Positions 1 through 64,000 of a stretch of DNA of 64,000 bases are shown here, piece by piece. Within the stretch, counting starts at the first letter, position 1, and every line of letters begins with the position of its first letter. This DNA comes from Telopea speciosissima (Eukaryota; Streptophyta; Magnoliopsida; Proteales; Proteaceae): positions 744,001 through 808,000 of the forward strand of contig NC_057923.1 of assembly GCF_018873765.1 (NCBI RefSeq), given 5' to 3'. The notes beneath the pieces are model-generated. The model worked only from the letters and a program-made list of their open reading frames with translations. It ran no database searches and was not told where the DNA came from. The position numbers and the translations under genes were made by a program.

Positions 1-621
1 CATGGTGCTGAAAAGAGGATGGGTGGCAGCATCATGGCTTAGGGAGAAGTGGAGTGGCATCATATGGTTCAGCCACCTAGCTTATGGAGTTGAGGTGTTC
101 AACAGTTAGGTAATTGGGGTTTAAGTAAGCTTTGACTAAGGTAATAAGGTCTAAGTTAAGGTTATAGTTATTTAAATATTTAGTAATTTATATGTAATTA
201 AAGTTGATTAGAGTTATAAGGCTGATTATATAGTTACTAATTAACAAGATGATATATATGGACTAAGTGAGATTTAGGATTTAACATACTCTCAGCAAAA
301 CAGAATTGATTCTGAACCTAGGAGAAGAAAAAGGAAAAGTAAGAAAAGAAAGAAGAAAAAGGAGGAGATGACGGATTATGCTGTGGGTGAGTGAAATTGA
401 TGGGAGCTGCTGTAGGAAGTGGGAAATCAATAGGATTTATGAAATTCTGGATCCAAACAAGTTCGGTTGAGCAAGCTCTGGATTTAGAGAAAAAGAAGAA
501 GAAGAGTAGGATTTCATATGGGACTGCTAGATTTGTAGAGTGGAATTGTGTTATAAGGTTCTGAATTACAAGGAATTGAGAATAATTTGAAGAGAGAGAG
601 AGGAGAAGTGCTGGAGCAGTG
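1..621. other. AT-rich sequence, nothing recognised
   Basis: No coding region or element end could be supported. The stretch around 310-500 is purine-rich (repeated GAAGAAGAAA-type runs). Confidence 0.3.
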
Positions 622-1630
622 TGTCACACCCCACCCTGCTTGTTCCGGGCATGGTATGACCGGATGCCAACCGACATCCCAGCAACCACCAGGATCGCAA
701 GTACAGTACTCCAATTTACAATCCATCACAATACAGTAATCAATGCAGCGGAAAAAAAAAGAGATTGAATATATGCAGTTATATACAGAATTTCTGTGTG
801 ATAAACATATTATATTCATATATAAACCTGTGTTATAACCTTACATTCCCCCCAAAACCAGTTTAACTATACCAAAAGTAAAGTATACACAACAAAAGAA
901 GATTAGGCCTAGTCCGTCAGGCCAGATCACAGGAATACGCACTGGTTGCATACGCATGACGGATTATGCACCTCAGGCTCCTGCACCGCATAGTCACTAT
1001 CGGTGATGAAGTCCAAAGCAGCATCACCCACCAACTCTGGGTCGTCACAATCGGCAAAAACATCTGAAAAGGAGGAATTCCACGAGGATGAGCTCCACTG
1101 AGCCCAATGAGGGAGAATGCATGCAAGTAGATACGAATGGTCCATGATGCATGTCTCTATTCTAATAATGCGACTAACAACAGTTCTAAGTCTCATGAGG
1201 TTCAATGCTACAATATAAGATATTGTATTCCTAGTTTCGGAATCGTACATCGAACCCTAACCATACCACCCTCTTACGGAGGAAGCCTGCCGGTACCGGA
1301 ATCGTCCATTAGTCCCCAACAAACCCCCGAAGTTAACCCCTCCCATTCCGGAATTCCCATCGGACCTACCTCGGGTTATCCAACACCTCACCCTTGTTGG
1401 CAAGGGTTGTAGCACGGGGTTTATGAAATCCTAATCATATGCACCTTCTACCATGAATGTCATGGAAGTACCATAGTATAAATTATCCAAATCCATACCA
1501 CAACCATCTCTACATTTCAAGTTCAGCAATTCAACTCAACTCATAACCTCAATGTAACAAGCAATATATATATGCAATAATTTATGGATGCAACCTATCA
1601 TCATGCATACATCTAAATGCAAAGACCTAA

Positions 1631-1666
<36 letters not shown>
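1631..1666. repeat. (GT)n(AT)n microsatellite
   Basis: A run of GT dinucleotides passes directly into AT dinucleotides. A TA-rich tail resumes at about 1804-1816 after the intervening MITE. Confidence 0.9.
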
Positions 1667-1803
1667 GAGGCGCTGTTCTCTGTGACGCAGCACAGCCTGC
1701 GCCTAGGCATATGGGGGTAGCGCAATGACCATTCTGCCCCCCTGTACAGGCTGCCCATGTGCCTGGGCGCAGGTTGCGTTGTGGCACAGTGAACATTCTC
1801 CCT
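1667..1803. mobile_element. Short MITE inserted in a TA repeat
   Basis: About 137 bp lie between two TATATA tracts. The two ends are imperfect inverted repeats of about 50 bp: the left end reads TGTTCTCTGTG...CAGCCTGCGCC and the reverse complement of the right end reads TGTTCACTGTG...CAACCTGCGCC. No coding capacity. The TA flanks fit a TA target site (mariner/Stowaway-like), but inside a TA repeat the exact duplication cannot be fixed. Confidence 0.6.
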
Positions 1804-4214
1804 ATATATATATATAATTCTGTCATGTTGAATGTAAGGATATGTAGCAGGTACCATGTAAAAGAAATTAAGAAACACCCAAAAAATAAAGTCAAGTCCC
1901 AACTCATCTTGAGTTGGATGTTTTGTTCAATGCTAGAAGTAGGTCCAACTCTTGATAAGCCTTACCAACTGGAAGTTTCTACCCTAATTTAATAGCATAC
2001 TTTATTAGTTAGGTTATAAGGTAAACCAGAAACAGAGCCCAAGCCATTTAGGGCATAACAGAATCAACAAGGAGGACCGAATGGTCGAGCAGGCTATAGA
2101 CCGGTTGTCCGCAGTGAGGGCAGCTTGACCATCCGGTGGTTGTTGCAGTGCTTGAAATTGGGGTTTTCTTTGATGGATTCTATAATGTACAACCCCCAAA
2201 ACCAGAATTGGCTTAAAGGAGTTAAGGGTGACCTCAATTGGGTTGATTAGCATGTTGGGTTTGATGGGTTAAACATCAAATTGCCTAATTTCAAAGTCTT
2301 GAATCAATTGAGTTATAATACTCAGCTGAAATCCTAGGGAAGAGGAAGGAATTGGGAGATCAGAGGGTTTTTGCAGCGTAACTGAAGTGCTCAATAAAGG
2401 GAGGTAGCAGCAATCCCAGCCATCCAGCTTTTCTCCAGACCACCTCTCTCCAACTCCTTCTCCAGAGCTTCTCTTCCTTTTCTCTAGAGCAAAATCAGGA
2501 TTCTAAAGGAGTTAGAATGAATTTTCTAAGGCTGGTTTTTCTTTTATACGTAAGACCACTAAGGTCTATTTGGTTGGCCTTAATAGAACCAGTTTGGGCC
2601 TTAAGGTGCTATTTTGCTTTAAAGGTCTTTTTTGCCCAAGTGGAACTTACTGTCGAGCCCCGAGAAGGGTCTTCCAAAATATGAGCGGGAACCTGATTGT
2701 ATGGCATACCGGCAGCTCAATGTAGCCAGGATATGCGGGTCCCATGAGGAAATCGCATTTCAGCTGATACGACCATCCCGTGACCATACAAGATGGTGGT
2801 TTCATGTAATAATACTATATAGTTCCTTACCTACTGTCCGGCATCCGAGATCAACAGGGTTTGCATATGCTCCACCCAGCATTCCTCGCATGCGAAGCTT
2901 ATATGTGAGGTCCCGTCCGGCCTCTCCAACCCCATGATAACTACATCAGTCGATTCTTTGGGATCCGCCATTGGTGAACCAGGGGATTGGTCCGAATACA
3001 GTTAAGGTCCACAACATTGAGGCATATACAAATGCTGAACCTAGACCTGGAATTAGACAAGTTCAGTTAGACTTGGTTTAGAGGTGGGTTTTATACGGTG
3101 AATTGAAAGGAAGCTAAGAAGAAATAGAAAAGTTGAGCCAAAGGTGAGGGGTCCTTGGCTATGTTACGTGATATTACTTGAATTTTGAATGAAGTATGAC
3201 ATGAGATGTTTTTATGAAATGATGATATGTATATGGTCTATGAATATGAAATGCAAACTGATATGCTATACAATGAACATTGTAAGGGAATGGTTATACA
3301 TGTTATAACAAGAGAAAGGACAGAGTGATTATGAAGTGAAAAGAGTAATGAAGAGATGAAGTAAATGAATGAAAGAGATGTATGTGTGTATGGTTAATGG
3401 TAACTTTGTAAACCATCGCTATGGCTACCGCCCCTTCCCAGTAGGGGGTTATGTATTGGATGAGGGCCTTATAATGTGTGGGACCACGTCTGCCCCAAGG
3501 CTTCGGTTGCTTAGAACACGGTGTAGATGTGACCTAGAGCTTGTCCTCCCCTAGGGCTCTGGTCGCCTGGATACATGGGAGTAGAGCTAGTCTATAATGC
3601 TTACCGTATCATTCTTCCGAAGATGTAGTGCTTGCGAATGTTTGTAGTCGATTACCACCTTCAACTGTTTGTGTACTTTGGTAGTTCACTAAGTGGCCAT
3701 GATCTGACCTAATTAAATAAGAGTGAAGTTTTATGAGGTGCCATTTATGTCTCCGTTTCATTTATTGTTCTTTTGAATGCCTATGTGTATCTCACTTGGC
3801 GTAATCTCACCCTATATATGTTGATGTTTTTCAGATGAAGAGTCAGGTGTGGAGTCTTATATAGCTCCGAAGTTTTTGAACTATGAGTAGTGTTAGAAGT
3901 TCATAGTTTGAGAGATATTTTAAGAACAATGTTATTTCATAATTTATAATGTTGATGAATGAATGAACAATGTTTATGAGATGTATATAATTGGATGCGC
4001 GGCATGAACAGGATTTTTGTTGTACACCTTTGTAGATAACTGCCACCAGTGTATTTGACTTGAACTATTATCCAATATCTAATGCTTCCGCTGTGTTGTA
4101 AGTGAGACTGGGATTTAGTTATTGCTATTATTGTAAGATTGTAACCTTCTGGGTCGGTGTTCATGAGAGTGGTGCCTATGATCCTATCTTGGTTTGGTAT
4201 GTTACACGAAATGA

Positions 4215-4369
4215 ACAAGATTCCGAAACGAAATGACTGAAATTTCCAAAATTTTCAAAATTTCAGTTGAAACATTGTCTGTTTTGGGTTTCAATGTTTC
4301 ATATGCTGTTTCGTCTCAGGGGGTTTGAAATTTTATTGAAATCTTCGAAATTCAAGTTTTTGAACTATG
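4215..4369. mobile_element. Truncated hAT-type MITE (CATAGTTC family)
   Basis: The right end reads GAACTATG, the same terminus as the complete copies at 8124 and 10795. The body has the same GAAATTTC/CGAAACGAAATGAC vocabulary. The left terminus is missing. It joins the 3' end of the LINE fragment at 4370, so it probably inserted in that LINE before the rest was lost. Confidence 0.6.
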
Positions 4370-5745
4370 GTCTCAACCCAAGACCTCCTTCATCTCTAGG
4401 AAGACACATCGAGGCCCAACTAATAGGGTGGAGAAATCTAGTAGCTTTTGAGCCTTTCCAGAGGAAGGAACACATAAGAGCTTCCAGATCCTTGATAGTA
4501 GACTGAGGAAGGGCAAAGATACCTGACCAATAAATGTAAGACTACTGAAGAATAGATCGAATCAATTCCAAACGTCCTGTATAAGAGAGAAGCTTTCCCT
4601 TCCAGAGCTGGAGCCTCTTGTGTAAAAGATCCAAAATAGGAGAGCAATAGTGATTAGTGAGCCTAGCAGGGATAAGAGGCAGCCTCAAGTATTTGACAGG
4701 AAGGCGACCAAGAGGGAAGGCTGTCTTTTCTTGCAAGATAACCATGTCTACATCCGAGAGCTTGGTAAAAAACAAGAGGGATTTCTGGGAATTGATCCGA
4801 AGGCCAGAAACTCTATCAAAGAAATTCAAACAGTCCATAATAGTCTCAATCGAGATAAGATTAGCCTTGGAGAAAATCAGTAGATCATCAGCAAAGGCCA
4901 AGTTAGAGATCTTGAGATTGTTGCACTTGGGCATGGGAGAGATGAACAGCTGGTCCGTTTTGCATTGAACCTCTCTGGAGAGCACTTCCAGGGCAACGGT
5001 GAAAATAAGGGGAGACAAGGGGCAGCTTTGCCTAATGCCAGCCATGGAGGAGAAAAATCCTGTTGGAATACCATTGACAAGCACTGAGAACTGAGGAGTG
5101 GAGATGCAGTTGTAAACCCAATTAATAAATAATGGAGGGAATCCCATCTTGTTCATAACATTGGTTGTGTAATCCCATCTCAAGGAATCTAAGGCTTTGT
5201 GGATGTCAGCTTCATGAGGGCAACATGGTAGTGACCTTTTCTCTCAAAACCACAAACCAGCTCATTACATGGGAGGATGTTGTCAGAAATACTTCTACCA
5301 GCAATGAAGGCCGATTGGTTATCACTAACAAGGGAGTCCACAACCAGCTTAATTGGCAAGCACTTTATCAATGTACTTGTGAAGAATGTTGCATAAGGAG
5401 ATGGGTCTGAAGTCTGACATGGATAGGCATAGGAAAGTTTGGTTGATACCTTTGATCTTGCAGGGGTTGTAGAAGAAGCTTTGGAGGGCCTTAATGAGGT
5501 CCGGTTTAATAATATCCCAACAAGCGGAGAAGAAACCCATACTAAACCCATTGGGACCAGGGGCTTTGTTAGCCTTATGGGAGAGAACAGCATCCATGAT
5601 ATCTTATTCAGATGGGATTCTCTGAAGAGAACCGAGGAGAGTGGCAGGGATGAATTTGTTGAGGAGGTCATCAAGTAAAGGATCTGATGGAGTACTAATA
5701 GAAGGGCGAAACAACTGCTTGAAGTTGCGTTGCTTAACTTTAAGA
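4370..5745 (-). pseudogene. L1-type LINE reverse transcriptase fragment
   Basis: On the minus strand the translation gives successive reverse-transcriptase blocks: KAPGPNGFSMGFF, then FRPISLCN, then SAFIAGRSISDN, then the catalytic box AFADDLLIF, then a C-terminal part with SFLWKG and DEGGLGL. These are hallmarks of plant non-LTR (L1) RT. Several frameshifts and stops (a stop near 5600, a frame change near 5350-5600 and a stop near 4545) show it is dead. The endonuclease and 3' tail are absent. It lies upstream of the first recognised exon of the WD40 gene, possibly inside an intron of it. Confidence 0.9.
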
Positions 5746-6364
5746 CTCCAGATTACATATTCAATTAACAAAGGCGTTCATGAAACTTACTAAAAGGAAA
5801 AAAAATCCATCAAAGTCCTTATTTTAGTAGGTAAATTTGTAAATATGGTTTGGGTAATCTGGAACTTGTCTAGCCATGTTAGCCAGTATGATAAAAATTA
5901 CAGAAGTTCATACTATGGGGGAAAATTGTATTCCTCAATTTATTATTGATTCTTGAGTCCTGCTGGTGCTAAAATGATATTGGAAATACACCTTGCTGAT
6001 CCATGACTTGTGAGACATAATGGTGTTCAGGGTTTTATATACTTTGTGAGGAACTCCTTAAAGGATTTTGTAGTTGTTTCTCTTTCTTAAATTTTGATCA
6101 TGTATTTGGGAGCCTATGGGCTTGCCTTTGGAATGTACTATTGTTTGAGTTGTTCTAATTAAATATTTAGTCATCAAGAAAGAAAAGAGAGATCCATACT
6201 ACTAGTCCATGCCTATTTACATCTTGAACCATGATTGGAGATATGCCAAGAGGATGGTCTGTTTTTTAATAGCTTAATGAAACATACATATTCCTCACTT
6301 TAACGTAATCTAGCTGTTGTTTAGTAAATGGTTAAGTAATCATTTCATTGGTAAAGTTTTGCAG
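5746..6364 (+). other. Probable intron sequence before first recognised WD40 exon
   Basis: AT-rich and non-coding. It ends in a polypyrimidine stretch and TTTTGCAG directly before the exon at 6365, so an upstream exon of the WD40 gene must exist to its left or outside the window. No convincing first exon was found. Confidence 0.4.
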
Positions 6365-6749
6365 CTTACAGAAGCGGAGAGGCGGTTACATGATTCACAA
6401 TCGAAACTATCACGTCTTCGATCAGTAGACAACTCAGTATCCAAAAACCTTCTGGACAATGGTGATAAGAAAGCAAAACAGGAGCAGAGATCAGCAAGCC
6501 CTATTCATATTGACAAAGGTCATAGTCGAACCAAGGCCCAATCAAGACCACAACTTGTTATTCCTGCAGTGAATCCAAAAATTGTACCACCTTTGAGATT
6601 GGCAGAATCCAATATGAAAGCTTCAGTCAGTCTTGAGAGTCAAGTTACTTCTTCATTTCCTAGTCAATCTAACAGCGTTGAGAAACCTTTTGGGGTTTCT
6701 TCCGAGTGTGAGGCTGTTGGAATGCTAGAAGGGACTAAGAGGAAGCTAG
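6365..6749 (+). CDS. WD40 gene exon a (coiled-coil/linker)
   Basis: It begins after TTTTGCAG and ends before GTAATT, leaving one base of a codon. It encodes 128 residues: a charged helical start and a Ser/Lys-rich linker (SASPIHIDKGHSRTK). An in-frame ATG at 6317 lies in what reads as the preceding intron, so an alternative start there is possible but less likely given the good acceptor. Confidence 0.8.
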
Positions 6750-9700
6750 GTAATTCTTTTACTTTTGCCAAATTTCCCATTTTTTGAGTTTTTGCAGATC
6801 TCTGTTGTTTATGGATTTTTTTCGTTGTAGTTAAGATTATATACTATTGTGAATTTCTTTTGGTGGTGTTGCAGAACAGAAACAACACAAGGAATTGATT
6901 CCTTTGATATGTAGCCGCTCGTCACCATGCATAATCCGTTGCCATCCAGGGTCCCACATCTGCAGTCAACACAAGAGAAAGTTGAGAAGTCTAGCTTTGA
7001 ACCCAATTAATGATCAAGTCTTTGTGACAAGGTGGTTGGATCTTTTGAAGAGTAAAAAATAAGAATAACTTATTTGTTCTCCTTCAATTATGTTGTCATT
7101 TTGTGCTTTTTAGGGACAAATTTTGTGAATATTTTGCTGTTGTGTTGAGACGCCAAATATAGACATATCATTTGTAGTTTCAACCTAGTCTTTTATGAGT
7201 CATTTAGAGGAACAGGCTCAACAACTCAATAAAGCGTTATTGCAAATAATTCTGTTGACTACACAAATCAAGTCTTTCAAGAGACATATCAGTTATCAAA
7301 CGTCTTTTCTCACCTTGTCCCCCACCTTCAGTTTGCTCAATATCAGGTCTTCTTACCTGTGCATTTGATTGTGCTTGTTCTACATGTCCAAATTATCTAA
7401 AGGCCTTCCCTCATCATATTACCTACTGGTCATCAATGTATTTATTATTATTTTTTTGTAAAAAAATTATATTGATTTCTTTTTTTGGTTTTGTATTTAA
7501 TCTAATGAATCTTAGATTGATTGTGATCAGAAGATTAAAACTTCTCTTTTACTTCACCCACCAAATTTGTTGTGTTGCTTATGAATGAAAATTCGTTATG
7601 CTTTGACTATTGAAGAAGAGTGAAAAATGTATATTGGAACAAGCCTGAATTTCGAAGTAGCTTTCGTCCCATCTTTAATGGATGCTTGGATACTCTTGGC
7701 AGTATGTTATGATAATTGAGAACATTTAGTAAATGTGCTCCACCCGGCTTTCTCAGGATCTGAATGGAGTTTGTGTATTCCAATTTATTGCAGTGCGTTG
7801 GATGGGGTCGTGAACTTGTGGCAAATTCAGGCCAGAGGGTCCCTTTCTGAACTTTTCTTTGCTGTTCATATTTATGTTGTGTCTGTCTGTTTGACAATTC
7901 AGTGAATAATGCATGCCTTCTAGATATTAGGTGCTATCATTCCAATTATTCTTTGTTGTTTAGAATGGGTTTTTGTGTGCCTATAACAAATAATAGCTAT
8001 GTTTATTATCCTTAAGTATCTAAGCACCTATAAATGTTCTCTTTTCGTTTTATGGTATTTAGAGTTGACAGATGGTCCACCCCCCCCGGCGTCCCCGTGC
8101 GGACTTCATTCATTACCCTTGAGCATAGTTCAAAATCTCGCCGAAATTTCAGCTAGGCTGAGATGAGATGCTACATCAAAATGAAAAAAAAATGCAATAT
8201 TTTGGTCTAAAAAATGCACTGTTTCGTCGAAATTTTGGTCATTTTACACCCTGAAATGCCAAGCAAAACTCATAGAAAAAAGTACAATATTTTGCCAAAA
8301 TTTTGGTGTCACAGAAATTTTGGTCTGGCCTAAATGGGCTTCCAAGACGATATTTAATACTATGCCCTTGAGGACTTCATAAACTGTCACACGTTTAATA
8401 CTGTTTCCTGATTCATAGCTTATATTGGCAAACGGATGCTCCAGCAGTCAATGAGTTATATTATTTTTATAATTTCATTGTTTGTTATCTACCATTTTGG
8501 AAAATTTCCAGCAAATTTCCTTTCCCCTTGTTTACTGTGGCATGTCGGAGAGACAGTTTACAAATCAGAACCCATATGCACTTCTACAATGAGGTTGAGG
8601 CCTTAATGTTTAATTCTTTTTTCAAATTTTATTTACAATAATAATATAAGATGTCTATGGTCTGAACATTCTGGACCACTTATGTTAGTTGCATTATGAT
8701 CAAGTGTCACTGCATCCAATGAGGAATTAAATTTTCGATATAATACAGGGATTGAAATCATTGATATCTCCGGGAATCATGGGTTTTCCTTTGAATTTTT
8801 TTGTGAGGCCTCAGGGAATGTTATTTTCATAGTTATCAAGGCGGCAAGGCGACCCAAGGCGGTGGTGATGCAGTTGCCTTAGCCTGGCTAGACCGACATG
8901 ACCCGCTTTGGAGGCCCAAACCAAAGACTGGTCCTAAACCGGTTTTCTGATCTGGCATAGGTTGGTAGTTTACTTAGGATGCAATATTATTTTAGTTTAT
9001 TTATTTGAAATGGGTACATTACGTAGGAGCTTCTTAGGTAGTTTCCTTTTTCTTAGATATGGCTTATTTTGGTAGTTTCCTACTTTGGTTAGTTTCCTAT
9101 TTGGGTTGGTTCCATTTAGTAGTTTCTATTATTATGCAAGGTTATTTCCTTTAAATTGATGTTTAATATGGTAGAAGAGTTTAGAATTGAATATTGAAGT
9201 TGAACTTGCTGGTTTGTGCAAGAAGTGATTGTGCATGTGTGTTCCCTCTTCTCTCTTCCCCCCTACAATTCTGATTTCTTCCAGGCTTCCCTCATCTCCT
9301 AACCGGCCTTCCACCAATTTGGTATCAGAGCCAAAGATTCCCATCTCCTTCCTTGTCAATCTCTCTCATCCCTTATTCTTCCCTATTCTCTCCTTCTATT
9401 ACTTCTCTGCCAGTAACAACCAAAAAAAAAAGTCTCCCATCTCAGAGCCTCACCCCCATCCCATCCCATTGCTGCACATTACTGCAGCAACCCATCGATC
9501 CATTGACATCCACTGAATTCCCAACCCCACCTCTCCCTTCCCCTTCTACCTTGCTGAAACAGCGAAACACACACACAAATAAAAAACCGACTCTGTGGAA
9601 ACAGAGGTCGAATCAATAGCAAATCAGCAATCAGCATTGCCCTATAATCCGGTTCAAGGGTTGCTTCAGGATCTAGGATTCTCAGTTGAGCTGCTTATGC

Positions 9701-12700
9701 GCCTATACTCTGATAGCAAATCAGCAATCAGCATTGCCCATAATCTGGTTCAACACGATTGAACGGAGCATGTTGAAATTGATCGCCCCTTTATAAAGAA
9801 GAAGCTGGAACTAGGAATTATTTGTATTCCGTTTGTCCCATCAGATGGTCAGTTAGCTGATGTGTTTACTAAAGGACTGAGTGTTAAGAATTTTGTGTAT
9901 ATTGTTAGCAAGTTGGGCATGATTGATATCTATTCACCAACTTGAAGGGGGAGTGTTGTAATATGGGTACAAGGGTATATTTGTCCATTAGGGTATAGAT
10001 GGTGTTGCCCTAAATGTATAAATTGTACTTCATAAGTATTATTATACATAAAGAGGGCTTGTGTCTCATTGACATAAGTTCAATTCCCCAAATCCATCAG
10101 AATGGAACTGAATATTTTATTTAGTCAATGACTATCGGTTATATGCACAAAAGAACAATCAAGAATCCCTTTGAATGAGGGATTGAGAAAGATACAAGAG
10201 ATAAGAGAGAATACATCGAATAAGGAAAGAAGAGATTGAGACAGAGTAAACTTGGAAGCCATGGCTGGACTTCTCCCAATAAATCTTTAGATCAGATTGT
10301 TTTAGATTTGTTTTTTTGATTACTTGGCTAGAAAACAAAGGGCACACCCAGATATCTTGATGAAGAGCTAATTTTATTACTTTTGAGTCATGGAAGAAGG
10401 CTAGATTGGGACAGTAGAAGAATTAAATAAGCTTACAAACCAAAGGTACCAGCAGGAACAGTAGAATAATTAAATAAGCTACCCCCAGTGTTCCACATGA
10501 ATCGGAGATTCAACTACTAAGTTTTCCTAACAAATCATGATATACTTTGATACATATAGCAGAATCCCCTGCATTTCATTCTTCTACACCATATCATTTC
10601 CTTGACAAGGATATGCAGCAAGGCTGCAGCCTATTATTGATCTACAAATGTAGATTTTTTGTGTATAGGCACTATTACTGTAACCAGTTACTGTACATTA
10701 ATTAAATGTACCATGACTTTGTTTATATAGTATATAGTATTAAAAGTATAACAAACTAACTAATTAAGCAACACTTTTAGGTATAAATTGGAACCATAGT
10801 ATTAAATCTCATTTCGGAAGGCCATTTCGGCCAGTCCGAAATTTTGCCGAAATATTATATTTTTTGTATGAGTTTTGCTTGGCCATTTATGGGTGTAAAA
10901 TGCCAAAATGACCTAAGTACTGAAACGAAATGACCGAAATAGCCGAAATTTCGACGAAACGGTGCATTTTTAGACCAAAATTTCCGAAACGAGATGACCG
11001 AAATTTCTGAAATATTGCATTTTTTCATTTCGACATAGGCCGAAGTATCCGAAATTTTGGCAAAATTTTGGCGAGATTTTGAACTATGATTGGAACAATA
11101 AAAGAACCCTGTACATTACTACCTTGGTATTGTCTTGTTAATTTTCTTAAAGGCCATGGAAGTTGCAGTCACAGACTCATAGAGATTTAAACTAGGCATG
11201 GAAATACATGTAAGAACATACTGAGATTGAACAATAGACAGACATATAAACTTTAAAGTAGTACCCACAGATTACTCTAAAAAAGAAACACCATGACCTT
11301 AGCTACAGGATATCTGCCTCCTAGTCAAAATATCAATACCAGTTATTGCTTTGATGTTTTAGCATTCAAAGGGCAGGTTTTTAAGCAACAACAGTGACTA
11401 AAACAGCTTCTTTTTAAGGCTTAAAGCTTCTACAACTTGCACTGATGAGAGTTGCGGAGGCTCTGAAAATGGAAACAATGGTTCACCCGACTTCCAAGTT
11501 GTATAAGCAATTAAGGTGGCTATGTTTCCGTCTATATGTGGAAGACACCTTGCTTTCTTGAACAACAACTATATACTTGAATAGTAGCAGCATTAACAAG
11601 GACCAAGGTTTATCAAAAAAAGCACCAAGGACAGAGAGATCATTGAATACCTTTGAATGACGAATTGCAGGAGCTTTTCTGTGCAACTCCTCCTTCATCG
11701 ATGCACCTACCCTACAATTGGTTAACCATTTTCAGCGAGGTCAATGGGGAGAGAGAATAAAAAAAGAGATTGCAGGGGAAACCGGTGATGGGTGTTTCCC
11801 AAATAAGAAAAATTACTAAAAGCCCTAACCGGAGAGGGTTGGTGACGTCTTCTCTCTGTTCATCTTCATCTTTATAACCAGAGAGAGTGAGAGTGAGTAA
11901 AAGACTCGTTAGTACCAAAAAGTGACGTTGTTTTATAAAGTTTACGAAATAGGATGGAATGTGATTTCAATTTTGAAATTGAAAGGTCTCATTCCCTATT
12001 TCAGAAGTTCTATTTCACTGAAATAAGGTGCAGAAATCAAACCAAACAATTTCTGAAATAGAAATCACCCCATGAAATTGAAATAGAAATCAAGCCAAAT
12101 AAGCCCGTACTTAAGGATGCTTAAGAAGTGAATTTTTGGATAACTTGGTTACCACAAGCATAATTTGATAAGGAGTCTGAGGCTTTGTTAGTTGTTACTC
12201 TCACGGTGTGCGTGAGGGTAAGATATTTCCTCTAGTAATGGTACCAGCCTTCATCTGAAGCCTCATAATTAATTACGGTCTTGTGATTGGCCTTGACTGC
12301 ATTCGTGAGCACTTAAAAGGTCCCCAAACAGCCCCAAAGTTTTCGTAGTGTGGAATTTATGGATACACGGAATAAAAAATCCATACTTCCCACTTATTTG
12401 TCTTCGATTTTTACCACGTGTTTAGACTTGCAAATTCCCCATGATTTCACTAAATTGGCCTCTTTATGCAGCTCCTGTACAGTATCCTAATCTTTTGCTT
12501 TGCTGTACAGATTTTTTTTCGGGGAGAGGGGGGACTTCGGTCGAGGTGCCCACATTTTGATACTCATCTCGAATTTTCACTTGGGATGTCGAGTGAGACA
12601 GAAATGAGGGAAGGGCTTGACCACCGCCTGGCATGGTTAGATCGCCCCACTTGCTGTATAGAATTGTAATTAACATAAAAAATGATTATAAAACAATCTC

Positions 12701-15700
12701 CATACCTACCAAGAAGTCACATGTGCCAAAGAAATGATTCATGTCTTCCTTGCATCTATGCTTGCGATGGTATAATCTGGGAGCAAGATTAACCCCCCAA
12801 ATTCGGCACAACTGAATCTATAAGAATGCTGCCACTATTTAGCTTCCACCTAAATAAGATTCAATTTCTTGGAAGTTGGAATATTATGATACAGTTCATT
12901 AGGACCTATCTTGTACCCAAACTCTTCTATGAATGAGCTTCCGAGCCAAATTTATATCCTGTGCTTGTTGACTATACGTCACTGTTCTGATTAATGATAA
13001 TGCTTTCATTGGTATTAAAACTGTCCTTGACCTGCAATTGTCTATCTTCTGTTGCCAGCTGTCATTGTCACAGAACGGTACTCTAGCTGCCATCTATCAT
13101 TTCAAAAACTGATGTTCCTGCTCTGGTATGCTAGCAGAGAAAATGAATTCTGTGACAACTTTCTTGGGAGACCAAGCATTCAAGGATCCCCTTTTATTTT
13201 TCATTATAAATTTAGTTGTGTAACCTTAGAAATCACATATAAAGTACTATTTGCCGAAGTATTTCCTTCATATTCCTTCTAATATAATCAGCCCATAAGC
13301 TCCCTCCTTTCAGCGCTCCCCAACAGAAAAAAGAAGGTATTTCATGCTGAAGCCTTTGCCATGTCTCCAAGGTGTAACATCAATCTACTTCCATTAAGGT
13401 CTACAGATCATGTGCCAACTTACCTAATAATGTTTCCCATAATTTCTCTGCATGATCCAACGATGAATTTAGTAGCTGCTATATCTTATTTGGAGTACCT
13501 GTACAAGCTAGAAATGCATTTTCTTCTTCCTCCTTTTATTCTTCTTATAGTGGTTGCTAAATATATTTGTATTGTTTCTTGGTTTCTATTTTGATCAAAC
13601 ACTCACTTTGTGATAAAAATTGCCTCTCTGGTGCCACACTGCTCATGTCTTTTTGAAATTGCAGATCAAGTGCTTCACTACTTAGCAGTACAGATTGTGT
13701 ATCCCCAAAGCAAAGAAGATGGCCAGAAGATATAGCTTGGCACCCACTTGGAAACAGCCTATTTTCTGCCTACAGTGCTGATGGTGGGGATTCTCAGATC
13801 TCAGTCCTGAATCTCAACACATCACAGGAAGTAAGAACTTATAATTTTAGTTGTTTTGTTGGAAATTTTTATGCAACTATTACTGATCAGAAAAATCTGT
13901 AAAAAAAGGTGTACCCAGTGCATGAGGCTCCCGCCACTGTGGGATCTGGGGAGGGTCATAATGTATGCAGCCTTACCCGTCTGTGCACAAAAAGATGCAT
14001 GGTAGATTTAGGTAAGTGAACATATTATTCTGTACGTCATTGAGGATGCCAAATGACTAACTGGGGCAACTAAGGGATGTTCTATGCCATAAACTTTAGT
14101 TCAGCCAGACTATGACCGACTTAAAGTTAATTACTAGTAATTGATTTTTGCAGAAAAATAGGATTAAGGCAAAAGGAAGCTTTGCCTTAAATAAGCTTAC
14201 AAACCACTTCAGGTTCTCCAGGCTGGACAAAACTGATACCAACGATGGCCAAATTCAAGTGCTACATGTCCCAACTAGTAGTGGCAGGTGACAATGAAAT
14301 TGCTGAAAAACTGAAGACAAAACTGAACCTCTAATGGAATATGAACTAATTAACTTGAATGAGAATGACCTAGAACAAGGGAAAGGTGCTTTGACAGAGT
14401 CGAAGAAACAGGGGTGGGGGGGGGGGAGGAGTCAAAGAAATGCTGTGAAAGCATTCAACATGAATCAAAAACATAACTTGTTTACAGTGTAAGTTTGTGC
14501 TAGCAGGAAAATGACATATTTAGACTCTTCGAGCGCTATTTCAAAGTGGTAGGGAACTGTCAAAATAGGTATCCAAGTGTTTAAAATGCCTGTAGTAGGA
14601 GAAATTTGTTATCAATCAGCAAATAATATATTTAATAAGGAGGAATGATACGCACACACACAATTGGTGAAATGGAGTGTTGTCATTGTTGGCAACGTAT
14701 TTGGTCATATTGGTGTTGTGGTAGTAGCTACTGGTGATTTGGCAGAGCTGGAATGGTCAAACGGGCTTCTACATAGTTTCGAGGGCAGTTTGGTCATTTG
14801 GCAGGATTACAGCGTCATCCGAGCATGGAGGCTGACTTTTGGCAGTATATTGGGTCCCTAAGCAGTGTTTGGCAAAGGCCCGAAGCAGCAGGTTAAGGCC
14901 TCGTACATCAAAAGTTGCGATTTCACAGGATCGCACAGTGGGGTCCACTTTGATGCTATTTTTGGAAGTTTTAATAGCAGAACTGGGCGAAGAACTCTTC
15001 ACAAGAATTGCAGTACGTCAAGTCGTGGTTTCAACACAATTTGAATCATGTCATTACGAGTTTGGACGAAGCAGTTACATTGATTTCCGTGGAAGTATGC
15101 AAAAAAAAATAAAAATGGGGGGGCTTTGTGAATAGTTGGAGCTCCTTAGTGAGTATTCTGTTGTTTTTCCCAGCAAAACATTGTGTAATCATGTTTCTGA
15201 GGTTACAGAGGTTATTTTCCAATTTGTATGGGTCGATTTGGATATAAATTGAGTGTTTTATGAGAGCAAGATTCCGTTTTGTGAGCTCTGGTTGGCTGGG
15301 AGGACTGGGTTTCAGTGTTAAGCATATACCATATCAGTGATGAACGGCCAAATGAGGAGATTCCATTCTAAGTGCTTCTGTGAAGGCGTGCTTAAGATCA
15401 CAAATTGTGGCGGACGAGACGCTCGTGCTCATGATCTCATTGATCGAGTGCAGCAGCCCAGTGCACCTCACTTAATCAATGCTTTTTCGATTGTTGCATA
15501 AAACCCCCTGTTCCCTTGTGAAAAAATTCTAGAACACCCCTTGATCAGGGTTTTGACCGCAAAACTTTAACTGGACTTATCTTCCTCGTTTTAAAGGATT
15601 TTTAGACGAATTTTTTTTTGAAGTTGCGTATTTTTTCGAGAGGAAGCCATTGGAAGCACCTTCAAAGGCTGAAAATGGAGGTAGAATGAGATATGAATGA

Positions 15701-18700
15701 AAAACCATTGAAGGTCTGTTTGGGAAGCTGTGGAGAACATTGGGATGCACAATTCGATTCTCTGAGATCCCCCTCTGCAGATTGATCTTTAGAATGCACA
15801 GGATTAGGTCTTCCTTATTCTACAAGTCCTGGTTTGTGATCTAGAGTTGCATATTTGTTGAAAAACCCAGTTCCGTTGGGGTATTCCTCCGTGGACGTAG
15901 GCACTCTTTGGGCATTACTTTTATTTTCAGCATATAGTTGAAATGATTGTTGTGCAGAGTGGTGGGACAATGTCTGGTACCCAGCCACATTGTAGTGTTT
16001 GGTGGACGTGTTTGTGTGTGATTGGTAATTACACGACTGCCCTGGCCAATCTTGAACGCAATTGAGAAAGCGTCGCCAGTGCAGTATCTGTTAGAGATTG
16101 GAAGAAAATTTTGAGATCCACTGATTCACCCCCCTCTTAGTGGCACCTGGGATTCACACACGCGACAAATTTGTTGCAGTAATCTGCTGTAAGAGCTGTA
16201 TGATGTAGTACTGTAATTGAATAATCAAAACAGTACCAAAATAGGACCTTTCCTTAGAGAACAAGAACTCAGATTAGGGAGGAATCACATAGCATGAAAT
16301 TGGATGGTGAGAATGATATTAAACTCTATTTGAGTTCAACAAACACTGGAAAGAACAGTTGCTGAAATTCTAAAATTGTTCCAATGGTTGGATCAGTAAA
16401 TACAGACCAATCCTAGTTGAATTAGGAGAAGGGTATAACAGTAATTTCACACAACAGAATAGAAATTAGAGAACAGAGCAATCGATTTTGATAACAGAGT
16501 ATAAATCTCAGCGAGAACAGATTAGTAAAAGTATCAAATCGATTCACTCAACAAACTGCAGAAATTTAAGAATCTGAAATAAATGGTAGAATTAGAATTT
16601 CAGTATAACTCCAGATCAGCAGGTGTGATCTGCCTGAAATTCTGGTTGAACCCCTCTATTGCAAAGATTAACAGATCCTCCAAGTTTGAAGGTATTCTAA
16701 TGGCTGGATTGCTCTACTCAGAATTCATGCAAAAAAACACTTGCATATGAAGCCAGAATCAGATTAGGAGGTGCAGAAACAAAAACCAGAAATTACTTAC
16801 TTGAATCAATGGAGAAGATGGAAGGAAGAACAAATAGAAATTAAACACCTGGGCTCCATACCGCAAGGTGGTTTGATTTGATCAAACACCAACCTACCTT
16901 GATGCATACATGGGGTTCCTTGATCAAACACAAGGGATCTTCAATGGAGAAGAAGAGCAGCAAAACAACAACTTTATTTATCAAATTCGTACAATGCTTG
17001 CCCACTTAAAACCTTACATAGAAAACTCAAAACTAGACTCAAAACACTGAAAAGGAAAGGCCTAACCCAATCCTTAACTAATAAGGTATCCTAAATTGAC
17101 TAGGAAAATGAAATAATAAAGGAAACATCCTCAAAACATGACTGGACATATAGATTTCTAATCCAGCCCAACTAAAACACTTAACAGCAATTACTTAAAC
17201 TTAAATTGAACAACATTGAACCAGTTCAATTCGACTAATCCAAAACAACTTAATAGTAAACTAAGTCCTAATAATAGCAATTAATACCCTTAGTTTAGGC
17301 CCATTAAAGTGACCTATTACTTTGAAAACCCATGGGATCAAAGGCCCAACATGTATAGAACCCAACCCAAGGCTTATTTCCATTAAAATAACCCTATTTA
17401 GGTTTTCTAACTGCATCACCATAGCTCAGTAAGATACTAAGACTTGTACATGTGCTTTAACTTCTGGGGAAGGGGTAAATGTGTTTTGTTTCGTCTACAA
17501 GGTGTATGTCATTGATGATCTGCTTGCATATCACAAATGCTCTATGCAAATACATGTCTTATGTTACCAAGTGATGGTTTTAGTGGATATTGCCTCTGAT
17601 TTTACTTTCTTGAATAAACAGAGAAAAAGAGTAAAGTTCTTAGAAGAGAAGCCTCATCTCAAAGGCATTATCAACAGTATAGTTTTCATGCCCTGGGTTG
17701 ATGTCTGTTTCACCACGGGTGGGAGTGATCATGCTGTAATACTGTGGAGTGAGAAAGATGGTGAACAATTATGGAAACCAAAGGTGTTGCACCGGAGTCT
17801 TCATTCTTCCGCTGTCATGGGAGTTGCTGGGATGCAGCAAAAGCAGATTGTATTGTCTATAGGTGCAGACAAAAGAATCATTGGATATGATTTGCTGAGT
17901 GGACGAGCTGATTTCAAGCACCAAATAGAAAGTAAATGCATGGGTGTGCTGCCAAATCCAACTGACTTCAACCTTTACATGGTGCAGACAGGGTGAGTAA
18001 TAACATTGAAAGTCATGGTGCATTAGTTCAATAAGTTTGAATTTTGTTCCTGAATATCTCCTTTACTATTCATTGTATGAATGCCCTTTTTCCTATTAGG
18101 CTATTACTTTCCCCTATGCTCAGGATTATACGTACATACCCTGAACACCTATTATATTGGACTGCCTAGGATTCCAGTTTCAAGGGTGAACTAATGATGC
18201 AGGGGAGTTTCTCACGTACTCCCGTAGGAAGAAAGGCAAACACCAGGCCACCTAGTGGCCACGATTTCTAAAAGGGGAGCCTTTTCTCCCTTTGGCGACA
18301 TGAGGCAAGTTCAGGCCATCGCATGGGCCTTTGAGCTAGTTAGCTCTTTCTTTAAGGGATGGAAGAAACTAAGGAAGAAGAAATTAGGTGCTCTTATGGG
18401 GTTGTGAACATAATTGTAAATTGTGACATTTGAAAGAAGGTATAAGAAACAAATCGACTGCCATTCAAAATTCAATTCCCAATTGATATGATGTCAACCA
18501 CCTTTTTATATAATGATCTGAGAAATAATAACCTTTACAGACTAACCAATGGCAGCGGGTAATGTTTTTTAGACAATTGTATGAAGAAATAGTAGAGGAA
18601 ACCCTAACCGCAGCAAGGAGAAACCGTGAGATTGTCTACAACAAATGAAAAAGAGTACGTGTGGGATTCCAAACCCAACTCAAAGCTGCTTGTATTCTGC

Positions 18701-21700
18701 TTGTCTCGCTCCTTCTATAAGCCTGCTATTATGCTATTGTGAAACACTACTCACCTAACTTAGTTAATAGCAGAGCTCTATCAGGGGGAGCTACAGAAAG
18801 AGATCAAACTTAAGGCCTTCTACTTGAATGTTTGCTTACTTGATTGCCTGCCTACTCTTATGGCTTCACCTACCTTTTTTATTTCCTACCTCTTCCTCAA
18901 GCTCTATCCCCCCTTTCCATCTTTCAAGAGCTATTTTAGTACTGGGCCTCCTCAAGTATGACTCAAATTAGAAAGCATATCTAGGTTTGAAATGTCTTAC
19001 CCAGGCTCGAAATAACTTGAACCAAAAATATTGCCCTTAACTCTTGAGAACTTGGAGAAGACAACAAAACAAACAACTTGTGCTGCCAAAGCAGGGCAAC
19101 TGCATGAATCCAAGGAACTCCTTAATGTGCATAAGTGGTCCTCATAGCTAGCCAAGCTCCTACATGGATCTAGATCCTCTTGAGTAAGAGCAAAGTTTTA
19201 AGTATCCTTCCGTATCCACCGATGCTAACCGATACGTATTGTATCTTTAAGGTACCAATACAATACCTAAAAAAGTTTGGTCTTAGTACATGTAAGAAAC
19301 CTCTTCCTTTATATATAATCAATTGAATGCAATTGTCTTGTTGTACTTTGTTCGGCTTTTTATTCATGGTGTATTTTACATATTACTTATTTAGGAAAAG
19401 TCTGGGCACACTGCCGGTGTACCGTAAGCTAGCGCCCTCTTTCTCTCTCTCTCTCTTCTCCCCTTTGAAATGACCCCTGCCCCTCATATGATACCTCATC
19501 CCGCACCCCATTGGTTCCGCCCGCTAGTTTATTGTACATTGGCGGTTTGCCTATCCCTCTCCCTACTTATTTATAGTGTTTTATGCATCAAAATTGTATT
19601 TTGCATATATCCTAAGCATTTCCATATGTTTCTTGACAATTTCCATATAAATCTAGCATATCTTGAGTCTCTCTGATAGGATATGGTATGATATGTCTCT
19701 TAAAATCACCCTTTCGATATGTTATCCGATACCAATACTTTAAACCTTGGGTAAGAATAATGGGTCTTGGAATAAAGACCATGCATAGCCTGTTTCAGGT
19801 CATATGATGATGAAACTATATTTGTTTACTTGGTCTGTAACCATGGAGCAGACAAGTTTTGGTTCTTGAATGCATATGCAATATCATAGTTGTGAGCACC
19901 AAACAAAACAAGATGATCTTATCAGTTTGAATAGCATATGTGTGCTTTTTGACTTGTTGGAACTGAATTGGGTTCAATTTATGAATTCCATTTTGAGGTC
20001 ATAAATCCATGGGTTTTAAAATTGTTATTATCCCCTTACGGGTGGATCTGAAATAGGAGAGGCCTTGTAATACCCTATCCTGTTCCTTGCTGATTTCAAA
20101 GTTCAAGATTTTGGTCGAAACCGTGAAGGATTTCAAGGCCCAAATGGCCAAATTTGATCCCAAAAACTTCTTGGAAACCCTATTTTAAGCCCTCTAAACA
20201 TAGTGGAACCTGAGTTCTGTGTGACCAGCAGATTCCTTTAAAGCTTAAAGGAAAGTTCTATAGGACCGTTGTCGGACCTGCTATGATGTACGGGGCGGAA
20301 TGTTGGGCAGTTAAGAAGTGCCATGTAGCGAAGCTATGTGTTGCAGAGATGAGGATGTTAAGATGGATGTGCGGCAAAACTAGGAAGGATAAAGTGAGGA
20401 ACGAACGTATTAGAGTAGATGTGGCAGTCGCCCCGAACAAAGACAAGCTCCGAGAATGTCGTGGTGGTTTGGCCATTTGCAACAGAGGCCTAAGGATGCC
20501 CCTAGTAAGGAGTGATCCGATTCCGATTGAAGGAGCTAAAAGAGCTAGGGGCAAGCCTAAAATGACCATAGGTGTGGTTGTGAAGAATGACATGCTTAGC
20601 CTTGGTCTTGTGCCAAGTATGACCTTAGATAGAGCCTACTGGAGGGCAAGAATCCACGTTGTTGACACCATGTAGCTGAGTTTTTCCTGATTTCCTGGGC
20701 CATCCTCTTTCCTATTACTTTCATTTTTCATTTTACATTTTACATCTCACTTTTCTTATCTTATTTCTTCATTTCTATTCTTCATTCCCAGGCTATCCTA
20801 TTTCCTCTTACTTTCATTTTTTAGTTTTCCTTACTTTGTTTTGAAAGCATAGTTCTAAAGCTTGCGAGATCTCGGTTTTCTGGGAGGTCGAGACGAGTCA
20901 TAATATGAGTTTTAAAAGTGCAATTTCTCGGTCGAGATCTTGGGCCGACCTAGATCTCGACCCATGTTATCCTTTAAAAGTGTCGTAACTCGACAAAACT
21001 CGAGATTTCTTGATCGAGTTCTGTCCAGAAGCTCTTTTCTTCTCCTTTGAAGGTTGCGAGCTCATTTTACCTCCGGATTTCAATGTACAACCTGCCGGAG
21101 AGTTGATTCAGCTTCACAATTGAAGGATTCAGCTACAAAATTGCTAGAGAGTACAACAACACTTTGTCTTGTGAAGACTATGTGGCACTAGTGGGGACTG
21201 AATGCGTGATTCAAGAAAATTTTATGTGATGATAGTTGTAACATTGTTAAACAGTTTGATGTATCACTTTAACATTTCTAATGCTTATTTAAGTTGTTTT
21301 ACATACATTGAATGTTTTGCTTGCTTTCTATTACTCAATTATGTGTGAAGTAGGGTATTTTAGTACGTCGTCGCCTACCAACCTAGGTTCCGAAGTGAAA
21401 CTCCTATTTGGACTTTGTTTTTGCAAAATCTGATAGTGCCATTGTATTTAAATGACCTAAAATAGGTTGAGTACCAAGTTTCAGACCCAAACTAGGTCTA
21501 AAACCCATCGAAACTAGGTTTCAAGTTAAAAAAATGCACCAACTCGACCGAGATCTCTGTTTTTCCCAGGGTCGAGTTCCGAGTTTTAGTACCTTGTTTG
21601 AAAGGATCCATGTAGCCGACCCCATTTAGTTGGGATAAGGTTGAGTTGTTGTACATAGTGGAACCCTTAGATTTTAAAAAATCACACCCAAAATGGTAGT

Positions 21701-24700
21701 TTGACTTCGGACCCTAGTTTGGTAGTATACGTTGTTAGTTGATGTATACCTTCTCTAATATGTGTTCTATTCCACACAATTCCATTAAACAACTTAAATA
21801 TGCATTAGGAGTGAAAAACATAAAATTGTAAACCATTTCATAAATCATTCATCGTACATGGTTCATCATAAAGAGTCAAAGATATGAGATTAAAAGATAC
21901 AAGCAAGTCACCCCTATGCCCGTCCTAGAGTCCTAGTACCACATTGAGTTTCGGCTTTCCGGGCCAGATCAAAACCATTAGAATGTTGTTGTGGTTGCCG
22001 AAGCAAGTTATCCTTTGACTGTATCACAAAAGCTAGCGATGTCATAGTATAGCGGATTAAACGCTCAAAGTCCTCTACAACAACCCTATAAATGTGATCA
22101 TCAACATAACGGAGGTATCCTAACCTAGGGTGTAGATCTCTGAACCATGACGAACTCGATCGAGAGCCACTGCTAGTGAATGGTGATTGTGGAACCGACA
22201 CCAGCATATACGGTTGGAGGGCTGGAAATAAGAAGATGCTGTCCACAAATGATGACCCAGTGTGTGCTAATCCTTATACTCGGAGGTTAATGAGGAAGAA
22301 TAGCTATACTGGCCATAATCTACAAAGATGTTGACCACGATCGAAATTGGTGCTCTTTGTGGCATATGATGGTGCACGCCACTGCTTAGCGCACTACTCC
22401 TCTAGACTCAGGACTTCGAGAGTGATAGTCAAGCTCATAACATTGATGTCCATGGACTCCATGCTATCATCCTCCTCAAGTGGTGGTATGAATCGGCGGC
22501 ACGGGCTCTCGAGTAGCTTGCGCTTGTGGAGGCACATGCATCGTGTTTAGCATCTTGTGTGACATGATCGAACCAACTCTCGCCTGTGAAGTGGATTGGC
22601 TCTTGCTGGTGGTACCCCTCGTGTGAAGCAAGTCGGCTCTAGCTCTAGATGCCATTCTTTTGGTTGAAATTAATTACACGATTCGTATTACGAAACGACG
22701 TGAAGGTTATAATCGAACAAATCCTATAGCTCCCACGTGTTGAAGATTCGAATCGGACGATCCGGGCTCAAGCCGCCTGACAATATGATACAATGTAAGG
22801 AGGCGTATCGAAGAACCACTTTGCAGATTCCATTTCTTAGGTTGAGAATGAGTTTGCTTTCATTTGACAAAAATTAACAGATCTGACAATCTGTATCTCA
22901 CGCGTGTTCCAGAACGTGATCGGATAGTTGAAATTCGAGCCGCCGAGCTCGTTACATGTGGAAATGTCACGCCGCCGACCTGTGAAGTTTGAAATGTCAC
23001 GAAATAGCCCAGAAAATTAAAAACTGCCCCTTTCCTTTCCTATTTGGGCTGTCCAACTTTGGGAAGCCATGTCTTGCTCGTTTGGAAGCCAAATTGGTCT
23101 CTTCCCTCCCCCCCTCCCCCTTTCTTTCTCACAGAATTCTTAGAATTGAGAGGAGAACGTGATAGTGCAACTTGTGGGAGCAGAAAGGGTGGAGAGACCA
23201 GGTTTTTCTGCCAAAAAAACTTGCTTGATCGATAATGGAGACTACTTTGAAGATTGGAGCGCTTGCACACTGATTTTCTACACTTCGAGTAGTTGATCGA
23301 TCGTGGTATTATTCAGGGAGAGGTGATACAATATTCTTCAAGTCCTATTGTAATTTCTAGGGTTTAGTTGATTGTTGAAAAACCTAGAATGCTTATGTAA
23401 TTGGGGGGACTTGTAACTTGTTTCTTGTATTGATATTTGGAAGTCCATTTGAGTTGGGGCCTGTTTGGATCGGGGTTGTAGCCTTTAGATTGTGTTGTAG
23501 CATAGTTAGAAGTAGGTGCTGTAGCACCTGGACTATTGTAGCGGTTAAAACAGAGATGAGTATTGAGGAAATACGAAACTCTAATAGGGTATCACTCCAT
23601 AGACGTAGGCATCTTGGCCGAACCACATATATCTTGTGTACTGTGCATTCTTTCAATTGCTTGCATATTGAAGTGTGTGGATTGCAGAGTGGTGGTGTAC
23701 TATTTGGTAGATCTGGTCACATAGTGGTTGCGAGGTGAACGTGTATGTGTGTTGTGATTGATTGATAAACTCGGGATTGCTCCGGCCAATCAAGGTTTGA
23801 TTGAAGACATATTCGTCAGTGAGGGATTATCTGTGTGTGAAAAGTTTTTGAAGACACTGATTCACCCCCCCCTCTCAGTGGTACATGGGAATATCAAACT
23901 AGGAAATCCAAACCCTGACCAAACAGTAAAATTGATGGAAAAATTTTAAGGGTTCACAAAAAAAATGCTATAATGCTCCAATCCAATGATTGAACTATAA
24001 TAAAAAATCAGATTCAAAATATGACAGATTTAGTCGAGAAAATTCAGAGTAGAAGTAGTTGAATAGCACTCAGTTACATGAAAATTTATTGGAAAACTGG
24101 TTTTGAACAGAATTTGATTCAAGTCACAGTTAGGCAAATCACAGGTTAAGAGAAATAAGAATTCTGACTTGAAATTTGAAATAAAAGGAATAGAAGATCC
24201 AGTTCAGGAATCCACCTAAACTGAAGGGCTGGAATCCACCAGATTCTCTTGTGTATCCACAGCAGCACCCACTCTCTTGAATCCACAAGAGACTATGTCA
24301 AATCCTCTGACCAGCAGAGCAAAAAATCTTCTCATTCATAGAAATTGTGGTTTAGGCTTATGCCAGTAAACTTGTTTATGATATTGGATTGGACCGAATC
24401 CCAAGAATGAATAGAACTGACCTGGATAAATTCCTAGACTGATAATGAAAACAGAAAACATAAGCTGACTCTACTAATCTCTTCAATCAATGGCTGTATT
24501 TGTAGAGTCCTGCTCTATCTAGGACTTTGAGAAAACCAAAGACCCAATCAAAACAGATCTGGATTTATAGAATCCTAATCCAGCCTAACTAATAACATTT
24601 AGTTATTCACCCCCCTCTAAAAAAAACAGTTAGTAGCAATTAAATAAAGAAAATAATACCTAAACAGGACTCCACAATTGAACAGGTCATCAGTTTCCTG

Positions 24701-25227
24701 AAGTGATCAGGAATCTGGATTTTGCGGGACAATTTGGAACCATAGACTTTGTAGAAGCCTCAATTCTGGGCTTTAATAGCAGATTAGTTGTGCCCCAGTT
24801 TCTAATTTATCTCGTCAATGGTATTTTTAATGCTTATTAACGATTACCTCTTGGTTCTTACATGCTGTTGTTGCATGCATGGTGATGGAAACTTGCTCCT
24901 GTATGCAGGGCTCCTGAGAAGCAGCTACGATTGTTTGATATTAGGTTGAGACAGACTGAGATTCATGCATTTGGATGGAAGCAAGAGAGCAGTGAATCAC
25001 AATCAGCACTCATAAATCAGGCATGGTCTCCTGATGGTTTATACATAACTTCTGGCTCTGCAGATCCCATGATCCACGTCTTTGATATCAGATATAATTC
25101 TCACAGACCCTCTCAATCGGTGAAAGCTCACCAGAAACGTGTTTTTAAAGCTGTATGGCATCATTCTCTCCCACTTCTTATTTCCATATCTTCTGATCTA
25201 CACATTGGATTGCATAAGATTGTGTAA
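6365..25227 (+). CDS. WD40-repeat (transducin-like) protein gene, six exons, 5' end missing
   Basis: Six exons were assembled by splice sites and phase: 6365-6749, 6875-7031, 7794-7838, 13665-13830, 17622-17992 and 24909-25227. They total 1443 nt, 480 codons plus TAA, with no frame break. The N-terminal part (LTEAERRLHDSQSKLSRLR) is charged and helical, probably coiled coil, followed by a Ser-rich linker. From about residue 150 there are seven WD-like blades, ending in cores such as VVNLWQ, HAVILWSE, RIIGYDL, QLRLFDIR and IHVFDIR. This fits a closed beta-propeller, a protein-interaction scaffold; the partner is unknown. The upstream exon(s) with the start codon were not found. Introns of 5.8, 3.8 and 6.9 kb hold many TEs. 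An AATAAA lies at 25359. The family is certain; the exact orthologue is not claimed. Confidence 0.85.
6875..7031 (+). CDS. WD40 gene exon b (first blade begins)
   Basis: Acceptor GTGTTGCAG, donor AAG/GTGGTT. With the carried-over G it reads EQKQHKELIPLICSRSSPC, then HKRKLRSLALNPINDQVFVT, the first part of a WD blade. It ends with two bases of a codon. Confidence 0.85.
7794..7838 (+). CDS. WD40 gene 45-nt microexon
   Basis: Acceptor TTTATTGCAG at 7784-7793. With the two carried bases it reads SALDGVVNLWQIQARG, exactly the missing WD end of the blade begun in the previous exon. The donor is a weak GG/GTCCCT at 7839. Without this exon the phase still fits (45 is a multiple of 3), so skipping would delete 15 residues of one blade without a frameshift. 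Confidence 0.8.
8124..8364. mobile_element. hAT-type MITE, perfect 8-bp TSD CCCTTGAG
   Basis: The 241-bp element starts CATAGTTCAAAATCTCG and ends ATATTTAATACTATG, and is flanked on both sides by CCCTTGAG (8116-8123 and 8365-8372). The 8-bp duplication is the hAT hallmark. Non-coding. It lies in the intron after the microexon of the WD40 gene. Confidence 0.9.
8828..8957. mobile_element. hAT-type MITE fragment (CATAGTTATCAAGGCG family)
   Basis: The left end CATAGTTATCAAGGCGGCA followed by AGGCGACCCAAGG matches, in reverse complement, the right end of the complete element at 53593-53746. No right terminus or target duplication was found, so the right limit is approximate. Confidence 0.45.
9320..9332 (+). 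other. Primer binding site (tRNA-iMet)
   Basis: TGGTATCAGAGCC is the classic plant copia/gypsy primer site complementary to the 3' end of initiator Met tRNA. Confidence 0.8.
9661..9945 (+). pseudogene. Copia RNase H C-terminal fragment
   Basis: The single frame reads LLQDLGFSVELLMRLYSDSK, SAISIAHNLVQHD, a TGA stop, TEHVEIDRPFIKKKLELG, then PSDGQLADVFTKGL and LGMIDIYSPT with the natural stop at 9943-9945. This is the conserved end of plant copia pol. One nonsense codon and the missing upstream pol show it is dead. A 40-bp piece of the same sequence (9713-9753) is repeated just upstream at 9616-9657. Confidence 0.88.
9945..9953 (+). other. Polypurine tract of copia remnant
   Basis: AAGGGGGAG lies directly between the pol stop codon and the TGTTGTAATATGG start of the 3' LTR. 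Confidence 0.75.
10795..11088. mobile_element. hAT-type MITE, perfect 8-bp TSD ATTGGAAC
   Basis: 294 bp, starting CATAGTATTAAATCTC and ending GAGATTTTGAACTATG, flanked by ATTGGAAC on both sides (10787-10794 and 11089-11096). It is the same family as the copy at 8124, in the other orientation. Rich in CGAAATTTC-type internal repeats; no coding capacity. Confidence 0.92.
11398..11698 (-). CDS. Candidate small two-exon gene remnant, antisense in WD40 intron
   Basis: On the minus strand an ATG at 11698 opens MKEELHRKAPAIRHSK, followed by a good donor (AAG/GTATTC at 11651-11650). An acceptor (TTGTTCAAG, ending at 11557) leads in phase into KARCLPHIDGNIATLIAYTT and on to a stop at 11398-11400, about 68 residues in all. 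Upstream (11700-11900) is a CT-rich leader with a TTAGGGCTTTTAG stretch resembling a plant 5' UTR. I do not recognise the protein; it could be a gene fragment or chance. Confidence 0.25.
11930..13664 (+). other. WD40 gene intron sequence
   Basis: AT-rich intron sequence. At 11930-12110 repeated TTTCAATTTTGAAATTG and GAAATAGAAATCA motifs in both directions suggest a degraded MITE without resolvable ends. The rest shows nothing recognisable. Confidence 0.3.
13665..13830 (+). CDS. WD40 gene exon d
   Basis: Acceptor GAAATTGCAG, donor GAA/GTAAGA. It encodes SSASLLSSTDCVSPKQRRWP, then a blade (EDIAWHPLGNSLFSAYSADG through QISVLNLNTSQE). It ends in phase 0. Confidence 0.88.
13908..13990 (+). mobile_element. 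SINE fragment (Au-like)
   Basis: GGTGTACCCAGTGCATGAGG, CTCCCGCCACTG and GATCTGGGGAGGGTC, with a CAGCCTTACCC box, match the widespread plant SINE also present here at 59107 (plus) and 25620 (minus). Intronic. Confidence 0.7.
14640..16170 (+). mobile_element. LTR-retrotransposon fragment in WD40 intron
   Basis: The right part carries GTATTCCTCCGTGGACGTAG and GATTCACCCCCCTCTTAGTG, leader/LTR-end motifs of plant copia elements that recur at 23580-23885. No pol frame and no target duplication were found. Limits are approximate. Confidence 0.4.
16171..17621 (+). other. WD40 gene intron, unassigned AT-rich sequence
   Basis: A-rich sequence with several AATCCAGCC-type stretches loosely shared with 24500-24620. 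Probably antisense retrotransposon sequence; no coding signal or ends seen. Confidence 0.25.
17622..17992 (+). CDS. WD40 gene exon e (about two and a half blades)
   Basis: Acceptor AATAAACAG, donor GG/GTGAGT. It encodes RKRVKFLEEKPHLKGIINSI and blades ending HAVILWSEKDG and KRIIGYDLLSGR, then the start of another (KCMGVLPNPTDFNLYMVQTG). Confidence 0.9.
19191..19749. mobile_element. hAT-type MITE with CAAAGTTTTAAGTAT ends
   Basis: The left end is CAAAGTTTTAAGTATC and the reverse complement of the right end is CAAGGTTTAAAGTATTGG. The flanks AGTAAGAG and GGTAAGAA match at six of eight positions, fitting an old 8-bp duplication. A CT-rich, GC-richer block at about 19385-19560 looks inserted later. 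Confidence 0.6.
20232..20678 (+). pseudogene. RTE-type LINE, C-terminal fragment
   Basis: The frame reads IPLKLKGKFYRT, MMYGAECWAVKK, AEMRMLRWMCGKTRKDKVRN, RARGKPKMT, then LDRAYWRARIHVVD and a stop. This is the conserved C-terminal end of plant RTE retrotransposon polymerase. The middle (about 20450-20530) is out of frame relative to the family, so it is non-functional. Its 3' untranslated part continues to 20847 and resumes at 21597 after a MITE. Confidence 0.85.
20848..21596. mobile_element. hAT-type MITE inserted in RTE 3' UTR, TSD TTTGAAAG
   Basis: 749 bp starting CATAGTTCTAAAGCTTGCGA and ending GAGTTTTAGTACCTTG, flanked by TTTGAAAG at 20840-20847 and 21597-21604. Rich in CTCGAGATCTCG-like words; no coding capacity. 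It splits the RTE fragment from its 3' tail. Confidence 0.85.
21605..21652 (+). mobile_element. 3' tail of RTE LINE
   Basis: GATCCATGTAGCCGACCCC followed by ATTTAGTTGGGATAAGG and TTGAGTTGTTG is the signature 3' end of plant RTE elements. It belongs to the fragment at 20232. Confidence 0.85.
21653..23240 (+). other. WD40 gene intron, unassigned
   Basis: Mixed composition; several short chance frames and no recognised domain. The GC-richer 22500-22990 stretch (CACGTGT, CCGCCGAGC) may be LTR sequence belonging to the leader motif downstream. Confidence 0.25.
23241..23890 (+). mobile_element. Copia-like LTR end/leader fragment
   Basis: ATAGACGTAGGCATCTTGGC, CCGAACCACATATATCTTGTG and GATTCACCCCCCCCTCTCAG correspond to the 3' end of the LTR and leader of a plant copia family, related to the fragment ending at 16170. 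No coding part remains. Confidence 0.45.
24909..25227 (+). CDS. WD40 gene last exon
   Basis: Acceptor TGTATGCAG. It encodes APEKQLRLFDIRLRQTE, the blade ALINQAWSPDGLYITSGSAD to MIHVFDIRYN, and a final blade KAHQKRVFKAVWHHSLPLL to LHIGLHKIV, then TAA at 25225-25227. Confidence 0.9.
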
Positions 25228-25358
25228 GTGCTTCATCTCTTTTCTATTCAACACTTTTGTTCCGCATTTTCTACATTGAGGTTATTTGTTTCCCTTTTTC
25301 TGCCATGTTGACTTCTATGTGAAGGAAACATTGCTGTTTTTGTTATTTGATAATCCTT

Positions 25359-25364
25359 AATAAA
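25359..25364 (+). promoter_or_regulatory. Candidate polyadenylation signal of WD40 gene
   Basis: AATAAA, about 132 nt after the stop codon. Plant signals are loose, so this is only the best candidate. Confidence 0.4.
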
Positions 25365-25615
25365 TGATTCTAAAACTTTGGAGCATGGCTTGAGTATATT
25401 GTTTGGGAGCTGTTGTCTCAGATGGTGTCTTCGGCTCAAGGTGGGCCAATGGATGCATGGGGTTGGCTGTTAGTTCTAAACCACCGAACTAAATAGTAGA
25501 ATACACTGCCGCTGGACCACAGGTTCGTCACGTTTGCCAAAATTTTACTTACCATTACAAAGAGATCTCTCTCTGTACTTCACCTGTTAAGATGCCTTAG
25601 GAAAAAAATATGGAA

Positions 25616-25715
25616 AATGCCTCTCTGCGAAGCAGGGGTGGCTGTGTACATTAGCCTCTCCGAGACCCTGCAGTAGCTGGAGCCTCATGCACTAGGACAC
25701 TCCTTTTGGAAAACT
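25616..25715 (-). mobile_element. SINE fragment (Au-like), antisense
   Basis: The reverse complement reads TAGTGCATGAGGCTCCAGC, CTGCAGGGTCTCGGAGAGG and TAATGTACACAGCC, matching the SINE boxes at 13908. Lies just downstream of the WD40 gene. Confidence 0.65.
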
Positions 25716-26895
25716 GGTAATGTGATCCTGGAATAATATTTATATCAAACCCAATGGAAAGTCAAGAGGACAGGCTTCGTGATATCAAGCGTGTACCATA
25801 AGGCTGCCTCGAGTTTGTTAGCAGGAACATGGACAATAGTGTGCATTGATCAAGGGTGCATCATTAAAATAATCTAATAGCAGAGGATATAAAAATCCCA
25901 ATGATTGAAGCAAAAAGAATCTTGTTCTGCTCTTCTTAAATATGTTGATTGTGGGATGCTTGATGAAGGCTTTTAGGTGATAGTGGTACCGTTTGTCCGA
26001 TTTTGAGCAATTCACCTCTGATCTATAAATTACGGACGTTAGTACCATCTTTGAGGCTGCGAAAGATGTATTGCTCTAATATTTTTTTAGAAGTGTTTGA
26101 AATTCAACGCTGACCGTCGAGATGAGGAGGCGCTTCAAGTAGTTTGCATGCAGCGAGCGTTACTGATAATCTCCCCCACTTTAACATTAAATTTGTAGCA
26201 AAAGCTCACCCATCTGAGCTGATCATTGCCTTTATTACTCGATATGGGTGATTTATCCGAATCAAAATCTGATTTTCCAGGTAAGTACTTGATAAATAAG
26301 CCAAAAGCTCCATGAATTGATGCATTTCATCCTAATTAATTCATACTAGGCTAGCCCAAACTTAACCCATACCCCAAGGTGGACCCCACTAGGCCTGTGA
26401 TATCACTATTCTCCATATTGATCCTGTCCCACCATTTTTTTTTTCAAAGTAAAAGGTTTCCTGAATTGACAAATACCACAACTTGAAAGAGTGATGTAAG
26501 AACTAAAATAGTTGAACAATTTTAGATTCAAGCTCAATCATTTACCCTTCCATCTATAGGAATATTTCCTTTGTAGTTTGAACAATCTTTTTCATTTTAA
26601 CAAGTCTTATTTCTTGACTAGATTCATGAAGCATTATTCTACTTGCTTAACTTTGTTTGAGCTGAAACTTTTGTAAATCAATGTCCTTTTGATCTACCTG
26701 TCCAAAAAATTTAACCTAATCCAACCTACAATGTGGAAGATATTTGTACCAATTTAGATTGCTGTCAAGGCAACCAAGTGGCCAGGCACCATTACCTAGG
26801 TGGGCATCTAGGCAACTAAAGCGCACATCGAAAGAGCATAAATAAAGGTTTTGGGTCTTAAATTTTATAGTTCATAATAGTGTCTTTCATTGCAT
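25716..26895. other. Intergenic, unassigned
   Basis: AT-rich. A short GTCAAGGCAACCAAGTGGCC stretch at 26764 recalls the AAGGCG hAT-MITE family. Nothing else supported. Confidence 0.3.
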
Positions 26896-29800
26896 TGCAC
26901 CATTAGAACTTCAAATGATGATATCTCCCTCATCTGACCTTCGTTTGAGACGATTCAACTTGCAGAATTTTCGCCTTGGAGAGCTCTAAGTATAATAAAT
27001 GAGGAAAGATATGCATTGTAGCCTTCACCTATGTCGAAATTGCAAAAATTCACGCAGGGTTATTTTAGTAATTGCATCAGCACCGTTGGCACTTTCAAAG
27101 TGCCTATGAGCTGATCTGGGTTTTGTAGTGGGCATGAGAATTGTAGTTGGACGAGTCCTCTTCGAAACGCAATTGGAATCGTGCAATTTTTATGTTTGTC
27201 GGCGAAGTTGCAACGATTCTCGTTTGGTACCTTAAAATTAAGGGCATTTTCTGGGTGCTAGTGCACCATCAGAATTTCAAATGATGATATCTCCCTCATC
27301 CGACCTCTGTTTGAGACGATTCAACTTGCATAATTTTCGTCTTGAAGAGCTCTAAGTATAAAATATGAGAAAAGAGGTGGGTTGTAGCCTTCACCCGTGC
27401 CAAAATCACAAAAATCCATGTAGGGTTATTTTAGTAATTGCATCAGATTCGTCGGCACTTTTGGGGTGCCTATGAGCTGATCTGGGTTTTGTACTGCACG
27501 TGAGCATTGTAGTTCATCGAGTCCTTTCGAAATGCAATAGGAATCGTGCATTTCTGACGTTTGACGGCGAAGTTATAGCGATTCTCGTTTGGCACCTCAA
27601 AATTAAGGATATTTTGTGGGTGATCGTGCACCATTAGAACTTTAAATGATGATATCTCCCTCATCCGACCTCCATTCGAGACAATTCAACTTACAGAATT
27701 TTCGTCTTGGAGAGATCTAAGTATAATAAATTAGAAAAGAGGTGGGTTGTAGCCTTCACTTGTGTCAAAAATCGTAAAAATCTGCATAGGGTTATTTTAG
27801 TAAAATTAAGGGCATTTTGTGGGTGCTCTTGCACCATCAGAACTTCAAATGATGATATCTCCCTCATCCGATCTCCGTTTGAGACGATTAGCCTTACAAA
27901 ATTTTTGTCTTGGAGAGATCTAAGTGTAATAAATGAGAAAAGAGGTGTGTTGTAGCCTTCACCAGTGCCGAAATTGCAAAAATCCGTGTAGGGTTGTTTT
28001 AGTAATTGCAACAGATTCGTCGGCATTTTCGGAGTGCCTATGAGCTGATCTGAGTTTCGTATTGCACATGAGAACTGTAGTTTGTCAAGTCCTCTTCGAA
28101 ACGCAATAGGAATTGTACATTTCTGAAGTTTGACGGCGAAGTTACAGAATTCTCGTTTTGCACTTCAAAATTAAGGGGCATTTTAAGGGTGCTCATGCAC
28201 CATCAGAACTTCAAATGATGATATCTCCTCATCCGAACTCCGTTTGAGACGATTCGACTTGCAGAATTTTCATCTTGGAGAGATCTAATTATCATATAGG
28301 AGAAAAGAGATGGGTTGTAGCCTTCACCTGTGCCAAAATCTCAAAAATCCGTGCAGGGTTATTTTAGTAATTGCATCAGATTCGTTGGTACTTTCGAAGT
28401 GCCTATGAGCTGATCTGGGTTTTGTACTGCAAATGAGAATTGTAGTTCGTCGAGTCCTCTTCGAAACGCAATTAGAATCGTGCATTTTTTACTTTTGACG
28501 ACAAAGTTACAGTGATTCTCGTTTCGCACCTCAAAATTAAGGGCATTTTGTGGGTGCTCGTGCACCATCAGAACTTCAAATGATGACATCTCCCTCATCT
28601 GATCTCCATTTGAGACGACTCAACTTACAAAATTTTCATCTTGGAATGATATAAGTATAATAAATGAGAAAAGCGGTGGGTGGTATCCTTCACCTGTGCC
28701 GAAATCGTAAAAATCAGCGCAGGGTTATTTTAGTAATTGCATCAGATTCGTTGGCACTTTTGGAGTGCCTATGAGCTGATCTGGGTTTCGTACTGCACAT
28801 GAGAATTGTAATTCGTCGAGTCCTCTTCGAAACACAACTGGAATCGTGCATTTCTGACATTTGACGAAAAAGTTACAGTGATTCTCGTTTGGTACCTCCA
28901 AATTAAGGGCATTTTATGGGTGCTCGTGCACCATCAGAACTTCAAATGAAGATATCTCCCTAATCTGACTTCCGTTTGAGGCGATTCAACTTGCTTAATT
29001 TTAGCCTTGGAGACATTTAGGTATAATAAAAGAGAAAAGAGGTGGGTTGCAGCTTTCACCTGTGCTGAAATCGTAAAAATCCATGTAGGGTTATTTTAGT
29101 AATTATATTAAATTCATCAGCCCTTTCGGATTGCCTTTGAGCTGATCTGGGTTTCATACTGCACATGAGAATTGTAGTTCGTCGAGTCCTCTTCGAAGCG
29201 CTACTGGAATCATGCATTTATGACATTTGACGTCGAAGTTACAGCGATTCTCATTTGGTACCTCAAAATTAGTGGCATTTTGTGGGTGCACGTGCATCAT
29301 CAAAACTTCCAACAAAGATATCTCCGTAATCCGACTTCCGTTTGAAACGATTCAACTTGAAGAATTTTTTTCATGGAGAGATCTACGTATAATAAATGAG
29401 AAAAGATGTGGGTTGTAGCCTTCACCTGTGCCAAAATCGTAAAAATCCGCGCAGGGTTATTTTAATAATTGTGTCAGATTCGTCGGCACTTTCGGATTGC
29501 CTATGAACTGATCTGGATTTTTTACTGCACATGAGAATTGTAGTTTGTCGAGTCCTATTCGAAACGCAATTGAAATTGTGCATTTTTGAAGTTTGACGGC
29601 AAAGTTACAGCGATTCTCGTTTTGCACTTCAAAATTAAGGGGCATTTTATGGGTGCTCGTGCACCATAGAAACTTCAAATGATGATATCTCCCTCATCCG
29701 ACCCTCGTTTAAGATGATTCAACTTGCAATTTTTTTATCTTGGAGAGCTCTAAGTATAATAAATGAGAAAAGAGGTGGGTTGTAGCCTTCACTTGAAACG

Positions 29801-32800
29801 AAATCACAAAAATCTGCACATGGTTATTTTAGTAAATGCATCAGATTCGTCGACACTTTCGGAGTACCTATGAGATGATCTGGGTTTGTATTGCACATGA
29901 GAATTGTAGTTCGTCGAGTCCACTTTGAAACACAATTGGATTCTTGCATTTTTTACTTTTGACGGCGAAGTTACAACGATTCTCGTTTTGCAATTCAAAA
30001 TTAAGGGCATTTTATGGGTGCTCGTGCACCATCAGAATTTCAAATGATGATATCTCCCTCATCCGACCTTCGTTTGAGACGATTCAACTTGCAATTTTCG
30101 TCTTGAAGAGCTCTAAGTATAATAAATGAGAAATGATGTGCGTTGTAGCCTTCACCTATGCCGAAATTGCGTAAAACTCCATGTAGGGTTATTTTAGTAA
30201 TTATATCAGATTCGTCGGCCCTTTCGGAGTGTCTTTGAGATGATCTGAGTTTTGTACTGCACATGACAATTGTAGTTCGTTGAATCCTCTTCGAAATACA
30301 ATTGGAATCGTGCATTTCTGAAGTTTGACGGCGAAGTTACAGCGATTCTCGTTTTGCACTTCAAAATTAATGGCATTTTCTGGGTGCTCGTACACCATCA
30401 GAACTTCAAATGTTGATCTCCCTCATATGACCTCCATTTGAGACGATTCAACTTGCATAATTTTTGTCTTGAAAAGCTCTAATAAATAAGAAAAGTGGTT
30501 GGTTTTATCCTTCACCTGTGCCAAAATCACAAAAATCCACACAGGATTATTTTAGTAATTGAATTAGATTCGTCGGCACTTTTGGAGTGCCTATGAGCTG
30601 ATCCGGGTTTCATACTGGACATGAGAATTTTAGTTTGTCGAGTACTTTTTGAAACACAATTGGAATTGTGCATTTTTTTACATTTGACGGCGAAGTTACA
30701 GGGATTCTCGTTTTGCACTTCAAAATTAAGGGCATTTTGTGGGTGCTCGTACACCATTAGAACTTCAAATGATGATATCTCCCATCTGACCTCCGTTTGA
30801 GACGATTCAACTTGAAGAATTTTTGTCTTGGAGAGATCTAAGTATAATACATGAGAAAAGAGGTGGGTTGTAGCCCTCACCTATGCCAAAATCGCAAAAA
30901 TCTACGCAGGGTTATTTTAGTAAATGCATCAGATTCGTTGGTACTTTCAGAGTACCTATGACTTGATTTTGGTTTCGTACTGCACATGGGAATTGTAGTT
31001 CGTCGAGTCCACTTAGAAACACAATTATAATCGTGCATTTTTTACGTTTTACGACGAAGTAACAACGACTCTCGTTTTGCATTTCAAAATTAAGGGAATT
31101 TTATGGGTGCTCGTGCACCATCAGAACTTCAAATGATGATATCTCCCTCATCCGACATCCGTTTGAGACGATTCAACTTGCTGAATTTTTTGTTTTGGAG
31201 AGGTCTAAGTATAAAAAATGAGAAAAGATGTGGGTTGTAGCCTTCACCTATGCCGAAATTGCAAAAATACGTGCAGGGTTATTTTAGTAATTACATCAGA
31301 TTCGTCAGCACTTTCGGAGTGCCTATGTGTTGATCTGGGTTTCATACTTGACATGAGAATTGTAGTTCATAGAATTCTCTTCGGAATGCAATTGGAATCG
31401 TGCATTTTTGACATTTGACGGCAAAGTTACCGCGATTCTTGTTTGGCACCTCAAAATTAAGGGCATTTTGTGGGTGCTCGTGCACCATCAGAACTTCAAA
31501 TGATGATATCTCCCTAATTCGACCTCCGTTTGAGACGAATTCAATTTGCAGAATTTTCGTCTTGGGGAGATCTAAGTCTAATAAAGGAGGAAAGAGGTGG
31601 GTTGTAGCCTTCACCTGTGTCAAAATTTCAAAACTTCGTATAGGGTTATTTTAGTAATTGCATCAGATTCATCGGCACTTTCGGAGTGCCTATGAGCTCA
31701 TCTCAATTTTGTACTGCACATGAGAATTGTAGTTCGTCGAGTCCTCCTCGAAGCCCAATTGGAGTCGTGCATTTCTGACTTTTGACGGCGAAGTTACAAC
31801 GATTCTCGTTTTGCACTTCAAAATTAAGAGCATTTTCTGGGTGCTCCTGTACCATCAGAACTTCAAATGATGATATCTCCCCCATACGACCTCCGTGAGA
31901 CGATTCAACTTGCAGAATTTTTGTCTTGGAGAGCTCTAAGTATAATAAATGAGAAAAGAGGTTAGTTTTAGCCTTCACCTGTGCCAAAATCTCAAAAATC
32001 CACATAGGGTTATTTTAGTAATTGCATCAGATTCATCGGCACTTTCAGAATGCCTATGAGATGATCTGGGTTTCATATTGGACATGAGAATTGTAGTTCA
32101 TCGAGTACTCTTCGAAACGCAATTGGAATCGTGCTTTTCTGACTTTTGACGGCGAAGTTATTGGGATTCTCATTTTGCACTTCAAAATTAAGGGCATTTT
32201 ATGGGTGCTCGTGCACTAGCAAAACTTCAAATGATGATATCTCCCTCATCCGACCTCCGTTTGAGACAATTCAACTTGTAGAATTTTTGTTTTGGAGAAT
32301 TATAGGTATAATAAATGAGAAAAGAGGTGGGTTGTAGCCTTCACCTGTGCTGAAATCGCAAAAATCCATGTAGGGTTATTTTAGTAATTGCATCAAATTC
32401 GTCGACACTTTCGGAGTGCCTATGAGCTGATCTGGGTTTTGTACAACACATGAAAATTTTAGTTCATCGAGTCATCTTCGAAACACAATTGGAATCGTGC
32501 ATTTCTGACGTTTGATGGTGCAGTTACAACGATTCTCGTTTTGCACTTCAAAATTAAGGGCATTTTATGGGTACTCGTGCACCATCAGAACTTCAAATGA
32601 AGATATCTCGCTCATCTGACCTCCATTTGAGACGATTCAACTTGCATAATTTTCATCTTGGAGAGCTCTAAGTATAATAAATGAGAAAAGAGGTGGGTTT
32701 TAGCCTTCATCTGTGCCGAAATTGCAAAAATCCGCACAAGGTTATTTTAGTAATTACATCAGATTCGTAAGCATTTTCGCAGTGCCTATGAGCAGATATG

Positions 32801-35620
32801 GGTTTCGTACTGCACATGAGAATTTTAGTTCATCGAGTCCTCTTCAAAACGCAATTAGAATCGTGCATTTTTGTCTTTTGACTACGAAGTTACAACGATT
32901 CTCGTTTGACACCTCAAAATTAAAGGCATTTTGTGGGTGCTCGTGCACCATCAGAACTTCAAATGATGATATCTCCCTCATTCGACCTCCATTTGAGATG
33001 ATTCAACTTACAGAATTTGTCTTGGAGAGTTCTACGTATAATAAATGAGAAAAGAGGTGGGTTGTAGCCTTCACCTATGCTAAAATCGTAAAAATCCGTG
33101 CATAATTAATTTAAAAATTACATTAGATTCGTCGACACTTTCGGTGTGCCTATGAGCTGATCTAGGTTTCGTACTGTGCATGAGAACAGTAGTTCGTCAA
33201 GTCCTCTTTGAGATGCAATGGGAATTGTACATTTTTGACTTTTGACGGCAAAGTTACAGTGATTCTCGTTTGGCACCTCAAAATTAAGGGCATTTTGTGG
33301 GTGGTTGTGCACCATCAGAACTTCAAATGAAGATATCTCCGTAATCCGACCTTCATTTGAGACGATTCAACTTACAGAATTTTTGTATTGGAGAGTTCTA
33401 AGTATAATAAATGAGAAAAGATTTGGGTTGTATTCTTCACCTATGCCGAAATTGAAAAAAATTCATGTAGGGTTATTTTAATAATTGTGTCAGATTCATC
33501 GGCACTTTCGGAGTGCCTATGAGCTGATCTGGGGTTCATTCTGCACATAAGAATTGTAGTTCGTCGAGTCCTCTTTAAAACGCAATTGGAATCGTGCATT
33601 TCTGACTTTTGGCGGCGATGTTTTAACGATTCTTATTTGGCACCTCAAAATTAAGGGCATTTTGTGGGTGCTCGTGCACCATCTGAACTTCAATTGAGGA
33701 TATCTCCCTCTTCCAACTTCCATTTGAGATGATTCAACTTGTAAAATTGTTGTCTTGGAAAGATCTAATTATAATAAATGAGAACAGAGGTGGGTTGTAG
33801 CCTTCACCTGTGCCAAAGGCGCAAAAATCCGCGTAGGGTTATTTTAGTAATTGAATAAGATTCGTTGGCACTTTAAGAGTGCTTATGAGATGATCTGGGT
33901 TTCGTACTGCACATGAGAATTATAGTTTGTCGAGTCCTCTTCAAAATACAACTAGAATCATGCATTTCAGACGTTTGACGACGAAGTTACAATGATTCTC
34001 GTTTGGCACCTCAAAATTAAGGGCATTTTATGGGTGCTCGTGCACCATCAGAACTTCAAATGATGATTACTCCCTCATCCGACCTCCGTTTGAGACGATT
34101 CAATTTGCAGAATTTTCTTCTTGGAGAGATCTAAGTATAATAAATGAGGAAAGAGGTGGGTTGTAGCCTTCACCTGTGCCGAAATTGTAAAACTCCGCGC
34201 AGGGTTATTTTATTTATTGCTTCAGATTCGTCAGCACTTTCGGAGTGTCTATGAGCTCATCCGGGTTTTGTACTACACATGAGAATTGTAGTTCATCGAA
34301 TCCTCTTCGAAATGCAATTGGAATCATGCATTTCTGATGTTTGACGGTGAAGTTACAGCGATTCTCGTGTTGCACTTCAAAATAAAGGGCATTTTCTGGG
34401 TGCTCGGGCACCAGCAGAACTTCAAATGATGATATCTCCCTCATCCGGCCTCCGTTTGAGACTATTTAAATTGCAGAATTTTCATCTTGAAGAGCTCTAA
34501 GTATAATAAATGAGAAAAGAGGTGCGTTGTAGTCGTCACCTATACCAAAATCGTAAAAAAAAATCCACGTAGGGTTATTTTAGTAATTGCATCAGATTCG
34601 TCGGCACTTTCGGAGTGCCTATAAATGAGAAAAGAGTTGTGTTATAGCTTTCACCTGCGCCAAAATTGCAAAAATCCACGAAGGGTTATTTTAGTAATTA
34701 CATCAGATTCGTCGGCACTTTCGGAGTGCCTATGACCTGATCTTGAGAATTGTAGTTCAACGAGTACTCTTCGAAATGCAATTGGAACCGTGCATTTCTG
34801 ACGTTCGAAGGCGAAGTTACAGGGATTCTTGTATTGCACTTCAAAATTAGGGCATTTTGTGGGTGCACGTGCACCATCTGAACTTCAAATGAAGATATCT
34901 CCCTAATCCGACCTCCGTTTGTGATGATTCAACTTAAAAATTTTTCGTATTGGAGAGATCTAAGTATAATAAATGAGAAAAGATGTGGGTTGTAGTCTTC
35001 ACCTGTGCCGAAATTGCAAAAATCCATGCAGGGTTATTTTAGTAATTGTGTCAGATTCATCGGCACTTTTGGAGTACCTATGAGCTGACCTGGGTTTCAT
35101 ACTGCATATGAGAATTGTAGTTCATTGAGTCCTCTTTGAAACACAATTGGAATCGTGCATTTCTGACGTTTGGCGGCGAAGTTATAACGATTCTCGTTTG
35201 GCACCTCAAAATTAAGGGCATTTTGTGAGTGCTCGTGCACCATATGAACTTCAAATGATGATATCTCCCCCATCCGACCTCCATTTGAGATGATTCAACT
35301 TGCAAATTTTTTTTCTTGGAGAGCTCTAAGTATAATAAATGAGAACAGAGGTAGCTTATAGCGTTCACCTGTGCCAAAAGCGCTAAAATCTGTGTAGGGT
35401 TATTTTAGTAATTGCATCAGATTTGTTGGCACTTTCAGAGTGCCTATGAGCTGATCTCGGTTTCGTAGTGCACATGAGAACTGTAGTTCGTCGAGTCCTT
35501 TTTGAAACGCAACTGGAATCGTACATTTCAAACGTTTGACGACGAAGTTACATCGATTCTCGTTTGGCACCTCAAAATTTAGGGCATTTTGTCAGTGCTC
35601 GTGCACCATCAGAACTTTAA
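26896..35620 (+). repeat. Satellite array, about 365-bp monomer, left block (about 24 copies)
   Basis: A landmark CACCATCAGAACTTCAAATG recurs at 27264, 27629, 27832, 28198, 28563, 28929 and on to about 35603, spaced 365-366 bp apart except where monomers are deleted. Other fixed words are GGGTTATTTTAGTAATTGCA, CGGCACTTTCGGAGTGCCTA, GTACTGCACATGAGAATTG and TATAATAAATGAGAAAAGAG. Monomers differ from one another by scattered substitutions. Open minus-strand frames of 60-117 residues recur, but monomer length is not a multiple of three. Confidence 0.95.
35617..35620. other. Target duplication TTAA (left)
   Basis: TTAA precedes the left terminal inverted repeat and is repeated after the right one at 41255-41258. 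Read as a 3-bp TAA/TTA duplication it fits PIF/Harbinger. Confidence 0.7.
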
Positions 35621-35651
35621 GGGCGTGTTTGGTTCGGTGAACCAATTGGTG
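35621..35651 (+). repeat. Left terminal inverted repeat
   Basis: Identical over 31 bp to the reverse complement of 41224-41254. A further 20 bp (35642-35661) recur inverted at 41181-41200, so the right end carries a small insertion/duplication relative to the left. Confidence 0.95.
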
Positions 35652-36273
35652 CTGCACCAATAGATTCATGATTCCGAATTAAAAAAACCGTTTGGTTCAA
35701 AATGATGGTGAACTGATCCGGGTTCATGAATCTACCTGATTCACATTTTTTCATGTAAATGTGAATTATATTTGGGTCTACCTATAGAGGTGGACCCATA
35801 TTTGATTCAAGGAAAATAAGCCCTAGTATAAATACCCCTCTTATTTTGTGTACCAATCTTGATTCCTACCCATCGAGCTTAAGAACGAAAGTCGCGATCA
35901 TGTTCGTCGTTTTGAAGGGAGAAGAAGGTCAAGAAAGAAAGCATCGACTCTGCTCGCGTTGTAGAAGGGAGAAGAAGGCGAAGGGAGAAGAAGCTCGTCG
36001 TTGCCGAAGGGAGAAGAAGGTCATTTTGCCGAAGGAAGAAGAAGGCGAAGGGAGAAGAAGGCCGTGGAACCTGCAACTGGAGAAGCAGGCAAAGGGAGAA
36101 AAAGGCTTTTTCTTTCGATCAACATGTGATTTCTCAAGGGTTTGAAGTTGAGAAAAAGGCTTTTTCTTGCAATCAAGTGGGGAAGAGGAGACTTGCAACT
36201 CCATAGGAGATTCAAGGTGATTTCTCTCATCTCTCCCATCTCTTTCATCTCTCTCTCGCTATCTCTTTCTCTG

Positions 36274-36276
<3 letters not shown>

Positions 36277-36339
<63 letters not shown>
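36277..36339. repeat. (CT)n microsatellite, 63 bp
   Basis: Uninterrupted CT repeat inside the Harbinger-like element, in a CT-rich stretch that may be an ancient 5' UTR. The long Ser/Leu and Arg/Glu frames here are repeat artefacts. Confidence 0.95.
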
Positions 36340-36344
<5 letters not shown>

Positions 36345-36399
36345 TCAAGAATGTCTCTCTCTCTGTTCGCAACCCTTACAACTGAAACCATTTACCTGC

Positions 36400-37853
36400 G
36401 ATTTTGCAAACCTAGGTCCCCCTCTCGCCCTCTCCCTCTCTCTCCCAATTTTTACAAAATTGATTTCGGGTTTAGGATCTGAAATCTATTCTAAATTCTA
36501 AAATGTCGGATGCCTATTTGCACCCTCTCGTTCGAGTTACGATGGGAACAGGAAAACCTAGACATGATGGGGGTCTGATGTCTCTTCTCAGTGGAAGTCT
36601 GAGGAACCCCATTTTTAGGTTGGCATATTTTAGACTTTGAAAATGTTGTTCTATTTGTCATTTGTAAGGGAAGGTATAAGTGTAGACTTTAGATTAAAAA
36701 AGGACCTTGTTTCGATTTGGTTCATCCTCTGTGATTGAGTGGGGATTATTGTTGCTACAATTGCAAAGCAGCTGCGTAATAGCCTCATATTCTTTCAAAA
36801 ATTTTCCAATTTGAAGATTTTGGGAGATGGATGGGAATGTTTGTACATTTTACGGCCTGTGTATGTAAATAAAAGTTGATTAACTGCAGCTCTGTCTTTT
36901 CGATTTTCTATACCCTGCTTTAAATTTGTTAGAATTCATGGAATATAGCTTCATTTTGATCCTCAATTTCCATAGGTTTGCTTGTGTTAATTAAAAATTG
37001 TAATTGAAATTTATATGCAATCTTTCCTAACTACTCATCATCATCACTTACTTGGCCAAATAACAACCAGTTTATCTTCATCACTAATGGGTAGGAATGA
37101 CTTATTTAAGTGGTGAGTCAATGGCATGGACAGATCCATGCATGTCATCAGCTTATAACCCAATTCAAAACGAACAAAAATGTCGTTTGTAATACTTGTG
37201 TGGCTGATGAGATGGGATTTTCAGATTTGAAGAGGGGGCTCAGCTTTGGGTTTCACTGTTCAAGCACTGCAATATTATAGATAAGGTGGGCCACATTGCC
37301 TCCATTATTGTGTGGCTGATGAGATGGATTTCTCCTCTCAATCTCCTGTGTCCCCAAATAATGGTAGTTAGGTTACTATTTCTGGCTTAGTATAAGTGGG
37401 ATTATTATGATGGACTTCTTCAAGTTCCCTACTAATTTTGGGAAGTAAGTTTCAGTCTGCACATCTCTTTTCTACCCTTCCATCAATTAGGTTAGATTTG
37501 GACAAGGAGAACATCTACATCAAATAAATGAGTGTTGGAAATTTGGAATTGAATTCATGAGTCTGATTCTGAATGCCTCCTTTAACCCCCACGAATGTCT
37601 AGCTAAAAGTTTAAGCATTTGGGATTTTGGCATAGTAATTCTTTATGAAAGGGAAAGAAACTAGACTAAAGAAGAAATAATTATATGATTGATTTGATTG
37701 AGCTTATTGAGCAAGAGAGAGAGATGAGAGAGAGATGTGGTTCTTTGTCTCCATTGCTTGAATGGTAGATGTAGGAAGGGTTGGTTGATGAGATCTTGAC
37801 GTTGTTCGATCCATGTTAGAGATTTGGGTCTGAACCTAAAATTTCAAAATTAT
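36400..37853. other. Interior of Harbinger-like element, unassigned
   Basis: AT-rich sequence without a recognised coding fragment. Could be intron or flanking sequence of captured genes or the original element. Confidence 0.3.
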
Positions 37854-38048
37854 CAACCCTCGACTGTTTCGCCTCCTGCGAAAGAACGACTTCTCCAACC
37901 TTCGACTGGTTCGTCTTCTTCGAAGGGAAGACCTCTCAACCCTCCATTGTTTCGTCTCCTAGGAAGGGAAGACATCTCCAACCCTCAACTGGTTCGTCTC
38001 CTTCGAAGGGAAGACCTCTCAACCCTAGACTGATTCATCTTCTGCAAC
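37854..38048 (+). repeat. Minisatellite, about 42-bp unit, about 4.5 copies
   Basis: Successive units begin CAACCCTCGACTG, CAACCTTCGACTGG, CAACCCTCCATTG, CAACCCTCAACTGG and CAACCCTAGACTG, each followed by a TTCGTCTCCT...GAAGGGAAGAC stretch. It lies inside the Harbinger-like element. Confidence 0.85.
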
Positions 38049-38192
38049 GGTAAGATCGTTATCGCTTTCTGCCTCTCTCATTATCTATCTCCATCTCTGT
38101 ATCTCTCTCTCTCTCGTCTTCTCTAGCTTTGGTTTTGTAAACCTAGGGTTTAACCACAGCAGATTCTGAGTTTTAAAGAAATTTATCAAACC

Positions 38193-38401
38193 CTATTTCG
38201 GGTATTTTCGATCTCTGTAATAAACCAATGTCTTCTTCATCCCAACTGCTCTCTTGCGAGATTGAACTGTCCTATCCTTCCCTATGGCCTTCCAATATCC
38301 AGCTTTGGTTGCTTGATTAGTTCTCGACCCATTTGGGTATTTTCGATCTCTTGGACTAAAGAAATACCACTCCATATCTTTACTTGGTAGATATGACTTA
38401 T
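38193..38401 (-). pseudogene. NAC transcription-factor exon 2 fragment (captured)
   Basis: The minus strand reads [63 protein letters not shown]: the NAC DNA-binding domain, subdomains C to D, as in NAC45/NAC86/NAC28-like proteins. The intron acceptor TTACAG just upstream of the exon (38402-38407) is intact, so genomic DNA, not cDNA, was the source. After VYYR the normal GRAP motif is replaced by a repeat of an internal stretch (DRKYP) and a stop. The activation domain and exon 1 are missing. Cannot make a functional factor. Confidence 0.9.
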
Positions 38402-38435
38402 CTGTAACATATATATGAAATATTAGTACACTAAC

Positions 38436-38998
38436 AAATTAATTATGAATAGGTTAATATATGATGGGACTGAGATTTCTAGTATATATTGGCCCAATCC
38501 TACATTCTCTGTATTTCAGAATGGGAGAACAAACTATAACAGTAGCAGAATAGCCATTCTTGATGATATGGGTAGTTTTCTATCCAGTGATTTACTGCGA
38601 TTTTCTGCTTCTGATATGGGGACTGGGATTAGGAGGAGACTTGTGATGGATTATGATGGTAATCTGAGACTCTATAGCATGAACGAGACAACCATGTCTT
38701 GGATTTTATCTTGGGAAGCTGTCTCAGACCAGTGCAATGTGCACGAGCTGTGTGGCAGTGGAATTTGTGTCTATACACCGAAACCCCAATGTTCATGTCC
38801 CCCAGGTTATGAGATAACTGACCCACATGACTGGAACAAAGGTTGCAAGCCTAAGTTCAACCAGATCTGCAATCAAACTTAGAAAGTAAATTTATGAAAA
38901 AGCCACAAACAGATTACTATGGATTTGACCTTGCTTTCCAACAACCTGTATCATTTGAAACTTGCAAGAACCTCTGCTTGAATAGTTGTGAGGCTAAG
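38436..38998 (+). pseudogene. S-domain (G-type lectin) receptor-like kinase ectodomain fragment (captured)
   Basis: The frame from 38445 reads RLIYDGTEISSIYWPNPTFS, RRRLVMDYDGNLRLYS, then an S-locus glycoprotein domain and EGF-like part (CNVHELCGSGICVYT, CSCPPGYEITDPHDWNKGCK). It meets TAG at 38880-38882. A frame two bases over then gives KPQTDYYGFDLAFQQPVSFE and CKNLCLNSCEAK, the start of the PAN/apple domain. A nonsense codon plus a 1-base deletion break it. The B-lectin domain, transmembrane segment and kinase are absent. It resembles the ZmPK1-like group of single-exon kinases. Confidence 0.9.
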
Positions 38999-39412
38999 AA
39001 AAATACTGTTAGTAAGTTAATTTTTGGTGCTATTCCCTGTTGATCTGATTGCTTTTTATTTGAGCTGTTAGTCCAGATTAATGAGAGGTTTAAGAGAAGT
39101 ATACAACTCATTGGATTGCTTTTCTATGAGGTTTCTATTTTGATTATTTAGTTTTATATTTTCTGTTTGGTACTTCTTCATGTTCCCACTTCCCATAAGG
39201 TCCATCTTTATCTTTGTCACGGTTCATTTTTTTTTCTGTGGATAATGTAGATCTTCATTATATGATGCTATTCAATGATTTTCTATTTAAGATCACTCAA
39301 TACAAGTAGATGGACCTTATGGGAAGTGGGAACATGACAAAGCCACGAATTGGTTTTCTGAGTGTTAAAAAAAGGAAAAATCAAATTTCTAGGTATTTTT
39401 TTGGGGGTGGGG

Positions 39413-39436
39413 CAGGGGGGGGGGGGAGGGGTTTCT
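39413..39436. repeat. G-rich run
   Basis: GGGGCAGGGGGGGGGGGAGGGG-like tract within the Harbinger-like element; a possible G-quadruplex former. Confidence 0.7.
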
Positions 39437-39563
39437 GGTCCCATATTCTTGGAGTGTAGAGCCTTCACATGGGTTTTTTGTCCCATATTCATGGATTTTT
39501 CTGATGCTTTACTACTACTGAATCATATAATTCTGGTGGCAACAATAAGATGATGATATGCAG

Positions 39564-39720
39564 TGAAGTGATCTTAGAGTTGATTGAGCTTGGTTTAATG
39601 TGTACACAGTACTCTCCTTCTTCAAGACCATCCATGATTGATGTAGCCCATGAAATGGGTAGCCTCAAACAGTATCTCTCCAACCCTTTTTCCCCCCTAA
39701 ACATTGAAGAAGTAATTTAA
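39564..39720 (+). pseudogene. Receptor-kinase C-terminal fragment, subdomain XI (captured)
   Basis: After an acceptor-like TATGCAG the frame reads EVILELIELGLMCTQYSP, SSRPSMIDVAHEMGSLKQYL, SNPFSPLNIEEVI and a stop at 39718-39720. The CTQ...RPSM motif is protein-kinase subdomain XI with its conserved Arg. The wording differs from the S-domain kinase group, so this is probably a separate donor gene. Nothing else of a kinase lies nearby. Confidence 0.8.
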
Positions 39721-40025
39721 ATTAGACTTTGATCTTTCTTGAGAGCAACTCCTTTTGCAAGTTGTTTTTCTGTTACAGCTGATTGTAAGGTTGATTGTAG
39801 TAGTTGCTGCCTTAGTTTCTACATCATCCATATATCAGTTTTAGAGCCTCATGTGACTATGTGAAGGGAACATCTTAAAAAGTAGACTTGTATTACTTAT
39901 TATAGATTCATTAACATTCCTTTGATGCTGTCCCACCACTTCCTTTTATGCTGCCCCATTTACTTCTTATTAGTTTTCACTAGGCCATTAACAGGTTATA
40001 TATATGTATTTTGGTTTCCAGATTG

Positions 40026-40784
40026 ATGGACTCCGAAAACCCCTCTCAGTCTAAGACAAGCGACATTGCAACATGGACTAATGAAATATCACACTTTTTC
40101 CTAGAGTGTCTCTCACAGCAACATAGACATGGGAGAAGTGGAGACAATGGCCTCAAGAGAGAGCAATGGCAAGCAATCTCACTCAAGATAAAAGATCGCT
40201 TTAACACAACCTATGAATGGGAGCAATGCAAAAACCACTATAGGATATGGAAAGCTAGACTGAAAGCATTGTCTGACTTACAAAACAATTCTGGATTAGG
40301 TTGGAATGCGATAGAGATGAGATTTGATGCACCACAGCATGTTTGGGCTGAGTTTAAAGTACAATTGTTTTATTTCATATGAATAATTCAATTTAGAAAA
40401 TACCATTTTAGTCATTCTTGTTTCTCTTGTTCTTGTTTGTAGAAAAAGGAGCAAAAGTATTGGAGAAATACTAAAGTACTTCCCATTTCCTTAGTAGTTG
40501 CAGTGTGGTTAGGCAACGAAATTGCAAATGGGAATGCTTCAACCACCCCAGCACAGGCTGCTGCTGCAGTTGCTGGACTTGATACCTTAGTCCTTAGTGA
40601 TGATGGGGAGAGTCAAAATGAAGAAACTACAACTCACACTCCTATTGGAAGTTCCACTCGTAGACGTGGTAGACCTCAATCAACAGGCACAAGTAAGCCA
40701 CAGAAGAAGAAGAAGAAGCAAGGGAGTTGGAGGACGTTCTTGATGCTGTCAAAAAACTTGACCTTAACAAGTGATGATGTCTAG
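40026..40784 (+). pseudogene. Myb/SANT-like ORF1 of PIF/Harbinger element, two exons, degraded
   Basis: Exon 1 (40026-40358) encodes MDSENPSQSKTSDIATWTNE, then a Myb/SANT-like domain with spaced Trp residues (ATWTNEI, REQWQAI, HYRIWKARL, LGWNAIEMRF, VWAEFK). A donor at 40359 and acceptor TTGTTTGTAG (40433-40442) join it in phase 0 to exon 2 (from 40443), reading KKEQKYWRNTKVLP, GNEIANGNASTTPAQ and a basic RRRGRPQ...KKKKK tail. The C-terminus is shifted by one base (ELEDVLDAVKKLDLNK is in another frame). In PIF/Harbinger this protein binds DNA and helps the transposase. Probably inactive. Confidence 0.78.
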
Positions 40785-40984
40785 GAGGAGAGAATATGAT
40801 ATCACAATAGTATAACAACTTATTTAAATATATATTTTATTCATGTAATGAATGACAAGGACAACTGTTGGATAAGAACTCTATTAATTCCTATTTTATT
40901 TAAGTTTAAACATTAGTTGAAATGGTTAATTCTTCATAATTATTTAATTTTCTAGCCATAGAGTAGCCAATCTGATGGTATGAT

Positions 40985-41165
40985 CTATCTGAACCAAACA
41001 GTTTTTCATACAGATTCAATTTGAATCCAACTGACAAAATCAGGGAAACCAAACAGTTTTTTATATAAATCCAAATAGAATCCAATTGACAGACTCAGGG
41101 TAACCAAATAGTTTCTCAGGATGATTCAACTAACAGACTCAGGGTAACCAAACAGTTTAATCTAT
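40985..41165. repeat. Subterminal tandem repeats of Harbinger-like element
   Basis: AACCAAACAGTTTTT or close variants occur four times, and CAGACTCAGGGTAACCAAA twice, near the right end. Subterminal repeats of this kind are common transposase-binding arrays. Confidence 0.6.
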
Positions 41166-41223
41166 CAGGACAATGGATCCATTGGTGCAGCACCAATTGG
41201 GTCAACACCAACATCAATGCAAC

Positions 41224-41254
41224 CACCAATTGGTTCACCGAACCAAACACGCCC
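41224..41254 (-). repeat. Right terminal inverted repeat
   Basis: Perfect inverted copy of 35621-35651, followed by TTAA. Confidence 0.95.
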
Positions 41255-41258
41255 TTAA

Positions 41259-43945
41259 GTACAATAAATGAGAAAAGAGGTGGCTTGTATCCGTCACTTG
41301 TTCCAAAATCACAAAAATCCGTGTAGGGTTATTTTAGTAATTGCACCAAATTTTTTGGCACTTTTGGAGTACCTATGAGCTGATATGAGTTTTGTACTGC
41401 ACATGAGAATTGTAGTTCGTCGAGTCTTCTTCGAAACACAATTGGAATCATGCAAATCTGATGTTTGACAGCGAAGTTACAACGATTCTCGTTTGGCACC
41501 TCAAAATTAAGGGCATGTTGTGCGTGCTCGTACACCATCAGAACTTCAAATGATGATATCTCCCTCATCCGGCCGTCGTTTGAGACGTTTCAACTTTCCG
41601 AATTCTCCTCTTGGAGAGATCTAAATATAATAAATGAGAAAAGAGGTGAGTTGTAGCCTTCACTTGTGTCAAAATCACAAAAATCCGTGCAGGATTACTT
41701 TAGTAATTGTATCAGATTCGTCGGCATGACTGGAGTGCCTATGAGCTGATCTGGGTTTTATACTGGGCATGAGAATTATAGTTCATCGAGTCCTTTTTGA
41801 AACACAATTGGAATCGTGCATTTCTAACATTTGACGGCGAAGTTACAGCAATTCTCGTTTTGCACTTCAAAATTAAGGGGCATTTTATGCGTGCTTGTGC
41901 ACCATCAGAACTTCAAATGATGATATCTCCCTCATCCGACCTCTGTTTGAGACGATTGAACTTGCAAAATTTTCATCTTGGAGAGCTCTAAGTATAATAA
42001 ATGAGAAAGATGTGTGTTGTAGCTTTCACCTATGCAAAAGTCGTAAAAATCCGCTCTGGATTATTTTAGTAATTTCATCAGATTTGTCGGCACTTTTGGA
42101 GTGCCTATGAGCTGATCTGGGTTTTGTACTGGACATGAGAATTGTAGTTCATTGTGTCCTCTTCGAAACGCAATTGGAATCGTGCATTTTTTAAGTTTGA
42201 CGACAAAGTTACAGCGATTCTCTTTTTGCACTTCAAAATTAAGGACATTTTATGGGTGCTCGTGCACCATCAGAACTTGAAATGATGATATCTCCCTCAT
42301 CCGACCTCCCTTTGAGACGATTCAACTTGTAGAATTTTCCTCTTGGAGAGCTCTAATTATAATAAATGAGAAAAGAGGAGGGTCGTAGCCTGCACCTCTG
42401 CCAAAATTGCAAAAATCCATGTAGGGTTATTTTAGTAATTGCATCAAATTCATCGGCACTTTTGGAGTGCCTATGAGCTGATCTGGGTTTCGTATTGTAC
42501 ATAAGAATTATAGTTCATCGAGTCCTCTTTGAAACACAATTGGAATCGTGCATTTCTAATATTTGACGGCGTAGTTACAACAATTCTCGTTTTGCACTTT
42601 AAAATTAAGGGCATTTTATGGGTGCTCGTGCACCATGAGAACTTCAAATGATGATATCTTCCTCATCCGACCTCCGTTTGAGACGATTCAACTTGCAGAA
42701 TTTTTGTCTTGGAGAGCTCTGAGTATAATAAATGAGAAAAGAGGTGGGTTATAACCTTCACCTTTGCCAAAATTGTAAAAATCTGCACAGGGTTATTTTA
42801 GTAAATGCATTAGATTTGTTGGCACTTTCGGAGTGCCTATGAGCAGATCTGGGTTTCGTACTGCATATGAGAGTTGTAGTTTGTCGAGTCTTCTTTGAAA
42901 CGCAATTGAAATCGTGCATTTCTGATGTTTGACGGCGAAGTTACAGTGATTCTCAATTTGCACTTCAAAATTAAGGGGCATTTTCTGGATATGCACCATC
43001 AGAATTTCAAATGATGATATCTCCCTCATCCGACCTTCATTTGAGACGATTCAGTTGCAGAATTTTTGTCTTGGAGAGCTCTAAGTATAATAAATGAGAA
43101 AAATGGTGGGTTGTAGCCTTCACCTGTGCCGAAATCGCAAAAATTCATGCAGGGTTATTTTTGTAAATGCATCAGATTCTTTGGCACTTTCGGAGTGCCT
43201 ATGAGCTGATCTGGGTTTTGTACTGCACATGAGAATTGTAGTTCGTCGATTCCTCTTCGAAACGGAATTGGAATCATGCATTTATATAGTTTGACGGCGA
43301 AGTTACAACGATTCTCGTTTTGCACGTCAAAATTAAGGGCATTTTGTGGGTGCTCGTGCACCATCAGAACTTCAAATGTTGATACCTTCCTCATCCAACC
43401 TCCGTTTGAGACGTTTCAACTTGCAAAATTTCATCTTGAAGAGATCTAAGTATACTAAATGAGAAAAGAAGTGGGTTGTAGTCTTCGCCTGTGCCGAAAT
43501 CTCTAAAATCCGCGCGGCGTTATTTTAGTAAATGCATCAGATTCGTCGACAATTTCGGAGTACCTATGAGCTGATCTGAGTTTCGTACTGCACATGAGAA
43601 TTGTAGTTCGTCAAGTCCATTTCGAAACACAATTGGAATCGTGCATTTCTAGAGTTTGACGGTGAAGTTACAGTGATTCTTGTTTTGCACTTCAAAATTA
43701 AGGGTATTTTATGGGTGCTCGTGCACCATTAGAACTTCAAATGATGATATCTACCTCATTTGACCTCAGTTTGAGACGATTCAACTAGTAGAATTTTCAT
43801 CTTGGAGAGCATTAGGTATAATAAATGAGAAAAGAGGTGTGTTGTAGCCTTCACCTGTGCCAAAATCGCAAAAATCCATGTAGGTTTATTTTAGTAATTG
43901 CATCAGAAAAGCGCTGGAGTGCCTATGAGCTGATCTGGGTTTCAG
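41259..43945 (+). repeat. Satellite array, about 365-bp monomer, right block (about 7 copies)
   Basis: Same monomer and orientation as the left block: the landmark recurs near 41533, 41899, 42266, 42630, 42986, 43351 and 43717. The last monomer is disrupted near 43908 (AAAAGCGCT replaces the expected words) and homology stops at GATCTGGGTTTC. Confidence 0.95.
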
Positions 43946-44420
43946 GCTGGTAGAAATAATTCAAAGATGTGGAATGAATTTAAGGAACATCTTAATAAAT
44001 GGAATTCTCTCAAATTTAACTACAGCTTGCACTATTAATCTTTCTCACTGTTGCTTAGCTAGTTTCATACAACCCTGTGGTTTTATCACAACTCTTACAA
44101 CATGGCTTTCTCTGTATGTGGATTTTGGAGTCGCAACAGAGTCTTACCAAGCCTACTTGCTTCGTGACACGTGAGGGGAAATAGATCTTCAGACCACTCC
44201 TACTTTTCTTGTTTTTTGTTTCGAGATTTCCCCACACGGCAAAGACCGCCAACATGGATGGCGTGTTACGTGGTCGTGAAATCCATTGGATGTCAAAACC
44301 GTTATTGGATTTGGTACATTTGTTTAAGACACTATCTCTGTAGGAGATTAGCCTTCCTGAACAATAGTTAAAATAGTATTTTAGAGTAGCACTCGAGTGA
44401 TTGTACCTAAAATAATCTAT
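43946..44420. other. Unassigned flank of satellite
   Basis: No recognised element or gene; short chance frames only. Confidence 0.3.
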
Positions 44421-45240
44421 GCTTTTCTAGCGCAAAAGTCACTGATAGAGCACGTTTCGGCTTTTTGTGGGCATTCCCAAGCTTCGCTCCTCCATAGTAC
44501 TGCTATCCCCCCTTGCTTCGCTTGCCCCAATCGAGTACTGAGGGTGTACCCCCAAACCCCCTCGCTTGTACAACTTTAGTCGGCTCGGAAGTTAAATAGT
44601 TCATAGAGAGTAGACTCATTCTCCGAAACTCAAAAAGCATCAAATTTACTAATCGCAAAGACCTATTTACGCATATCCGGACGGCCTCTATAACAAGTGT
44701 TAGTGATGCCGTCGATCAATCAAAATTAAAATTGTCTAAACCATCCCAGGCAGTTCCCAGATAAAAACCGGGCAACCATCTTTCAAAACAGAGCGAACCA
44801 CTGTTTAAAGGGTTATAAATGGGTTCGGTATGGTTTCCCTGCGCCTATGTAAGTAAGAAAGCCCAACTATAGTGAACCCTAGAATATAAAAATCAAAACT
44901 GAATTACATGATTCCTATTTTTATTAATAATTTAACTGTCTTGTACAAAAACAGAAGTGAGAGTCGAGCTACTGCTATAAGTGGTTCCGATAGTTTTAAG
45001 AAATATCCAGGTGGTCTAGGAATACCCGTGGTAAAACCTACCTTGCTTTCTATGAAGCGTAAGGAAATTCCTGCGCTTGGGGTTCGCAGCCATTTGCTAC
45101 AACATGAACCTTTTGAGCAACAAATGCTCAGAAGTCTGGCATTCATGGAGCCGAATTGAGGGGCATGTCTGCAGTGCAAGCGCCACTTGGAACTGCAGGT
45201 CTTCTTGCGGTTTTGGATAAGACCCACGTGAGAACCAGAC
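44421..45240. other. Candidate organelle (mitochondrial-like) DNA insertion
   Basis: The block differs from its neighbours: higher GC, and words typical of plant mitochondrial spacers (GCTTCGCTCCTCCATAGTAC, CCCCCCTTGCTTCGCTTGCC). A plus-strand frame at 44908-45156 reads KKYPGGLGIPVVKPTLLSMK; I do not recognise it as a standard mitochondrial gene. The assignment rests on composition and motif feel only. Confidence 0.3.
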
Positions 45241-47900
45241 CATCACAGAATCTCTGGAACATGCTTGTACGATGATTTGATGTATTTAAGACGTATTTAA
45301 ATAAATGCTCTATAACTCATTATAGGATATTAGACACATGATTTCACGTATTTAATTTTGCATGACTTATTGTTGTTGTCATGTTTGAAGAAATAAAAAT
45401 CCCTATTAGATTCTAGTTTTTCCCATTAGGGAAGCAAAGATGTGGTACAAAATTAGGAGTAGAGAATTTCAACAATTTAGCAACACATTGGTCTTTGAAA
45501 CCCGTACTTAGAGAAAGAAAAAATTGGCAAACATCAAAGGAAAGTGTACTTGACCAAGTACAAATCTCACATGAGATCAAAATTATAAAAGAGGAGAGGG
45601 AGAGAGCTCTCCACGGTTTTGGAGTCTCTCCTCTCTCTCTCTCTCCCCCAAGCCTTCTCTTCTCCCCTCCTCTTCTCTCGTGAGTGTGAGTGTGTGTGCA
45701 AGGGTTTTATGAAACCTGGAGTTTTGATGAACGATGCATTACTTTATTTTGTGAACGACCAATGACAACAAATCCATCTCTTGCTTCGATGTGGAAGAGT
45801 TATTACTTCAAGAAAAATCTCCACTTACGATTTTTGTTATCCGACTTTTTTAATGCAAAAGCGATTTCTTTGATCCATTTTGCTGCACCATTGGTTTCAA
45901 ACTAACAAATGCCACACCCACATTGTCTACTCAATCGAGCCTTCCCCCACCTCTACTATCATTGTCTTCGTCACCCCCACCGTGATCCCTCCCATCTTTC
46001 GTCTATGGCTGAAGAAGATACTTCGTACGCTCCCAAAGCTCACCTTTACCAATGATGTCAATGGAAGTCGGTGGCTTGTCATATGCTTGACAGAATTCAT
46101 GAACGAAGATGGGATTCAGGAGCTTCCGCAATGCGATCAAAATGAAGTGAACCTGGGCATCAACAAGGTGTGGTTGCCCCAATTTGACTGAGCAAGTGAA
46201 ATGATAATTGAAGTTCTTTAAGCAACGGAAAAAGAGGAATTCTTTATGGTCGTCAATGATGGCAATCGTTTCAATACAATGAGCCCAGCAGTATATCATA
46301 TATCACAAACACCCCAAAATTTATCAATATCAATCTTCACAAAGACGTTAAGCACAATTAGCACCCGAAGTTGAAATGTCCATTTCAACCCTGACGATGA
46401 GAAAAAATGCCGTGTGGAATAATTTGGGTATTGCTTTCTAGAAGTGCGTTTACACTTTCATTACAAAAAAAAGGTAACCGTCTCCATTTTTACCAACAAG
46501 AAGAAAGCTGCTATTTTCACCTGACTTTAGATGCCAGTGAGAGCATCGATGACAACCCTGATTTTTCTCCAACGGTTTGTTGGGCTTTTGAATGGTCGAA
46601 GAATGCAATTTTACTTTAAAAAAAATATCTCCATGAAAAGAGTTGCAACGTGATCAAAGATGTGTTAGAAGACGAGGATTCGTTGGAAAAAAGGCAAGTC
46701 CGGCTGGGAATTTTAAAGTTGACTGCTTCACGTATTAGCCGCCATCAACGACATTGTAATCTTGGTAATCTACTAGGGTTTTCAAACAATTGCCGTAATT
46801 TTATGTTTGGGCAAAGGAAACTGGATCATCCGCACGCCAGAGGCGGCAATTGATAGCATTTACCCTAAACAGGTTACTATTTTGTTGTTTTTCCCCCTAT
46901 TTCTTCAAAGCATAGACATCAAAGTAAAAACAACACCTGCAGATCAATCCCTTTCTTGTTCTTGCTTATTTTGCTTTCATACCAACAAAGACAATAAATA
47001 GATTGGTTTGTAGTTTGGGGTTTTACCATTAAGAATAATAATTTCACTATTATAAAAGAGTTAACAGCAACTTAACTACAGACCTAACAAAATGGACTAG
47101 ATATAATACTTCTCGAGAGTGTCTGATATTTTGATAGTTTTTGGAGTGGCCATGATATCAAATAAACTTATAGGATGTGATCGTGAAATTTTCTTCTTTT
47201 TCCCTCTCTCTCTGAAGTCTACCATAGGAGAAAGGAATTGAATCCCAGATTTAATTATGTACCGGCCGCAATCTCTTTCTCCCAAACTTCAAGATTGACA
47301 CAAACGCCGAATCATTCACACCTTTCTTTTTTTCATTCGAATAACTGGAGTAATTTACACACACCACCCCCTGAGGTATCACGAAAGTATAATTATAAAT
47401 CCCAATTTTATAAAATTCTGTGTACCCCTGAAGTTCACAAACGTTAACACATACACCCATTCCATCAGTGAACTAACAAAATTGCTATGGCAAGAAAAGA
47501 AAAAAGAAAAAAATCCTGCTACTTATCTTTCCCAAGCTGACAACTGAGACGGTAAAAAAAGAAATTTTTTATGAAAGGTAACTAACCAGACTGATCTTGA
47601 AACTCCAACATCTTCATCTCTTGAAGCAGGATCGTAGTTCCATTGACCAACCCTCCTATTTTGATCTTGGGAGCAATACATACATACATTAATAGAAGGT
47701 TTTTTCTTCGCAAGGGCAACCCCCTACCGTGTACAACCTTAAAGGTCACTTCAAATTACAAAGGAACCGTAAGAAAGGAAATTAACTTCTAGACATGTTC
47801 ATTGGTCACAAAGCTCCCTCAGAACTAAAATTGCATTCAACAGCTATATTCAGACAAGGCTGAAACTAAAGCATTGTTCAATCACCGGGAGCTTTAACAA
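45241..47900. other. Unassigned intergenic region
   Basis: Several short frames (for example minus 46003-46299, with FVHEFCQAYDKPPTSIDI) read protein-like but match no family I can name. CT-rich at 45600-45670. No supported gene. Confidence 0.3.
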
Positions 47901-48090
47901 GGAAGCATAAGCAAACATAAAATGATCACCAGCTAGTTAGTTCCTAGAAGACAATGAATGATGAAGATGACATGATTAATCATGGCATAAGATCTACACG
48001 TTTAAAGACAAATGATATCATCCATTCATGTAAACACTCAATCGAATCAGCTATCCTAAAGAGCCATGAAGAATATAAAAAACCGTTACC

Positions 48091-48668
48091 TAATTGATCA
48101 TCCTCCACACATATTATAACTTCAAAGTAGTACTTGAAAAGAATGGTGGCAAGTAGAATGGCAACAAAATTTTCTAGCAAGGATTTTAGCATTCTCTATG
48201 AAATTCTACCTGTCAAAAAACAAAAACAAAAACAAAAACAAAAAAAAAAAATCCTTGGTGCAAGCCCTATCTATCATCGGGCTGCTGAAAAACACGGTTC
48301 AAATTTAAAGCCAAGATCAGTTTTACACTACTAAACTCATTTCTGCTTCTGTTTATCATTGAAGAGCTCTACATTTCTTCAGAACCAGAGAGCCTTATAT
48401 GTGCTTGTTACCCAAAAAATAAGGGGCTGAAAGGTCATAGGTCTATATACTTCGGAAAGTATACATGTTAATAATATCATGAATCATATGTATCCCTCAG
48501 TACCACAGCCAAATCATCAACAGTGATCAGTCCACTACTCTTATCCACTTGGTGATCATCATAGGGACGCAGGATCAAATACTACAACAAATTAAGATAA
48601 TGCTTACACTGAAGAAAACTAAGACATTCACACAACAGGCACCCTTCTTAAGGCCACTTCAGTTCAGT
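48091..48668 (-). repeat. Tandem duplication, copy 1 (snoRNA unit)
   Basis: Starts TAATTGATCATCCTCCACAC and ends GCCACTTCAGTTCAGT. Repeated with few changes at 48669-49272. Contains one clear box C/D snoRNA and, on the minus strand, hairpin-forming words (CTTGG...CCAAG; GTAGAAT...ATTCTAC). Confidence 0.9.
48493..48567 (-). ncRNA. Box C/D snoRNA, copy 1 (25S guide)
   Basis: Minus strand: stem TCCC, C box ATGATGA (48562-48556), D' box CTGA, C' box TGATGA, D box CTGA (48500-48497), closing stem GGGA. The element before the D box, TTGGCTGTGGT, is complementary to ACCACAGCCAA of 25S rRNA; the fifth nucleotide from the D box points to an A for 2'-O-methylation. All four boxes and the stem are canonical. 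The sequence before D' (AGAGTAGTGGA) has no rRNA target I can name. Confidence 0.82.
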
Positions 48669-49272
48669 TAATTGATCATCCTCCACACATATTATAACTT
48701 CAAAGTAGTTTCTTAAAAAGAATGGTGGCAAGTAGAATGGCAACAAAGTTTTCTAGCAAGGATTTTAGCATTCTCTATGAAATTCAACCCGTCAGACAAC
48801 AAAAAAAAAAAAAAAATCTTGGTGCAAACTCTATCAATCATTGGGCTGCTGCTGAAAAACACGGTTCAAATTTAGAGCCAAGATCAGTTGTACACTACTA
48901 AACTCATTTCTGCTTCTGTTTATCAATGAAGAACTCTACATTTCTTCAGAACCAGAGACAGCCTTATATGTGCTTGTTACCAAAAAATCAAGGGGCTGAA
49001 ACTAAAATAGATAGGTCATAGGTCTATATACTTTGGAAAGTATACATGTCAGTGTATCATTATTACACGTTAATAATATCATGAATCATATGTATCCCTC
49101 AGTACCACAGCCAACTCATCAACAGTGATCAGTCTACTACTTTTATCCACTTGGTGATCATCATAGGGACGCAGGATCAAATACTACAACACATTAAGAT
49201 AATGCTTAAGCTGAAAAAAACCTAATACAATCACACAAGAAGCACCCTTCTTAAGGCCACTTCAGTTCAGTT
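48669..49272 (-). repeat. Tandem duplication, copy 2 (snoRNA unit)
   Basis: Second copy of the unit, slightly longer because of a small insertion near 49050. The snoRNA boxes are kept, while surrounding sequence has drifted. Confidence 0.9.
49095..49169 (-). ncRNA. Box C/D snoRNA, copy 2 (25S guide)
   Basis: Paralogue of the snoRNA at 48493 within the tandem duplication. C box ATGATGA, D box CTGA and TCCC/GGGA stem are identical; the D-box guide TTGGCTGTGGT is unchanged, while flanking guide bases differ slightly (AGTTGGC instead of ATTTGGC). Confidence 0.82.
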
Positions 49273-49369
49273 CAAAACTGATTGTGAAATTCCAAATCAA
49301 GCCAAAAGCTGAAGTCTAAGGTAAGAAAATAAAAACATAATAATAATGTGCAACAGGATCTTCGACGAA

Positions 49370-49452
49370 GCCTCTTCAGTTCAGGCCTCCAAAAGGTTTC
49401 CACATGGATTATTTCAGAAGAACGAAAGTTTGATTTAATCATCCTCAGAGGC
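49370..49452 (-). ncRNA. Box C/D snoRNA, U59/snR54-like (18S guide)
   Basis: Minus strand: terminal stem GCCTCT/AGAGGC, C-box-like AGGATGA, guide AACTTTCGTTCTT directly before a D' box CTGA, and D box CTGA next to the closing stem. The 13-nt guide is a perfect complement of AAGAACGAAAGTT in plant 18S rRNA, the segment targeted by yeast snR54 and animal U59; the fifth position picks the A before CGAAAG. The C box is one base off consensus. Confidence 0.75.
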
Positions 49453-49784
49453 AAACAAGAAGATCCTTAGATAGGAGGGTATATGACTGAATAAAAAAAG
49501 TTGGAAAATTGCACATAGTCAATCCAAATCATTCTTTGTGAATTGCAACATCAAGCTTTAACAGGCAGAAATAAAGTGCATAATTTAGAGAAAACCTTAA
49601 AAGAGTCGACAGACCAGAAACCATTCTCGATGAACAAAAAAATTAGTTTAAAAAAAAAACAGGAGTCAACATCAGCCAAAACATTAATCTCTAAACAGGC
49701 AATACTAGACTAAAATTTGCTTCCAAAATGTGTAGAAAAATCCCAAGCCAATAAAAAATCACAAACAGGAAGGCCATTTGGAGC

Positions 49785-49862
49785 CTCCTCAGACAATCAC
49801 AAACACTTGTCCTCATTGGTAGCATCGGAAGAACGAAAGTTTATTTTCAATCCTCACCAGAG
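49785..49862 (-). ncRNA. Box C/D snoRNA-like paralogue (18S guide)
   Basis: It shares AAACTTTCGTTCTT with its neighbour at 49370, but the D' box is CCGA and the C box is GTGAGGA, both degenerate. D box CTGA at 49792-49789 is kept. It may be a decaying copy or still functional. Confidence 0.5.
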
Positions 49863-50014
49863 ACTAACATTTCCAAATGGAATACCTTTCCAAAAAAAAA
49901 TAAAAACCACACACACAAACAAACAATCATTACTACACACCTAAAATTGTAGCGACACTCAGGACAGAACATAAGTGAAACAGAAGGAAGCACACAGCAT
50001 ACGTTTCCTCAGTT

Positions 50015-50095
50015 AGTTCAGGTCTCCGATGATGAAAGCATTCCCCAGTGACTCAAAGAAGAACTAAAGTTTAAAGTCATCAATCAACAGACACA
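50015..50095 (-). ncRNA. Box C/D snoRNA-like paralogue, first in cluster
   Basis: Minus strand TTGATTGATGACTT supplies a C box; AAACTTTAGTTCTT is the shared guide with one mismatch to 18S; two CTGA motifs follow GGAGAC. The second half (TGCTTTCATCATCGGAGAC before CTGA) is different from its siblings and may guide elsewhere. Ends not fixed. Confidence 0.4.
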
Positions 50096-50279
50096 GAAAA
50101 CTAAACAGATATCAGAATAAGCATCACCGGCAACAAACAAAACCAAACAGATCTGAGAAGTAAAAATCCCTAGTAATAGATAGAAAGACAAACACAGCGG
50201 AAGTGTATTAGACGCTGCCGCCAACAATGCTCCAATTCGAAGAGAGAACTTGAACAAGCAACGTTGGACGATAGTTCCA

Positions 50280-50286
50280 TTTTATA
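50280..50286 (-). promoter_or_regulatory. TATA box of snoRNA cluster
   Basis: Minus strand CTATAAAATGG. It lies 44 bp downstream of a telo-box and upstream of all snoRNAs, so it is a reasonable core promoter with initiation near 50250. Confidence 0.55.
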
Positions 50287-50329
50287 GAAGTTTCGGAGAT
50301 GGGTCAAATGATGGCGATCGGCGAACCTC

Positions 50330-50338
50330 AAACCCTAA
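50330..50338 (+). promoter_or_regulatory. Telo-box AAACCCTAA
   Basis: The telo-box is a standard element of plant snoRNA and ribosomal protein gene promoters, usually paired with site II. Orientation-independent. Confidence 0.6.
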
Positions 50339-50431
50339 AACCAACGGGGCACCAGGGCTGTTAAAATTTAGGCCGAACCAACCAAACCCTCGGAAACACT
50401 AAACCAGACCGACCGTTAGATCAAAACCAAT

Positions 50432-50437
50432 AGCCCA
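50432..50437 (-). promoter_or_regulatory. Site II element TGGGCT
   Basis: TGGGCT on the minus strand, about 100 bp upstream of the telo-box. The telo-box/site II pair is the known signature of ribosome-biogenesis promoters. Confidence 0.5.
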
Positions 50438-50576
50438 ACCGTACCGACCAGAGTACCAAACAAATTAAAACAACTATTTTATCCCATTTATATACCCTTG
50501 CTCTGGACTTCTCTTCACGATTCTGTGGCATTCGATTGAATCATGGACCAATTACTATCATTCTGTTCTACTCATT

Positions 50577-50758
50577 ACTCGTACAATAAAAATCCTCTGC
50601 AGTACAAGATCTGGCGGTGCATTAGCTGTGCGTGAGTGAGGCCTTCCGAGAGTGCCACGTGGAGTCCTCCAATGTTGAGGTTGTTAATAGTTTGTTTCAC
50701 TTCAATTGAAAACATCCATTGCAAACCCAATTGGCCAAATGATCCGCCCATAAACAAA
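50577..50758 (-). repeat. Dispersed repeat, inverted partner of 52345-52515
   Basis: Shares AGATCTGG, GTGGTGCATT-like words, CACTTCAATTGAAAACATCC and GCAAACCCA with the inverted copy 1.6 kb away. Function unknown; may be a pair of MITE copies. Confidence 0.7.
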
Positions 50759-51059
50759 ATGGGTTGAGTGAAATGCCAAATCATGTGTTCACCCTTCTAG
50801 AGGATGCAAGATCATAAAGGCTCCGACAACAAAGGCTGAGGTTCCTCAGATGTTAATCCTCTCCAATTCCTTATATTGTGCAGCTCGACAGTTTGAGGTG
50901 GAGATTTTGACATGTAGCGGCTCAGATGTCCAACGGTCCGAGCTCATTGACTTCCATTTATTTTTGTTGAGCTCAACACCGTTGGATGTCTGAAATGTCA
51001 CGTGTCGGCATCTCCACCCCGAACTGCCACGCTACATAATTTTAGGGAAATTGAATAGG

Positions 51060-51740
51060 ATATTTTCTAAGGTCCCTCGGAGAGAGGGAACAAGAGATGA
51101 ATGCAAATACATCGTCTAGTAGAGCTCGTGATCAGCCAAAATAATAAGAATGGATTCAAGATTACAAGAGATATCACAAAAATTGAGGTCCAAATTTTAA
51201 GTTACAAATCGTCACAAACCCTAGAATTCTCTATATTCAATTTGAATATGAAACAACAAACAAGTATCAATTGTTAGAAAAACAACGCCCAGAAATGAAT
51301 TTGTAGAAGAAAACGAAAGAGAAAAGAGAAATCAAACACACAACACAGGGATTTACGTGGTCCACCCCCAAGAAGGTAGGCTACATCCATGACCGGCAAT
51401 AGAATTCGTTTTCACTATATCTCTGAAGCAAGTTACAAACCCTCAAATCTCAAGTTCAACTCTCAAAGAGACAAGGACACTTTATAAAGAAACCCTAACC
51501 CATAAAAGTACATAAATACCCCTAGTAACCCAAAACACACCACCTAGTCAGGGTCGGATCAGAACTGAACATATATCGAAATACATAACGTTTCGAAGGT
51601 CTCAACAAGCTATACACAACACATCGCCTTTGGCAATGACGTATGCACTTTTTAGACCATTCGAACTCATTTCGAGGCCAAAACGGCCCTCCGAAGAATC
51701 CCCACTGCACAAACTGGACCGAGATCAGGCTTCACCAATA
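51060..51740 (-). mobile_element. LTR-like fragment, antisense
   Basis: On the minus strand a CTTTATAAAG box is followed by GCCGGTCATGGATGTAGCC, CCACGTAAATCCCTGTG and a CTAACA end near 51276, a layout familiar from plant copia LTRs. Limits and target duplication are unresolved. Confidence 0.4.
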
Positions 51741-52344
51741 ACATCAACTACCTGAACTAACAACAAGACCCCATTGTTACCACCACCACCATTAACAACA
51801 AATAACTGCAATAGGGGCAACAACAACAACAATAGCTGCAGTAGGAAATGTTAGACAAGGGATGCGATTAAACACCCTCCTGATGAAAGTGAGAATGGAA
51901 TAGGTGTAATAAATTATAGAAGAATTCATCAAAGCGTGACTAGGAATGAATTGATGGTCAAAGAGACTTTGCTCCTTAATCAATTTTGACGACAAGAAGT
52001 GATCCCTTTCCCTCGTTGCAATCGAAAGGGGAATGATTATTTCGCTTAAAAAACACAGAATAATTATAATATTATTAAATTAGGGAAAATTAAGCAAAGC
52101 AAGTCTGATACTTCTCTCTCTCTCCCCCCTGGTGAGTGGTGACCAGCTAACTAATAACGCATAGTGACCACTGAGTCAAGGAAGAAGGCAAAGCTCCACA
52201 CTCCTTGTCCCTAATCGCAGGGAAAGAGCGACCATGAGTCAGCAAAGAGCCTCTTGTGACTGTGTCGAGGTAGAGAGAGAGAGAGGAAAACCCTTTTGTT
52301 TCTTGAATATGTCGAAAGGGAGGGACAACCGTTTCGTTTTTGGG

Positions 52345-52515
52345 GCAGGTCATTCCTCCAAGTGGGTTTGCAAATGGATGTTTTCAATTGAAGTGAAGCA
52401 AACTATTAAAAGCCGTAGGATTGGAGGAGTCCATGTGGCGCTCTCTGAAGACCGCACAACCAATGCACCACCAGATCTTGCATTGCAGATGATTTTTATC
52501 CTTACACTATATTTA
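52345..52515 (+). repeat. Dispersed repeat, inverted partner of 50577-50758
   Basis: Reverse-complement homologue of the left copy, with GGATGTTTTCAATTGAAGTG as the best conserved core. Confidence 0.7.
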
Positions 52516-52580
52516 CTCAAAATTCCATGCACCTCTCCTTTTCTCTTGGTATTCTAAAACCTCTTTGTTCCGGTAACTTT

Positions 52581-52730
52581 CGGGATCCTCTCCATCAAGT
52601 GATGCACTCAGAAAGTGCCCAATGAGCATCCAACGGTTGGATTGGCTGGGTGCACACCAGGATGTGTGCCAACTAGCCAGCCAGCTTCATTGGACATTCT
52701 TTGGGCAATCTCCTCAATGGAGAGGATCCG
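52581..52730. mobile_element. 150-bp MITE with CGGGATCCTCTCCAT ends
   Basis: Left CGGGATCCTCTCCAT and right ATGGAGAGGATCCG are inverted repeats; the interior holds CCAACGGTTGGAT. No clear target duplication. A related element is at 54481. Confidence 0.65.
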
Positions 52731-53592
52731 TACCCCCAACCCCGTCCATCCGTACCTCCACCCCATCACTGCCACTACGTTTGCCCCCCTATCCCACGCC
52801 CACCTTCTTCCCCAACCCTCTCTGAAACTCATGTCGTTCAACATAGCCACCATGACCATTAATCCTAGCCCTCTCTACTCTTCTCCAAAATCCATCTTCA
52901 AATCTCCTTCCTTTCAACACAATCACCACCACCTCTACCACCATGACTACACTCCCCGTCTCTGCCTCCTCCATCACCTCCTCCTGCCTTCTCTCCTTCT
53001 CTACCACATCTTTCAATTTTTTTTATGAAAAGAAAATTAAAATTATTAATCAAATATTACATCAGTCCAAGCTACCTACTACCGTACTTACACTTTTAGA
53101 TATGTGAGCTCTATTAGCTAGTACATGAGCTGGCTGAGTTAGAGATCTATTAACTTTTTGAAAAACAATAAGATCAAAAAACTTAAAGTACACATTATGT
53201 TGTGCAAAAGATGAAATAGTTTCCATGGCCAACAATGAAAGTTCTCCTTTTACATAAAAAAATCAGGTGCGATAAATCTGTCCAAATAGCTAGGCGCTTG
53301 ATGCCTTGTCCTAAGCAGTTCTGATCCCTTCTTCAATTGCCTTCCCTTCCGCTTCATTTGCAGAATCTACAATATCACATCTTCCGATTATCTAGAGCAT
53401 GAGGATCTCAAGAGTTTGACGTCTAAATAGGAGTTAAATTGTTGTGAAATGGACAAGGAAATTGGGGTGGTGTGATGACCTATTCCCATTAAATAACTGA
53501 TTATCTCCACTGAATACTCTGAACGCATTTAGTGGCGAAGGGACTGCGAACCAATTACAAGGCAAGGAGAATTGTGGGGATGGACTTTTGAT
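52731..53592. other. Unassigned intergenic region
   Basis: Pyrimidine-rich at 52740-53020 (long Ser/Pro/His chance frames), AT-rich after. No gene supported. Confidence 0.3.
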
Positions 53593-53746
53593 CGTATTTG
53601 TTAAGACGTCGCCCAAGTGACCACCTTGTCATCGAGGCGCCTTGGTCGCCAAGGCAGGCATTTTGGTCCAACAGCCTTGTTGGCGTCGCCTTGTGTCCTA
53701 GCTTCCATCCAACACCTTGGGTCGCCTAGACGCCATGACAACTATG
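53593..53746. mobile_element. hAT-type MITE, perfect 8-bp TSD CTTTTGAT
   Basis: 154 bp, left end CGTATTTGTTAAGACG and reverse-complemented right end CATAGTTGTCATGGCG, flanked by CTTTTGAT at 53585-53592 and 53747-53754. Rich in GCGTCGCC/AAGGCG words; same family as the fragment at 8828. Confidence 0.85.
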
Positions 53747-54480
53747 CTTTTGATTATGATAACATGGTGTTAATGGTGGAAAGGATATTATTTCCAGGAT
53801 TTGCATAGAGGGGTGGTTTGAACCCTAGCACCCTTTGCTTATCCCTCCGACTTTGTTGTGCAATGTATTGTGGGTGGTTGGACGTTGGTGGTGGTGTGCT
53901 GATGTTGGTGATCTTTCAAATAGAAATATGTGTCCATCAAACCCGGATCTTTAATTAATAAAATTGATTTAATTATTTATACGTGACGTATTATTGACAG
54001 GTTTTAGTTGTCCTTAAATTTTTTACCTAAAACAAGGTGACTTAGAGGTAAGAATGGTGATCGCCTCAGAAGTGTAATAGCATCGACAAGTTAAGGCTTC
54101 TCCTTTCAATTTGTAATTGCTCCACAGAGCAAGTAATGAAAGAAAGTGGTATGGTTTAACAAGAAGGGCAATTTGATTTACATATGATAAATTCTAACGT
54201 TTTTAGGCCCAAATTAACAGTGTAGGTTTACTTATTAATTATTTTGGAAAATAGAGATGGCATGTGTAAATATCCAAAATTTACAGATGGATCTGTAATT
54301 ATGCGATTTTTATTGAAAAAAGAGTGAAGATTTTTTAGCAAAGGGTAATAAATGATTAGGCAATCATGAGTATACGTAAGTTAATGAAAAATCTATCACC
54401 AGATTTAGTCCTCTACAGTTGGAACAAGATGCATGTCACTGACACCTAACTGGTTAATGTGTGATATGTCATAGTGCCAG

Positions 54481-54660
54481 GGGGATCCAAGGATTGAGCT
54501 CCTCTCCACGGAGCCCAACATGCCCAAGGGGTATCCAGCCGTTGGGGAGTGCCACACACATCCCTAGGCGTGCACCGAGATGTATGCAGCACAACCCAAC
54601 CCTTGGATGCCCCTTGGGCACTCCCTGGATGCTGAGCTCCCTGGAGAGGAGCCAGATCCG
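54481..54660. mobile_element. MITE related to 52581, long inverted repeat
   Basis: Left GGATCCAAGGATTGAGCTCC and right GAGCTCCCTGGAGAGGAGCC to GATCC form an imperfect hairpin over most of the element. No coding content. Confidence 0.6.
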
Positions 54661-55184
54661 AACTAAAAACTGTTTCAAGTTTACATTCTCTTGAAAAATC
54701 TATATGCCCAAAGATAATGCAACACATCCACACCCAAATTTCAGAGACAGCAGTCGACAGAAGATCAGTGAAGAGAATAAATTGATTATAAAAAAAAAGA
54801 TAAAAAAAAAAAAGCAACATCCCACAGTTTTTCATTTATTGCAAGTGAACAGACAAACTTTTCCATTGAATTTTCCTTTCGATACAAGTGAGGTGGTTTC
54901 TGTGTGTAATGTTTTGACATAAAAAATTTTCCTCAAATGTTGAGGTATAAAAAAAATCTGGAAAAAAACCCAATACTGTACAGGATTGAATTATCGGAAG
55001 AGTTATTTCATATTTGGTGGAGAAATAACTTTGTTGGTTGGTTGGACACCTAATTTGAACCAAGCTGCCATCAATTTACAGTTCAACGTTACTGGTGCGG
55101 CTGCCAACAGGATTGAGAGCCTTGAGATGAAATATATGGTGTAGACAATAATAGAAGCTGCCAAATGCTATGTGATAACCAAAA

Positions 55185-55406
55185 TCACGTCAAATTTGGA
55201 ACATTGCGGTGGGTGTCAGCAAATTCTCGAATTATACGCTTGAGTACTCTTCCACCTTTCCCTTGCATATAACCATGGTTACTTCCAACATCACATGTCT
55301 TGCTCTCAAGATAGTCGGAGGCTGCACTGTCCAGGGCCTTAAGCCACATTGGTACTATGGTTTCTGCTTCACCCTGCTTTAGGTACTCAGCTGGTAGAGC
55401 CTGTAC
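55185..55406 (-). CDS. C-terminal exon of an unassigned plant gene
   Basis: After an acceptor GAGATGTTATCAG (ending at 55407) the minus strand reads [64 protein letters not shown] and TGA at 55187-55185. Codon pattern, acceptor and clean stop mark it as a real last exon. I cannot name the family with confidence; an importin/ARM-repeat type protein is one guess. The upstream intron would contain the 2.7-kb hAT insertion. Confidence 0.55.
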
Positions 55407-55966
55407 CTGATAACATCTCAAGGGTCCAGTCAAAACACATAGAATAAGAGAAAACATGTAAGCAGAAATTCTCTTGTTCCTTCATCAATCCCATTTGGGG
55501 GGAAAAAGGGGCAAGAGAGAGAGAGAGAGAGAGACAGAGAAAAGCAAGCCAACAAAGTGCACACAACAGACTTGAAAGTCATAAGTACACCAAACAAGGG
55601 GAAAAAAGAACAGCAATAATGACAAGCGATCTAAGTTTCGACATAGAAAGCCACACTTCAAATGTTTTCTTTTAACCAAACCCAAATAATGACGATCCCA
55701 ATAGCCTCCAAGTCATGAAAGTTCAATCTAATTCCTTCATATTCATCCAACCAAACTTTTCAAAGATCCCCTACCATGTTGCTCCAGCATCCATGAACTC
55801 AAAATTCTGGCTATGAAAGGTTAAACCTAAATGCTACAAGCACCTACCAAAATATGACCAAACAGAATCTCTTTATATCTACCCTGCTATGTGCACTATT
55901 AACTTTGTAAATGGGGATAAATGTTGGGCGAAGAATAACACTATGACAAGGGTACTTCAGGACGCT

Positions 55967-55974
55967 GTTGAGAC
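55967..55974. other. Target duplication GTTGAGAC (left)
   Basis: Repeated exactly at 58714-58721; marks the outer hAT element. Confidence 0.92.
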
Positions 55975-58713
55975 CCTAGTTATTTAATTCGCCGAATTAT
56001 TCGGCCGAACCGAACTATTCCAAATAATACGATTAATTCTTGCCGGATACGATTTAAAAATACAAATTGGAAAAAGTCGCGACTTATTAGAACTATTTAA
56101 AAAAACGTGATATATTTGGCCGAACCGAATTATATACGAATAATTCGGTTAATTAAAAAAACTCAAAAAAAATCCATGAATCCTATAATTCCCATTCCCG
56201 TAATTCCGTAATACGTATTCCATTAGGTTTCACTTTCACACGGTCACACCCCTTTAACCTTTTTACGGTTTTACCATGAGTCCATGAGACTGTGAGAGAG
56301 ACAGAGTCAAAGACGGCTGCGCTCTTCTTCTTCTCCGATTCAGGCCACTGTTGCAAGCAGCAAGCTTGTTCCTTGCAAGGCTGCAACTGCTATCTTTTAC
56401 TCTCGTCTCTCGTGACTCTCGTCCCACATGCCACATCCTATCTATAGATCTACCCGGTTCAGAGATTTCAGTGTCGGGAACACTCCATGTGAACTTCTGA
56501 AGCTATTGATCCTCTGCCCCCTTCTTCTTTTCCGTCTATATTCAGATTTCAGCCAGCGAGACTCTCTTCTCCGTCTGCCTCTGTAAGTATTTTCTCAGCC
56601 TTAGTCAGTGACTCAATGTTATTGATGGGTTTTAATTTTACTTGAAAAATATCTTCTTCCACAATCGAGATCGAGATCCATCGAAGAACTGGAAAAGAAA
56701 TAAAGATAAACGAAAATACAAAATCTTTCTCAAATCCAGACGTGTTTGGAACTTTGGAGTATAGCTGTATGCCTGTATGGGAGCCGTGGGGATAGTAAGA
56801 TTCGCAATAGAGAATTAGAGATAAAAATAGTTACTAAGAAAGAGACTTCTTTTGACAAAAAAAATAAAAATAAAATAACTACTACAATACTTTCTACTCT
56901 CTAATCTCTGTAGGAGAAATTTTAGAATGACAGAATGACATTCTCTTTTTCTAATTTGTGTGTGTGTGAACAAAATATCTTCTTCAATTTTAGAATGACA
57001 GAATTATGATTATTCTTTTTTTTTTTTTAATTTGTGTGTGTGTCATGTGAAGCCGTGAAGGTAACTTAGAGCCTTAGAGGTAGTTATTGTATTGAGAGAG
57101 TTCCACCTGTGAATTCTCCTATGAGACCATGAATCATGGAAAATAGAGGAGCTCCCTTTGAGTTAATAATTGTTTTATAAATGGATGAATGGTACCCCAT
57201 CCCTAGTTAGCAAATTCGGATTCGGGAATTATTCGAATAAACAATTATTCGGAATGATTCGTTTTGTTAATTTAAGTTTTCGGTCAAAAAAGAGAATTCA
57301 TTCTGTCATTCTAAAATTTCTCCTACAGAGATTAGAGACTAGAGAGTATTGTAATAGTTATTTTATTTTATTTTTTTTTGTCAAAAGAAGTCTCTTTCTT
57401 AGTAACTATTTTTATCTTTAATTCTCTATTGCGAATCTTACATGGCTCCCATACAGGCATACAGCTATACTCCAAAGTTCCAAACACGTTGGATTTGAGA
57501 AAGATTTCGTATTTTCGTTTATCTTTATTTCTTTTCCAGTTCTTCGATGGATCTCGATCTCGATCTCGATTGTGGAAGAAGATATTTTTCAAGTAAAATT
57601 AAAACCCATCAATAACATTGAGTCACTGACTAAGGCTGAGAAAATACTTACAGAGGCAGACGGAGAAGAGAGTCTCGCTGGCTGAAATCTGAATATAGAC
57701 GGAAAAGAAGAAGGGGGCAGAGGATCAATAGCTTCAGAAGTTCACATGGAGTGTTCCCGATGCTGAAATCTCTGAACCGGGTAGATCTATAGATAGGATG
57801 TGGCATGTGGGACGAGAGTCACGAGAGACGAGAGTACAAGATAGCAGTTGCAGCCTTGCAAGTAACAAGCTTGCGGCTTGCAGCGGTGGCCTGAATTGGA
57901 GAAGAAGAAGAGCACAGCCGTCTTTGAGTCTTTGACTCTGTCTCTCTCACAGTCTCATGGAGTCATGGACTCATGGTAAAACCGTAAAAAGGTTAAAGGG
58001 GTGTGACTGTGTGAAAGTGAAACCTAACAGAATACGTATAACGGAATTACGGGAATGGGAATTATGGGATTCATGGATTTTTTTTGAGTTTTTTTAATTA
58101 ACCGAATTATTCGTATATAATTTGGTTTGGCCGAATATATCGTGTTTTTTTAAATAGTTCTAATAAGTCGCGACTTTTTTCGATTTGTATTTTTAAATCG
58201 TATCCGGCAAGAATTAATCGTATTATTCGGAATAGTTCGGTTCGGCCGAATTATTCGCGAATAATTCGGCGAATTAAATAACTAGGACCCCATTTGGTGC
58301 CATGCAGGAATATTACACTTGCATGGATGATGGAATTAGGTAGATGAAATGTTATGATTTTGATTTTTGTTATGCTTTAGACCATTGTAATTCTTGTTAT
58401 GCTTTTATGGATGATGGAATTAGTTGAGTATAAATGCTTGTATTCCCAATTTTATGTTACTTGTATTTAATGTAGGTATGTTAATTGATTGATAATGTTA
58501 AACAGATACTATAAATATTTAAAATAACGTCCGAATTTTTTGCCCGACTTTTATTTTGGTAAACGAATAATTCCCGAATCCGAATCCGAATCCGAATCCG
58601 AATCAGAATTTTATTATGTCCGCTTTTTTGACCGAAATCTTAAATTAACAAAACGAATCATTCCGAATAATTCTTTATTCGAATAATTTTCGAATCCGAA
58701 TTTGCTAACTAGG
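55975..58713 (+). mobile_element. Outer hAT-type element with a nested sister copy
   Basis: Begins CCTAGTTATTTAATTCGCC, ends GAATTTGCTAACTAGG, with perfect 8-bp duplications GTTGAGAC. The arm carries a stretch resembling a leader exon ending TCTGCCTCTGTAAGT (56570-56588), but no transposase. Contains the inner element 57202-58286; without it the outer copy is about 1.65 kb. GAATCCGAATCC hexamer repeats lie at 58576-58606. Confidence 0.85.
57202..58286 (-). mobile_element. Inner hAT-type element, same family, opposite orientation
   Basis: Begins CCTAGTTAGCAAATTCGG (the inverted right end of the outer copy) and ends GGCGAATTAAATAACTAGG (the inverted left end). Flanks ACCCCATC and ACCCCATT agree at seven of eight bases. 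1,085 bp, with an internal deletion relative to the outer copy. Together the two copies form inverted arms of about 0.9 kb (55975-56880 against 57360-58286). Confidence 0.85.
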
Positions 58714-58739
58714 GTTGAGACAGCTAAAAATAAATAGGT

Positions 58740-58854
58740 TATCCAGGAATCTTCCAGATAGCAGCTTTGTCAGCATATCAGAAGGGCTCAACATGTTGGC
58801 TCGCAAAAGAAGTCCTCCCTTCTGGGATTTTAGTGACAGGAAAGCTTGGAAGCT
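58740..58854 (-). CDS. Candidate penultimate exon of the unassigned gene
   Basis: A minus-strand open frame reads SFQAFLSLKSQKGGLLLRAN, MLSPSDMLTKLLSGRF. It looks protein-coding and sits just beyond the hAT element from the last exon at 55185, on the same strand. Splice sites are not clear, so the limits are open. Confidence 0.3.
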
Positions 58855-59106
58855 TCAATGGCTGCAGTAACAAAATTCTAATACATTGGGGCATGCAGCT
58901 GACTCAGTAAAAATGTTGCAGTGGACAGAAAAATGAACATGTAGCAGACGTGCAAAACTGAAGGTCCTCTATCTGATGGATGGACCATCTTGGCCATATC
59001 ATCCTCAATGTGGCTGGAATAGGAACGTTCCTAGTAAAGAAATCAAAGTGGACCACCTTTGGGAGAATGTTGGGTAGTTCCCTGAGTTACTTTAAAGTTA
59101 GCTAGC

Positions 59107-59215
59107 CTATAAAAAAGGCCGTACCCAGTGCACAAGGCTCCCGCGTTTAGCAGGGTCTGGGGAGGGTCAAATGTTCGCAGCCTTACCCCTGTTTCCAGGA
59201 CTTCAATCTGTGACC
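59107..59215 (+). mobile_element. SINE fragment (Au-like)
   Basis: GTACCCAGTGCACAAGGCTC, CCCGCG, CAGGGTCTGGGGAGGGTC and CAGCCTTACCCC are the same boxes as at 13908. The 5' part is missing. Confidence 0.7.
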
Positions 59216-60224
59216 AAGTGTTCAGCAAGTGAGCACTTGACCAACACAGCATGACATCCATGAAACATGAAGCATGTATTCTTCAATCTGAAAACTGCAA
59301 ATATTTGACACCCTTGTAACAATTCTCTTGGACAAATAGATAGTCAACCTAGATGATTCTGACCATTTGATAATAATATTTCATTTTCATAAAGATAAAA
59401 ATGAACTCTTCTAAGATTCAACCCGAGTGCCGCCACCTTCCCTGTATGAGATGCCCCCCTTCCCTGAGTGCTGCCGCCATGGCTGGCCTCCCTGGTATGG
59501 TGCCTCCCTCCACCCAATCCCATTGCTACCTCTGGTCCCTTTGGTCCTACTGCCTCTTCTCCCCTACCTGGTCCTTCCGCCTTCCTCTCCCCTCCTCTGA
59601 GAGTGATGACTTGGGAGTTCTCTCTTTTCTCAAGCTCCCTCAAATACTAGCGAAGGTCTGCCCCTTCACTTCGTCTCGCCAACTTTGGTCGGATCCTCCA
59701 AGGTTGCTAGTGCCCAACTGGGTTATTGGACAAGGAAGCTTCAAAATAGTAGAACTCTCTGGTTGGGCACTTCATTGGCAACCATCCTCCATTCAACATT
59801 GTTAAGATCTCTTTGACTAAACAATGGAAGATTCATGGAACCATTGATACTTGATGGATACTGGTTTCTTCATCATCAAATTCACCAACAAGGAAGACAA
59901 AATTCGTGCATTGGAAGGTGGCCCTTGGCAAGTTGGTAGAAAACCGATCATCTTCCGGTAATGGGATTGGTACCTGCAAATTGCATTGGGTAGATCTCAG
60001 TACCATTCCCTTCTAGATCACCTTACCAGGGCTCTCGTTTCATTTTTGGTGTGAAGCTGGGCTCAATATTGTTGGGTTGGTCATTGGGAAACCCTTGTAC
60101 TCTGTTGGCCGAACCAAGATCATGGACAGGCTAGCTTTCGCCAGGATTTGCGTCGAAGTTCCTGCTGAAGAATCCCCATCGAGCTCCATTACTATTGCAG
60201 ATGATGAGGGTTACTCCTACGTTC

Positions 60225-60229
60225 AGTCT
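60225..60229. other. TSD AGTCT of TRIM (left)
   Basis: Repeated at 60604-60608 immediately after the second LTR. Confidence 0.9.
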
Positions 60230-60374
60230 TGTAGGATTAAGCGCTTGCCAATCCCCCAAAAGACGCCTTGTGAGGGAAGGTGCAACTTTAATTCCTTATT
60301 GCACACTAGCCAGCGTGCATCGCTCCCTCGCCCGAGCTGGGATCTGGGCAGGGCATTTTGGGTCACTCCCAACA
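60230..60374 (-). repeat. TRIM LTR (3' LTR on minus strand)
   Basis: Starts TGTAGGATTAAGCGC and ends CTCCCAACA on the plus strand. At three of the five differences it has TG where the other LTR has CG. Confidence 0.95.
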
Positions 60375-60458
60375 ATCCCCCCCCAAATGCCGCCCAATAA
60401 CAGAGCACCCATGGCACCGGGGAGACTCGAACTCGCGACCACCTGCTCTGATACGAAT

Positions 60459-60603
60459 TGTAGGATTAAGCGCTTGCCAATCCCCCAAAAGACGCATTGC
60501 GAGGGAAGGTGCAACTTTAATTCCTTATTGCACACTAGCCAGCGCGCATCGCTCCCTCGCCCGAGCCGGGATCTGGGCAGGGCATTTTGGGTCACCCCCA
60601 ACA
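60459..60603 (-). repeat. TRIM LTR (5' LTR on minus strand)
   Basis: Same ends as the partner LTR; retains CpG at the sites that are TpG in the other copy. Confidence 0.95.
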
Positions 60604-60788
60604 AGTCTGTCCAATATGAATGGCTTCCTCCTCATTGCTAGGTATTCAAGGTATTCGGCCAGGATACCAAATCCTGCTCCCCTAAGCCCTGCCCCCCCCT
60701 CTTCTTCACCACAACACTCTCTACCCCCTCCCCCTTCTTCTATAACCCTCCCTGACCCTTCCGCCTCTTTTCCACTTCATTCCCTTAT

Positions 60789-61115
60789 GTTGGAATATGT
60801 AATCCAGAATACCGTGGGGGTATGCTGGTCCTTTTGGGGTTAGTTTATTTATTATGTTATTAGTTTATGACGGCTATGTGGGTTTTAGTCCCACATCGCC
60901 TTGTTTAGTCTATTTGTAATTTCCCCTCTATTATAAATAGAGGGGCTTAGCTATCAATTAGTTCATTCAAGTATTTTACAACTTTCATCTTCTCTTCTCT
61001 TTTCTTCTCTCTAGAGTTACTGGTTACAGATCCTAGGTTTTCTACACCTTAGTTGCAGCTGGTGTAGAAGTCACCGTCGTAGGGTTAACCGCCAACACGA
61101 AATGTAGACATCTGG
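60789..61115 (+). mobile_element. Probable solo LTR
   Basis: Starts TGTTGGAATATGTAATCC, has TAGTCCCACATCGCC, a TATA box (CTATTATAAATAGAGG at 60928-60943) and a CT-rich leader, like plant copia LTRs. It lies within the Pro-rich LINE sequence. The right end (about GAAATGTAGACA) is approximate and no target duplication was found. Confidence 0.5.
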
Positions 61116-62040
61116 GTCTCCTCGCGGTCATGCAGCTGTCCTCCCTTCCCTACCGCCGGTCCATTGCCCTAGGACTGATGGCAGCAACAAGTTCTCTCCC
61201 TACAATCCCTTAACGTCAGTCTCCCTGTCGTTACCAGGGTTTCCCTTCTCCCGAGGTGCTGGCAGTCCCTGTAGCTGGCATCCCCTACCCAGGTTGTCCC
61301 TCAAATGGTCGCCATCTTCTACTAGGCGGCTAGGCCCCTCTCTTAGCTCGTCACCTCCTCCAACAGATCGCTTAAGAAGATCATTGCCCACTCCCCAGTA
61401 GCCCATATGAATTTGGTGACTATTGGTATGTCTAGTCAGGCAGCGGCCGTTAGGTCACCTATTTTGAGTTATGGACACACAAGGCCAAAACATGTGTGCC
61501 AGGCATGAAACCCGATCTCTCCACCCACCGTCCTTGCACAAGCTTTTAGCTTACTTATAAGTAGTTGAATTCAATCAAATGCAATTTATTGATGTATATA
61601 TCTATGAAATTTCATCTTTTAAGAATGAGGCAGGCAGCCCTACCTAGTTCCCTCCCTTCTTCTGCGTCTTTGACACCCTCCTTCATTGCCTCACCCTTCG
61701 CGTACTTTGAAATACTCCATATCTCGCTCTGTTGTTCCCTCCTCCCCTCTACCTATCCCAAATATCGAGGTAGGGCTCCTCACGGTCTTGTCTAGTACAC
61801 TTTACCGCCCTTTACTCTCTGTTTGGCCTACTTCTCTTTTTAGGCCTACAACCCTTCAAAGCCCTCCAGCTACTCAAGGTTGTGTCCCTAGCCCATCTCT
61901 ATCGGGCCACCTTATCAACGTGGCCCATCTGGCCGTGCCCCATTTAGTGCCTCTGGTGTGGCCCAGTCCCGCCCCTTTGGCCCTACCACCAACCTTTTTT
62001 TTTTGGGTGAATAAGAAATTCAATACCAAGGAGGAAAAAA
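61116..62040 (+). other. Unassigned, probably LINE-derived Pro/Ser-rich sequence
   Basis: Pyrimidine-rich (CCTCCC, CCTACC) sequence continuing the character of the LINE ORF1 tail. No clean domain. Confidence 0.3.
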
Positions 62041-62099
62041 AGAATTATAGGGGCCTTGAAGGTGAGCAACAAAACAAAAAATAAGAAACCCAAGCCTCA

Positions 62100-62562
62100 G
62101 CTTTGAGGGCTAGAGGAAACAAGGGAGACAGAAGAGAGACCCCAGGAGCCTGTTCCTTGGGGTATCACTGCAAGAAGAGGGACGGGCTGATGATAACTTC
62201 ACCTTAATATCAAAGGAAATGGAATCCCAAATTTGCTGGTAAGATCTAGAATTGGAGGTCCATTTCCTGATATTGCGCTCCATCCAAATATGGTTCAAAG
62301 TTGCACAAAAAGCTAGCTTTCCAATAGTATCACATAATGAGCGGCCAGCAAAAGTCATGTCGATCCAAATCCATTCACAGGAGAAAGGAAGAATTCTTCT
62401 AGAGGCTGGCCAACACTTTAGTAAGATGCCTTTCCAGATCACTGCCGTTGTAGGACACTCAAAGAATAGGTGATCAGTGTCTTCCACATTGTTCCAAAAG
62501 AGGCAGCAATAGGGGGAGACAGGGATGTGGCGATGCAGAAGGAAGTTAGATGTGTATAGAGT
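62100..62562 (-). pseudogene. LINE RT zinc-binding (zf-RVT) C-terminal fragment
   Basis: The minus strand reads SNFLLHRHIPVSPYCCLFWN, then DTDHLFFECPTTAVIWKGIL and LNHIWMERNIRKWTS: the zf-RVT domain at the C-terminal end of plant L1 polyproteins. The RT core is not adjacent, and the copia LTR at 62563 cuts it on the upstream side. Confidence 0.85.
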
Positions 62563-62836
62563 TGTAATAAGGGTAGTTCTGGTACTAGTCTTGTTACTAG
62601 TTACCTTATTATGTAATTCTGTATTTTCTTCTTTTTTACCTTTTACCTCCCTAGGGAGTGAGTTGTAATACTTTAATTTATGACTTTGAAGTAATATAGA
62701 TGTGTGGAGATCTCACTCACACACACAACCATTACAACCGAAATATTACTCTTCCATTCTCTTGCTCTCTTCTTCTTCTCTTCCTCTCCACCATCTTCCT
62801 CCTCTTCTCTTACCTACATCCTTAAACTAAAATCCA
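62563..62836 (+). mobile_element. 5' LTR of a Ty1/copia element
   Basis: Begins TGTAATAAGGGTAGTTCTGG directly after LINE sequence and ends shortly before the primer site. About 274 bp with a CT-rich 3' half. The partner LTR is outside the window, so the limits cannot be checked by comparison. Confidence 0.65.
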
Positions 62837-62839
62837 ACT

Positions 62840-62852
62840 TGGTATCAGAGCC
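62840..62852 (+). other. Primer binding site (tRNA-iMet)
   Basis: TGGTATCAGAGCC just after the LTR; places the element on the plus strand. Confidence 0.88.
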
Positions 62853-63712
62853 AAAGGTTTGAGAGTCGTATCATCTCTATTTTCCTCATCTTTTTCCCTC
62901 TCTTTGAGATCCTAGAACTCAAGGGATTTCAAAGAAGAGGTTCCTATGTAAATCCTTTGCAAAAGAGGTATGAAGTAGGTTCTCTATAACCTATTTAGGT
63001 GATTGAGGATGATTCTTGAGCTACTTTGGAGCTCCATTGAAGCTGTTTTGAAGTGAACCAAACAGCAGTTAGGGTTTCCGCCAGCTCAAGAGTAAAGGCC
63101 ATGTTTCTCTCATTCTCGGCATGTTTTTGGAGCTTGGAATAGCTCAACAGAATCGTATAAGGGTCCTCTATATGCTCCAAGTGTGCCTCCTTGATGAATG
63201 AAGGTACTGTCCAAGCATAGCTCAGTTTTGTGGATCTGCTCTTCTGCCCAGATTTCCGCCAGTTGCAGGTTGAATCCATGGATCAGGTCCATTTCAGCAT
63301 GGGTTTGGCTGTTGGACCAGCCCACTAGGATCGTATAAGGACCCTAGTTATAGTCTTCGTGTTCTCCTTTGATGGATGAGACTCCTCTTTGAGTTCTACT
63401 CAGTTTCGTGGTGTTGTTCTCTGCCCAGGTAAACCCGATAATGCTGCATTTTCCTTGTTCTTGCATTTAGGGTATATTGGACCTCTTGTTTGATTGAAAA
63501 GTGATGATGAATATCTGCATTTGAAATATTGGGGCTTGTTTAAGCTGTTTTATCTCTTGAAGAGTGTGGGAGTGAAGCTTTGTTGTGCTGGAATCTTTGT
63601 CTTTAAGCTGGCAGCTCTGTTTTTGTGTGTTGGGATAATTTCCTTGGGTTGAGTGTGCACTCCCCTTGCTGGTTGTTACCTGTTTATGGTCAAGTACTCT
63701 TTCCCATACACT
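62853..63712 (+). other. Copia leader with degenerate tandem repeat
   Basis: The 860-bp untranslated leader contains two diverged units (about 63080-63250 and 63260-63430), each with GATCGTATAAGG-like and CAGTTTYGTGG...CTCTGCCCAG words. No frame supported. Confidence 0.5.
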
Positions 63713-64000
63713 ATGGGTGATACATCTGCATCTGAACTTGGTTCGGCTACCTCACAGCCTCTTCCCACTGCACCTCAAGTTGTTTATGAGAGTGTGCCTA
63801 CACAGATCTCCTTTGTAAAACTTGATGGCACCAATTATTTGGATTGGTCACACTCCGTGAGGCTGTCACTAAGAAGCAAACGGAAACTTGGGTACATTAT
63901 AGGTACCATTAAGGCTCCAGAGCCTAGCTCACCTGGCTTTGACCAATGGGAGGCCGACAATTCTACAGTCATGACATGGCTGATCTTCTTTATGACACCT
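63713..64000 (+). CDS. Copia gag N-terminus (runs off the window)
   Basis: ATG at 63713 opens a frame that stays open to the last base: MGDTSASELGSATSQPLP, then ISFVKLDGTNYLDWSHSVRL and KRKLGYIIGTIKAPEPSSP, the conserved N-terminal domain of plant copia gag (KLDGTNYxxW). No stops in 96 codons, so the element may be young. Retrotransposon, not a host gene. Confidence 0.85.
   Translation, partial: MGDTSASELGSATSQPLPTAPQVVYESVPTQISFVKLDGTNYLDWSHSVRLSLRSKRKLGYIIGTIKAPEPSSPGFDQWEADNSTVMTWLIFFMTP

Follow-up and report, generated by a model that had tools for sequence, protein, structure and literature searches.

A non-autonomous Pack-type PIF/Harbinger transposon of Telopea speciosissima, very probably loaded with host gene fragments by template-switching repair and then partly deleted

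Transposase-encoding PIF elements that carry transduplicated host sequence were described in grapevine in 2008 (PLoS One, PMC2528002), and Pack-PIF elements were described in maize and rice in 2022 (PLoS Genet, PMC8903248). In the section of the latter report that deals with it, Zm-Pack-PIF cluster 18 has a mean length of 535 bp, its pieces measure 163 and 58 bp, and it is considered compatible with the fusion of neighbouring insertions. Multicopy Pack-TIRs of animals were presented together with the FoSTeST model (Nat Commun 2021, PMC8277862). In the passages of these reports that concern mechanism, gene capture by plant TIR elements is still argued, with neighbour fusion (PMC8903248) on one side and gap filling or template switching (PMC8277862) on the other.

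We analysed a 64,000-nucleotide stretch of Telopea speciosissima (contig NC_057923.1, positions 744,001 to 808,000), hereafter the window, which holds a 5.6-kb element at 35621..41254. A first-pass annotation had reported perfect 31-bp inverted ends, and the end comparison bears this out: the left (35621..35651, plus strand) and right (41224..41254, minus strand) terminal inverted repeats match at 31 of 31 positions, with like ends in two relatives, L044 and L055. With the adjoining TTAA counted in, 35617-35651 pairs with 41224-41258 over 35 nt without a mismatch. A third copy of the 31-bp end is absent from the window, bar one match with 9 mismatches. Public viral contigs yielded no relative, and the 31 stretches of bacterial genome contigs with a 17-base match are taken as chance.

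The left 2.2 kb (35621..37831, plus) is a CT-rich leader-like sequence, largely common to a group of non-autonomous copies of about 3 kb and without a known domain when its stop-masked frames are scanned against Pfam. A TATA-like motif near the left end (35827..35834, plus) is a possible candidate promoter. A putative leader duplication (36340-36520 against 38100-38260) was rejected, as it amounts to a 15-column match and 2 of 500 shuffles were equally good. Towards the right lies ORF1, whose exon limits were read by eye from splice motifs: exon 1 (40026..40358, plus) carries a Myb/SANT-like domain (Myb_DNA-bind_3, PF12776, Pfam 4.5e-14) and exon 2 (40443..40718, plus) is truncated by comparison with relatives, confirming the Myb/SANT ORF1 remnant of the first-pass annotation. 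At 40718/40719 the element lacks about 1.2 kb that L043, L044 and L055 retain, and the right-end block that follows (40719..41254, plus) has subterminal AACCAAACAGTTT-type repeats. With an E limit of 0.1, Pfam recognised only Myb_DNA-bind_3, NAM and S_locus_glycop in the six stop-masked frames of the element; a transposase was not among the domains found.

Relatives with the same ends occur in the same 823-Mb genome, where the left end region has at least 41 matches, the window copy included. We assign the family to PIF/Harbinger because L044, a relative of 8.8 kb, encodes an uninterrupted 410-aa DDE_Tnp_4 transposase (7.3e-21). A second relative, L055, has a transposase (DDE_Tnp_4, 3.4e-17) and, like the window element, a Myb ORF1, and is without captures. 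These domains come from a Pfam scan of ten open frames from L043, L044, L053, L054 and L055; a scan of stop-masked interior sequence, in six frames for L050, L054 and L058 and in three for L041 and L059, yielded no Pfam domain at E up to 0.01. The family combines the hallmarks of PIF/Harbinger, namely shared inverted ends, a HARBI-type DDE transposase and a Myb/SANT-like ORF1. The window copy combines those of Pack-TYPE elements: it holds host fragments with parents elsewhere, lacks its own transposase and was mobilised after capture, since parts of one captured piece, from an S-domain receptor kinase, sit in three copies at different places (the window copy, L044 with TTA/TTA and L043 with TAA/TAA). 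The first-pass reading of a Pack-type PIF/Harbinger element is thus backed on three counts: other copies of the family, the transposase encoded by a relative, and apparent parent loci for three genes.

The first-pass annotation had named fragments of three host genes, and apparent parents were found elsewhere in the genome for all of them. The NAC fragment (38213..38450, minus) comprises part of exon 2 and the adjoining intron; it has a NAM domain on the minus strand (2.9e-19) and is 94% identical to a NAC gene, with its best match at C9:63606447-63606704. The S-domain receptor kinase fragment (38451..38991, plus) spans the S-locus glycoprotein domain (S_locus_glycop, plus strand, 2.2e-11) and the start of the PAN region. 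Its best match (C1:20637979-20638523) belongs to a cluster of three neighbouring S-domain kinase copies at 96, 93 and 90% to the window fragment. The second receptor kinase is weak on its own, with no Pfam kinase match and E values of 0.067 and 0.019 against BAK1 in PDB; its identity is settled by an LRR-kinase locus (C3:24312029-24312258) that matches it at 94% in DNA and by which 39510..39740 (plus) covers the 3' end of such a gene, with the stop codon and the start of the 3' region. Divergence from the best match is 5.2% for this tail, compared with 3.3-3.8% for the NAC and S-domain pieces. Domain annotation of the best-matching loci, which are spread over three contigs, is in line with these identities. 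At six parent or source loci (L062, L063, L066, L075, L078 and L080), stretches of about 3 kb contain nothing that resembles the transposon ends at 17 bases with up to 3 mismatches.

Two further pieces lie between the S-domain fragment and the LRR-kinase tail and may be repeats rather than genes. One (38991..39129, plus) is 93% identical to C10:34191452-34191590; the other (39128..39412, plus) partially matches C3:66291509-66291905 and contains a foldback with perfect 30-bp arms (39178-39207 and 39308-39337). As a microRNA the foldback (39166-39349) was rejected, its Rfam matches being far below gathering scores.

The NAC piece ends inside an exon on one side and inside an intron on the other, where it runs straight into the middle of the S-domain exon. 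It keeps the intron acceptor, as first proposed: the acceptor lies near 38401/38402, the adjoining intron is present and the C9 locus matches across it. Together with the related copies, the transposase and the three apparent parents, this supports capture at the DNA level. One genome holds loaded copies, a capture-free transposase-encoding relative and the best-matching parents, and a base-by-base reading of the junctions is possible for that reason. Two junctions could be worked out, with overlaps of 2 and 4 bp and a recopied filler of 17 bp. The NAC intron meets the S-domain piece at an AG overlap, while the NAC break has a CTCT overlap and the filler (38200..38216), which is identical to 38335-38351 in the NAC exon. 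No 17-bp direct repeat arose in 1000 shuffles of the region, the longest being 15. The overlaps and the filler are as expected of template switching, a process that we infer from the junctions and have not observed. The filler equals the element's own NAC piece exactly and matches the C9 gene at 16 of 17 bases; given that mismatch, the slip may have used a nearer gene or the strand just synthesised as its template, or the filler may be a later local duplication.

The S-domain capture is shared between copies. The same 3 bases, present in all three C1 genes, are missing from the pieces in the window and in L044, and these pieces differ by 3.3 and 3.4%, respectively, from the nearest parent and by 1.5% from each other. 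The window copy also has a private 1-bp deletion in this fragment. Substitutions at codon positions 1, 2 and 3 number 9, 3 and 6 in the window and 6, 12 and 7 in L044; judged from their sequence, the captured pieces look non-coding. L044 carries captured pieces on both sides of its transposase, and about 2.96 kb of L044, comprising the rest of the S-domain fragment and the transposase, is absent from the window copy at a deletion junction at 38989..38992. The breaks are complementary: where one copy is interrupted, the other runs on in line with the parent. The two look as if a single ancestor with both transposase and captures had given rise to them by complementary deletions. In other blocks they differ by 2.4-3.4%, which is more than in the S-domain piece.

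Both flanks are satellite DNA, as previously noted: arrays of a 366-bp satellite occupy 26896..35620, stopping at consensus position 26, and 41256..43943, starting at position 99. The element sits precisely where consensus positions 27-98 are lacking, the flanks are 72-75 bp out of phase, and they are not two halves of one intact monomer. The first-pass annotation had also reported TTAA on both sides. The letters are there, but they do not amount to a clean target duplication, as the half-sites are TAA on the left (35618..35620) and TTA on the right (41255..41257). The satellite on both sides consequently no longer serves as an argument for one clean insertion. TAA/TTA duplications match in 15 of 18 other delimited copies, the exceptions being L054, L056 and L059; this count omits L046, L053 and L057, which have no right end in the examined stretch, and takes L049 as two copies. 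One explanation for the unlike half-sites and the missing satellite positions is that the outer part is a chimera, with ends from two insertions of the same family at different satellite positions joined by recombination. We take this explanation seriously while leaning against it. In its favour, the 26-bp joined empty site had no match in the genome at up to 3 mismatches, in a search where the reversed control matched once and there was no positive control. However, TAA occurs at the left position in only 1 of 31 satellite monomers and at the right position in 24 of 31, and the window satellite was seen at none of 20 other copies within the sequence examined. A single insertion with a 4-bp TTAA duplication, into a monomer lacking or losing about 75 bp, would look the same, and, provided that L041 has lost its last base, its ambiguous target site would likewise give TTAA at both ends, which slightly lowered the weight that we give to the chimera.

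Three other explanations bear on how the inner part was assembled. The missing clean duplication would suit two independent short MITEs that bracket an unrelated stretch by chance, but neither an inner partner end nor its duplication is present, and large blocks of the window copy recur in unchanged order in L043 and L044, all the way from left end to right end; this case is very improbable. Fusion of neighbouring insertions that trap the DNA between them (Gisby and Catoni 2022) is what part of that work (PMC8903248) infers for Pack-TYPE elements, a Pack-PIF of maize serving as example, and a close pair of family copies does exist in L049. We nonetheless regard it as an improbable substitute for template switching here: the parents lie on three contigs, the NAC and S-domain pieces abut without transposon sequence between them, a recopied filler is present, internal ends are absent, and none of 22 genome matches has the pieces side by side between two copies. 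Finally, the gene pieces could be an ancestral host locus to which transposon ends were added later, which the first-pass annotation had named as a way to overturn its reading. No point in support of this was found, and longer versions of all three genes elsewhere, on separate contigs, together with the truncated NAC piece and its direct join to the S-domain exon, leave it hardly credible.

Taken together, the data make it very probable that this is a non-autonomous PIF/Harbinger transposon loaded by template-switching repair and then partly deleted. The history would begin in an element that, like L055, encoded transposase and ORF1 and in which the DNA broke or its copying stalled. Repair synthesis would then have copied short stretches of the NAC gene, the S-domain receptor kinase, the LRR receptor kinase and, probably, of two other loci as well, with template switches at overlaps of a few bases and one slip back within the NAC exon. 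The loaded element would have transposed, leaving at least three copies that keep part of the S-domain piece, after which transposase and the end of ORF1 would have gone from the window copy, and the NAC piece and part of ORF1 from L044. Today the window copy would be mobile only with transposase supplied in trans by a relative. Capture most likely took place in the transposase-encoding ancestor and not in the transposase-less window copy. More tentatively, and with rather more doubt than confidence, we can envisage one chain of switches that visited five loci, spread over four contigs (C9, C1, C10 and C3 twice), and loaded a transposase-encoding PIF/Harbinger element, with Pack-type copies then arising by transposase loss. 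Counted against the proposed history are the unmatched target duplication, out-of-phase satellite and missing transposase of the window copy, the larger window-L044 difference outside the S-domain piece and, bearing on capture in one event, the higher divergence of the LRR-kinase tail.

The process is a known one and the element a further example of it, with an unusually clear junction record. As Pifvine-3 is described in part of the grapevine report (PMC2528002), the present family resembles that description in being PIF with mostly TAA/TTA duplications, in encoding transposase and ORF1, and in a long extra region that matches host exons and introns and is sometimes common to several copies. 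In contrast to that description, the analysis here extends to the best-matching loci, the junction overlaps, the recopied filler and the derivatives with complementary deletions, and captures lie on both sides of the transposase in L044. A Pack-type element seems to arise secondarily from a loaded transposase-encoding one, and a pipeline that calls every transposase match autonomous would miss such a class as Pack-TYPE, going by the definition given in PMC8903248. Like the maize and rice Pack-PIF elements as outlined there, the window copy has PIF ends, no transposase and host coding pieces inside; unlike Zm-Pack-PIF cluster 18, it is 5.6 kb long, keeps part of ORF1, draws its pieces from three or more loci and suggests template switching. 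In this last respect it resembles FoSTeST as summarised in PMC8277862, where template switching at short overlaps is followed by transposition of the loaded element; that model was built on animal systems, and the same source calls its application to plant Pack-MULEs worth exploring.

The ends of the transposon at 35621..41254 are exactly complementary over 35 nt (35617-35651 against 41224-41258), bearing out the perfect inverted ends described in the first-pass annotation, and the window holds no further copy of the 31-bp end save one match with 9 mismatches. Pfam found three domains in the element, namely Myb/SANT-like (ORF1), NAM (minus strand) and S-locus glycoprotein (plus strand), in support of the ORF1, NAC and S-domain kinase pieces read there earlier. 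Six stop-masked frames gave no further domain, transposase included, at E up to 0.1.

The window, whose DNA is plant-like, lies at 744001-808000 of contig C8 in an 823-Mb assembly. Other copies with like ends do exist in this assembly, where the left-end region has at least 41 matches, the window's own counted (of 102 candidates, 40 were scored); 20 loci were retrieved together with their flanks. One of them, L044 on contig C2, is 8,839 bp long with TTA outside either end, and a 410-aa frame in it, free of interruptions, matches DDE_Tnp_4 (7.3e-21). Another, L055, has a related frame broken by a stop, and also a Myb ORF1. These frames place the family in PIF/Harbinger, as had been proposed. 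Seven loci of 2.8-3.2 kb (L040, L041, L042, L045, L047, L048 and L051) share with the window copy the right end and the greater part of the leftmost 2.2 kb. L049 (220-3498, reverse orientation) consists of two ~1.55-kb family copies, head to tail and ~150 bp apart, 95 % alike and each with TTA duplications; we consider the pair a candidate for neighbour fusion.

Loci matching all three captured fragments were found elsewhere in the genome. With 38180-39050 as query, 22 matches came up, that of the window itself among them. The S-domain piece (38451-38991) is 96, 93 and 90 % identical to three neighbouring genes on contig C1, the nearest of which has an 831-aa frame with B_lectin, S_locus_glycop, PAN_2 and kinase domains. 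The counterpart of the NAC piece is a NAC gene on C9 (94 %), and the match takes in intron sequence, in line with the earlier claim of a retained intron acceptor. The query 38980-40030 gave 32 matches. The second receptor kinase, for which Pfam and PDB alone were indecisive, is real, since 39510-39740 shows 94 % identity to the 3' end of an LRR receptor kinase locus on C3. Two further stretches match other loci: 38991-39129 on C10 (93 %; a weaker C7 match, 75 %) and, in parts only, 39128-39412, whose counterpart lies near 66.29 Mb of C3 (42 bp at 100 %, 199 columns at 76 %). The captured region also contains a foldback with 30-bp perfect arms (39166-39349), which as DNA folds far better than shuffles (z -9.83). 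Its Rfam matches (MIR7533, MIR396, MIR5380) are all far under gathering scores; it could be a small-RNA source.

The window S-domain piece is unbroken with its parent from 38451 to 38991, whereas that of L044 starts only at the equivalent of 38733, continues contiguous with the parent for ~470 bp more and then meets transposase; the breakpoint overlaps are TGA and TGCAA, respectively. Since each copy is contiguous with the parent where the other is broken, each appears to have lost what the other kept. Both pieces lack the same 3 bases, present in all three C1 genes, and diverge from the nearest parent by 3.3 % (window) and 3.4 % (L044) and from each other by 1.5 %; two other blocks shared by these copies differ by 2.4-3.4 %. 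L043 retains 63 bp of the S-domain piece. L055 has no match to 36082-40047, and only ~235 bp separate its transposase-side and ORF1-side blocks common with L044. Taken together, these results are most simply explained if capture took place in a transposase-encoding element, the loaded element then spread, and deletions followed in the copies. Substitutions in the S-domain piece at codon positions 1/2/3 number 9/3/6 in the window and 6/12/7 in L044; this lack of a third-position excess, with a private 1-bp deletion in the window piece, makes the cargo look non-coding.

Fusion of neighbouring insertions is the model inferred for Pack-PIFs (PMC8903248). We compared it with template switching during repair synthesis, using two places: the left NAC break and the joint between NAC intron and S-domain exon. 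At the break, the element and the C9 gene have CTCT in common; just before it, 13 bases continue a 17-bp copy of NAC exon located 135 bp away; a direct repeat this long occurred in 0 of 1000 shuffles. This filler agrees with the element's own NAC piece at 17/17 bases and with the C9 gene at 16/17, so the template of the slip may have been the freshly copied strand, unless the C9 gene has altered since. At the joint, intron passes directly into exon with AG common to both. Because of these short overlaps and the recopied filler, template switching fits the sequence better than neighbour fusion. In the text of PMC8903248 the terms template switch, gap repair, filler, microhomology, SDSA and double-strand break do not occur.

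A 366-bp satellite (mean monomer likeness 84 %) lies on both sides of the element, as first noted. Placed on a consensus built from 24 regular monomers, the satellite breaks off at position 26 to the left of the element and resumes at 99 to its right, so that 72-75 bp of satellite are absent precisely at the element. The TTAA reported on both sides is present as letters; it is no proven duplication, because the left half-site reads TAA but the right one TTA, satellite is missing between them, and TAA occurs at the left position in 1 of 31 monomers and at the right position in 24 of 31. Matching TAA or TTA stands directly outside the ends in 15 of 18 other delimited family copies, the exceptions being L054, L056 and L059. 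L041, one of the 15, ends GCCT, which allows the alternative reading of TTAA on both sides with the last base lost. Recombination between two inserted copies or insertion tied to a satellite deletion may account for these flanks; a search for the joined empty site, run without a positive control, gave no match in the genome at up to 3 mismatches. The array register also breaks elsewhere, at a 463-bp unit (34400-34862) and a 203-bp unit (27620-27822).

The window further contains minus-strand LINE-like frames with RVT_1 and zf-RVT domain matches (4545-5243 and 62113-62712), long direct repeats ~580 bp apart (48091-48751) and a plus-strand WD40-like frame (17433-17993) with matches under Pfam cut-offs. 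An 18-base stretch containing TGGTATCAGAGC occurs twice (9319-9336 and 62839-62856); we take it to resemble the initiator-Met tRNA primer site of LTR retrotransposons.

PIF/Harbinger elements carrying host pieces are already known, and the window element is a further case. Pack-PIFs are reported from maize and rice (PMC8903248), and the Pifvine-3 elements of grapevine, which belong to a PIF group that has both transposase and ORF1, carry transduplicated exons and introns, in some cases common to several copies (PMC2528002). Template switching followed by transposition has been proposed for multicopy animal Pack-TIRs, and plant Pack-MULEs are named as worth exploring for template switching (PMC8277862). 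The value of the window element is that a set of pieces is available within one genome.
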